Below are positions 1 to 64,000 of a stretch of DNA of 64,000 nucleotides, piece after piece; positions within the stretch are counted from its first letter, which is position 1, and the number at the start of each line of letters is the position of its first letter. This stretch comes from Saururus chinensis (lineage: Eukaryota; Streptophyta; Magnoliopsida; Piperales; Saururaceae). A program made the translations under genes and the position numbers. The stretch is from contig CP141149.1 of the NCBI GenBank assembly GCA_035235625.1, forward strand, positions 34,713,753-34,777,752, given 5' to 3'. The notes below the pieces were generated by a model, which was not told the origin of the DNA, ran no database searches, and saw only the letters and a list, made by a program, of their open reading frames with translations.

Positions 1-1045
1 TCATTATTATGGGAGCAATAGAACCATTCAATTAATCAGGTTGAATATGTGCGTTACGATGTAACCATTAGATGTGCAAACGATTAAAAGAGATAACAGA
101 TATGTACATATGATAGAGTTAAGGACTAGGCTAAATCATTAAACATAAAACTCACCTTGAAGCATAGTTTTCACGTAGGAATGGGGTCGCATCTGAGAGA
201 CTCGGTTTGGATACGGACAGACATGAAGGAGCAGGCAGTAGCAATCCTGAAGGGTGCAGATATTGTAGCTCTGGATAAAATGAGAAAAGAGTGAGTTAGT
301 CAAGGTTTTGAAATATATATTCTGTATTTCTGTTGGTATAGTTAAGTTCTTAGTTACCTGCTTCAAAGTCTAAACAACGTGTCACTCATGAAAACGACAA
401 ACACAACTTTCCCACGTATCAGCAGCAACTCCCCGTCCTACTTAATTTCTTCTTCTAATACTACTACTAGGCTAGCAAGGAAATAGCAGGAGGGACAAAA
501 ACAAGAATATTTCAATTTTTTTCGATCAATCAGAAAGCAAAGCCATCTGTGAAACATATAATTTATGGGACTCACTCAATTGAAGAAATTACGTGCAAGC
601 TTGTAATATTGAGTCTTCTACGACAAGCAATGCAAGAGCAAAAAAGAAGTCATTGAGCCCATGCTCCATAAGGGCGTTAGACGCCACAGTACTATGACAG
701 CATATACATACAAGAGAGATGTGTGTGTGTGTGTGTTTGAGAGAGAGAGAGGAAGTGATCAGAGGGGAGGGGGGCACATAAACTGTTGATTTAGAAGTAG
801 ATTTTAGGCCGTTGAATATGAAAGGAGACGGGGTTTTCATAAGGTGAGAGTTGTAAGGGAGTGATATTGGCGCGGCTCAATCTGAGATCAGTCCTACGAT
901 AATTAGTTGTAGAACCATCGTCGGATTGAACCTCACCAATATCGCTTTCTTCTATCCCCTCCACCTCAAGCTGCATTTTCCTTTGCACCACCCAAACTCC
1001 TTGTTCGACCCCAGTAACGACATGGTGAAATAGTGGTGACTGGTA

Positions 1046-1076
<31 letters not shown>

Positions 1077-4000
1077 AACCAAGCCTGGGCTTGCACCAAA
1101 TAACAACAATTCAGCTGTAACTTAGCAATAGTACGTAGGATCAAAACAAATAAAAAAATAATAGAACGCGTCTATGTGCTCCCCAATGAAGCTGTAAGAG
1201 ATGTACAGAATAGAGTTGCCAACTTGTTAGCTTGATTCATGATCGATCCCGCTTAAGTGTTTAGGGTTTAACACAGTGACGCATTGGCATGTTGTCTAGA
1301 TTTTGGACGGTAGGAAACCATGAATGGATGAGGCTCGGCAAAGGATAGAAACTGTAGGGAGCATTGAATCCTATGATCCGAATACGTTGAAGCTGGGTTT
1401 GTCGAGTTTGATCAGATGGTAACCACTTGTTTCTAAACGAAGGGTTAGTATTGAGTAGCAAGCATCGAGTGAGGGGGATAGGACCAGAGAAGAAAGTTAG
1501 GAGTGTAAGAACAGGAGGGACACTGGAGGAGATTGAGAAGACTGAGTCGACAACAAATTGAATCAATGGAGGGAAGAAGCGCAGGAGCAGAGGATGTATA
1601 AGGGGAGGAAGGGTGGTAGGGCCGCCTCGGGATGGTGAGGAGGTGGTGAGTGGAATGATGAACGAGGGGGGCAATTCCTTACTTTAAGAGGAGTCTCATG
1701 CTCCGTCTGTACTCATAAAATCAAACCCTTCTCCCTCGCGCATGCACCTGCAATATTCTCTACCACATAAACCCCCAAATGACCTGATCTTTTGCTCCTT
1801 CTTTTCCCTTCTCCCCACATTATTATCGTTATCATGATTAGTATTTATCTTGCCATTTTTTTCCTTCTTCCTGTCTTATTATATATCAAACTTATCTGGA
1901 AACCAAAAATAGTACTAGTGTGAACTACGGATGTATCATCATCAGTTCTTGATACGATTCAGCAGCTAGACTGAGATTGCAGTTGCATTTTATTCCAACG
2001 TGGGACGACTTTACTAGGCCCTAGCTAAATGTGAGAGAAATGAACGTCATCCTTGTCCAGTAGCCCGCTACAGAGGAAACATATATCTTCCAAAATCATT
2101 TAGCTATCTAAAAGAAAAGAAAAAGGAAAGAGAGTGAATTTCCAGTAGAGGGACGGATGAAGAAGCTAGAAGAATCTTGGGAACACAACCGCAGAATGTC
2201 AGCGAAGGGATTGTCTTGAAAGAAGTTTCGGTAAGGGGTGTACGTACTAAGAAGTTCTCATGACAAATCTCTTCGATTCTTTGTCTTCTCTTTCTTCAAA
2301 TTATATCCCTCTCTCCCTCTCTTGGAGTCAGTCGATCGCCAACCCAAAGCGGAGACAACGGCGCTAAAAGAGCTCTGCTTTGGGCTCTATAAGGGAGACA
2401 ACATTGGGCTTGCTACCCCACCTCGCCTTTCCTTCTTTCCTAAGTTTTTTAATTAGTTTAGCATGCACAGACAATTACATGCATGGTTAACAAAAATAAA
2501 CTAAGAGCTATCTAGCTCTCATGATTTGGATGACTCAGTTGGCGTGCCACAGATTCCCTCACGCGTCGCTTAAACCCCATTTCCCCCTTCACCTCTCCCG
2601 TTTGAACTTCTTCTCTTCTTTCACCAGATCCAAGGCCCTCCCACACTCTCTTATAGTTAGTTATCACTCACAATACTTGTCATTTTCTTGAAAGCGCCTA
2701 CCCATACGCTTTGTTACATTGAGAGACTAAGACTGTTGTGACTTGTTAGACCCATGTTCGTTAAGCTTGAAGAAGTGAACCACATCAACTGGCTCCTCAA
2801 CTCAATTGATCCCGGGAGCTCGTGCCATTCCATCTGCTCTAGACAATAGGGCTCTAGACGATAGGGCTCTACTCCAAGCCAAAAGAACTCCGAAATTATT
2901 CAGGGTTAAGTCATAAGTGTTCTGATAATGTACAATCAGCCTGAAAGGCATATATTCCACAGATTGATAGAGAAAGAAAAACCACTTTCTCGTTGTGAAT
3001 TATCCGTTACAGGAACCAACAGGGATGACGCTGCACTCATTACTCATGCAAGTCATGTCTGTGTTTGTACTCGTCCCTTGCCCTGAGTTCCTCTTCCTCG
3101 TGAAAACACATTCGCCACATAAGAGCTTTTGGCAGTCAACAGGACTGGCCGGACAAAGAGACACCCGTGTTTCAATCTCATCAGAACCTTTCTGGACCCA
3201 CTTCCAAAGTTGTTTATTTCTCATTTTCCGCCTTTGCATGCTTAAAAAGTCGAAGCCAATAAATTAAGTTCATGGCTTCTTTCTCTTCGACGTCTCACAG
3301 TACATATTCCTCAAGTGATAAAAGCCCTGGCAACTCAATTTTTTTCTTTTGGAGTTTGAATACTTGAGAAAGAGGAGGACATTTCTTTCTTCTGTCCTTT
3401 TTTTCCTTCCAAGACAAAGAGATTGCCGATGGACCCAATAGATGAAGGTGTTTCCATGCGGGAGAAAGTTTCTCAGCAGAATATCTTACCTGTTATAGCT
3501 CAACAAGAGAGAAACAAGCGAGCAGGGGGCTCAATAACAAGTGACCTGGGAAGGGGGTCATGTTTCGATCATGCAAGGCAGTTAGGCCAAAGTCGTTTGT
3601 CACTTTGTGGAGACAAGAATGACACTCTTCCCTAATCCACGAAGTCTAGTTTTGCTCTCTGTGCCTCCACTTTCTTCATCTCTGCAACTTCATAGCACAC
3701 CTCTTAGCTCCCCATCTGTTAGATTCTCTCGCTAAGGCCCACCATCTTACATGAAAGTCTTTTCATTCATTCTCAGTCTCGCAACCTCTGGAATCTTCCA
3801 GTCAATTGGTTTCACTTTACAACAAGTTGTTGCGTTTGCCAGCCGCCTAGTCTTACCACGAAATCAGTTATGATCTGGCTCCATTTAATCTGGAAGTTCA
3901 CGTCAGCTGACAATTATGTCAGGCATCTGCCTGTTTTCCTCCTGTTCTTTCATTTAATCGTTCATACGAAAATGGTAAGTGGAGGTTGCACGCATGCGCA

Positions 4001-5025
4001 TATTTGAAACAGCAGGAAACACTTCACTGCATCATTTTAAAGATAAAAGCGATCTATGCACTGGAGCGGATTAACAAATTGTTTTTGTTCAAATTGCTCT
4101 GAATATCAAAATGACAAACAACATTTTCTCCAACTCAAGCAAGTCAGTACTTTACATGAACAACTAACCATGGATGTTACAACTTACAACGTCCGGCAAA
4201 TAATATGGTTGACATAAATCCTAGCTCAGGCATCGCATGCATATCCGTCTATCCACTTCACTCTACTCATGTTCTGGGCAACACACATATATACAATTGC
4301 CCGAACCTCAAAGGGAAATTACTGTCCTCTCAACCGCTCACGCACCGCACCTAATTAACGTGGAGTATGAGAACCACCTTCCTCAAGTAACGCACCATCT
4401 TAAACTCTGCCTGCCCAATTTCCTCCACTTCGTGTTTTTCACTGTCATTCCCGGCATGGTTTTCATCCAACCGCCTGCATGCAATAAAGTTTAAAAAAAG
4501 TGTCACGCAGGTTCAGGTAGGTTAGTTTCCAACAGTAACCCGCGTGAGAAACATCCAAGACCTGTCAACAATTTACTCACAAATTTTGCTGTTAAGAGTT
4601 CTTCTCTGCTTACTATTAAGCCTCTTTGTGATCGGTTTGTAATCGATTGAGAGATGCCTGACAAAGTAAAGCTGCACAGTATAAATTTAAAAAATAAATA
4701 AATAGCCAAAAAAAAAGATCTATGATCTTGCAGCGTCTTCACCAAGTTGTAGAATGCGAGAACTGTAGTACCCACATGTTGCAGAGTTTCAAAAGACTAA
4801 AAGTTCATTTGATGCCGAGAGAGTTCAAGATGCTGATATTGCTACTTCCCTTTTTCTACACCAAAAGGACAAAGAAAGGTGGGTCTCACTTCACAATAAG
4901 GGAATCTATTTTTCTCAGTCTAAAGGCTGAAATAAGGTTTTTTTGTAGAGAGAAAAGAGTAGGAATTTTCCATCAATTATAGAGTAGAAGATTCTCCCGG
5001 TGCATGTGCACTATATGCTAGTTCA
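1..5025. other. Intergenic region with microsatellites
   Basis: No recognisable gene family was found in this stretch. Seen directly: GT/GA microsatellites near 720-752 and 1046-1076, and AT-rich DNA elsewhere. On the minus strand a segment near 172-281 is bounded by an AG acceptor-like and a GT donor-like dinucleotide and could be an internal exon, but I do not recognise its translation. A 137-codon open frame (1261-1674, minus) starts with Met and is proline- and serine-rich. It has no recognisable domain and I do not call it a gene. A short near-duplicate TCTAGACAATAGGGC / TCTAGACGATAGGGC occurs near 2840-2870. Confidence 0.5.
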
Positions 5026-5027
5026 TA

Positions 5028-5395
5028 CTCCTTCCCATATTAATTGTCAACGTTTAAAAAATATGCCCATTTTTAAACCTTTATCCACTAATTATTATGA
5101 GAAAGATAACATGAAATAGAACAATTAATATGAAAATGTTTTCATGGACTTTATGACCAAAATCCATGAGCATGGTATATAGGGGTCCTAGCATGGTTAC
5201 ATTGTGGGCTAACATGATACATAACTGCTGGGTGACCATGTTAGGACTAAAATATATAACTGTGTACTATGTTAGTTCTCTATGTACTATGTCAGAACCA
5301 TATCTACCATTGTCAATGACTCTAGTCATAGTTTTTGTCAAGCTAAAGAACTCCCTTTCTTTCTAATCTAGACAACTAATATGGAACAGAGGGAG
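5028..5395. mobile_element. Stowaway-like MITE, 368 bp
   Basis: The element starts CTCCTTCCCATATTAATTG and ends with the approximate inverse CAACTAATATGGAACAGAGGGAG. It is flanked by TA on both sides (5026-5027 and 5396-5397). The CTCCCTCC-type end and the TA target duplication are hallmarks of Tc1/mariner-derived Stowaway MITEs. It has no coding capacity. The inverted ends are imperfect, so it is an old copy. Confidence 0.7.
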
Positions 5396-5545
5396 TACAT
5401 TTGATCCTATCAGTATGGAATTGCATCGGATAATTCCGCAAGAGCAATGTGTATATGATGGACCTTGATAATAAAGGAGAAATTAATAGGTGTACTTCGC
5501 ATATAGAAAAATCGTTCAATACCAATCCGTGTTGGATGTGTATTA

Positions 5546-5620
5546 CTCCCTCCATCCGAAATTAATAGCTCCCTTTGAGAAAAAAGTGTGTTCCATATTA
5601 ATAGCTCCATTTTGTTAAAT
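5546..5620. mobile_element. Partial Stowaway-like MITE
   Basis: A single CTCCCTCCATCCGAAATTAA end, followed by ATTAATAGCTCC repeated about 35 bp later, resembles one arm of the Stowaway copies nearby. I could not find a matching second terminus, so this is called a fragment. Confidence 0.45.
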
Positions 5621-5952
5621 TTAAGTGGTTGGGTACTTAGAAATTACATGATCAGAGTTGAAACAAGACATTTAGTACTTATTTGGCAACCGCGGTAACC
5701 AAAAGTCGCTTCTTTTTTGCAGCCAAAATGTCTTATCAAATGGGGCGTAGGCATTCCGCCCGCTTTTTAACCACCTTCCTCACGAGGCGGGTTGCTTGAA
5801 AAGGAATAAAAAAGGCTCTTGTTTTCCACATCCAGCAGTTACTAAACGAGCTCTTAATGCGGGACAACTATTTATCCAAATCCATACAATTAAATGCCAA
5901 ATGAAAGGATTAATAAAATTTTCATAAAAGAAGAGAAGATTGCTACTTAATA

Positions 5953-6057
5953 CTCTCTCCGTCCTAAAATAAGTTGTCCTATTTATATTTTTAAAATAAA
6001 TTAATATTAGTTCATTTTGAAAAACTAAATAGGATTCTTATTTTACAACGGAGGGAG
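5953..6057. mobile_element. Stowaway-like MITE, 105 bp
   Basis: The termini CTCTCTCCGTCCTAAAATAA and its inverse TTATTTTACAACGGAGGGAG face each other across a short AT-rich loop. TA lies on each side (5951-5952 and 6058-6059). The whole sequence can fold as one hairpin, as expected of a Tc1/mariner-derived MITE. Confidence 0.85.
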
Positions 6058-6401
6058 TACTAAAATGAATCAACTAATAAGGTGTGTGAAAGACAAAATT
6101 CAAGCAGTACAAACACCAGAATTTGACAAAACATGATAAAAAATAAATAGCATTGCATGATATTGTTAGATTGCCATGTTTTCCAAAATCTTATGCCAGA
6201 AATTTTATATTCTACAAAAACTTAATTATTTATTTTATATTAACACCCCTTTACTCATAAGGGTTCATCATGCATAACATACTGTAAAATACAATTAAGA
6301 TATATAAATGCCTCTAATAGGTATAAATGCAAAAGTGCACACCCACAAGCTTGTAAAATACTTATTGTCAATAAATCATACTTGTAGACAAAGTATACAA
6401 C

Positions 6402-7113
6402 CTGATCACCATCTTTGATTCCAAGTGTCCGGATTGAATTAATGTCATTAATAAGCCTGTTCCCTTCTTAAGAGAAACAGAAATGGCGCCACACGTGTGA
6501 CCTGCATCAAGCATATCTCTGTCAATTTAATCATCCCCTATCTCGTACCACAAAAGGAGCTCTGATGCAAACAAAGAACACTCACAAAAAAACGGGCAAA
6601 GCAAAAGTAAAATCCACGCAATCATTAATAATTATTGCTAAATTCTATTTGAAATCTTTCACTTGGCAATAGAAAATTTCCAACTTTTCCAAGTAGAATT
6701 TAGAGAACGCATAAAGAGTGTTCCATTCCAAGTGATATATACCAACAAACTATGCTCTCCCCTTCCCTGGGAGAGCGGATGAAAACCTCCTCCACGGCCA
6801 CCTTGAGCTCTGAAACAGATGCCGTCCTTGTAACTTGGACGTCTGAATAAAAAGTAAGCAGAAGCAAAAAAATTGCCCAGAAACAAAATTAGCATAAGAA
6901 ATAGTAAATGATTCACAAAACCAAATAAAATAATGGTGTACCGAAAGAAGAACCATCCAGTTTGATGATAGAAAGAGTGAGGAGCTGATGTGGGAGGCGA
7001 TGATAGCTAAAACATCGAGATTGAGGATGAAAACCAATATGATCAAGTGGGTACAGCTTCGGGGGCCTCCACCCTATCGGCAATGAAATCAGCTTCTTCC
7101 CGTCCCAAGCCAT
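6402..7113 (-). pseudogene. SNRNP25: U11/U12 snRNP 25 kDa-like (ubiquitin-fold) gene, broken
   Basis: Three exons can be read on the minus strand with consistent phases: 7113-6942, 6842-6743 and 6501-6402. Exon 1 begins MAWDGKKLISLPIGWRPPKL and leads into SIIKLDGSS. Exon 2 gives DVQVTRTASVSELKVAVEEV. Exon 3 gives WSHVWRHFCFS, then RLINDINSIRTLGIKDGDQ. The order matches the ubiquitin-like domain of the minor-spliceosome U11/U12 25 kDa protein, which in the family reads roughly SWxHVWGHFCLxYxGxKL and then GIKDGDQ. In exon 3 the codon where the family has Tyr is TAA, an in-frame stop that removes the C-terminal half of the domain. Splice sites and the rest of the frame are intact, so the break looks recent. 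It could also be an expressed truncated allele. The family assignment is from memory of the motif and was not checked by a search. Confidence 0.6.
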
Positions 7114-9335
7114 GCATGTTGCGTGAGTGTAGCAGGGACAAAAGTAGAGGGCCTACTATGGGCTTTTCAAATTTATACAGCAAAATATGGAGGTGGTATT
7201 CTGCTTTTGTTAGCAAGAAGAAGAAAGCAGTCCTTGAGCAAACTAAGGTTCTATACTGGGTGTGTTTTCTGGTCGGCATTCGGCAAGGAGAGAGAGACTT
7301 GAGCAATTTTGCCACAGCGAAAAGTAGAGGAGGGACTTGAGCTGTTCGAATTGCCGTTTGACGGGGGGTCACAGGATTATTTAGACGTTAGAAAGTGACG
7401 CATCGCTGCGACGCCTGCCGCCTACGTACGCCAATGGTTTCGAAAACCAACGGTCAATTCACAATATCACCCACCCTGACTCCATTAACTTAACGCTGTT
7501 AATGGAACTTATACGGTATAGCCATTATTATAATCTTTAATTATAACCATTCTATGTCATCCACTAATTATAAAGTTAATTATTATCTATTACTCTTTTC
7601 ATAAAAAAAATTAATTCAATTTAATAAATGTAATTAATTTAAAATTTTAATAGCCCATTTGGCAGAATAAACAGACTCCTTCAAAAATTTTAATTTAAAG
7701 AAGCAGACAATATTTGTATAGTAAATATTAATTAAGTAGACATGTCTAGTTTAATACTTTCTTAAAATATAAACATTAAAAAGTATTTATAAAAGTTGAA
7801 TACATGTTACTTGAAGTTAAAAGTTTTGAAATACAATATTTATAGAGGTTCAACTAGCATATTTTTATGAGTCCAGTTTATATAAGCCCGGGCTCACGCG
7901 CGCCTACTTGCGCCCGGGCTCTATGGGCCATCGGATTTATATCAAGCGGCCCATAATACTCACGGGGCATTTAAACCCGTGAGTATTATGGGCCGCCAGA
8001 TGTAAATCCGACGGCCCATAGAGCCCGGGCGCACATGAGCCCAGGCTCATATTAACTTTTCCCTATTATTTTTATATATGACAAATTGCTTCAATAGTTC
8101 ACCACTTTACAGTAGCTTTTATTAAATTAATTTTAGCATATAAACATTTTAAAAGATCACTAAATCAGCCAAAGTAGCTCGCAATGGCCAGAATAAGCAT
8201 CTTTCACAAATTGATTTGCTAAATCAAATCTTACTGAGGTTAAAAATTGACAACATTACTAATGTTGTATATCATTATTGAAAAAAAATTGTAAGAATTA
8301 AACATAAAAAAATAAATTAGCTTGGACATTTTTGTATATATTAGATTTATACTTGTATAGTTCAATGCCAACAACACAATCCAATATACTCTTCCTTGAT
8401 TGGATAAGAGTAAAAAGGGAAATTGCTTAGGGACTAAGATTTTCCCGATGGTTTTGGATGGGAAAAAAGAAAATTAAATTTTATAATAAAATATATTGTA
8501 TATAGAGTGTTACGTACAAACTATATAAGAATAATATACTTATAATATATAAATATGACTAACAAGTAATAGATAAATAAGTATAGAAGAACTTTTTTTG
8601 GTAACTATTCTATTTAGATAATTATCAAATAAAATTATCCTCTTATGCACATGTTGAATAAATTTAATTATGTCATTTAACTTCATAGCGGTATGACATA
8701 GACAATATAATAGTAATATGGAGTACCATTAGCAACTCTTCTTGTAATGTAATTTATGAAAAGAGACTCATTTATATGAGCTCATGCTCACCAACGATGG
8801 GCATCATATGCCTTTGGATTTCAATATGATGATGCACATAGGTCTGGGGGCATATTGGTTTCGATCCAATAGAATTTTTGTTTTTCTCATCGCAATAAGG
8901 CTACCAAGTCCTTTTACATTAGGCTGTAGAAACTTTGTGAGATTATTTTTGTCTTTCCCATTGCAATATGAGCATATTTTGTATTCTTTTTGTCCCATAT
9001 TAATAGTTTTATTTAATTTTTTAAAATAAATTAAAAAATTAAATAAAAATATTAATACCGTAAGTAATCAATTAAAAAAAAATTGACCATTTTGGTGACT
9101 TACACCCCTCTCTGAGTTGGAAAATGGCCCTCCCGGCATCAAAATCGGTGCATTGAGCTATCTAACTGGGATTTACTAACATACTTATAAAAGTTAGTAC
9201 TAATTCAAGAAGGGGATAAAAAACCTAAAAAGTAAGGCAGCAGTGGAGGAAATGGAGGTGATGAGGACATCGTGAGGCAGAGATGAAGCTTCACAAACAT
9301 GACCAAGCGAACAACCAGAGGGCCCCTTGTTAGAT
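7114..9335. other. AT-rich intergenic stretch
   Basis: No gene is seen here. The stretch holds the upstream region of the SNRNP25-like gene, long A/T-rich tracts (7.5-7.8 kb, 8.1-8.8 kb), the palindromic MITE listed separately, and a short hairpin near 8992-9056 that begins GTCCCATATTAATAG and resembles a worn Stowaway end. The open frames in this stretch are short and lack recognisable motifs. Confidence 0.6.
7874..8053. mobile_element. Palindromic MITE with GAGCCCGGGCTC-type ends
   Basis: The two halves are near-perfect inverse copies. The left arm carries GCGCCCGGGCTCTATGGGCC and CGGCCCATAATACTCACGGG. The right arm carries CCCGTGAGTATTATGGGCCG and GGCCCATAGAGCCCGGGCGC. The loop is only about 10 bp. 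The outer ends are themselves palindromic (AGCCCGGGCT). A diverged relative lies at about 16186-16353. I could not define a target duplication, so the superfamily is left open. It has no coding capacity. Confidence 0.75.
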
Positions 9336-10515
9336 TAGGGCTGTGAATCGGGTTAGGTCAGGTCAAATTGGGTTGGGTTGGCCTTGACCCGCATTGAAAT
9401 CGGGTTAGGTCATGACCTAACCCTATTTTTCAATTGGGTCATAAATGCAAACCCTAACCCTAGTTTAGTCAAGTCAAGTCAAGTATGCAAGTAACCCTAC
9501 TTTTTTTCCTCAATTTTTTTGTTAAACTCGTATTATATACATTCTCTTTGCAAAGGCCAAACATAAAAGAAATTTAAATACATTACAATATTAATTTATA
9601 ATATTTAGTTTTTCAGCTAATTTGTAACTAACACGTTTTTATAGTAGCCATTAAAGAAAACCTTAGAGGTGTAGTATTTGTGTTTCTTCTATTCTGAGAG
9701 AAAGATAACAAAACAGACATTCAACGCGTTTGTATACTCAAGGTCAGCCTACTTGGTTTTCAATAACTCACGCACAAATGTAAAACAAATTAAACATCAT
9801 TTCTTTGATGGCCATAGAGGGTCTTAATTCCAAATTTATGTAACTGCTTCCCTATGCCTGCTCATAGCCCTACCCTCTTCAGCAGCCAGTGACACTTGTT
9901 TACAATTTTCCTCCACTGAAAATTATCCTTAATTGAGCTTTAACATTTGCCTCTTTAATTACAAGTTCCTAATTTGCTCCCTATTATGACTGTCAGGCCT
10001 TTCACATAGAGCTGAGTATAGTGTGTGATGTGCCTTACCGAATAAGAAAGGATGAGTAATAAATATAATAAATTTCAATCGTTATATCCAAAAGAACAAC
10101 AAAAAATATTAAATTATATAAAAATTAACCACATCTTTGAAATATCATCCTCTACTATCCTAAAATTGATGCCTACCACAAAATAAAATATGTATGATCA
10201 CACATATGCTCCAAACATCTTATTTATGCCCAAATTTGTATTTAAGTACCTTTGGTTCAACACAATATGCATTAAATAAATATCATAATAATAGTATAAA
10301 TAAGTAAAATAGACCAATACCATAATAATAAGTTTTATTATTATTTATAATCGGGTTGGCCGGGTTGTGCGAATTAGGTCGACCCGACCTTAAATCCAAA
10401 ACGGGTCAAGAGACTAAACCCACAACCCACACCATGACCTTACTTGTAGTCAAGTCGGATCAAGTACACAGTTAAGCGAGTTGGGTAAATAAGTCGGGTT
10501 AAATTTTCCACCCTA
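9336..10515. mobile_element. Non-autonomous hAT-like element, 1180 bp
   Basis: The element begins TAGGGCTGTGAATCGGGTTA and ends TTTTCCACCCTA, so both ends read TAGGGyG inward. It is flanked by GTTAGAT on both sides (9329-9335 and 10516-10522), seven matching bases of the expected eight. Subterminal repeats of GGGTT/GACCCG fill both ends and the centre is A/T-rich. No transposase frame is visible. The TAGGG ends and an approximately 8-bp duplication fit the hAT superfamily. Confidence 0.75.
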
Positions 10516-10522
10516 GTTAGAT

Positions 10523-11057
10523 GCCTGCCAAGGATTGGCCCTTCCACCGTCTCAATCAAGAAAATCGAACTGTTGTGCCGATGCCCACCGCCCACTGCCC
10601 ATGCAAACTATGTCGTCCCGACGGTGATAATGACCATAAAAATACACCGACTTAATCTTTGCTGATCAGAGTCCTCAGAGGGGAATTGGCGGAGTTTTCT
10701 TTGAGGTTGATGGTTGATCGTGTTTACATCATATACCAGTAACAATCTTTTCCCGTACAAATCAATTTTTTAACAGATTGATTGATCGGTTAGAATTGCA
10801 GTTGAGTCTCCATTGTTATCATTCATCCATTCATGCTAGGAGTTGGCACTTGATCATGTATTTTACCAGCAAGTGCAAGGAAATATCACAAAGGGGCGTA
10901 GATTGCTTCTTAAAGGGCGCTGCAACTCTTTCCGATATAACACAATTACTCATTAAACAATTCCATGTAAGTTCTCAAGTCGTCAAGTCAAGTTCCTCCA
11001 GCCCACAAGAAAAGTTGGCAGAGGCGACGTCATTTTTACAATTCTCATACTACAGAA
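10523..11057. other. 3' flank of the RLCK gene
   Basis: Between the hAT-like element and the kinase stop codon there is no recognisable gene. The last 200 or so bases before 11058 are presumably 3' UTR of the kinase, which runs on the minus strand. I saw no clear polyadenylation signal that I would commit to. Confidence 0.5.
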
Positions 11058-13523
11058 CTATCTACAATGCTGCATGCCCATGTTAAATGGAGAATCTTTT
11101 ACGTTTTTTCCTCGTGGAATGGATATCTGTCGGGCGGTCCCTTCGGACTTTTTCTTGTGCCGATTTACCTGAGATGAACGAGGATGATATGATAAAATGG
11201 CCAAGTCATTGAGTTCTTGCAACTGCGTTAGAACTTTTACTACTTCATCCATTGAAGGACGAGATTTAGAATCCCTGCTGAGGCAGTTGTAAGACAATTG
11301 TGCAACCTTCTGCACTCCTTTGACAGAATAATTCAGCTCCAATCGAGGATCCACTATCTGATAAAGATTTCTCTTATCTGCTAAATGAGGCCGGGCCCAC
11401 ATTACTAGATTTTGCTCACCACTGGGTCGATTCTTGTCCATGGACCTTCGGCCAGTCAAAATCTCTAGCAGCACAACACCAAAACTAAACACATCGCTTT
11501 TGGATGTCAAATGACCTGAGGGGAAGAAAAATAATAATAAAAGCACATAAGATGCTAAAACATCACAGGTTACACTTCATTTAAAGTAGATCCATATACC
11601 CCACGCGTCTACTATCCTACAGGATAACTCAACGACTAGATTTTAGAGACCCTTAAAGTAGCCAAACACCAGAACTTTCGGATAACTATACAGCAGGTCC
11701 ATCTGCCACAACTAATCAGAATCGTGGTTTCGTACCTGTCATCACATATTCTGGTGCAGCATAACCGTATGTGCCCACTACCCTAGTAGAAACATGCGTT
11801 TTGTCCCCTTGAGGTCCAGCTTTTGCCAGACCAAAGTCCGAAAGCTTTGCATTATATTCCTACAAGAAAGTTTCAATATTCATAGGCTGAAACACAGAAG
11901 ACAATAAGTATGACATAATGTTTCTGAAAAAAAGGTACATACTGAGTCCAGTAAAATGTTGGATGTCTTAAAATCCCTATATATGACTGGTTCATTGCCC
12001 CCATGGAGAAAGGCCAATCCTTTAGCTGCTCCAAGTGCTATCTTTATCCTGCTTGACCATGGCAAAGGAAGAGGCCCTGCAATGATTTACAATACTGATT
12101 TGAGTACAAAAGCTAGCAAAAAGACATATTTTATGTTGCTGGATGTATGCTTAGAACAAAGCAAAACTCTTTCTATAATTAATACTAGGGGCCTGTTTGG
12201 ACTTTGGATAGGTATTCTTCAATGTATCAAATCCAGACTCCCCCATGTATGCTTCTTTGACAGCCCCTCCTGACAACCTCATTCCGCGCACCCTAGTTCA
12301 ATCCCCATTGTTTTCTCTCCTCAAAAGGATATTTATGAAATAGGCTGGATTCAGGCATTTTTTATCTCGAATTAGATACATTTCGGAAGTAGATATATTT
12401 TAGAATTTTTCTAACCATGGGAAGAAATCACAGCTCTATGAATTTGGGTAAAAAGGATTGGGGTTTCATGGGAGAATTCCCTCAAAAATTTCCATAAACC
12501 CCTATCCAAACAGCTACTAAACATGCTTCTACATTTATGAAAAGAGCATGAACCCATTAACAATGTGACTTCCACACTAAAATGAGCATAAAGCTATTAA
12601 CAATGTGACTTTTACTCTAAATGTATCCATTTTCTATCATTCTCAGTCACTTGACATTTTCCCACGAAAATGTCTTCTGTGCAGCAGAGTTGTTTTTCCT
12701 TCTAAATTTAGTTGTACAACCCACATTCAACTCACTAGTAATATCCTGTAATCTTGCTTCTCTACAACAAATAACCCAACCAAAAAGAGAAAGCTTTTCT
12801 TGCGCTTTTTTTGTGTGTCAATTATGATACTTCCAGTAGTATTTTGATGCTAAATAGGCTGTGTTCCTCCTCTAAAGGTGCATATAGAAACAAGGACCCA
12901 ACTCTTATATTTCTTATCAAAGTAAAGGTAGCACATTATTAGCATATAAACTACATTCCCAGACCCAGAATTAAAGATGAATGTAAAAAATTACAACAGC
13001 TCACTTCATCCTTGCGAGTGAAAGTGCAAAGGTTCCACAGTATCACAGATAATATTATTCCCCAGTTTTATTACTTAGTCAGTTCACCTGATTGAGGCTC
13101 TCTAAGTTCCAAATTGACCTTAGTACTGCTAAATCTTGGACAAAAAAATTTCAAACAACCCAGGTGATTTAGTAAAAACATCAATTCGAGTTACCCAAGT
13201 TTTCGTCATAAAGACTATGATATATACAAATACATAGAATGTTCCTGCTGTTAGAATGACTCCACTTTTCTAAGTTTATCCATATAAACAATGTCGTAAC
13301 CATACATTATTGTGATCAACCATTTATAAATGGTATAGCCTACATAGCTCTTTACACTAAATCTACAAGGGGGCAATTATGCAGGCATGCATGTCTATTT
13401 GCTTATCATAACAACCAATGAACTTCAGTCTCCACGGCACCCATACTAATAGAACAAGGAGTGCATTGCTTATCAGATCGAGCAATCAAGTATTTACATC
13501 ATAGATGTGTGAGTGGTATCTGT

Positions 13524-13576
<53 letters not shown>

Positions 13577-15490
13577 CATACAATTTATGTGCCCAAATAA
13601 ACAATTACAACGTGGAAGCAGAAATCTTAATAGAAATAAATTTGAACTCACTTCTGAACAAATGGTTTTCAAGGCTTCCCCGAGTCATGAACTCATACAC
13701 AAGAAGTCTTTGATCATCCTCAATACAGTACCCAATAAGTTTGACCAGATTTGGGTGGTGAAGTTGGCCAAGAAAACTAACTTCAGCCTGCAAATAAATA
13801 GAAAAGAAATAAAAAATTATTCATGAACATATGCACTTTCTTTGAGAAACATAATAGGGAAATTTAGTGAAAGAAGCGTAAACCTATTCTGAAATAAGTA
13901 CACGCTCATGTATCAATAATTAAACAACTACAACCTACCACCCATTCCCTATGGCCTTGAAGAGCGTCCTGCTTCAAACTTTTGACAGCAACAGTGACAC
14001 CTGTGCCCGGCTTAGCAGGGGCTGTTCCGTTTTCTTCAATCCATCCCTTGAAGACAAACCCGAACCCACCTTCGCCAAGGATGCTATCTGGTCGGAAGTT
14101 ACCCGTAGCAGATTTGAGCTCTTGGAAAGTAAATTGAAGCAGCTGGGACAATTCCTTCCGCTCAGATTCAGATGGATGAGTAATGTCAGTTGATATTTGA
14201 GCTTCAGTTGGGCCACACAGCTCTCTATTGCTGGCATTCAGATACCGGGCTTCAGTTGCTGTTTATACCACAAAAATCAAATTAGGTACAAGGAAAAAGT
14301 AAATTGATTTGACCCATCATACATGCGATACCCATTAAATATGGAACGGATGGTTAAATAAACCAAACACAAACATGTAGAGATAGAAATACAAAAAAAC
14401 GGAATTATCGAACAAGATTTTCTCGTTCTGTTAGTAGTGCTATTCATTTTAGTACGTACTATGTGTAGCTTCTCTTCTTCAATTACTCTTCTTTTCTTCC
14501 AAAAGAAAAATGACCAGTGAAAAAGAAAGAAAATTTAAACGAACCATTCATTCTTAAAAGGGAATATCCAATGCAAGCAACAATCCGATCATAGATTCTT
14601 GACAATACTATACCGAAAAGGGACGTACATATTGGGCAGATATGTTACATAAACAAATACCTGATGATTAACAGGATTGGCATCATAATCATCATACGCC
14701 TTATCCCAGCTATCTGGGGTTGGTGATAGAGATTCTATACCATATTTAACTCTTAGCAGAATCAAAATGATGATACACAATCCATGTAAATGATTAACAG
14801 GTTGAGTAAACTAGTGCACAAGTTTTATGCACGTATTAAAAATCAACTCCTGATTGCCCCCACCCCCCAAAAACAATAAAAAAAAATCAACTCTTATATC
14901 AGAAATGAAAGACATAAAATATCACATGAAACACCTGTTCTGACTGTGCTCTACGTAAAGCCAACTCCGGAGCAGGTAGAATAGCGAAGGTAGAACTTCT
15001 CCACTGGTCCCGTCAGTGACTCAGTGGTCATGAGGGGGACCGAGTAGATTTTTTTTCCTTTTTGAAAAAAAACTGAGTAAAGTATCTGACAAGTGATGTA
15101 CAAGGTAACTACTGCTACCCTGTTGTTCTAATACTGATACGTACATCAATGTCTGTCTCTGCTATAATTCCGTTGTGCACAAAAAGAAAAAAAAACACTT
15201 GACATAATTCGTAAATTATGCACAATCAAACTCTTGACCAGTACTCACAAGAATTCCAGGAGACGAGAAATTGCAACCCAATAAAACTGAACTAAATAAA
15301 GATTAATTTGATAGAAAACCCAAATATAGAAGGCCGGACAGAAAGCAGTGAACGAAAGAGAATGATAACCTGCATCACAGACGAGACTAGTTCTTGGGAG
15401 AGTGTTAGCGTTGTTTTTGGAAGAGGAGGGCTTGCAGGTTCCTTTAACTCCGCGTTTGACAGCGGCCCAGCAGCCACACTCATACTCCAT
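11058..15490 (-). CDS. Receptor-like cytoplasmic kinase, RLCK-VII / PBS1-like (PBL)
   Basis: Six exons join in phase on the minus strand: 15490-15370, 14258-13939, 13787-13652, 12076-11943, 11859-11736 and 11515-11058. The product is a Ser/Thr kinase without receptor or membrane segment. The N-terminus (MEYECGCW) has vicinal cysteines that could be palmitoylated but no Gly2 for myristoylation. Kinase motifs in order: glycine loop [11 protein letters not shown] and VAVKSLK (exon 2), catalytic loop YRDFKTSN (exon 4), DFGLAK and APEY (exon 5), and [15 protein letters not shown] with [11 protein letters not shown] (exon 6). The YRDFK form of HRD and the insertion WIEENGTAP after the glycine loop are typical of the PBL34-36/PBL31-32 side of RLCK-VII. 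Such kinases relay signals from pattern-recognition receptors at the plasma membrane. The catalytic residues all look intact. Which paralogue this is cannot be decided here. Intron 3 carries a probable MITE. Confidence 0.92.
12186..12525. mobile_element. Probable hAT-type MITE in RLCK intron 3
   Basis: The left end TAGGGGCCTGTTTGGACTTT and the right end ACCCCTATCCAAACAGCTA form imperfect inverted termini of the common plant GGGCCTGTTTGG type. No coding frame is present. I could not identify a clean 8-bp duplication, so the family is tentative. It lies wholly inside the third intron of the kinase gene and does not touch a splice site. Confidence 0.5.
13518..13576. repeat. Compound (TG)n(AG)n microsatellite
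   Basis: An uninterrupted run of about fourteen TG followed by about fourteen AG dinucleotides lies in intron 3 of the kinase gene, about 75 bp downstream of exon 3 in the direction of transcription. It is a likely length-polymorphic marker. Confidence 0.9.
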
Positions 15491-16185
15491 GGTTCCTCTC
15501 CACTCCTCTTCCCCTCATTGACTCAGCGCAGAAGAAAATAACCCAACTGGGAAAAACGGAAGAAGAGATCCCGGAGAGGACCGAGAAAATAACCCCATAC
15601 AAAGGTTAAAGCAACGCAGCGAAACAAAACAGAGAAGAGAAGACAAGGGAAGCAGAGGTGGGGGAGAGTGGGCTTTGCTTTGAGAAAAATAGGAGGAGGT
15701 GCATCAACATCAGCAACATCATCATCACAGCCATTCCAGCATGTGCAAGGACTGCTTTTTGCCACCATTCCTCCCCAGTCCCCACTCACACACTCTCTCT
15801 CTCTCTCTCTCTCTCTGCGCCTCTCCTCTCTCTTCGAAAAAGGTAAAAGCTTTGGTCTGCTTTCTCTGTTTCAGTGGAATCGCTAAGTGCCTAACTCTAA
15901 GTGCAGCCTATTGCCTGTTGCTGGTGGGTGCTGGGCCGGTGCCTGGTGGGCCGCTGGGGACCGGAAAAATTCTGCATCACAAATAGAGGGGCCCATTGTC
16001 ATCACTCATCATCAGATCCGGACCAAATCCCAGGGTACGGTTGTGGACTGGACTTGAAGTCTGGTGCCGGCGGGGTCCGATTAATATGCTTTCTTATGTA
16101 TTACTTCACTTGAAAATATCACACTTATTATTAGGGAAGTATTTTTAATATTTTTTATTATAAGAAAAAAATTAATATGTGCTCG
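15491..16185. other. Upstream region of the RLCK gene
   Basis: This is the presumed 5' UTR and promoter of the minus-strand kinase. A pure CT microsatellite lies at about 15790-15814, which reads GA on the transcribed strand. GA tracts are frequent in plant core promoters and leaders. I recognise no separate gene in this stretch. Confidence 0.5.
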
Positions 16186-16353
16186 AGCTTACACACGTGG
16201 TATGCACTTGGGCTCATTCGTATATCTGACAGCTTATCAAATTCAGGAATTTAAATATTTTGTGAGTTTTATGGGCAATCGGATATAAATCTAACGGCCC
16301 AATGAGTACGGGCATATGCTAGCGCACATGAGCCCGGGTTTATACTAACGAAA
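16186..16353. mobile_element. Diverged relative of the 7.9-kb palindromic MITE
   Basis: This segment shares GGGCAATCGGATATAAATCT, AACGGCCCAATGAGTACGGG and GCGCACATGAGCCCGGG with the element at 7874-8053. It is much more decayed and the palindrome is imperfect. It lacks coding capacity. The two copies about 8 kb apart define a small local family. Confidence 0.55.
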
Positions 16354-18136
16354 CTGTTATTATAATGAGTTAAACATAAATTTGTATAAATATCTTTGAT
16401 ATTTAAAATTGAGGGTCGGTATATCTTTGATCTCATAGATGAAGAGTTTATATACATAACTTATACTTTGCAAAGAACACGAAAAATACTTCTTAATTAT
16501 AACCACTCTTTATACAAATTATATTATATGGAATTGTCTTTCAGTTTTTATCAATTCAATCAGCTGATTGAATACAAACCTAATTTGCCGACCCACCCCA
16601 CGGAAATTGTAATGCATAAAAGTACAGAACAAGCCCATGTGGATGTGTTCACGGCCTCCAAGTTCTAACTGGGCTCGTTTGTCCGACGCACTCCAATAGC
16701 AACTCAGTTTGTACCGATTAAACTGGGCCGGATGCGGTGGGTTGAAACGGGTACGTGTGCGTCGTCTTACTAATAAACTATTCCGGCATCGCACCGCTCT
16801 GGGGATCGCGACTCATCGCGACGATGAGTATCTATCAATCTGTATCTGTTGAGGTCATCATTTTGATCCTCTTAAGAAACAACCAAATTTATCCCAATCC
16901 AAAATAAGCCAAACGGGAACAATATGCCATTAATTAGTACACACATGGGACCTCACCACCCAAACTTTTATACATTGCAATGCATGTGCAAAAAAAGGAA
17001 AATGATAAACACCTGAAAAATCTATCTAATAAAATATGTAGACTCGTAAGTTTTATCTGAAATTCACATATTTTGTCTAACCGAAACTCAGTTAAAATTT
17101 TTTGTTAGATAGATTTGTTAATGTATATCACAATCAATAGAAAAGAAAGGTTAAAGGATTAACAGTTACTACCGTTGTAAGCTGTAACTACTACAGTTTT
17201 TTATCTTGACAAATGAGGGAGAAAATTAATTAAGGGGACTACATTTTCAGACGATCTTCTGGTTTTTTTTTTTGTGAAACAGTTTTTGAGACAGATCTTG
17301 ATGGTACCAGCCATCAAGATCAACCACAGAGAGAAGGGAAGAAAAATGCATTCTATGGAATGCTGATTGCGCTTTCTGTTTCTACACTGTATGAGCACGA
17401 TTGTTACAGGATTCGGCAGAAGAAATCATTCAAGAGATATTTTTATCACTCGTTAACATAAAGTTACAAGTATAAGAGCAAATACTTAATTGGATTTTGG
17501 TTTCCTAAGTTTGAGAGAGGGACACTTGTTTTCGGGGGGCATTGTAACGGCTTACACGCATCCAATTGTTGGAATCCTATCCTCAACTCCAAAAGCAAAA
17601 TGGCCTATGCCTGGAGATACGAGAACTAAGACAAATTGCACTTATTTTTTTCTGAGAGACAAATTGCCCGCTTTTGCAACCAAAAGACTTGAAAACATAA
17701 GCAATGCAATAGAATTTAAATAAGTAAAAAACCGCATGTAGGACGTTCTGCAATGGCAGATTCATAATTGGCATCTGCCTCGCTTGATTGAGTCAGAGTG
17801 GAGTGGAACATGAGAAAGTGCTAGTGAGAATTTTGGATTCCTAAAAGAAAAAAGGGAACTGGATGCTTGTTTGTGTCACTCGACAGATCCTGCAATGCAC
17901 GTAATGGGACTTATAGCTTCTGTAACATCTTTTCGTTTTTATCGATCAGTTTACAAAGAAAGCAGGTCCTGTCCATTCCTCCATCCAAATTCCCATCCGA
18001 TCTCTCGCCATCAAGAGAAAATTAGCTTAGCGTTTGTTCTACTTAAGTCCCACTAGTTTATCAACAAAAGTATAAAGGAGAACAATGCCGGGGAGAAAAG
18101 ATGCCCACTCGAGCATGTGATGTAACAAGGCCTTCT
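16354..18136. other. Intergenic stretch, nothing recognised
   Basis: No open frame with a known domain is seen on either strand. The stretch is moderately AT-rich, with a T-rich run near 17262. Short open frames at 16.4-16.8 kb and 17.5-17.8 kb overlap on opposite strands and look like chance frames. Confidence 0.5.
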
Positions 18137-18518
18137 TAGGGGTATTAATGACCTGAACAGAAAGCTAGAGCTCAAATTTTGAAGTGCCAACTCGAAGTAG
18201 ATTAAAGATCGAACCTTCTAGCCTAAATTCGACTCGATCAGAAAATTCAAGGCTTAGACTCAGACTCAAACTGTATAAGAAACTCTAGTATAGGCTCGAC
18301 CGAATGGAACTTCTTTTCTTTACAATAATCTAACTTACTTAATATAATTATGTATTATAATTTGTACATTTCATTCGAGTATAATATTGAGCTTTATTCT
18401 AACCGAGTTTGAACTTAATTAAGAGTCGAGCTAATGTGTATTCGGACCCAAATCAAGTTAATTCGACTTCAAGTCAAACTTGGATTGAGCCGAGCTCAAT
18501 TCAAGTTGAGTCAACCTA
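18137..18518. mobile_element. Non-autonomous hAT MITE, 382 bp
   Basis: The element begins TAGGGGTATTAATGACC and ends GAGTCAACCTA. It is flanked by a perfect 8-bp duplication GGCCTTCT (18129-18136 and 18519-18526). Subterminal CGAG/CTCG motifs occur through both halves. The length, TAGGG/CCTA ends and 8-bp target duplication fit a hAT-derived MITE. It has no coding frame. Confidence 0.85.
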
Positions 18519-18526
18519 GGCCTTCT

Positions 18527-20424
18527 TAATAGCAGGTGCATTTATTGCTTCTTTGCTTCACTCCCTCTCAAAACAAGTTCTCTATCCTTGACTTCTCCTT
18601 CTCTATAGCCCTCTTTATTTTTATTAGGTACAATGCACTTACCCCATATGACCTGTGAAAAATGCACATGACCAACTACAACCTCTCTAGGTTTTTAAAA
18701 CAATTATCAAAGTAATGTTTTGTCTTTTAAAATTTATTTTTGGAATAGTACTTGGTTAGGATTTCTTTTTCTTTCAAAACCATCCCAGATATTTTTATCA
18801 TATCATTAATATAACAATATTTACAAAGGACCCCTTAGCAATATACAAATGAAATAATAATTTAAAATAATAAACCCGATAAAGTAGTACAAATATCTCA
18901 AGTTTCTACCCTTCCAAGTTAACCTTGCATCACAAAGATGTGTAAGTATTATAATACTAAGAAAGATGTAAAAATTACTTATATTCATGTAATATTACAA
19001 ATTGAAAAGGAACCATAGAAACACATATTGTTAAATGATAGATGTCATTGGAAAACATAATCAGACTGATCTTAACATCTATAGTATACCAAAAGACTAA
19101 ATATTATATTTAGTTGAAGGAAACAAACTCCGAATTTGACATTAGTGGTATTGGCGCTAATGTGCATCAACGTGTACACCATCGATCTCAAATATCAAGG
19201 TCTCACATCCATTCCTTATATTAGGCTCATTGTCACTTTGTCATATGAGCAGCATAAAAACCTCTTCTAGCAAAAAGAAGGAAGAAGGGTTTAATTCTCT
19301 CTCTCTCTCATTTTCTTTCCTCTTCAATTTTTCTCATTCATTTTTTTTTTGCTTCGAAAACCTTTGTGGCACACAGAGGCCCAATGCCTATAACTAGGCC
19401 CTATATCCGATTCTATGAGTACAAATACTAAGTGAAATATAAAAAAATAAATACATTAAAGTGTCATATTCCCTAATTAAAAAACTAGCATAAAAATAAC
19501 AAAAAGCTTACTAAAAATTATGAAAAAATCTAAGGATATTACATCTAATCCTTCCATGACTCACTATAGCCTATTGAAGTCAACTTGAAAGAGGTGTTCA
19601 ATCTGCTTAACAAGGACAAGTTGATAACAGCAAAGCAAAGATGATCTAAGTCCTTCCAGTTAAGCCTGGAGCATTTGGAAAACTTAGTTATGTTATGTGA
19701 TATCATAGCTCCAAGTTTTGAAAGGTCTTGGGTTGAAATCTAGTTGGAGGCATTTATACCTCATAACCCAATTGAGTTTTACGTGTCACGCCTAATAAAT
19801 ACTTACAAGTGAAGGGAAATATTAAAATATAAAATAAATAAATAAAATTTCTCCTACATGACTGTTCAAGCTTTTGGGCAACTTTGTTATGACTAAAGAA
19901 AGATGATGAAGCCGGTAGACATAGATGGAGATGCTAAGGCTAATCTCAAGGCGTTTATGCTCATGATGCAGTGTTCGAGCCTCTAATCAGTGTCTCTTAA
20001 TCAATGAGTATTTAGCGTTTGAAAGTGGGAATGCTCGTTTTAATGAACATAAGAAGCTTGTAAGTAATGAAATTATCAAGCTGTAATTTTACCTAGTAGC
20101 CAAAAAACACTTGAAAATAATGTAGTTTTTTTACCATGAAAAGAACCCTGTCATAAACAAATTAAACAATTCAACTATATTTCGCTGATAAATCTATCAT
20201 GAAAATGAATTACAAAAATAATTTCAATGCAAAACTAAATGGGGATGGCAGGACCTCTTCGCTCTTCAATGCCAAACCCACATGACTGCCATGAAACTTT
20301 TAGGCCACTTTTTTTGGGGGAAGGCAACCTTTAGGCCAATTGGAGGGGAAACTCAGAGCTATGGCCTGCTCGGTCCCACGGCAGCAAGAAAAAAAAAATT
20401 ATAAAACAGGCGGGACTCCGCCCA
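18527..20424. other. Intergenic and 3' flank of DJA4
   Basis: The DNA is AT-rich with a short TC run near 19298-19310. No gene or clear transposon terminus is seen. Sequence at 19.6-20.0 kb has an old repetitive look (for example a GTTCGAGCC motif near 19974), but I could not place it in a family. Confidence 0.45.
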
Positions 20425-23400
20425 CTATTTGTTGTCTTTCAGCCACTTCAGTACACCACTGGCGACAGTGCTGCAATGCAAATACGATGTGCAGTGTAAA
20501 CAAGTAACGTCCTACAAAGTGGAAAATGTAGTCATATCTGCTTACTGGTAAAAAAAAAAGGGACAGCCTACCCAGCAAAATCTTTAAGCTTCGCCCATAA
20601 GTCATCATCCTTCTCCACAGATTGCTCTTCTGTTTCTCCCTCAGTTGTCTGAATCTCCACACGCTTAACTGAAAAATGACATGAAAGGTTAGCTCTTTTG
20701 CAGGAACAATTTAACCGATACATTCACAGATGCACAAAAGAGGACATATATTAGATACACAAATAAACTGCCTACTCTGCTGCTGTGGTGTAGGACGAGT
20801 CCGTGCGCGTTTACTAGAGTTGATACTTAGAGATGCAAGTTCTTCCAGCAACTCACGTTCTCTCCCACTACAATAGATGGTATAGAAAAAAACATACACT
20901 AACATCAGAACCAGTATATAAAAAAACGTGGATTACATACGACAATAATGAACAGAAAAAACAATATGATAAAATCAGAAACCAAAATGCATTAGATTAG
21001 GTGATATTCAGCGCTAATCAATATCGCCATAGTGTAGCAATCACTCAAAGATCCAAACTTCTTTGTCATTTGCTTGTAATTTCTCATTCCCTTCTAATCT
21101 TATAAATTACTAAATTGTAGGCACAGTCCAACCATTATACACAGACTTTTAAAAAATGCTACATGATTCATTTTTAGAAGAAATGCATCACATATAATTC
21201 TTGATGTCATAAGCACAATATAACCAAAAGTTAATACCTGATACGCTTTGGTATAGTAACTTTAATTGTGAACAAATGGTCTCCACGTATTGAAGGTTTA
21301 TTTAGCTTTGGGACACCTTGTTTTGATAAAACCAGCACATCTCCAGGTTGAGTACCAGGAGGAATTTGTAGTTCAGTGCTACCATCAACTATCTTCACCT
21401 GTTAGAAACTTCTACAATCAGAAAATTTGCTCGATAAAGAACACTTGCTTTAAGCAGGAAAAAGGTCTTAAAATTAATTACATTTAAGTGGCTATTAATT
21501 CCAAGCAATGAACGTCTCAGAGGCAGAATGGCAATAATGCAAAAGAACAATTGTTGGCTACAAGGTATGACCATTCATGAGGATAACTGTATCCAACAGT
21601 TGTATCACTTCAAATTGACTTTCACGCTAGGCAGCTTAATCAATTGCCAAGATGAACAAAAGGCATATCAACTCCTCTGACAACTGATGAGAGCCCAGGA
21701 ACACACACCTAAAGAATCCACACAGTTACCATTTTAAAAAATCCTGCAAAGTATACGTCCTTGCAGATTGATCGCCATAATCAAATCTATAAGAAAACGA
21801 GAAACAAAGCATGTGCAATAGGAAAACTGGCCAGGGAGTAGACACAAAACTGCCACATCCTTCCTCAATTATCTGCCAAGGATAGTGGTACACACCCAAC
21901 AAACCCCCAAATGGGTTTTGGTTGGACAGAACATGTGGGCTTGTTATGGATCGTAATTAGTATGTTTTGGTTTAATTAGGATGTCTTGGACCATTAGACA
22001 TAGGTATTATTATGTAATAAGGCCCAGGCCCATTAAGGGCAGATTATGTAAGGGTTTCTCCGCCCTAATGGAGATTAGGCAATTTTAATCACGTTCTGAA
22101 TTCTCCCTTCTCCTCTGTCGACCCAAGTTTCCCCCCTTTCATTCGCCCTCCTGGTTTCAAACGAACCAGCAAGGGTCCTCCCTCTCCTTTCATCCAATTT
22201 CATTACCCAATTCCCAATTATAATCCTTAGGGATTATATCACTGGTATCAGAGCCAACTTTTCTGACCGTGGGTGATATCGATGGTCCAAACCAAGAGTA
22301 TGGTGGCCAAAGTCAAGCATAACCAGAGAGGCTCTGACGCTGCTTCTGCTCCTCCAGCAACCAGCGGATCTCAGGGAGCCGCCGAACAGTTTCTGGCCTC
22401 CGACGGAAAGCCCAGCAGGCCAGCAACCCATTCGACTGCCGAAGTCCTTCCAACGGCTCCTGGTCAACCTCCTGAATTGCACCCAGCGGCCAACGATGTC
22501 GCCATGCTTCATCTCTTCTCCGAACTGCTACAGGAATTTCGTGCCATGAGAATTGAGCAACAAGCAGTTCTCGCTCGTCTGTCAAACAACCCGGCCGGCA
22601 CGAATCTTTTGGCCGCTGCCGGCCAAGATGACACCAGCATTCAACGCGGGCTGCTCCCTCAACCACGGCCTCCTAATCCACATGCGGCTCCTCATTCTGG
22701 TCACCAGAGTCGCCGTGATTGGGTTTCTCGCACTGGAGTTCCGAGTGATCAACGCGGGTTGGGCTTTACAGCGCCCGACTTTCCGGCAGAGCCGCCTCAT
22801 GCTCCAGACGCGTTGCCGCCCCGCCAGCCTCGAGTCGGACCAGTAGCCTCCGCTTCAATTTTTGGACCGCCTGAGGATGAAATGGACGACACCGAGCAGG
22901 CTGACGAGATTCTGCAAGGGGACTGGCATCGCCATATGCGCCCAGCTGAGCCGTGACTTGCCCGATTGCAGTTTCCAAAATACACAGGAGAGGACAATCC
23001 CATTGACTGGGTATATAGAGCAGAAAAAAATTTTGCCTATCCGGATAGCACTGCAGACTTGGAAAAAATGAGAATTGCAGCGTTTCATCTTGAAGGCGAC
23101 ACCTTGGTGTGGTTTCAATACTTTGAGAGATTCCTAATGCGTCGTGGCAAAAATTCATAACAGCCTTGTGTGCTCAATTTGGCCCGAATAATTTTGCTGA
23201 TTTTAATGAGCTTCTCTCTAGTCTCTCTCAATCTACCACCGTCAGAGCTTATCAGATCGAGTTTATGCGGGTCGCCAATGCCTTCCGCATTGGACACAAG
23301 AAGCTTTGATTGGCACCTTCCAACGCGACCTTAAGCCAGAAATTGCTGATGAAATTCGTCATTTTGAGTGCACCACGATGCAAGACATCATCCGTCACAC

Positions 23401-26400
23401 CAGAATTCTAGAGGAAAAATTAGCCCGCCAACGACTCTCTCGCGCCACAATTACTTCCCGACCGGGAGGGGGGTCCTCTACTACTCCTTTCCGGGGTCGA
23501 CCGACAGCCGGTACTATTCCAGGCACTGCAGTTCCCTTTCGGCGGCTTTCTCAGTCCCAGATGGAGGAGAAGCGATCAAAAGGGTTGTGCTTTAATTGTG
23601 ATGAACGCTTCACACCTGGACATCGCTGCAAAACTCCCCCCACTGCTTTGCTTTTAGAGGAGTCATGGGGGGATACCAGTGAGTGGCCTTCTACCAATCC
23701 TCTCCCCGAGGATCCCAAGGTCTTTCCTGAGATATCTCTTCATGCCTTCTCGGGGATCTACACTCCTCAGACAATGCGCGTTCAGGGTTTACTCAAGCGT
23801 CAGAAGGTGGCCATTTTGATTGATAGCGGCAGTACGCATAACTTCATTAATGACCGGGTGGCCCATCGGCTTGGATGCGGGATTTCAGATTCTACCCCTT
23901 TCGATGTGCTGATTGGGGATGGCAAACACCTCCGCAGCAAAGGGGTCTGTCGAGGAGCTGAGTTACAGATCAAGGGACATCACTTTGTTATGGACCTTTA
24001 TCTTTTACCCACAAAAGGGGCTGATATCGTATTGGGTGTTCAGTGGCTGCAGGAATTGGGGGATGTCACTTGGAATTTCCATCAGCTAATTATGGACTTC
24101 GAATGTTCCGGTCAGAGAGTCCGTCTTCAGGGTTCTCCCCCGGGCACTCTCCACTCTGTGCAGAATGTGGGCTCCTTCTTCCGGTTTGCTCATCAGGGGT
24201 TTCTCTTACAGTTGGTGCACCAGCATGACGGCTCCGGTCTTGACTTACCCACAGATTTGGCTGAGTTACTTGTTACTTATTCCTCCCTCTTTCAGGAGCC
24301 TACTGGACTGCCTCCGGTTCGATCTCATGATCATCGCATTCTTATTCTTGCTGGCTCTTCTCCTGTGAATGTCCGCCCCTATCGATACCCCCACATCTAA
24401 AAAAATGAGATTGAAAAACTGGTTTCAAAAAAATGAGATTGAAAAACTGGTTTCTGAGATGCTTTCTACTGGAATCATACGGCCCAGCACTAGTTCCTAC
24501 TCTTCTCCAGTTTTGTTGGTTTGCAAGAAGGATGGCTCCTGGCAATTTTGTGTTGATTATAGGGCCCTCAATGCATCTACTTTCAAAGACAAATTCCCGA
24601 TTCCTATTATTGAGGAGTTACTTGATGGGCTGGGATTTGCTCGGTTCTTCTCAAAACTCAACTTGTGCTCTGGTTACCATCAAATACGGATGCACCCCAC
24701 ATATATTCACAAAACTGCCTTTCGGACACACAACGACCATTTTGAATTCCTTGTGATGCCATTCGGATTGACGAACACTCCTACTTTCTAAAGCTTAATG
24801 AACGAGGTATTTCAGCCCCATCTTCGCCATTTTGTCCTGGTTTTCTTTGACAATATCTTGGTCTACAGTCCGACATGGGAGGAGCATTTGGTTCATCTGA
24901 GCATAGTGTTTGATATTTTGGTACAGCATACATTCTTTTTGAAGCGCTCCAAGTGTGTTTTCGGCAGTGTGCAGGTTGATTATTTGGGGCATCTTATCTC
25001 AGCTGGTCGTGTTTTGACTAACCCGTCCAAAGTGGAGGCTATGCTATCTTGGCCCACACCTTCCTCCCCCAAGTCTTTACGCGGCTTCCTTAGTCTAACA
25101 GGGTATTATCGTCGGTTTGTGTCTCAGTACGGATCGCTTGCAGCTCCTTTGACAGTTTTGCTTAAAAAGGGGTCCTTCCAGTGGTCCCCTGTAGCTCAGG
25201 AGGCCTTCGAGCGCTTGAAATCAGCTATGTCCTCTGCCCCTGTGTTGGCATTGCCGGATTTTTCTCAGCCTTTTATCGTCGAGACAGATGCGTCAGAGAC
25301 TGGCTTAGGGGCTGTTTTGCTTCAGGCTGGCCACCCCATTGCTTTCTTTAGTAAGGCCCTGTCGGGACGGTCTCTTTCTCTTTCTGTTTATGAACGGGAG
25401 ATGCTGGCTATGGTGCATGCTGTGACTAAATGGCGACTATACCTATTGGGACGCCATTTTATTATCCGGACTGACCACCAACCTCTCAAGTATTTATTGG
25501 AGCAGCGGATTTCTACCCCGGCACAACAGAGATGGATTTCTAAACTGCTAGGCTATGATTATGAACTGCTGTACAAGAAGGGTTCGGAGAACGTGGTCGC
25601 CGACGCTCTCTCCCGCCAGTTTGCTTCTATCCAGGCTTTACCTATGTCAGCCCCTTCTTTTCCTTTCCTACAGGATCTTCAGCAGGCGTACCATAGTGAT
25701 TCTGAAGCCACTACATTGTTGACGCATCTCACGGCTGATCCCTTGAGTTCCCCTTCCTTTGTGTTGCATGGAGACTTTATCTATTGGAAGGGCCGTCTCT
25801 AGGTTCCTCCTATTCCTGCTTTGCGTACTCAGATAATCTCCCATTTTCATGACACTCCTATGGCGGGACATGAGGGTACTTTTCGCACGTATAAGCGTGT
25901 GAGCCAGAGTTTTTTATGGCATGGCATCCGTCGGGATGTGCATGACTATGTGGCGGCTTGCCCCATTTGCCAGAGGGCTAAAGCTTCTATAGCGACTCCG
26001 GCGGGCTTACTTCAGCCCCTACCGATTCCTGATCGTAGCTGGGAGGATGTCTCGATGGATTTTATCAAAGCCTTACCCCGAGTTCAAGGTAAATCCGTGA
26101 TTTTGGTAGTGGTGGATCGTCTCTCTAAATATGCTCATTTTAGCCCCCTGGGACATCCTTTTACTGCTAAGGACGTGGCTGAGCTCTATATTCGTGATGT
26201 TACTAAGCTTCATGGCATGCCACGCACTATTGTGTCCGACAGAGACCGGGTTTTCATCTCCCACTTTTGGCGCGAGTTTTTTGCTCTGCAGGGTACCGCA
26301 CTCAAAATGAGTTCAGCTTACCATCCTCAGACTGATGGCCAGACTGAGGTTGTGAATCGATGTCTCGACCAGTATTTACGTTGCTATGTGGCTGATAATC

Positions 26401-29400
26401 CTCGTCGTTGGCTTCAGTTCTTACCCGGGGCTGAGTACTCTTATAATATTGCTTTCCATACATCGATTGGCACTACTCCATTCCAGATTGTTTATGGGCG
26501 TCCTCCCCCCACGGTCCTGGCTTATGTGCCTCATAGAGCAGCTGTTGGTGAGGTGGACCTTATGTTGCAAGATCGGGATACCCTATTACGTTAGCTTAAA
26601 CTAAATTTGTCCAAGGCTCAAAACCGCATGAAACAGGTCTATGATGGGCATCGGACTGATCGAGAGTTCCAGGTTGGCGATTTGGTGTTTGTTAGCTTCT
26701 CCCCGCATCAGCAGTCTTCACTTTATGCTCCTCCCAGCTCGAAGCTCGCTCACCGTTTCCATGGCCGGTATCCCATTCTCCAGCGTATCGGCTCTGTTGC
26801 CTATCGGCTCCAGCTTCCAGAGGGCTCGTCCGTCCATCCAGTTTTTCATGTTTCTCGCCTGCGCCGTTTCGTGAGTGATCCATCTCAAGTGGTTTCCAGT
26901 CCACCACCGCTTTTGGCTCCTATCTCTCCGCCATTGCGCCCTTCTGCTCTTCTTGATACTCGCCGGATTCGACGGGGTGGCCGTTTAATCCCCGAGATAT
27001 TAGTCGCTTGGCATGGTTGTCCCTTGGAGGATGCTTCGTGGATGCCAGAGGAGGATTTCTATGCTCGCTTTCCTGATTTTGCGCCTTGAGGACAAGGCGG
27101 CAGCGGAGCGTGGTGGATTGTTATGGATCATAATTAGTATGTTTTGGTTTAATTAGGATGTCTTGGACCATTAAACATAGGTATTATTATGTAATAAGGC
27201 CCAGGCCCATTAAGGGCAGATTATGTAAGGGTTTCTCCGCCCTAATGGAGAATAGGCAATTTTAATCACGTTCTGAATTCTCCCTTCTCCTCTATCGACC
27301 CAAGTTTCCCCCTTTTCATTCGCCCTCCTGGTTTCAAACGAACCAGCAAGGGTCCTCCCTCTCCTTTCATCCAATTTCATTACCCAATTCCCAATTATAA
27401 TCCTTAGGGATTATATCAGGGCCTCACACAAAGCTCACTTGGGACTACATGCTATGTCCAACGAAAACCTAAGGGTTTGTTGGGCAGATTCGTTGGGTCA
27501 TTATTATTTTCCATATGCTCATAGTGCAATTTTGATCTGTCATCTTTGAAACATGAGCGGAGTAAAAACAACTGAGGCTTTTCCAACAGCCACGGGAGTG
27601 CTACAGTTACTCATCCTTCAGATTTATATTCCTATCCTAAGACAAATACTAATATGGTAAATTTTACATAGTACAAAGCCAACGTCTCATCCGTTAATGT
27701 GGAGATGTGGAGTGGGGAATATCTACAAATATACCCACAAAATATCAGGTTATTAAGAAAAGAAATACCAAAACTACCACACCTTTTATCTACTACTGGG
27801 AGCACAGAACAGTTCTGAGTATTCATCCACTAAACCTACACATCTGCATGCATCTTCCACTACTCATCCATAATTCATATACCACCACTTTAAGGGCAAA
27901 GACAAACAGTTCTTGGAAAACACTAATTTAAGTCACAGGCATGACTAAAGAAATGTGAATATGCAAAGAAGTCAGATGATCTTGTACAAACAGTTATTAA
28001 AGTAGATTTCTCGTGAAAGAGGGAAGAAGTTGAATGCTTTGTTTACCAGAGTACCTTAATGACTGCCCCTAGGATTGCATCAGTATAGCCTATTGAAACA
28101 CTTGACCGGAGATTTATGCCATCTCTTTGAATTCCAGGGATATCCTCAATATCAAGATATACAAAAAGGTCCCCAGGAGGACCCCTGTTTAAAGGGATAA
28201 CAGAAGTGAATAAGTAGCTCGTTTTCTTACACAAATACAAGAAAATGATGATTTGTCAATTAAGAAAATGCAGCGAAAAAAGTAAAAGCATAAGAGAGGG
28301 TACCACACCAATGTAAACACCTAAAAAAGACAGACACTATAACCACATGCCCTTATTCAATATTATTTCTAAATAAATCTCACTGGATTTAATATGAGCA
28401 ATAAGATGACAATATCTAAAATAAGCAAGCAAAAGAGTATTTATGAGAAGATATATGATGCATTTCCTGATAGGGCCATAAACAATCTTCTTTACAAGAT
28501 ATGCATGATAAAAATGCATTGAAGTTGCTGCTGAAACAATATGCATGATAAAATCGTATTGAAGTTGCTGCAGAAACAAGTCAATGATATCAATGATCGA
28601 AGCCATTGGAAACCACCACACTAGCTATCGCTTTAATTATGTCAAATTCATGCATGACTAAAAATAATTCATAGGTACCTCAAAATTATAGATCACCAAT
28701 GTATGTGACTCAGTGCTTAAACAAGACCCAATGCCAGCAACTACTCTGAGACAAAGAAATACTCCCTCCGTCCCACATTAATAGTTCCATTTGGTTTTTC
28801 AAAATGAATTAGTAAGTGCATTTTCAAAAACCAAATGGAGCTATTAATGTGGGACGGAGGGAGTACATATTATCAATCTTCAATATATGAATAATGTAAA
28901 TGAAAAACAATCTGTCCATGCGTAAAAGGATCAATGTGAAACATATTGTACCTGTTCTGAAGGTGAATGGGCACATAGAACAAAGCAAAAACTACCATAT
29001 CCAATACGTGAAAAAAAAACATCCAGCTTCAGAGAAGAAAAAGGACTTGAGCAATGCAAACGTTGAAAAACAAGGGGGGGAACATACCCTTTTGGACCTG
29101 CATCACCTTCTCCACGGACTCTCAGAGTACTACCTTTGCTGACTCCAGGCGGAATTTTAACTTTGATATCTTTCTTAATGCGAAGGCGCCCTTCTCCACC
29201 ACACTTGCGACAATACTCAGATATATTTTCACCGTCACCCCCACAATTTGGACAGACTGAAACCTGACATTTAATGAATCAGCTCAAAATAAAATAAAAA
29301 CAGGATGTATTCCATTTACTGCCCAAATATCTCAAACATATGATAGAAAATGATCTAGCAACAACTACTGCAGGGAACCAGCCTCACTGAAAGATTAATG

Positions 29401-32400
29401 TAATCATGAGAAATTAATGCTTCACTGTACATCAATTTTAAGGAATAGTTAAAACAACAATAAGATGAAAAGATCATGATCACATCCGTCTTCTCCCGAC
29501 AAAGAAGGCCAGGCACCAAACAGCGCAAAACAAAAAAGAAAGTAACAGCGAGGGCCAAGATGCCAATATCATAAACAGGAGGAGAATTGTGCACATGACC
29601 ATCAGGTAACTACAACGCAAATGGTCCACATTCATACTACAGGGCTTCATTTTTGCCATATGTCATGTAAAATGAACTTGTTAAGAACCGGTGATGCAAT
29701 TGAAAAAGAAAAACATAACAAACCTTTGGATCTGTTGAAAAATCCATGACCCATTTGTAAAATTTCTTTCTATGAGCCACATCATGCGATATCAAATTTT
29801 GAGTTCAAACAATCTGGTTTCAGTTTCAACTTTGTTATAAATGACGCACATTTGTAATTTAACAGAGAACGGGGATAAAAAGAAGAGCATATGTAAGTAA
29901 TACCTGAGAAAACAGACCAAAAGGTGTCTGCTCTGTTCGCATAACCTGACCCCTTCCACCACACGTTGAGCAGATTCTCTTTTTTGATCCGACCTTTGCT
30001 CCAGTACCAGAGCAAACATCACATGTTTCCAGATGAGACAGCTCAAATTCTTTCTCTGCTCCAAAGATTGCCTCAGAAAATTCCAAAGTCATGTCATAGC
30101 TGAAACATATTAATGCAAGTAGTTATTTGAGAACTGATAAAGAATTATGTACAAACTATTATTACTGCAAGTGGATACGTCAATTAATATTATTTGCAAT
30201 GTCCTTTCAATCAAGTGAGATATCAAATAAGAATGCAAATTACTAAATAGGCAAACCAAAAGCACAAAATAATAACATGAGACCAACCACAAAACTTTTT
30301 ACGCCGGAGAAAATAACAAATTCAAAGTAATGGATTGAGATTAAATAATCCTGGAAAAAAGTATCGTTTATATAGGATTAAGGAATACGAGCCAAATATG
30401 ATACACATTTCATTGCCATGATTCCTTGAAAGAATGTGAAGAAGAGACAACACTCATTGATTACTAAAAAACCAGCTTCCGAACTGTATGAAATAGTAAA
30501 AACTACCTGGATATAACTTGTGTATATTTGCTCTAACATAACTTACCGTATATCTTCACCCTTAAGGACAGCAGACTGCTGACGTGTTCTAAATCCTGTC
30601 TGATCCATGTTAGCAAAACCACCCATGCTAGCACCAAAGAAAGTTTCGAATAGGTCAAATGGATTAGTCTGCAAAAAGAAGAGCACATGATAACAAATCA
30701 ATGACCACAACATAACCTAGAAAAAAAAACAGAGCAGTCAATTATAAAGGAAATCTAAAACAGCTGATTATGAGTCCAATAAGTACCAAGGCATGCAATG
30801 AGCCCCCATATTTCTGTAATAACAACCATTACCTCTAGTTATGACTCTCAGCATTATGTAAAAAATGGGTTGTAATTATAAATTTACAATATAACAGCCC
30901 AAACTTACTCCTTTATGAGCTGCTCAGAGTTAGGGAACTTGCAACTATTCCTAAGTGGAAATCATGTTAGAACTAGAAAATTAGCTAATTACATGATTTT
31001 CCAAGATGACTAAGCAAAATGGCTGACACAATCCATGTGAAACATAAGCAAAAAATACTATGGCAAGTACAACAGACTTCAAAATTCCTTAATGGGAAAA
31101 AAAGAAACGAAGAAGTATCTTTAATTTTCTTTACAACAAGCATAAACAAGTCAGGTTCTTTGCCCTGACAATCTCTTGCTGAGTAGGCATAGCTCCTCTA
31201 GATGATATGGAGGGCCATGTTCAAATCCAGAACATTCACCAGAAACCAATCTTGGAATAGATTGTGGCATAGAAAATTTTTCTTCCTCCAATTTTTGCTA
31301 AATAAAACTTTGCCTTTGTGCTTAATATATTAAATCAACTCCATCAAACGTTAATGAAATCAAATTATGAGATTTGATTCAAGAAAAGAATATTGTATAA
31401 ACTACCGTATAAGCACCAGCAGAGCCTCCCATTGAACTCTTTACGCCAGCTTCACCATACTGATCATACAAAGACCTCTTTTTGTCATCTGAAAGTACCT
31501 GTATTACCATACTTCAAAGTTCACAAAATAATTACATCAAATGGAGAATAACAAATTGACATTTGACAAAAGAAGGGACAGTTGAAGAAAAAAGGCAAAA
31601 TGGTACACCATCTTTAATAAGAACAAGTGGCACAGGAAGACATGTTGGACAGTAAAGACGAATAAAAGAAGAACATTTGAAATAAGAAATGCAAAACCTT
31701 TGGTCAGATAGACTGATGACAATAACAAGACTTTGTCTCAACTTTAACAGCCTGGTTAAATAAACAAAAAAACTTTCAGCTGATGACAGGTAATTTAATG
31801 TCCTATGCGAATAATTTTCCTAGTGGACGCAACATCCGTTTTCTGCATCTCTAGTAAGCTAGAAGGACATTATTGTTATCTATCATGAATTTTGTTCCTC
31901 GTCTACACTTTTTTAATTTGGCAATCGTGAAATGTTTCCTACAAATAAGAAAATCTGAGGAATGAGTACATCAGAAAAAGCATCAAAACCAAATGAAGAT
32001 GATAACAACAAATGAAAGACTATAAAGCGTACAGCTTTGTTTGCTAGCGAAGAAGAAGAAGAAGAAAACACTGCATTTCTTATAAATAAATGATACTTGG
32101 TGCAATCAGTGGACTAATAAAACTTTACAATCAAGATAAAATTATGAGATATGAAAAATATCCTGCCTATAAAATTCAGAAATAACATAACGACAAGGAA
32201 AACCTTACAACAAAAGTAAAGTTTATATTTTACACATACCTCGTATGCCGCACTGATTTCTTTGAACTTTTCAGTCGCCCCAGGTTCCTTGTTGACATCA
32301 GGATGGTACTTCGCCGGAGGCAGAAGACAAAATCAGTATTACAGAGTAGACGAATGCGTAAACACACAAAATTAGTCGAATAAAGTCATTTCAATGCAAT

Positions 32401-32781
32401 GAACGGAAATACTCGTATGAACGAATGCATTAACTAAAAGTCGTCCGCTTGCGGCAAAGCCGGTAAAAGGGACGTGGTTATAAGAGTTACCTGGCGAGCC
32501 AATCTCCGATAGGCGGCCTTGATCTCCTTACTACTGGCAGACTTGGGAACACCAAGAGTCACATAGTAGTCAGCCGCTGCGGTGACTACATTCGGAAAGT
32601 GGCTGAATTCGTCGAACGAAGGGCACTTGGACTTCGTCCTCCGTTTGAACCTGTAGACAGGAAGGGAAACCCGAGTCCCGCCACTGAAGAAAGCAGAGCC
32701 AGAGCAGCTGAGATTGGGGGACTGGAACTCGGATGTTTGAGGATAAGAGAGGGAGGATAGAGGGGAGAGAGAGATGGCCAT
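20425..32781 (-). CDS. DJA4: Plastid DnaJ (type I J-protein), DJA4 ortholog
   Basis: Eleven exons join in phase into about 490 codons: 32781-32491, 32308-32240, 31498-31406, 30668-30547, 30099-29904, 29263-29088, 28184-28055, 21398-21238, 20867-20776, 20668-20572 and 20470-20425. The first 70 or so residues are Ser-rich and basic, like a plastid transit peptide. A J domain follows ([16 protein letters not shown] motif in YHPDVNKEP at the start of exon 2). After it come a Gly/Phe segment, four zinc-finger CxxCxG motifs (CDVCSGTG and CSTCGGRG in exon 5; CPNCGGDG and CRKCGGEG in exon 6) and the substrate-binding C-terminal domains ([24 protein letters not shown]). The C-terminus ends [10 protein letters not shown]. 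This is a full-length Hsp70 co-chaperone that would stimulate ATP hydrolysis by stromal Hsp70. The layout and motifs match Arabidopsis DJA4 better than DJA5/DJA6. Intron 7 (28054-21399) is enlarged to 6.7 kb by a retroelement. No coding defect is seen. Confidence 0.95.
21942..22241 (+). repeat. 5' LTR of the chromovirus
   Basis: The 300-bp LTR runs from TGTTATGGATCGTAATTAG to GGGATTATATCA. It is the same length as its partner at 27119-27418 and differs from it by five substitutions, with no insertion or deletion between them. Confidence 0.95.
27119..27418 (+). repeat. 3' LTR of the chromovirus
   Basis: The 300-bp right LTR begins TGTTATGGATCATAATTAG and ends ATTATATCA. It is preceded by the purine-rich stretch AGCGGAGCGTGGTGGA (about 27102-27117), the probable polypurine tract. 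Confidence 0.95.
28762..28863. mobile_element. Stowaway MITE, 102 bp, in DJA4 intron 7
   Basis: A near-perfect hairpin: CTCCCTCCGTCCCACATTAA at one end and TTAATGTGGGACGGAGGGAG at the other. TA lies on both sides (28760-28761 and 28864-28865). The arms are so similar that this is the youngest-looking of the Stowaway copies in the window. It sits between exons 6 and 7 as defined: strictly within the intron 29087-28185 of DJA4, upstream of the intron holding the retroelement. Confidence 0.92.
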
Positions 32782-33125
32782 GGTAGGGAGGGGGAAGAGT
32801 CAATGGAAACTAATAGAAAGAGAGAGTCGGCATGGCCGTGGCAGCACAGCAGCCGGGGTCCAGATTCCAGACCAAGGAACCGCCGAAGCAGAAGCTCTTT
32901 CACGGTGCAGACGTCTTTTTTGTTGTGTTTTTTTCCATTTTCGATTTCTCTTGTGAAAAGTTTTCTATGGACGAGAGGCAAACCACGCATGAAACAGAGA
33001 GGAGGGCCCCGCTGCCCCGGCCACACGCTCCCATCCCGGCCGCTTTCCCAAATTTCCAGTGATCAAATGAAATGGCCAGAGTTCACACTCTATTTTGTTT
33101 AAATGGTTGAATATTTAAAAAATAT

Positions 33126-33405
33126 TAGGCAAATTTTTAAATAATAATTTTAAAAAAATTATCAAATTAACTTACTTTGATAAATATTTTTTAAAGTGAT
33201 ATTAATTTTTTATCACATAGGCGTGATGATTATTTTTTGAAAAATTTGTCTAATTTCGTCCTTTCTTCGAGATGAAACCAAAATTTAAGTTAATTTTATT
33301 CTTCCAAATGATAAATTTAAAAAAATTAAATAAATTTATCATTTGAAACGATGAAATCACCTTAAAGGTTATTTCATTGTTTCAAACGATGAATTTACTG
33401 CATCG
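33126..33405 (+). repeat. Left inverted end of the outer element
   Basis: AT-rich end, 280 bp, whose inner 75 bp (about 33331-33405) aligns clearly and whose outer part aligns with gaps to the inverse of 45174-45385. It contains ATCACATAGGCG, a block often seen near plant MULE ends. Confidence 0.55.
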
Positions 33406-33409
33406 CCCG

Positions 33410-33743
33410 AACCCATGCACAAATGAATCCAGCCAACACTGAGGTAAAGAGGAGGATGGGTTGTAGGCTGCCGGTTCGGGTCCCGTAGACAGACGTTGGG
33501 CCCGTCCTTGCACTTGCCCATGCATTTGTATCTAACGACAGCTCCCTCGACGCCCACCTTCTTCTGGAACTCTTGCAACAACTGGGCGGCATTCGATTTC
33601 TGGCACTTGTTGTCCATGCACACCTTGATCCTCTGGTAGCATCCTCCCCCGCTCTCCAGTGCCGCATTCACAACGTCACCTCTCCAGATAGGGCCCTCCT
33701 CAGCCACCGCCGAAGAGGTGGTCATTTCTGCACCTAGTGGCAA
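33410..33743 (-). pseudogene. DGAT3-like fragment (thioredoxin-like Fe-S domain)
   Basis: The minus-strand frame reads GGGCYQRIKVCMDNKC, then AAQLLQEFQKKVGVEGAVV, then YKCMGKCKDGPNV. This is the C-terminal thioredoxin-like [2Fe-2S] domain found in plant soluble diacylglycerol acyltransferase 3, which typically reads KVCMGGKCKKSG, then GVEGAVVGCKCMGKCRDGPNV. The four cysteines expected of that domain are present (CMDNKC and CMGKC). The rest of DGAT3 is absent on both sides: it stops at an AT-rich terminal repeat below and meets a UGT fragment of opposite orientation above. It is best read as a captured exon piece. The reading frame continues past the family match into sequence I do not recognise. 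The family call is from motif memory. Confidence 0.6.
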
Positions 33744-34201
33744 AGCCTATATCTTTGGTGGCGGCTCTTCCTTCAACAGCTTCGCCTCTTTAGTAGAGTT
33801 TGTACCTACTGCCGCTCTCAGCCCTGTGCAACAGCAAGAGCTCTCTTCCCTTGCTGCCCACTCCGCCTTCTCAATAGCTGGTTGCTTCACCGACAAGATC
33901 CAATGGTTCGTGAGGCAGCAGCCTGCCTACATGAAGTATGACTTGGTAGTTATCTTCAACTCCAGCTGCTCACTAGAGGGAAAGTATATAGACGTGCTAT
34001 GCGATTCGGCCTCTAGCCCAGTTCAGGCCCGGTGGGCAGTGAGACCGTTGAACCCAACCGTCATTAGCACCCACTAGGGGCCACGTCCAAGGCACCCATG
34101 CTTGGAGTGGCTGAACATGCAACCACCCGAGTCAGTCCTCTACGTCTCGTTCGGGACCATGACATCCATATCAAGCAAGCAGGTTCAGGAGTTGTCCAAT
34201 G
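33744..34201 (+). pseudogene. UGT (zeatin O-glucosyltransferase-like) fragment, left part
   Basis: The frame reads KAYIFGGGSSFNSF, then FNSSCSLEGKYIDVL, then WAVRPLNP and, after an in-frame TAG near 34076, CLEWLNMQPPESVLYVSFGT and SKQVQELSNG. This is the middle of a family-1 glycosyltransferase, closest in wording to the zeatin O-glucosyltransferase (UGT93-like) group. The N-terminal 120 or so residues are missing; their place is taken by the antisense DGAT3 piece. At 34201 the frame is cut by the inner element and resumes at 44608. A functional member would transfer glucose from UDP-glucose to a cytokinin side-chain hydroxyl; this copy cannot. Confidence 0.8.
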
Positions 34202-34567
34202 GGAAGCGTTTTTTATGCTTCCGAAAAGAATGAGCCTATAATAAGCCCCGAATCAAATAACGACACGTTGCAAAGAGGAGGGCACCGGAACGGAGACGGA
34301 GAAACCAGGTTAACGTTAACTCCGTGTTTCCTTCCGTCCGCTTCCCACTTTCAACTCCCGCTTCCTTTCAACTCCCGCTTCCCACCCCCTGTTTACCGAG
34401 TGTCTCCTCTGTCGCCGGGAAGATACTGAAGGATGAGCACGAAGGAAGAGCACTAGGGCAAAAGCGTTTTGGGCGGAGGAAGGAGCCATCTTTCCCGGTG
34501 AAGTGGGCTGCTAGCCTGCTATTGGTCGAAACCCTAGCGGAGCTCCCTCTTGCTGACGCTATCACCA

Positions 34568-34802
34568 ATGGCGACTCGCCGAGTCCTCTCCTCCCTCCTC
34601 CCGCCGGCTTGCCTCCAAGCCCGCCACCGCCCTCCTCGCGCCGAGAGCCCTCACCGGCCGTCCCTCGCCCAAGGGCTTCCTCCTGTCCCGCACGCTCGAG
34701 TATGCCACCTCCGCGGCCGCCCCCTTCCCACCGGCGACACCGCCCGCCGGGCCTAAACCTACGGGGCCCAGTGGTAAAATTACTGACGAGTTTACCGGGT
34801 TT
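34568..34802 (+). pseudogene. ATP2: ATP synthase beta (mitochondrial) exon 1, left-arm copy
   Basis: The ATG at 34568 opens MATRRVLSSLLPPACLQ, the usual start of the mitochondrial presequence of the F1 beta subunit (family form MASRRLLSSLLR). Further on, in another frame, come YATSAAAAPF and GKITDEFTG, the conserved end of this exon in plants. One net frameshift separates the two parts, so the exon is not translatable as it stands. Upstream sequence back to about 34330 looks like the gene's own leader. The expected next residues (AGAIGQV) do not follow; unrelated sequence joins at about 34803. A near-identical copy lies in the right arm. Confidence 0.8.
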
Positions 34803-35036
34803 GGCAATTGGTCCTTCCACACTCAGACTTCTCTGGAGCCCCCTCCCAAACTTCTCTCTCGATCTCCCTCTCTGATCGAGCTCCGCACCGCACCCTGGTT
34901 GACGGAATCGGAATTGGCTCCTCTCTGCGGCCTTTCTCCCTAAACCTTAATCTAGGTTGTGCCGGCGGTTCACCTCCTCCTCCTCCTCAGAGCCGAATCC
35001 AACCAGCTTGCGAAAATGGGGTGAGTTCCCTTTGCT
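34803..35036 (+). other. Possible third captured fragment: leader and start codon of an unknown gene
   Basis: Between ATP2 exon 1 and the kinesin exons lies CT-rich, leader-like DNA ending CTTGCGAAAATGGGGTGAGT. This has the look of a 5' UTR, an ATG GG start and a GT donor (GTGAGT). No further exon of such a gene is recognised. It is repeated in the right arm. It could be the 5' end of the kinesin piece's neighbour or of a third donor gene; I cannot name it. Confidence 0.35.
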
Positions 35037-35440
35037 GCTGCTTTGATCATTGTGCGTTTCTTTCTCTCTGGGAAACTTTGCTGCCTTTTGTATTTCCTTT
35101 CCATTCACTTATCTGTCAACTTGATCTGTGATTTTTGAAGCCGATGATATGAAGGTTCATTTGTTTTTCTGTTCTTTTTTTTGCTGAAGTCTAGTGTATT
35201 TTCGTTCTTAAGGTCTTATTGGAACCCCATTTGAATCTGTGTTATGATATTACTCATAACATTGTCTATTTTACTTATAAAGCAGCATTAGACTTTTAAA
35301 GCCAGTCCCCCAATTTGATATCTCAAAAAACAGAAATTTCAGAATGTTAAATTCTTTGGTTATCATGATTTGCAAAGACTGATTGGATTTATTTATAATA
35401 ATCTTCTGACACATTGCTAGAAAGTTTCACCTACTTACAG

Positions 35441-37938
35441 CTCATAGACATGTGGGATCCAACAACTTCAATTTGCTCAGCAGCAGAAGTCATACAATAT
35501 TCACGCTGGTATGTTATTTATTGACCAGAAAAATCTGTTCAATTGATGAATTTAATTGAAAAAAAACATAGGTTAAATGCCGCATTTATGCTTTTTACCC
35601 AAACGATTGGATTGATAATTAAGGAAGAATAAATGGCCAGTAGTGGAAAAAGCTGCATTCATGGTAAATTTCCAATTATTAATATGATTCCAGTTGTAGT
35701 TGTTTTGTGCCTTTGATTAAGATTTTTCCCATTAGGTGAAGCTGGTGTTAGGCCCTCTCTAAATTGTCCATTCAAAGGGTGTGTATTTTCAATAATAGCT
35801 TTAGTGTGCTATAAAGGTTCTGGTTGCTTTATTGACATGCCCAGCATAGACTCATAAAGGCATGTATGGATTTTTGAAACGTAACAAAATTGGTTAAAAC
35901 TATACTTGGCTTGTGTCAAGCTTGTTTATATGTTAATGGCCGGCTGGTGGCTTAGGAATGATCTTCTGTCTTCTTCCAATATTTGGGTTACTTAGTAATT
36001 CTTGTCATGATGTATGTATCTGGTATTATTAATTATTTAATGCCAATGTATCCTTTAAATTGTCTTGTTACAGACCATAGAGAGTAGTCCTTGCGGTGAA
36101 AATTGTGAAGGAGAAGCTGCGAACTTGTCTCAGTTGGTAAGATATTTCATTTCCAACCTACTTCAGTTGAAAAAAGTACCTTCCTTTCATATTCTATATG
36201 ATTGTTTAGTTAGAGTCTGATATTTAGCAAGCTAGATGTTTATTCTCATGGATTTGGCTGTATAAACTTTATATTTCTATCTATATTCAAGTTTTAGTGT
36301 GCAATAGATTGGCTTCTTATTTGTTTTGGTATTTTACTTATACCTGCAGAACCTCATCGATCTGGCAGGTTCTGAGAGCTCGTGGGCTGAAACCACCGGT
36401 GATAGGAGGAAGGAGGGATCTTACATCAATAAAAGTTTGCTAACTCTTGGAACTGTAAGGCCTGATATAGATCTCTGATCACATACTTTTTCTTTTTGTA
36501 TCCTGTTTGTAATTTTCTCATTTAATGTCTGTATCCTTTGCTGTGTTGAATTCCTTTTCCAAAAAGGTGATATTTAAATGCCATAGAATCCATTGATGAA
36601 AAAGGAGATATTAGTAAATGCCATAGAATTTTTTGTTTGTTTAAGTGTTTATTCTAGTCAATTTACTGAAGTTTGGGATTACTTTATTTACAGAATGTGC
36701 TTTTGGACCCACTGTAACAAGAATTATTTAGATGGTTAGAAAAACCTTAGCCTGCACTTTTCCAGGCCATATGTCGATGGCTCACTTAGTTACTACCACA
36801 TATGCACTTGACACACTTACTCTGAAATTTGTACAGATGTATGGGTGGGGATCCATGCCCATCCAGAATATGAAATCCAGAATATCTTAGTAGCTCCTCC
36901 TTAAAATGCATTCTCATTGAGACATTAATTGACAAGATTGACCAAATGTGCTTAATTGCCTGGTTTGCATGGGGCCTTTTTACCATACCTTCTCCAGAAG
37001 TTGCCACTAATTTGATTTTCATAAATTTATTCTCGTGCAAGCATTTGTTACGTGTCAATTTATTTGAAAATTAATCAATAATGTTTTTCTCTTTGCTCAT
37101 ACTGTCAGTGTTGTTTGTTTAAGGTGTCTTTAATTTCTTACGCATATTGTACTTTGCAGGTCATTGCAAAGTTAACTGATGGAAAGGCTTCACATTTACC
37201 TTATAGAGATTCTAAGCTCACCAGGCTACTTCAATTGTCTTTTAGTGGTCATGGCCGTGTATCTGTAAGCTCCTCATCTTGCCTTGTACCTACAATTTTC
37301 AAAAAAGGCTTTCGATTAGTTGTTCAGTATTCCTGAATTATTGTTTTCCTAACCATATCTACATGCATCTTCTTTCAAAATTTGTAATTTGGTACACAAC
37401 ATTGACATTGACCAAAGTGAATTATTTCATATACTTTTTTACTTATTACCTGCAGCTCATCTGTACTGTTACACCACGCATAACACCTTGAAATTTGCTC
37501 ACCGTGCAAAACATATTGAGATTCAAGCATCTCAAAATAGGGTATATCCTCTGAAATTAATTCTGCTGGCTGTAAGATGTTAGTATTCATGTTCCTGTTG
37601 TAACTGTAGATACTTGATGAGAAATCTCTAATCAAGAAATACCAGGATGAGATTCGAATCTTAAAGGAGGAGCTAGAGCAATTAAAAAAGGGAATTGTGT
37701 CTATTCCGCCCCGGAAAGATGTGGGAGAGGATGATATTGTCCTCTTAAAGCAAAAGGTATGCTGGATAAAGTTATGCAATTATGACTTCCCGTATCTTGC
37801 TGCAATTTTATTGAGGTTCATGATGGTGCAAGGCATACTGATAAATTTACTTATTTTGTTTTTAGTAAATATATGCTATGCATCTTGACATATGGTATTC
37901 ATCCCATTTTAGTTTTGGTTATTGTAGGAATTTGTGTC

Positions 37939-37982
<44 letters not shown>

Positions 37983-38526
37983 GGCACAAGGTGTATCCTT
38001 TATAGCACTGCATATAGGTTAATTACTTTTTTCTTGCTTGGTATATGTTAACCACACTCTTTGTGATGTAAACTGAAAAGCTAGAAGATGGACAATTCAA
38101 GCTACAATCAAGGTTGGAAGAAGAAGAAGATGCTAAAATTGCTTTGCTAGAGAGGATTCAACGATTGACCAAACTGATTTTGGTATCGAGCAAAGCTTCG
38201 CAATCATCACGATTTCCCCAACATCCTCTTCCAAGGAGAAGACATTCATTTGGAGAGGAGGTTGAATACTATTGTACTCTCTTTTGTTCATTGCTTACAA
38301 TTACTCAATCTGTTTGATTATTTATGTGTTTTAATGTAAGTATTTACATGATTATTCAATAATGCTCATGGTGACCTGTAGCTTGCATACCTTCCTTACA
38401 GAAGGCGGAGTTGAAAACTTTGATAGGTGTATTACACTGGAAGTCAGTGGTGAAACTGTTGATGATACTTCTAAAGAGGACAAAAAGGGAAGGAAACAAG
38501 GACTCTTAAATTGGTTCAAATTGCGG
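35441..38526 (+). pseudogene. Kinesin-7 (KIN7D-like) gene fragment, plus-strand copy
   Basis: Exons with GT-AG borders: 35441-35508 (HRHVGSNNFNLLSSRSHTIF), 36074-36136 (TIESSPCGENCEGEAANLSQ), 36350-36454 ([20 protein letters not shown]), 37160-37264 ([20 protein letters not shown]), 37456-37541 (LICTVTP, then KFAHRAKHIEIQAS), 37610-37756 (KKYQDEIRILKEELEQLKKG), 38081-38260 (LEDGQFKLQSRLEEEEDAKI) and 38381-38526 (LAYLPYRR, then GLLNWFKLR). These are switch I (SSRSH), switch II (DLAGSE), the end of the motor and the neck coiled coil of a plant kinesin-7. The ATP-binding P-loop exons and the tail are absent. Defects: a deletion after LICTVTP with a frame change, another frame change after LAYLPYRR, and Trp in place of the usual Lys after GSESS. 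Introns are kept. It is a captured genomic piece, not a retrocopy. Confidence 0.88.
37936..37982. repeat. Compound (GT)n(AT)n microsatellite
   Basis: A GT run followed directly by an AT run in an intron of the kinesin fragment. Confidence 0.9.
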
Positions 38527-40125
38527 GTATGCACGACAAGAATCATGCTAAAAGTGGTAATATACTTTCAAAATTAGATTTATTAGGAAAGAAAATAAAG
38601 ATCATGATCGGAGGATAATGAATTACACGAAGAACTTCCATTCGAGGCACCAAATTTAGAAGATTATCAGTCATGGGCAAATAAAATTGTTTATTTAATA
38701 AGTTTGGTATTTTCAAAGAAATGAAAGAATTATGGGACTTGTAGCCATTTGTATTATTCTTAGATTTTTTTACTTTTTATAAATTATTTTGTATAAAATA
38801 TTTAATAGAATAAAATCATTGCAAAGTAATAATTTTATATAGATGCATGTGCATAATAATTAATGTGTATTTGAGTTAATATAAATTTTTATTAATTTTA
38901 TTTTAAAAAATAAAAAATTTATGTCGAAGATATTTTTTTGGCAAGTGTTTTACCTCATTCAAAAAAAGTGTAAAAGGACAAATAAAAAGGTCACCTCATT
39001 AAAAAAATGTGTAAAAAGACATAAATATAATATTCTCTATTAACATAAATTTTTTATCTAGTAATTTTTTTAAATAAATCCTTAACCATAGAATTTTTTT
39101 TTCCATAACCCCTAATAGGCCCTAAGCTTGGAGAGAAACAGGTTTGGGCACTTTGAAAACTCTTCTTACCTAGACATAATGTCAGCAAAGCAGCTCATTG
39201 TTATTAAGGGGCTGTTTGGGTATTGAATCGTGAAAAGATTCAGCTGATTCAGTGTTAATTCAGCACTGAATTATTAGAATCTTGTTTGTATATTGAAGCT
39301 GTATTAAATTAAAAATTCAGCACAGTAATAAGATTCAGTCCGTTTCAGCCTGAATCAAGCATGAATCACTGAATCACCTCAGTCGATTCAGTCTCCTAAT
39401 CACCATTTTAAAAATTATAGATTCTATTATTTTTCAATGGTTATCGTTCATGTCGATTTGAGCTTAAAAAAATGCGTCATATAGGTAGGGCCCACTTTAA
39501 AAGTTTAAAATTACCTACCCTTGTGGGATCTTGTTTAATAGAGCTTGAATTTAGGAATGTAATGGTACTAAGAACGTGCATATCCGAGTTCGAAAGAGAG
39601 AGTTAGAGGTGTTTAAAGTTTTAAGACTGGGTTTGACGTGACATCTAAATTTATTTTAACAAATTCTATAACCAAACGTAATTCATAATCAAGGATGAAT
39701 TTACTGAATTGAATCGCTACTAAATCGAATCATTACTGATTATGAATTACCCAAACGACCCCTAACCCTCCAATGGGAGAGATAGCTCCAAATCGAGGAA
39801 AGAGTCTCTATTTATGATAAGTCATGAAAAGTAGGACAATAGTGAAAAAATTAACCAAGCACAAAAAAAAACAGACCGTAATGTGTTTATTGTTAAAAAA
39901 AACCTAGGGCCATTCTAATAACATTGGTGACCTTTGTAAACTCAAGTCATCTGTCCTCTACACATTAAGATTTTTCTAAAAAAAAGACAATAAATAAATA
40001 TAAATTAAATAGTCGAAAAGAGCTAAGTTAACTTTAAAAAATGCAAATTCATAGGCATTACATCCTTGTACCATCAAATTATTATCACTTTAAACACAAT
40101 GCCAAGCAGGATCATAAACTTAAAT
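38527..40125. other. Loop spacer of the inner element, AT-rich, with a MITE
   Basis: Between the kinesin and ATP2 pieces the loop is A/T-rich with no gene. A probable hAT-type MITE spans about 39207-39764: it starts AAGGGGCTGTTTGGGTATTG and ends GAATTACCCAAACGACCCCT, inverted termini of the GGGG..TGTTTGGGTA type. I could not settle its target duplication. Confidence 0.6.
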
Positions 40126-42087
<1,962 letters not shown>

Positions 42088-42351
42088 CTGACAACGGAAA
42101 CAGAGAATATAATCAGTAAAATCACAATTGATTAATCAAGTAATTGATAAGTACACAAATCAATAAGAAGGGCACTTCTAACAATCTTACTAATATCTCC
42201 TTTTTCATCAATGGATTCTATGGCATTTAAATATCACCTTTTGGGAAAAGGAATTCAACACAGCAAAGGATACAGACATTAAATGAGAAAATTACAAACA
42301 GGATACAAAATGAAAAAGTATGTGATCAGAGATCCATATCAGGCCTTACAG

Positions 42352-43363
42352 TTCCAAGAGTTAGCAAACTTTTATTGATGTAAGATCCCTCCTTCCTCCT
42401 ATCACCGGTGGTTTCAGCCCACGAGCTCTCAGAACCTGCCAGATTGATGAGGTTCTGCAGGTATAAGTAAAATACCAAAACAAATAAGAAGCCAATCTAT
42501 TGCACACTAAAACTTGAATATAGATAGAAATATAAAGTTTATACAGCCAAATCCATGAGAATAAACATCTAGCTTGCTAAATATCAGACTCTAACTAAAC
42601 AATCATATAGAATATGAAAGGAAGGTACTTTTTTCAACTGAAGTAGGCTGGAAATGAAATATCTTACCAACTGAGACAAGTTCGCAGCTTCTCCTTCACA
42701 ATTTTCACCGCAAGGACTACTCTCTATGGTCTGTAACAAGACAATTTAAAGGATACATTGGCATTAAATAATTAATAATACCAGATACATACATCATGAC
42801 AAGAATTACTAAGTAACCCAAATATTGGAAGAAGACAGAAGATCATTCCTAAGCCACCAGCCGGCCATTAACATATAAACAAGCTTGACACAAGCCAAGT
42901 ATAGTTTTAACCAATTTTGTTACGTTTCAAAAATCCATACATGCCTTTATGAGTCTATGCTGGGCATGTCAATAAAGCAACCAGAACCTTTATAGCACAC
43001 TAAAGCTATTATTGAAAATACACACCCTTTGAATGGACAATTTAGAGAGGGCCTAACACCAGCTTCACCTAATGGGAAAAATCTTAATCAAAGGCACAAA
43101 ACAACTACAACTGGAATCATATTAATAATTGGAAATTTACCATGAATGCAGCTTTTTCCACTACTGGCCATTTATTCTTCCTTAATTATCAATCCAATCG
43201 TTTGGGTAAAAAGCATAAATGCGGCATTTAACCTATGTTTTTTTTCAATTAAATTCATCAATTGAACAGATTTTTCTGGTCAATAAATAACATACCAGCG
43301 TGAATATTGTATGACTTCTGCTGCTGAGCAAATTGAAGTTGTTGGATCCCACATGTCTATGAG
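42352..43363 (-). pseudogene. Kinesin-7 fragment, right-arm copy
   Basis: The inverse counterparts of the first three kinesin exons of the left arm are present: the HRHVGSNN exon at about 43363-43296, the TIESSPCGEN exon at about 42730-42668, and the [12 protein letters not shown] exon at about 42455-42352. It shares Trp after GSESS with the left copy, so that change predates the inverted duplication. One difference is Asn in this copy where the left copy has Asp in IDLAGS. The fragment stops where the arm ends; the later exons are not repeated. Confidence 0.85.
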
Positions 43364-44004
43364 CTGTAAGTAGGTGAAACTTTCTAGCAATGTGTCAGAA
43401 GATTATTATAAATAAATCCAATCAGTCTTTGCAAATCATGATAACCAAAGAATTTAACATTCTGAAATTTCTGTTTTTTGAGATATCAAATTGGGGAACT
43501 GGCTTTAAAAGTCTAATGCTGCTTTATAAGTAAAATAGACAATGTTATGAGTCATATCATAACACAGATTCAAATGGGGTTCCAATAAGACCTTAAGAAC
43601 GAAAATACACTAGACTTCAGCAAAAAAAAGAACAGAAAAACAAATGAACCTTCATATCATCGGCTTCAAAAATCACAGATCAAGTTGACAGATAAGTGAA
43701 TGGAAAGGAAATACAAAAGGCAGCAAAGTTTCCCAGAGAGAAAGAAACGCACAATGATCAAAGCAGCAGCAAAGGGAACTCACCCCATTTTCGCAAGCTG
43801 GTTGGATTCGGCTCTGAGGAGGAGGAGGAGGTGAACCGCCGGCACAACCTAGATTAAGGTTTAGGGAGAAAGGCCGCAAAGAGGAGCCAATTCCGATTTC
43901 GGCAACCAGGGTGCGGTGCGGAGCTCGATCAGAGAGGGAGATCGAGAGAGAAGTTTGGGAGGGGGCTCCAGAGAAGTCTGAGTGTGGAAGGACCAATTGC
44001 CAAA

Positions 44005-44236
44005 CCCGGTAAACTCGTCAGTAATTTTATCACTGGGCCCCGCAGATTTAGGCCCGGCGGGCGGTGTCGCCGGTGGGAAGGGGGCGGCCGCGGAGGTGGC
44101 ATACTCGAGCGTGCGGGACAGGAGGAAGCCCTTGGGCGAGGGGCGGCCGGTGAGGGCTCTCGGCGCGAGGAGGGCGGTGGCGGGCTTGGAGGCAAGCCGG
44201 CGGGAGGAGGGAGGAGAGGACTCGGCGAGTCGCCAT
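44005..44236 (-). pseudogene. ATP2: ATP synthase beta exon 1, right-arm copy
   Basis: The inverse copy of the left-arm exon, opening MATRRVLSSLLPPACLQ at 44236 and ending GKITDEFTG. It carries the same frame break as the left copy plus a few private substitutions. On the minus strand it precedes the arm's kinesin piece and then the 3' ATP2 exons, so ATP2 is split by kinesin DNA along this strand. Confidence 0.8.
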
Positions 44237-44607
44237 TGGTGATAGCGTCAGCAAGAGGGAGCTCCGCTAGGGTTTCGACCAATAGCAGGCTAGCAGCCCA
44301 CTTCACCGGGAAAGATGGCTCCTTCCTCCGCCCAAAACGCTTTTGCCCTAGTGCTCTTCCTTCGTGCTCATCCTTCAGTATCTTCCCGGCGACAGAGGAG
44401 ACACTAAACAGGGGGTAGGAAGCGGGAGTTGAAAGGAAGCGGGAGTTGAAAGTGGGAAGCGGACGGAAGGAAACACGGAGTTAACGTCAACCTGGTTTCT
44501 CCGTCTCCGTTCCGGTGCCCTCCTCTTTGCAACGTGTCGTTATTTGATTCGGGGCTTATTATGGGCTCATTCTTTTCGGGAGCATAAAAAATGCTTCCTG
44601 TCCAATG

Positions 44608-45040
44608 GCCTCAAGAGGAGTGGCCACAGGTTCTTGTGGGTTATGAGGGAGGCTGACATAGCAGACATATTTGCCGATGATGATCATGAGAAGAGGAGAT
44701 CATACCAAGTTGGGAAGGAGTATGAGGCGGAGGTGAAGGGGTGGGAATGGTGGTAAGGGACTGGGCTCCCCAGGTGGAGATTATGGCTCACCAAGCAGTG
44801 GGTGGGTTTATGAGCCATTGCGGGTGGAACTCGTGCATGGAGAGCCTGAGCATGGGCATGGCGATGGAGGCCTGACCCGTTTGACCAGCCTAGGAATGCA
44901 CTACTGGTGACAGGGATACTCAGGGTGGGGGTGACGGTGAGGGACTACTGAGGCTCTAGGGGAGTTGGTCATGGGGGTGGATGGGGACATAGAGAGGAGT
45001 GCAACGGTCATGAGCGCTGCTGCAGATGGTGTTGTTGTGA
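44608..45040 (+). pseudogene. UGT (zeatin O-glucosyltransferase-like) fragment, right part
   Basis: After the second TGTCCAATG the frame continues LKRSGHRFLWVMREADIADI FADDD. The wording WVxRxADxADIFAD is typical of zeatin O-glucosyltransferases. In a shifted frame the PSPG box follows: [16 protein letters not shown] and [15 protein letters not shown], with the UDP-sugar-binding His, Trp and Asn present. Then come DQPRNALLVTG and RVGVTVRD with stops and frame changes between. The C-terminal part fades out by about 45040. Together with 33744-34201 it makes one UGT remnant missing its N-terminus. Confidence 0.8.
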
Positions 45041-45173
45041 ACTTCTACCATCCGCAGCAGGGAGGAGGTTGCCGGAAGTAGAGGTACAACCCTTGCAGGA
45101 TGTGGCGTGGTGGATCGGCAGTGCCCAACATCCGTGTGCGGGACTCAGACCGGCAATGTGCAACCGTCCAATT

Positions 45174-45385
45174 CGATGCGGTGAATTCGTCGATTAAAAC
45201 GATAAAACAACCTTGAAGGTGATTTTGTCGTTTCAAATAATAAATTTATATTTTTTTTAAACGATTTCTCCTTTGGAAGGAAAAGGCACGTAGCATTGGT
45301 ACCTATGTGGCGAAAATCAACACCGCTTTGAAAAATATGGGTTAATTTAATAATTAATTTTTTAATTATTATTTATATAATTTTC
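45174..45385 (-). repeat. Right inverted end of the outer element
   Basis: The inverse shows AAATTTATTATTTGAAACG, GGTTGTTTTATCG and GAATTCACCGCATCG, matching the inner part of the left end at 33331-33405. Further out, CGCCACATAGG and ATTATTAAATTAACCC match the left end with gaps. Confidence 0.55.
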
Positions 45386-47700
45386 TTAAAATAGTATTAT
45401 AAATTTATTTATTTTTATCTAATATGTAAATATTATTATTTTTAAAATATAATTATAAATATTAGATATAAAAATATTATTTTATATTAAAAATAAAAAA
45501 AACTTTAAACTTTAGAAAGCCAACATGTTAGAATATAGAGCATGTTTGTGATTTTTTTTTTAAGATGAGAGAGGGTAAAGTTGACCAATGGGCATACATT
45601 TTTGGAAGAATATCAAGTCAGGCAAGGAGTAAGGTCATTTAAGGCAAATTATACTATCATTTAAAACAAATCGGACTCACATGTGTGAATTAATTTTAAA
45701 TCTTAATATTTTATACCCCTGCAGACAAAGTGATCTCGTTATACCCGTTAAAACAACTCCCTCCCTCTCTCTCTCTCCCAACCCCAGCTTTGTCTCCATC
45801 CATGCCTTGGCTATGTCTCTGTCTTCTCCCCAACTACATCTCCGTCTCCACCTTGGCTTTGTTTTAACCTTGTATCCACTAAAGCTTTTGCCTCCATCCC
45901 AATTGGTTATATGGATTTGTTGTGACGGAGTTGTGGCGACTAGGATGGGTTATAAAGACGTAGGAGGGGCTGGGTTGTGATGGGAATAGGGGTGTCTAGG
46001 ATGTGAAGGGAAGTGGGGGTGGTTGGGTTGCAATGGCCTATAGAGGGGGGTTGGTTTGTTATGAATTGTGTTTGCGATGGAGTTGCGGCGATTAGGATGG
46101 GTTACAAAGACGTAGAAGGAGCTAATTGCAATGGGGAGTAGAAGGTCTAGGTTATGAAGGGGAGTTGGGGGTTGGGTTGTGAAGGCATGCAAAGGGGGAT
46201 TGGGTTGTTATTGTTTGCAGGAAGGTTGTGTTGATATTGTTTGCAGGAAGGTTGGGTTGCAATTGTCGGGGGAGGGGATGGGGAATGGAGGGCCAGTTGT
46301 GATGAGGAGCAAGGGGTTGGTTTGCGATAGCATACAAAGGGAGTTGGGTTGCAATAGATGGAAAGGGGGGTTAGGTTGAGATGAGCTGCAATGGATTGTA
46401 GGGGGTTGTGTTGTGATAATATGTTGAAGAGGGTTGAGTTGTAATGGCCTTGAGGGGGCTAGATTGAGATGAACTGTAGAGGGGGCTGGGCTACAATGGT
46501 ATGTAGGGGAATTGCATCATAATGGGGAGTAGGGGAGGTCAAGTTATAATGGGGAGTAGGGGGTGTCTAAATTGCGACGAAGAACAAGAGGTTGGGTTAT
46601 AACATTTATGTTTGTAAGGGAGGTTGCATTGTGATTCGTTGATGCAATAATAGATAAACATATAGCCGACACTCGCATGAGAGTCAATACTCGCATGAGA
46701 GGGGCGGAGACGAGGGAAAAGACATAGGAGAGGGGCAAAAACAAAGAAGAAGGTAGAATAGAGGGGTAAAGACAAGGGAGCTAAAGATCAAGGAGAAGAT
46801 AAAAGGAAGAAGCTAGGCTGAGACAAGGCGTTAGAGATGAGAAAGAAGGTGGAAGGGAGGGGTGAAAGGCAAAAGGAGAGGCTGGACAAGGATGAAGTGT
46901 CGGAGATGAAAAAGAAGGCAAAAAGAGAGGTGAAAGGAGCTGTATGAAGTGATAAGGTTATTTTAGGGTCTTAAGTAAAAATTATTTTCTTCCAATTTAC
47001 AGAACAAGCATATGCTTATTTTGAATAATAAATGAATTTGAGGAGTATGTGCAACCTAAGCCTTACGTCGGCAGCAAATTATGTGACTGAAAATATTTTC
47101 TATGTTTCTCACTTTTTATATATTTGCTCTTATTTTTTATATACTTAACATATGAATTTATAAAAATTATTAATATTTAAAATTAATAGTACATATGCTA
47201 GTTCTTGTTAACATCAATACCACTTACCCAAATGGGCGCACTAATACGTACCATTATTAATCTTACATATAAATATTTCCCAAGCATTATTTATATTAAG
47301 TTCATAGAAATTAGAGGATATAGAAAATGCATCCCATCCGATGGGCATCACAACTTGTGCGCACAGAGCTGAAGTTCCACAAACTTCCAACAGAATGGAC
47401 ACATGAAAGTGGGCTCGAAAGTGTACAGGCCCATTTAGAATTACGCCCCAGATCGATGCACTAGTTGGTGCGGCCACAGCCGCCGGCTCATTCCCGCAGT
47501 AGTGTGCTCTAAGTCGCTGGCCGCTTTTAACACGGTAACCTAACGCCTACCAACCATGGTAATTCATAATTTCGTATTAAGCCAATTAATTACGGACGCT
47601 TATCAAGCAGCAGCAGCATCCCCTACCTTTCGCACTGTCGCTTGGTGACGGTTTAAATACCGCATTCAATGGCCGCCTGAAGGCCGAAGGGGGTTCATCT
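45386..47700. repeat. Intergenic low-complexity region with GGGTTG-rich degenerate repeats
   Basis: From about 45928 to 46560 the plus strand is a run of worn GGGTTG/GGGGTTGGGTTG motifs. One longer unit of about 151 bp is repeated: GAGTTGTGGCGACTAGGATG at 45929 and GAGTTGCGGCGATTAGGATG at 46080, each followed by a diverged GGGTTGTGATGG tract. A purine-rich stretch (AGAAGG, GGAGGGG) follows to about 46930 and includes a short duplicate of ACTCGCATGAGAG near 46670-46700. No gene is seen. The rest to 47700 is AT-rich and then the promoter region of the CUE gene. Confidence 0.6.
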
Positions 47701-47931
47701 CGCCGAAATGGTTGCAAGGGAAAGAGGTCCCTCCTCCTGGTTATCCTTTTGCCTGTGGCCGAATCGCATATTGCAACTCTAAGAATCCCTTGTGCAGAAG
47801 GAAGACCAGGTCTTTCCCTGGCAGAAGAGAAAGAAGAAGAGGAAGGAAGAAGAAGAGAGGGGAGTCAAGGGCAACAGGATAGGGAGGGAGTCGGCGACCG
47901 CCCCCGTGAGAGAGGGAGACTGATACCAAAC

Positions 47932-50116
47932 ATGTCTGCAATAGTGTGCGGAAAGAGGTCCTTCTTCGAAGAGCTCCGCCCCACTTCGCCCCCAGCCTCC
48001 TCCAAGCGTCTTCGTTGCTCGTCCTCCCCGGTCCGCCTCTCGCCCCCGCGCCCCCACCAGTTCTCCTCCCCCTCCCCGCTTGACCACCTCGTCTCTCTCT
48101 TCCCTGACATGGACAAGCAGGTGCATTTTTCTTCCTATTATATACTTCTGCACTTTGGCGTGCTTTCTCCGAAAAGTTTCACATTTTCACGTTTTATGCA
48201 TCAGATGACCCTCGGATTGAGTATAGCACGCTAGATGTGACAATTGCCCGTCAAATTGTTATCTTAATTTTGTTCAAAGTATAAAGATTAACTAAGGAGT
48301 AACATTTTTTTCTAAATCACGATCTTCTTTTGTTGATTTGAGTTTTCACTGTGGTTCAACGAGGATTCGGGGCAATTTATTTAGGTTTAGTTCAGATTAC
48401 TTTCTATCACATTTTTTCCATTGGTATTTGAGGCATTGATTTGTAAACTGAGGTTGTTATACGGGAGTAGTTAAGTGTCAAATTTGTGTAAACCAGAGTC
48501 TCATGTTCAACATAATACATAACACGAGAAGATTCTTTAAGCATAATGTGGTATTTGGTAAATACTGATACGACGCTCACTACGATAATGCGTTTGATTA
48601 TATGTCTGAACATGTATATTAAAGACTTTGTTTATCAATTATTTGATTATTGGTATATTTCTGGATAGTCTTCATTATTAACTTCTTTTGCATGACTATT
48701 TTCAGTTTATTGAGCAAGCTCTTGAAGCATGTGGAAATGATTTGGATTCTGCCATCAGGAGTCTGAATGAGCTTTCTTTAGGATCTTCTGGAAGAAATAT
48801 ATATTCCATTGATGTTAGAGAAGACACGGGAACTGGAAGAACTGATTCACTTTTATCAGGTCTCTCTTCTCTTTTATTCTTCATTCTTGGTTTGTGTCAC
48901 TTAAAATTATGGTTATGATTTGTAAAAAACATTTGTGACCTTTTTTGAGTTTGTATGTTGTATTAAAGCACCATAGAAGTAGACATTTATAATATTTGTT
49001 GAGTTTGAATGTTGCATTAAAGTTGAATGCTGCTACTATTGAAATTTTATGATTTGTAAAAAACATTTGTGACCTTTTTTGAGTTTGTATGTTGTATTAA
49101 AGCACCATAGAAGTAGACATTTATAATATTTGTTGAGTTTGAATGTTGCATTAAAGTTGAATGCTGCTACTATTGAAATTAGCTTGTCCTTCTTCCGTTG
49201 GGAAAATTTCTTGAAGTAAAGGATAAAGTGAAGAGATATAGAAATGTGAGTTAAAAAAAATTGACAGGAAGTGAAGAGGAACTAATATGCTTTTGTTGTG
49301 GCAATTGGCTGCAGGTGGTGATGTTTCTGGTGCTTGTGACGATACACCTGCTGCAGTAAATCAGTTCCCTATGGATGGTTCTGAATGGGTGGAACTTTTT
49401 GTGAAAGAAATGCTGAATGCCTCTGATGTAAATGACGCGCGTTCTCGGGCATCAAGAGTTCTTCATGTTCTAGAGGAGTCCATCATGGCTCGCACTGGTG
49501 TTGAGGCACCACAAAACTTACACAAGGTAGTGCATCTTTTCAACTGGCATTGCTTACTTATATTCTTTAACTGACCAATTAACTTCTTCTAATACCATCA
49601 GGAAAATGTGATTCTAAAGGAACAAGTTGAAGTACTCCTCCGGGACAATGCTATTCTCAAACGAGCAGTTGCAATTCAACATGAGCGTCAGAAAGAATAT
49701 GATGAGAAGAATGAGGAGACGCAGCATTTAAAGCAGTTAGTGTCTCAATACCAAGAGCAGTTAAGAACACTGGAGGTATGAATGCACTTACTTTTATTGA
49801 ATGGTGAAGATTATAATGGCGACGTGTGTGTTTGCTTGCAACTGAAATTCTACTGTGGCCAATAGAACAATATAGCATCACTGATCACAATTGTAAAACT
49901 GTTGTTCGGCTATGCACTTTGTACACATTAGCTTTAGCTTTGCTGAATGGTAGATCTTGACATTATTTTGCTATGGCAAACTCACCATTAGCTTTCTCAG
50001 AGTAACTTATGCCCATTGTTGATGAACAGGTGAACAACTATGCCTTAACAATGCATCTGAAACAAGCACAACAGAATAACTCCATACCGGGTCATTTCCA
50101 TCCAGATGTCTTTTAG
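47932..50116 (+). CDS. CUE-domain (ubiquitin-binding) protein
   Basis: Five exons join in phase: 47932-48120, 48706-48859, 49315-49526, 49602-49775 and 50030-50116, giving about 271 residues. The N-terminus MSAIVCGKRSFFEEL, a Ser/Pro-rich stretch and SKRLRCSSSPVR match the plant At5g32440-type family. The CUE domain spans the exon 1/2 border: FPDMDKQ, then EQALEACGNDLDSAIRSLNE, the usual acidic-hydrophobic ubiquitin-binding helix pair. After it come EWVELFVKEMLNASDVNDAR and a coiled coil (ENVILKEQVEVLLRDNAILK to QEQLRTLE), ending HLKQAQQNN. It probably binds ubiquitin or ubiquitinated partners; the precise role is unknown. An in-frame ATG at 47749 exists upstream, but 47932 matches the conserved start. 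Intron 2 and the 3' flank carry tandem duplications. Confidence 0.9.
48913..49180. repeat. Tandem duplication of 134 bp in CUE intron 2
   Basis: Two copies (48913-49046 and 49047-49180) of a 134-bp unit that begins TTATGATTTGTAAAAAACAT and ends CTACTATTGAAATT. They look identical over their length, so the duplication is recent. It does not touch splice sites. Confidence 0.92.
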
Positions 50117-50139
50117 GGTAATGATTGTATTGGTTACCT

Positions 50140-50609
50140 CAGACCAGAATAATGGGGTGGTTGAAGTTAATATATCGGTATACAACAGTTGGCATTTGTT
50201 CTTTTTACTCCATGGGATCGACGACGACTATGCACATGGTAGTGTATTTCTTTTACGTGTTTGCTGGTTGTTCTGCCAGTGAGAAAGGTGTCATGAAGCA
50301 AGATTTATGTGCGAAGAATTTTGTACATGTTATGTATGTTTCTTATTGACTCGTGCTGGTGACTTGGTGTTACTTCAGCCGATATAATGGGGTGGAGGAA
50401 GTTAATATGACGATATACAACAGTTGGTATTTGGTTTTTTCACGCCATGGGATCGATGACTACTTTACATGGCAGTGATTTTCTTTTACTTGTCCGCTGG
50501 TTGCTCCTCGAGTGAGAAAGGTTATATGAAATAAGATTTTTATGGAATTATCAGCATTGCGAAAAAATTATTCATGTTGCGTATGTTTTTTTTATTGACT
50601 TCATTTTGT
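50140..50609. repeat. Diverged tandem duplication of about 235 bp in the 3' flank of the CUE gene
   Basis: AATGGGGTGG, TATACAACAGTTGG and CATGGGATCGA recur in the same order at 50151 and 50386 onward. The copies have drifted, with roughly one in six or seven bases different on inspection. The duplication probably lies in the 3' UTR or just past it. Confidence 0.8.
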
Positions 50610-52163
50610 ATTCAGATTGTAAACGTGGCTATCGAATAGTTATGTTGAAATTGCATGATTGAAATGGCTTTTTAACTTGGAGAAGGCAAGTGCTTTGCCA
50701 TGTGTTAGAGAAGTAATCCAAATTTGTGGTTTGGCAATATAGACGGGTATTTTATTTTTTTTGGTAATGAAAGTCAACCCAACTAAACAGAACAAAAGGC
50801 CTATAGTACAATTGTCCACATATGTTTAGTTGTAAAACACTGCGCAAGAGAGGAGGGGGAGTGTTGTGAAACCAATAACAGGAAAATTGATCCAAAGCAT
50901 GGTTTGCCCGGCTGTCTGCAATGTAGTTTTATTGTCGATATATATGAATAGCGTTGGTTTACATAACCTCGCCATAGATTCGTCAATAGCAGTGCGAATA
51001 AAGCACTGCCCAATCTCTGGGGGCAGAGATGAGTTTGATAATGATACTGGAGTCTCCTTGAATGACCAACTTTTAAATGATAATGAGTTTGATAATGGTA
51101 CTGGAGTCACCCTGAATGACCAAATTTTGAATGTGGGTAATTGACAAATTGTAACCCTACATATTAGCAAAGGCTTCCGCAGATTTCTACTGAGTAATCA
51201 GCAACGAAGCTACTGTAATAATGACAAATGACTCCACTAGCAACATTACGAACCCACCTGAGATGTAGATAGCATTATAAGATGCAGAATATGATAATAA
51301 GCCTATTTGAAATTGTTTTTGAAGCAGTTTGAATCGTTGAAAACATAATTGAATTATCCAATTAAATCTGCATTATCCAAAGGAATGAGAAGGTGGTTAG
51401 GAACAAACTCTTTAGAAGCATCCAATAATAACACAATATATTGTACAATATTTTCTATATGATTAGAAATGATGAGACTACAGACCATCATCTATAATTT
51501 AATAGTGAAGTTGCATCTTAAAAATAAATGAGCGTGAACAATTCTGGTTGAAGACCACACAATCTTCATTTCTCTGAATAAATGTGAAGCCCTTGGTTGA
51601 GCAAATTAGAGGGAGGGAGGCCCAAATGACAACCTTTCCAAGCTAAAAGTCTTACTCGTTGAGGGTTTGGAATGTGCCACAGCTGTTAGTTGCTTCTTTA
51701 TAGTAACTGACGAAGTCGAATCAAGCGAGAATACAAGTGTAGTCCGAACCGTGCAAAAAATGATTAAGTCTCCTGAATTCCTTGGCTTTGGTAGAAAGCT
51801 TTTGAATGCAGGACGCATGAGGCTTCCATTTTCTTAGAATTGGAGATGGCCATATTATTTTCTCTTTTGCGTAAATAATCTTATGTAAAAACCAAGATAA
51901 GAAAGAGGAGATCAATGAAAATACGTCTTATGGTAGCCCCTGCCATGGTAAACCAATCTTCTCTTTCAGATTACATGACGATTACAGATTCACGGGCTGT
52001 CCACCCACAACTGCTTGTTCCAAATGGTGAAAGAGTTGTAACACATTGTAGATTAGTTGCCGCAATGCAGGATGTTTCCTCCCTGAACTATAAAACTCTT
52101 TAACATATTTCACATAAATCAAGGAAAAATGTCAGAAGCAAGAAACTTCTGAATATGCAACAA
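50610..52163. other. Intergenic stretch with a short internal repeat
   Basis: No gene is recognised. A 54-bp near-duplicate occurs at about 51029-51133 (GAGTTTGATAATGATACTGG and GAGTTTGATAATGGTACTGG, each followed by AATGACCAA). The open frames in 50.8-51.2 kb and 51.6-51.9 kb on the minus strand look like decayed repetitive DNA but I cannot place them in a family. Confidence 0.45.
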
Positions 52164-53666
52164 TCATGCAGCAGCTGTTGTCTTCATCTTCTTCTTCCTG
52201 TTACCAACTTTTATCTTGGGGCGGACCTTCTTCACTGCCGGCTTACCCTTTATGTTGGTCTTCTCCACTTTGCGTGAAGGGGTAAACACTTTTGTCTTGG
52301 ATGGTTCCAACAAATCACTTGAGCATTCAAGTTTAATTCCATTCTCAATCGCCTCGTTCCACAGCTGCCGCCCCTTATCAAAGTCTCCGCTCCTGCAAAG
52401 CATAGGTATTACCAAGTCATAAAGCGCACCATATACACACCCTCTTTCCTCCACTGGACAATGCAGGTTCTTCTTCATTCTCTCAAGCATGTCAAGGGCA
52501 TGACCCACTTTGTCAATGCCACATAGAAGAGCAACCAAACCATGGTAGAACCTCGCTTGTGGAGCCACCCCATCTCCAATCATCTGATCAGCAACACCAT
52601 CTCCTCTTCCCAATCTTCCTGTCAAATACAGAACCCGGGCAACAAGATAGTAGCTCATCCAATCAGGGGAGCAACTGCCACCACGCATCAGGCTCAAGAC
52701 ACCGCAAGCTTCCTTGACCCTCCTGATCTTAGACAAACAAGACAGCAGGATGTTGAAGCTGACTGAAGTGGGTGAGATCCCTTGTGACCTCATCTCTGTC
52801 ATAACAGCGGTGGCCTCTGGAACAAGTGCAGAAGGATTGAACCTAAGGTTCCTAGTGCAGACGCAATGTAGAAATGCGTTGTAGGCAGACAGGCCTGGAG
52901 AGATTCCCAGCGATTTGATGTCTTCAAGCGCTGCACGAGCTTCCCTGACATTGCCATGGATGCACCACCCATGCAGAAGGGCCCTATAGAGGCATGGCTC
53001 CACAGGCAATGACAATTTATGGCGGTGGTGCCAAAGAACGCCCTGTGCTTTTCGGGCATGCCCTTTAGAGCAAAGAGCATGAACAATGGCTGACACAGTG
53101 GTAGCATCTCGTGGGCAACCAAACTTATTCAAGTTTTTGAAGAGGCCCACCGCTTTATCTTCTCTGCCAGATTTCACCAGGGTTTCTGCCAGACAACAGA
53201 AGGAGTTAGTCTCCAGGCGTCGACGCTCTCTTAGAAGATCGGAGATCAATATATCAACTCCAGTGAAGTCTTTTTTCCTGGCCATTACCCGAATTGAGTG
53301 GTTGAATATCGGGTCCCATTCTTCCAATCCAGGGCTTTTCCGCCGTGCCCATGAGAAGAAGCGGAGGAGCCTCCGAGTAGGTGGGTCGGCCTGGCCAAGT
53401 AAATCGACGACCTGGGAAACAAGTTTTGGGGTGATGCTAGCCAGTTCGGCTGAGGATTGATTGAGAGCCGCTTCCATGTCATCGAGACCACCAACACCAA
53501 TAACAATCTCACAGAGTTTCTGCATATCGGAGGGGTGGTACGGGAGAGAATGGTTTTGGCTCGCTCCGGGTGACGGGCAGAGGTATCCTCTGCTCAACTT
53601 CAATGACTTCAGCATCTGTTGATTGTCACAGCTCGAAGATTCCTCCGCCACTTCCAAAAGCTCCAC
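52164..53666 (-). CDS. Pentatricopeptide repeat protein, At5g61370-like, organellar
   Basis: A single open exon of 500 codons. The first 100 or so residues include KSLKLSRGYLCPSPGASQ and LCEIVIGVGGLDDMEAALNQ. A run of P-type PPR motifs follows, each about 35 residues, for example LAETLVKSGREDKAVGLFKN, YRALLHGWCIHGNVREARAA, FNILLSCLSKIRRVKEACGV and FYHGLVALLCGIDKVGHALD. The C-terminus is Lys-rich (KKVRPKIKVGNRKKKMK). PPR proteins bind organellar RNA; this P-class protein has no E/DYW editing domain. The wording matches the Arabidopsis At5g61370 family, annotated as mitochondrial, though the N-terminus here is not a strong presequence. No break is seen. The first about 210 bp of the coding region recur, truncated, in the tandem copies at 59.87 and 63.08 kb. 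Confidence 0.93.
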   Translation of the reverse strand: MELLEVAEESSSCDNQQMLKSLKLSRGYLCPSPGASQNHSLPYHPSDMQKLCEIVIGVGGLDDMEAALNQSSAELASITPKLVSQVVDLLGQADPPTRRLLRFFSWARRKSPGLEEWDPIFNHSIRVMARKKDFTGVDILISDLLRERRRLETNSFCCLAETLVKSGREDKAVGLFKNLNKFGCPRDATTVSAIVHALCSKGHARKAQGVLWHHRHKLSLPVEPCLYRALLHGWCIHGNVREARAALEDIKSLGISPGLSAYNAFLHCVCTRNLRFNPSALVPEATAVMTEMRSQGISPTSVSFNILLSCLSKIRRVKEACGVLSLMRGGSCSPDWMSYYLVARVLYLTGRLGRGDGVADQMIGDGVAPQARFYHGLVALLCGIDKVGHALDMLERMKKNLHCPVEERGCVYGALYDLVIPMLCRSGDFDKGRQLWNEAIENGIKLECSSDLLEPSKTKVFTPSRKVEKTNIKGKPAVKKVRPKIKVGNRKKKMKTTAAA

Positions 53667-54540
53667 AATCTAAGATGGCGGCAATTTTCTGAGCTGCATT
53701 TTTTACAATAGAGGAGCTTCAACTTGTCGACAATACAAGTTTTACTGCTTTTCTTCCAGCAAAATTGTAGAAATAATAAGAGATCCTATTTCTTAATAAA
53801 AAAGGGTTATTTGACACGATAATCCAATAGAGAAGGTCGAACTGAAAATATGTTGCAAAAGGTCCTTCTTACCGTTCCTTGCACAATATTCTTCTTCAGT
53901 ATTATATAAGAAACATATAAACAAATAATGGGTCTACAGTTTTATTGATTCCCGCCCGTTCCAGCCATAACCTCAGGGAGACAGGAAGTGGGTCTAGGCC
54001 CCAAGCGGCAGCTGTTCGCAAAGGAAAAAACAAGCAAATGGTGAAGAGAAGATGAAACAACGGTGGGGTAGAAAAATAATAGCATGGCACTCTAAGGTGG
54101 GAAGATGTCATGGTTTACGATGGATCGAGCCTAAAGAAGGAAATAAACAAGTGGGCCCAGTTGCTCAAATATGTTAATATACACAAAATGGAAAGGCCCA
54201 TGTTTAAATTTTCCCCCCTTACAGGTAAGGCGAGTCACAAATCCACAACCCACTTTTTTAAGGTACCAGCGGCTTATTAGGATTTGTTGTGTTATTAAAA
54301 ATGAGCCAACACTTGCGTACCCCCTTATTTGTTCTGGGCCTTTGGCCTACACTCGATCAGCAGCCGCCGTCATCAACCTTCTTCTCAACCTCCATCCCTG
54401 GTCCTAGCTGGAGGCAGAGGAACTGCTCGTCTCATCGAAGGAGAAGAATTGGAGGCGGAGGAACTGCTCGTCTCATCGAAGGAGAAGAAGACTCTCTTTT
54501 TAAGCACATAAGAGGTTGAAAAACGATTAAAGCGGCAGCT

Positions 54541-54686
54541 ATGGCAGCTTGTTGCCTTTCGGTGTTGGCGCCTGTAGTATCCTTCTTCGGGCGCTTCCTT
54601 ACCTCGGGTGGTGGTTCACGAAGAAATTGTAACGCCGGTAGGTTGAGCTTCCCGGTTTTGACTCTCAGGGCTTTGATGTGTGTGGT
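54541..54686 (+). pseudogene. First-exon remnant of a probable plastid protein, copy 1
   Basis: The plus-strand frame opens MAACCLSVLAPVVSFFGRFL and continues to RNCNAGRLSFPVLTLRALM. It resembles a Ser/Arg-rich transit peptide. After the hAT insertion the frame would resume with MAPKEEKMI and SPLDF (about 58750-58800). The exon lies head-to-head with the PPR gene, 875 bp from its start codon. I do not recognise the parent gene with certainty. In copy 2 (61801 onward) the same exon carries an in-frame TGA after GGGS. Confidence 0.45.
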
Positions 54687-55081
54687 TAACGCTGCAAACA
54701 GGCCGGGCCCTGACGGGCCAGGGTAGGCCTAGGCCCCCCGCCCCCCCCCCCCCTCCCAAAAAAGAAGTTATAAGGCCTGGCCCGGGCCCAGAGCCAATGC
54801 CAAAATTCTGGTCCATTTCTAAATTTGAACTGGCTTGGGCCGGGCCACGGGTTTTCGGGCCCAAACTTACCAATGTAAAATAATTTCCTAATTTTAATTT
54901 TTGAACTGAGATTTGTTGAGATGGATTGAGATTTTAGTGATGGGCTAAGATTTTAGGGTTTGGGCTTAGGGTAACTGGGTTAATAACTAGGTACTAGGCT
55001 TGACATATAGATAATAGGTAGCAAGCCTTAATAGTTACAGGCTAGGCCGGGCTTCTCTGTGTTTTTTTCCCAGGCCCAGGC

Positions 55082-58000
55082 TGTAAGGACCCTCATCTTT
55101 AAACCGGTTTTGGTTTTCTTTAATTATGGGTTATCGTGAGATTTACGTGTTTTCTGATCTTATTCGGTGATTTTGTAAATAAATAGAGTTTGTGATGGTT
55201 TTAACCAAAATTAACTTCAATATTAGTGGTTTTAAGTGATTTTAAACCAAATGTGAATTTTTAAGATTTTTCGGAATTTTTTACTATTTTCCCAAAAATT
55301 AGGGTTTTGGCGGGACCCCTGTGGGCCCCACGGTCGAAAATTTTATTTTTGTGTCAAATGAACCTAGACATATATTTAAGGTCACACAAAAATTTTCAGA
55401 ATTTTATTAGGCTTAATTCGTGCTTAAATTTGTAAAATAACCACTTTTAGCCTACTTTTCATATGTACACCCCAAAACTTACCTATGCCTACCCCAACCC
55501 TTACTATAAAAGGGCAAACCAGAGCCATTTCCATTTTTGGGAATAGGCTAAGGAAGGAGGTCTGGCCTAATCCCCACTTAGGCCCGAATTAGAAGCCGAT
55601 TAAGGTAAGCTTGCTCTAATTAAGCACTAATCCATAGCTTTTCTCTTAATTTCTTCCAAATCTACCATTTTCCCCTTTGATTCAATTCGTTTTTGACCAT
55701 CAAAAGCTACTGATTTGTGTTTTACTACAAACCCTAACTTTCAAAATTCGATTTTTACTACCAACAAGCCCTAGATCTAAGATTTAATTAAGGATTTCTT
55801 AAGTAAATCGATTTCTATTGGTGTTTGATTCAAACTCATTGTGTTTTCAAGGATTTCAAGAAGGGTGACTCTTCAATCCGAGCTTAATCAAGTGCTGAGG
55901 TAATGGGTCTTCAAAATCTCTGTTTATCCATGGTAAAACTCTTCATTTTTGGCTTATTTCGAAATGGTTTGCTTGATTTAGTGTGTTAATGGTAAGATTA
56001 GAAAATAGAATTATTTAATCCCGATTTCTTAGGGTTTTGCAATATTATGGTTTGGTTTGATATTCTGGAAGTCAAGGAGGACTTTTGATGATGATTAAGG
56101 TGTTAGATGTGGATTTGAAGTGTTTTCTATGGTGTTTCGGTTTGGATTTGCGAAAGGAAGAAGATGACTGTTCTGCCGTGTTGGCGATCGATCGGCCTTG
56201 CAGGGCGATCGATCGGCTGAACTGAAATTTTCAAAATTTTGCGTGTAACCGATCGAACGGCCTGAAGGGCGATCGATCGGATACACAGAAAATTGCATGT
56301 TGAGTGTATGATGCCTATTTTGATGATTCCACTTTGGCTTGCCAATTTTATACGAATGTGGAGTGTTTTAAGCTATGTTAGGCTACTGGAAATGTATGCT
56401 ATTGAGTTTATGGAGTTGAGATATATGCTTAGTGATGGTGGAATGACTTATGTTTTGTGGCATGATGTTGGAATCGTTATTTTGAAATTATGAATAGTTG
56501 TTTCCCTTTGGTTAAGCATATTTCAAGAGGGACTACAATCATTGTTGGACAGATTTGTCATGATAAATTGTGATTAATGGTGTGTGAATGTTGGTGAATA
56601 CCATGACTCAATGATGGAATGAGTGATGTTATAGGTGTTTAGCCTTTGTGGTTGAGTTTTGAATCTAGCTAAGATTTCAACGATTCTTCTACTATGATTT
56701 CATTTGGAATTCATGTTTAGGTAGAAATTCACATGTGTAGTGTGGTAGTGAGTTGATTTTCAAGCATGTTAATATGCATCATGTGAAAGGCTTCTACTAG
56801 TTACACACACACACATGTGGGGGTTAAATGATGATGTTGAAGCTTAATATCGTGATTATGAATGATGCATTAGGGGCTGGTGAGAGCACTTATCATGATT
56901 AGGGTTCATGTATGCTTTGCCCACGCATGTACCATGCTACACGCATCATGAAAATGGATTTCCAATTGAGGCTTCATCGTGATTAATCGAATTTGACCGA
57001 TTGGATGCAATGTGATGGAATTATGTGCCGGGTTTATCGGTCGTGGATTAATCGCAAGTTGATTGGTCCGAAAGGACATATTTTGATTTGAAATTCCTGT
57101 GTGGAACGATTTGAAATTCCTGTGTGGAACGATTTGGAGTTCCTATGTGGAACGAGTGCACTCCCCGGGTTGAGTCTTGTTTAATGGAATGATGTGGGGA
57201 CGAATTGTGTACTTGTCTTGCGGATATGTGAGAATATTATTATGTGTGTCATCTGGACCCTGAGAATCCAGTGTGGTATGCCGTGTGCACCCCGCTACCA
57301 CATGTTCTAGGGTTCTCTGTGTGAGAACTCGGGCTCTTCCCTCCGCAGGAGATGTCCCTGGGCGAACACCCCTGCTCTAGATTCTCTGTGTGAGAATGGG
57401 ACATCCTTGGCCAGGATCGTCCAGTGGCGAGCAAGATTAGGGATTGACAACCCCGATCTTTCTTGAATTCTTGTGTAGAATTTTGTACCATGACACGCCT
57501 TCGTGGCCTTGTCTATGCTCCCGTCTGTGTGACATTAATGTGTAATTACTCCTTGATGGAGGTTGATTGTGATGATACTATGCATGTGGATTATGTATGT
57601 TAGAGATACATCCATGCATGCTGATTTTGATGTTATGCATGTGGATTATGTATGTTAGAGATACATCCATGCATGCTGATTTTGATGTTATGCATGTGGA
57701 ATATGTATGTTAGAGATACATCCATGCATGTTGATGTTGATGTTATGCATGTGGAATATGTATGTTAGAGATACATCCATGCATGTTGATTTTGATGTTA
57801 TGCATGTAGAATATGTATGTTAGAGATACATCCATGCATGTTGATGTTGATGTTATGCATGTGGAATATGTATGTTAGAGATACATCCATGCATGTTGAT
57901 TTTGATGTTATGCATGTGGGAATATGTATGCTAGAGATATATCCATGCAGGTTGAATTATGCATTTTGATGCAGTGTTAAGTGATATGAATGTGTGATCA

Positions 58001-58586
58001 GAAAGTGATGCACCATGTAAATCTTTGATCTGAAACGATCTCATTTCTAAGCTATCGTATTTTCTACGTCGACAGTGATATTAAAACCATTGCTGAGTGT
58101 TAAAACTCACCCCTCTTTTGTGTTTTGATTTGGGGCTGCGTGGTACGACACGCAGATGGACAGGATTGCCTTTTTGAGGAAAGGTCAGAGGTAGCTTGGG
58201 TGTGATGATGGAGATCGTTGCGTGACTTATCATCGTTCTTTCATGCTTTATGTTCGAACCTTTATGTAGGGTTCTTGTTGTGGTTTTATGTCACATGATT
58301 ACAGTTATGTTTGCTTATGACTTATTTTGAGCCGGTGTGGGCTTTACTTAACTAAGTTTGTGGGTTTGAGATTGTTGTTTACTTTGTGATAAGCAACACC
58401 TTTTTCTTCCCTTTTATTTACTCTTGCTCAAAGGATTGTGCGCACTCCGTGTTGCTGTTAATCGCCCGTGGTTAAGGATTAAGTCTTCCGCTAGAATCGT
58501 TTCTCAATTTCACTTCGTCGCCCCCGCGCGCTTGACCGGCCCCTGGACAGGGTTCGGCTCGGGTCGGGCATCGCCGGGGCATGACA
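55082..58586 (+). mobile_element. Solo-LTR-like sequence, 3.5 kb, inside the hAT MITE
   Basis: The sequence begins TGTAAGGACCCTCATC and ends GGGGCATGACA, with a perfect 5-bp duplication CAGGC on both sides (55077-55081 and 58587-58591). A TATA box (TATAAAAGGGC, about 55505) lies about 420 bp in, as expected of an LTR promoter. No gag or pol domain is seen across its 3,505 bp. A very long solo LTR of a Ty3/gypsy element is the simplest reading; a non-autonomous derivative is possible. Inside are a 55-bp minisatellite and three GCGATCGATCGG motifs, listed separately. Confidence 0.8.
57566..57960. repeat. 55-bp minisatellite, about seven copies, within the solo LTR
   Basis: TGCATGTGGA recurs at 57581, 57636, 57691, 57746 and onward with a period of 55 bp. 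Each unit also holds TATGTTAGAGATACATCC and ATGCATG. The units are nearly identical, with the last more diverged. Confidence 0.92.
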
Positions 58587-59872
58587 CAGGCCCAGGCCCG
58601 GCCCAAATAACGACGTATTTTACATTTTCAAGCCCGGCCCGGCCCGGCCCGTAACTTATATTTTAAGGCCCAAGCCCGTAAATTTACGGGCTGGGTTGGG
58701 CCGAGCTTACTGGCCAGCCCGAATTCTTTCAGCCCTATGTGTGGTTTGTATGGCCCCGAAAGAGGAGAAAATGATTCACTGCTCCCCTCTTGATTTTTCT
58801 AATTGTGAGTTCCTTTATCTGAGATTTTAGTTGATAGTTTGCGACACTATTTTTTTGGATTTCTGAACCCCCTTTGCTAGATATGGGAGCCCCTGTTGCA
58901 CTAATTTATTTTTCTGCTTTTCCCACCCTCCAATATTCTTCTTTAATTCAGCTGATTTTGATTCCTTTGTTTGTGCTTCCGAATTCGCATAAAGCCGCAA
59001 TTCGAGCATCTAGGTCCATTTCTCCATTTAATGAAGCCACTTTCTTCATTTCGGTTTCTAAAGGGGGTTCTTATTTTCTTGTTTTCTATGTTCTATGTAC
59101 TTCTCTATTTGTGGCTAATCCTACTTGATTACCCAAGTGAGTATGATCGCATTTACACATTTCAATTAACGGAATTGGTAAAATAAACATTTTTGTAGAA
59201 GGTAAACGGGAATGGAGAGTAAACATATAGAGATGACCATGAAGTGCTAAGTTGCACGATATGGAGGTCATCAGATTTTATTTTTAGACGAGCCAATTTG
59301 ATTGTTTATATTGGGCGAGGTAGATAATTAGGAAGCTGCACATAGGATAATATTGTGAAGGAAGTACCTTAGATAGTGTGGGCTTGTTGGGAAAAGGAAT
59401 TGTTGTTGATCACGAGTAGATATAATTGTGCTTAAGAAAAAAGTTGGTGGGCTGAAGACAAGTTTTTACAACACTAAATTGAAGTTGAACAACAAAACTT
59501 TTCGAATGGTAGAGAATTTGGTTGAAAATTACTATGATAAAGGAGAAGGCTTGAAAGACTCCGTCACTAACATGGTGACAAGCACATCAAGGTATTTTGT
59601 GATCAAAGTAAAGGGTTGTTGTATACAGTGAGAACTGAAATAAAAAATCAATAAGGTAATTGGTTACCTACATTGGTGTTATTATAGAGATAAGAGAATC
59701 TGCCAGTAAGAAGAGAAAGACACTTTTAAAACCTTTGGAATTGAAGATGTTGTCCATCCCTAACAACATGGAGTTTTTTAGCACCTTGTTTGTGTTGTTA
59801 AATTGTATTTGTTTGCCACTTTAATGGTCAAAGGTAGTATTGACCATTTTTTTTCCTGATCTGTACTTCGTT

Positions 59873-62800
59873 GATTGAGAGTCGCTTCTTTGTCATTGAG
59901 ACCACCAACACAAGTAACAATCTCATAGAGTTTCTGGAGATTGGAGGGATGATATGAAAGAGCATGGTTTTGGCTCGCTTTGGGTGAGGGGTAGTGATAT
60001 CCTCTGCTCAACTTCAATGACTTCATCATCTATCTCGACTTGACTTGATTGTCACAGCCCAAAGATTCCTCCGCCACTTCCAAAAGCTCCAGAATCCAAG
60101 ATGGCGACAATTTTCTCAAGTCCGTTCACTGAGCCACATTTTTAACAATATAGGAGCTTCAACTTGTCCACAGTACGAGTTCTACTACCTTTCCTCCAGC
60201 AAAATGTGGAAACAGAAAGAGATTCCATTTCTCAAGAAAAAAACATTATTTGACACGATAATCTGGTAGAGAAGGTCGAACAAAAGATATGTTGCAAAAG
60301 GTCCTCCTCACGGTTCCCTACACAATATTCTTCGTCTGTAAGAAACATATAATCAAACAATGGGTCTACAGTTTTCTTGGCTCCCACCCTTTATAGCCAT
60401 AACCCCAGAGAGATAGGAAGTGGGTCTAGGCCCCTAGCGGCAGCTGGTCGCAAAGGAAAAACAAGCAAATAGTGAAGAGGAGACAAAACAATGGTAGGGT
60501 AGAAAGATGGTAGCATGGGGCTCTAAGGTGGGGAGACGCCATGGATTACGACGGCTCGAGCCAGAAGAGGGAAATGAGTGAGTGGGCTCAATTCCTCAAA
60601 CGTGTTAACGTAGACAAAATGGAAAGGCCCATGTTGAAAATTCCCCCCTTACGAGTAAGGAGGGTCACAAGTCCACAACCCACTTTTAAGGTACTAGCGT
60701 GTCACGGCCCTAGCCATCCCAAGGCATCGTACGGCACTCGCAAGGCCAAATAGCCGAGCGAGTAAGTCTTTCTTCGTCAAGGTCGTGGCCTCGTGCCATT
60801 TGACCAAGCGTCCAGCCCGGTAAGCCAAGCAACGAACCCGTCCCAAGGCAGACGAGGGAACGTGCCGGGACTTGTTCCCAAGCGAGCTGGCCGAAGAGGA
60901 ACACCTCCTTGCAATGCACGGATCCAACTTAGGCAACTTGGTTATCCGAACAATCCGCTCAGCCATGTGCATGCAAGGGCCTTTGTTACCAACACTGCCA
61001 TAAGGCCGGCCGGCCGCCCGATGAGTCGGAGAGCCCCATCCCACTAGCGGATGAGCTCTTGGCATGATAGCTAGCAAGGCAACAAGCCTTCGTTGTCATC
61101 CGGATCAGCCTGTTGCAAGGCTAGGCATCATACCAACAACTTGTCCATTAAGCTCACCATGTCCCTCCCTATATAGCATAAGAGATTTTTCTCATTGCTC
61201 TGGAGTGGTAGCCAAAGTGGCCGTATGGGCATGGTATTTCTGAATTTCACCAAACTGTCCGAGAACACTCCCAAGGACCCTCTAACACTATATAAGGAGG
61301 AGGGGACATCTTAAGAATCCAAATATGTGCTAGTTGGCTATGTGTCCCAACATAGCCAACTATGTGTGCGCATCGTTGCGACATTTCTTGCGCACACATG
61401 TTGCGCAATGTTACGGGCCTTTCCCGCAATGCCTACACACAAGATATGCAACACTAAGGGCAGTTCGCATAATGCATACACACCTCGTATATAACACTTT
61501 CTCACGTGTGTGCGCCCCAGCACGTGTCACGGGTAGTCCTCTCCGCTACCCCGTGACAAGCGGCCCATTAGGATTTGTCATGTTACTAAAAATGAGCCAG
61601 CACTTGTGTGCCCCCTTATCTGTTCTGGGCCTTTGCCTGCACTCGATCTCTGATGATTCACAGACACTGCAGCCACTGCCACCGACCTCCTTCTCGACCT
61701 CCATCACCGTCGTAGTTGAAGGTGGAGGAGATGCTCATCTTGCCGAAGGAGAAGAAGACTCTCTTTTTTAGCACATAAGAGGTTGCAAAATGATTGAAGT
61801 GGCGGCTATGGCAGCTTGTTGCCTTTCGGTGTCGGCGCCTGTAGTATCCTCCTTTGGGCGCTTCCTTACCTTGGGCGGTGGATCGTGAAGAAGTTGTGAC
61901 GCCAACAAGTTGAGCTTCCCGGTATCGACTCTGAGGGCTCCAATGCTTGTGGTTTGTATGGCCCCGAAAGAGGAGAAGATGATTCGCCGCTCCCCTCTCG
62001 ATTTTCTAATCGTGAGTTTCTTTATCTGAGATTTTAGTTGATAGTTTGTGGCTCTATTTTTTTATATTTCTGAACCCCCTTTGCTGGATATGGGAGCCCC
62101 TGTTGCGCTGATTTCTTTTCTGCTTTTCCCACCCTCTTCTATTCTTCTTTAATTCAGCTGATTTTGATTCCTTTGTTTGTGCTTCCGAATTCGCATCAAG
62201 CCGCAATTCAAGCATCTAGGTTCACTTCTCCATTTAATGAAGCCACTTTCTTCACTTGGGTTTCTGAAGGGGGTTCTTATTTTCTTATTTTTTTTGTTCT
62301 ATGTACTTCTCTATTTGTGGCTAAGCCTACTTGATTACCCTAGTGAGTATGATCACATTTACACATTTCAATTAACGGAATTGGTAAAATAAATATTTTT
62401 GTAGAAGGGAAACATGAATGGAGAGTAAACATATAGAGATGACCCTGGAGTGTCTAAGTTGCACGATATGGAGGTCTATCAGATTTTATTTTTAGACGAG
62501 CCAATTTGATTGTTTATATTGGGCCTGGTAGATAATTAGGAAGCTGCACATAGGATAATATTGTGAAGGAAGTACCTTAGATAGTATGGGCTTGTTGGGA
62601 AAAGGAATTGTTGATCACGAGTAAATATAGTTGCGCTTAAGAAAAAAGTTGGTGAGCTGAATATGACGAGTTTTTACAACACTAAATTGAAGTTGAACAA
62701 CATAACTTTTCGAATGGTAGAGAATTTGGATGAAAATTACTATGATAAAGGAGAAGGCTTGAATGACTCCGTCACTGACATGGTGACAAGCACATCAAGG

Positions 62801-63074
62801 TATTCTATGATCAAAGTAAGGGGTTGTTGTATACAATGGTAACTGAAATAAAAAATCAATAAGGTAATTGGTTACCTACATTGGTGTCATTATAGAGATA
62901 AGAGAATCTGAAAGTAAGAAGAGAAAGACACTTTTAAAGCCTTCAAAATTGAAGATGTTATCCATCCCTAACAGCATGGAGTTTTTTAGCACCTTGTTCA
63001 TGCTGTTAAATTATATTTGGTTGCCACTTTATTGGTCAAAGGTAGTATTGACCATTTTTTTTCCTGATATGCAC
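59873..63074. repeat. Tandem unit copy 2 (interrupted by a solo LTR)
   Basis: The copy carries, in order, a truncated PPR 5' end on the minus strand (about 60085-59873, with KSLKLSRGYHYPSPKASQNH), the PPR upstream region, the solo LTR 60700-61558, the first-exon remnant at about 61807 and the rest of the unit. It is roughly 90% like copy 1 by eye. Without the LTR it is about 2.34 kb. The PPR piece is only the first 70 or so codons and then runs into unrelated sequence, so it is not a gene. Confidence 0.85.
60700..61558. mobile_element. Solo LTR-like element, 859 bp, in copy 2
   Basis: The element has perfect 8-bp inverted termini TGTCACGG and CCGTGACA. AGCG is duplicated on both sides (60696-60699 and 61559-61562), four bases of the expected five. 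It is absent from the same place in copy 1 (about 54267). A TATATAAGGAGG box lies near 61290. There are no coding domains. This fits a solo LTR of a gypsy-type element. Confidence 0.75.
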
Positions 63075-63078
63075 TTCG

Positions 63079-63470
63079 TTGATTGAGAGCCACTTCCTTG
63101 TCATCGAGACCACCAACACAAGTAACAATCTCATAGAGTTTCTGGAGATTAGAGGGATGATACGAGAGAGCATGGTTTTGGATCGCTCCGGTTGAGGGGC
63201 CGAGCTATCCTATGCTCAACTTCAATGACTTCATCATCTATCTCGATTTGATTTGATTGCATGGCCCGAAGATTCTTCTGCCACTTCCAAAAGCTCCAGA
63301 ATCCAAGATAGCGGCAATTTTCTCAAGTTCCTTCATTGAGCTGTATTTTTTTACAATATAGGAGCTTCAACTTGTCCCTAGTACAAGTTTTACTACCTTT
63401 CCTCCAGCAAAATGTGGAAACAAAAAGAGATCCCATTTCTCAAGAAAAAAATATTATTTGACACAATAAT
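63079..63470. repeat. Tandem unit copy 3, truncated
   Basis: This copy matches 59873-60265 of copy 2, again starting at TTGATTGAGAG and including the PPR 5' remnant on the minus strand. It is cut at 63470 by an LTR-like insertion. Confidence 0.8.
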
Positions 63471-64000
63471 TGTCACGACTTGAGCCTTGAGAAGGGTCCA
63501 CAGACCGCCAACGCCATCGGAGTGCACCTGAGCTCAAGCTGTGACAATACAATAACATATGCTACAAGGGATAAAGAATTTAAATCTGAAACATAAATAA
63601 CTTTCATTGAATCAAATCAAAGGAGTTTCACCCAAAGGTGTTCATCTGCAACTACAAAGTAAATACTTGACCTACTCATAAGCATTAAAATCAAACTACT
63701 CCTAAGTTCTATGCTCAACCCCGTGAACGGAAACTCTACTCTTCCTTGACGTTCCTACGCATCCAAATCTGCAAACAAACCTGCGCGCAAAAATACGCCC
63801 GGTGGAATGGACATTCCACTCGTGAGCCAAAGCTCTGTGATAATACCTCAAACATAACATGTCTTATAATTTAGCAATCACCATTCATACAATGCCAAAG
63901 ATCTAGATTCAAATTCAGCATAGTATACCTATACCTAACCATCACATATGCAACATCATTTTAATTTAACATCCACATAATTATTCATTGTAACATAAGA
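63471..64000 (-). mobile_element. LTR-like element running off the window
   Basis: Homology with the tandem unit stops at 63470 and the new sequence begins TGTCACGACTTGAGCC. A near-inverse GAGCTCAAGCTGTGACA lies at 63530-63546. TGTCACGAC-type ends are common in plant gypsy LTRs; the orientation is probably minus, judged from CACGAGTGGAATGTCC on that strand. The other end lies beyond the window, so family and size are unknown. Confidence 0.5.

Follow-up and report, generated by a model that had tools for sequence, protein, structure and literature searches.

A Pack-MULE-like element in Saururus chinensis whose long mirrored arms appear to be a late copy of one end onto the other

How can a transposon come to carry exons of the same host genes at both of its ends, in mirror image and over 2.4 kb? 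The question is raised by an element of 10,397 bp at positions 34202–44598 of a 64,000-nucleotide stretch of Saururus chinensis DNA (assembly GCA_035235625.1, contig CP141149.1, positions 34,713,753 to 34,777,752 of the forward strand; hereafter the window, whose coordinates we use throughout). We consider it likely that this is a non-autonomous, Pack-MULE-like element of the Mutator type, sitting in a UGT fragment, and that its left end was later copied onto its right.

Boundaries, arms and insertion site

The sequence TGTCCAATG flanks the element on both sides (34193–34201 and 44599–44607), identical at 9/9 bases and directly adjoining the inverted repeat at its outer limits; given the base composition of the window, the chance of a perfect 9-bp match at two fixed places is 5.4e-6. 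Both ends of the element consist of a 21-mer with an 8-bp hairpin (GGAAGCATTTTTTATGCTTCC), on the plus strand at 34202–34222 and on the minus strand at 44578–44598, with one mismatch at each end; at up to three mismatches, the 21-mer has no third site in the window, and 100 shuffles gave 0 matches. The perfect target-site duplication and the inverse ends reported in the preliminary description were thus both recovered. A promoter and terminator scan of the terminus yielded nothing usable, the scan being bacterial and the host a plant. Viral contigs sharing 16 terminal bases (10 loci) were discarded as chance matches, whole-element blastn against all 10 giving identities of 16–19 bp only.

The left arm covers 2416 bp (34202–36617, plus strand) and the right arm 2412 bp (42187–44598, minus strand). 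Their alignment of 2416 columns contains 19 mismatches and one 4-bp gap, an identity of 99.05%; the 2.4-kb length first described stands, while the accompanying figure of about 98% was slightly low. Of the 2392 21-mers in the right arm, 2054 are present without change in the left. Between the arms lies a spacer of 5,569 bp, which is not palindromic.

Members of the Mutator superfamily are marked by target-site duplications of 8–11 bp, typically 9 bp, and by long terminal inverted repeats. Our element has the 9-bp duplication, and its inverted repeats, at 2416 and 2412 bp, are far longer than usual. A Pfam search in six frames of 34202–42186, which spans the left arm and the spacer and covers the right arm as a copy of the left, found no transposase and only the families of kinesin and ATP synthase. 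The lack of a transposase and the captured host fragments, of kinesin and ATP synthase beta, are marks of a Pack-MULE. The 9-bp duplication, the long inverted ends, the captured exons and the missing transposase are best read as those of a Mutator-type, Pack-MULE-like element, with Mutator membership judged by structure. The anatomy, the duplication, the joints and the lesions common to both arms are seen directly in the sequence, and Mutator transposition and the direction of copying discussed below are inferred. The Pack-MULE-like character had been proposed before, and its structure and cargo were upheld; the origin of the arms we revise to what appears to be a secondary mirror copy.

The surrounding UGT fragment has a left part at 33718–34192, with homology support only from about 34076 on, and a right part at 44608–45030, whose right end is approximate; both are on the plus strand. 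When the flanks are joined to restore the empty site, the local UGT frame closes and aligns to UGT93BB1 across the junction, with no gap there. The crossing frame of the joined stretch has stops at codons 124, 215, 234, 246 and 280 and the junction near codon 165, that is, one stop 40 codons before the site and four beyond it. Downstream, the conserved UGT sequence lies in another frame; the 119 residues upstream in the stretch have no Pfam match. The split UGT frame described earlier does close locally at the empty site, but the stops and the frame change are not those of an intact gene. Since they are located outside the site, we rejected the destruction of a working UGT by the insertion as a reading; the UGT appears to be a fragment, broken before or after the insertion, and no functional gene need have been lost to the element.

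Around the UGT, 33080–33405 and 45174–45511 form a further inverted repeat, with an alignment score of 104 against 51.5 for the best random window pair (up to 200 pairs drawn, less those under 3 kb apart). The repeat extends inward in patches to about 33510/45115, with a score of 83 against a next best of 44 among 268 random pairs, one of which scored 148 and presumably represents the real 2.4-kb arms. This diverged repeat may represent an older Pack-like element within which the newer one is nested; for an outer target-site duplication of the older repeat, the sequence offers many AT-rich 8–10-mers and no single choice. On the minus strand at 33369–33743, there is a weak 2Fe-2S-like ORF (E 0.0029, below the Pfam cut-off), part of which seems to lie inside the inverted repeat 33080–33510/45115–45511 on both sides; NCBIfam added nothing further for either the UGT or this ORF. 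A DnaJ-domain gene adjoins the locus on the minus strand, at approximately 29800–32800.

Captured host sequences

The left arm contains three exons of a kinesin motor on the plus strand (35441–35508, 36074–36136 and 36350–36454), each with AG/GT borders, and the right arm has their copies on the minus strand (43296–43363, 42668–42730 and 42350–42454) with 0, 0 and 1 differences from the left. Spliced, the three arm exons match Pfam PF00225 with an E value of 9e-21. The remainder of the kinesin fragment is found in the spacer at 37160–38526 on the plus strand, in exons at about 37160–37264, 37456–37541, 37610–37756, 38081–38261 and 38380–38526, and the second and the last of these have frame breaks. 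Judged by its sequence, the identity of the captured fragment as a kinesin is firm. The family is a different matter: the best solved-structure matches are OSM-3 in the first two places, which we take to be a kinesin-2, and CENP-E in the third and fourth. The exons in the arms had been assigned to kinesin-7, of which the kinesin part holds with PF00225; the "kinesin-7" label leans on CENP-E being among those best matches and on what we assume of plant kinesins.

Both arms, in which the preliminary description had placed exons of ATP synthase beta, contain a fragment of exon 1 of the mitochondrial protein's gene, at 34568–34799 on the plus strand and at 44005–44236 on the minus strand; after one frame change, it matches PF11421 with an E value of 4.9e-8. 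The rest of the gene, approximately seven exons with approximate borders, occupies 40126–42087 of the spacer on the minus strand. Its first exon has a frameshift, its second a TAG and its fourth is broken; the P-loop reads GDANVGKT, as against GGAGVGKT in two references. Where three solved references are identical, 17 of 146 positions are changed, corresponding to decay at about 5% of nonsynonymous sites, or about 4% when three residues that are presumably normal in plants are set aside; the estimate is based on three distant references and assumes 2.2 nonsynonymous sites per codon.

Between ATP synthase beta exon 1 and the kinesin, the left arm has a 5'UTR-like exon ending in ATGGG/gt (about 34800–35020, plus strand), with its right-arm copy at 43784–44004 on the minus strand. 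Of the two captured nuclear genes claimed at first, kinesin and ATP synthase beta were thus both confirmed and the count was not, the captured pieces numbering at least three with the 5'UTR-like exon. The captures contain introns and are DNA-level copies, and capture of a retrocopy was rejected on the same ground. Between the kinesin and ATP synthase parts, the spacer consists of AT-rich sequence, a 35-bp filler and a MITE. The filler (39123–39157, plus strand) is an exact inverted copy of 41563–41597, an exon–intron border of the ATP synthase, and as a templated insertion it suggests copy-and-switch repair. The MITE (39208–39762) has the ends GGGG..GTTTGGGT and TAA duplications at 39205–39207 and 39763–39765; we presume it to be Harbinger/Tourist-like.

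Direction and timing of the mirroring

The kinesin intron that starts at 36455 in the left arm crosses the arm edge at 36617 and runs on until the kinesin resumes with its next exon at 37160, whereas at the inner joint of the right arm (42186/42187) the intron is cut and ATP synthase beta sequence comes next. Since the intron is unbroken at the left and cut at the right, the right arm is most simply explained as a copy of the left; the left end is probably the original, or donor, and the right end the recipient that was overwritten. In the right arm, ATP synthase exon 1 agrees in order and strand with the later exons in the right part of the spacer, the middle being missing; given this arrangement, each end probably already carried a terminus with exon 1 when the copying began. 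Such a common stretch would in turn provide homology where repair could begin. More divergence is then expected in this older part of the arms, and the observed 9 substitutions in 592 bp, as against 10 in the remaining 1820 bp, agree weakly (Fisher P 0.030, itself weak, with a boundary that comes from the anatomy and was set after the differences were known). By eye, the right-arm copy ends in the second unit of an imperfect short direct repeat of the kinesin intron (GATATT..AAATGCCATAGAAT, 36570–36630), which is a possible slipping point.

The history that we propose would run as follows. A Pack-MULE-like transposon took up intron-containing ATP synthase beta, kinesin and the third, 5'UTR-like exon at the DNA level, and its insertion, duplicating 9 bp of the target, would have struck an already broken UGT fragment. 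Before the mirroring, its right end would have consisted of the terminus and ATP synthase beta from exon 1 on, and its left end of the same terminus, exon 1, the 5'UTR-like exon and the kinesin, in this order. Repair may then have started in the common terminus-plus-exon-1 stretch and copied the left end to the right over 2.4 kb, until the copying stopped at an illegitimate joint within an ATP synthase beta intron. Such an event would convert a one-sided cargo to mirrored arms; a transcript of the element, should there be one, is predicted to fold into a hairpin RNA whose stem, about 2.4 kb long, contains exons from two host genes.

The arms appear to be a late, secondary mirror copy that postdates the decay of the captured genes. 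The frameshift in exon 1 is identical in both arms, and the reading is that the captured genes were broken before the mirroring. The arm-to-arm K2P distance is 0.0079, with transitions making up 15 of the 19 substitutions, and the roughly 0.4% per arm compares with the 4–5% decay of the spacer ATP synthase; the latter being about ten times larger, the mirroring would have come well after the decay. Taking the plant substitution rate as 1.3e-8, 7e-9 or 1.5e-9 per site per year puts the divergence of the arms at approximately 0.3, 0.6 and 2.6 million years, respectively. If the ATP synthase copy came instead from a pseudogene that was already old, which is conceivable, the order of decay before mirroring would not follow, and the decay would give no date for the capture. 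Nothing in the spacer shows whether the mirroring took place before or after insertion at this site.

The distribution of the differences bears on another explanation, in which the inverted arms are old and have been kept alike by repeated gene conversion and not by one late event. The differences are indeed patchy: one stretch of 849 bp is free of them (P 0.0047 under a uniform distribution), and the outer 724 bp contain 12 of the 19 (P 0.003, with a cut picked after the data were known). Conversion alone does not make the one-sided kinesin–ATP synthase joint at 42187, however, and we find it somewhat unlikely as a replacement for late mirroring, noting that both can hold together. The outer 724 bp have a GC content of 0.594, as against 0.354 in the rest of the arm. 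CpG decay was considered as the source of the outer excess and was not supported, CpG being touched in 2 of the 19 differences. In rice and maize, Pack-MULEs prefer the GC-rich 5' ends of genes (PMC3310237).

Inverted arms with unrelated inner halves and a single joint in the middle are also what one would obtain from two related Pack-MULE copies that had one end in common, inserted near each other in opposite orientation and lost their inner ends, with the outer pair acting as a macro-transposon. The spacer, however, contains no terminus at up to three mismatches, and the outer 359 bp have with it only a 15-bp blastn match (E 0.79); furthermore, the matching order of the ATP synthase exons at the right would have to be an accident or the result of an extra event, and we regard such an origin as quite unlikely. 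That the locus is no transposon at all, and instead an inverted duplication of a segment or an error of assembly with a chance 9-bp repeat, is very improbable. The repeat sits flush against either end, and the UGT frame is restored where the flanks meet; the spacer shows no palindrome, and a simple read palindrome would not have 19 differences between its arms, of which 15 are transitions.

Related elements and other features of the window

The nearest architecture that we found is that of Mu killer (Muk) of maize, in which both ends come from one end of MuDR, as a partial inverted duplication with an internal deletion, and a hairpin RNA of about 4 kb has been proposed (PMC3440606). In the Saururus element, too, both ends apparently derive from one end, as read from the anatomy of the arms and the joint, the direction being our interpretation. 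The cargo is different: the mirrored sequence consists of host-gene exons here and of the transposase gene mudrA in Muk, and Pfam did not find the mudrA/MULE transposase family in 34202–42186. At most, the element may work like Muk, and we do not class it as a Mu killer.

Acquired sequence can integrate into the extended TIRs of Pack-MULEs (Ferguson & Jiang 2012, PMC3310237). With the Pack-MULEs of that paper, our element has in common the 9-bp duplication, the non-autonomous nature and the intron-containing host fragments; the paper deals with tandem TIRs, whereas the arm here is a single 2.4-kb unit. This length is several-fold above the TIR ranges of 14–500 bp in PMC6446971 and "usually 100-500 bp" in PMC4858842, the latter also citing models that derive new TIR regions from repair and gap conversion on stem-loops. 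Foldback MULEs, FARE of Arabidopsis and MuTAnT of Medicago, resemble the element in their long foldable inverted ends and 9-bp duplications; in contrast to it, MuTAnT elements are mostly 200–300 bp, with captured genes not mentioned in the part of PMC4486113 at hand. Animal Pack-TIRs, attributed to gap filling or FoSTeST, likewise have captures joined by template switches, with short insertions at the joints; they differ in being animal elements, and the excerpts of PMC8277862 do not describe mirrored arms. Searches of an open-access library brought up no title or abstract of a mirrored, kilobase-armed Pack-MULE, which is not proof of absence. As far as those searches show, the kind of element is known, and what is new is the combination of kilobase-long arms, a composite cargo of host-gene sequence in them, and donor and recipient sides that can still be told apart.

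Gene capture by Mutator elements and the growth of long ends are still a matter of models, and the value of the locus lies in the joints that it preserves: a donor side that runs on unbroken, a recipient side that ends in a single illegitimate joint, lesions common to the arms and a templated filler. From one specimen, the events can be put in order, decay first and mirroring after. If the element is transcribed, exons from two housekeeping genes would become part of a double-stranded RNA, and whether captured fragments silence in trans could be tested directly; otherwise, the element would be a well-preserved but ordinary relic. More speculatively, the ends of such elements might grow by a ratchet of capture and mirroring, host sequence being acquired next to one end and this end then replacing its partner through one-sided homologous repair, so that each round would turn captured genes into a long hairpin stem, here that of a natural RNAi locus whose stem sequence derives from nuclear genes for ATP synthase beta and a kinesin; we think it unlikely that this generalization will hold.

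The window has a number of features apart from the element. Over its whole length, Rfam detected only a MIR171 precursor, far from the element at 851–955 and scoring on both strands. Direct duplications comprise one of 1.5 kb (58740–60262 and 61948–63470, 91.9%), one of 0.8 kb (81.7%, involving 53457–54271) and a 304-bp repeat that is 98.0% identical (21938–22241 and 27115–27418). Finally, 48913–49180 is a perfect 134-bp tandem duplication, and at 57562–57955, a unit of 55 bp is repeated approximately seven times.
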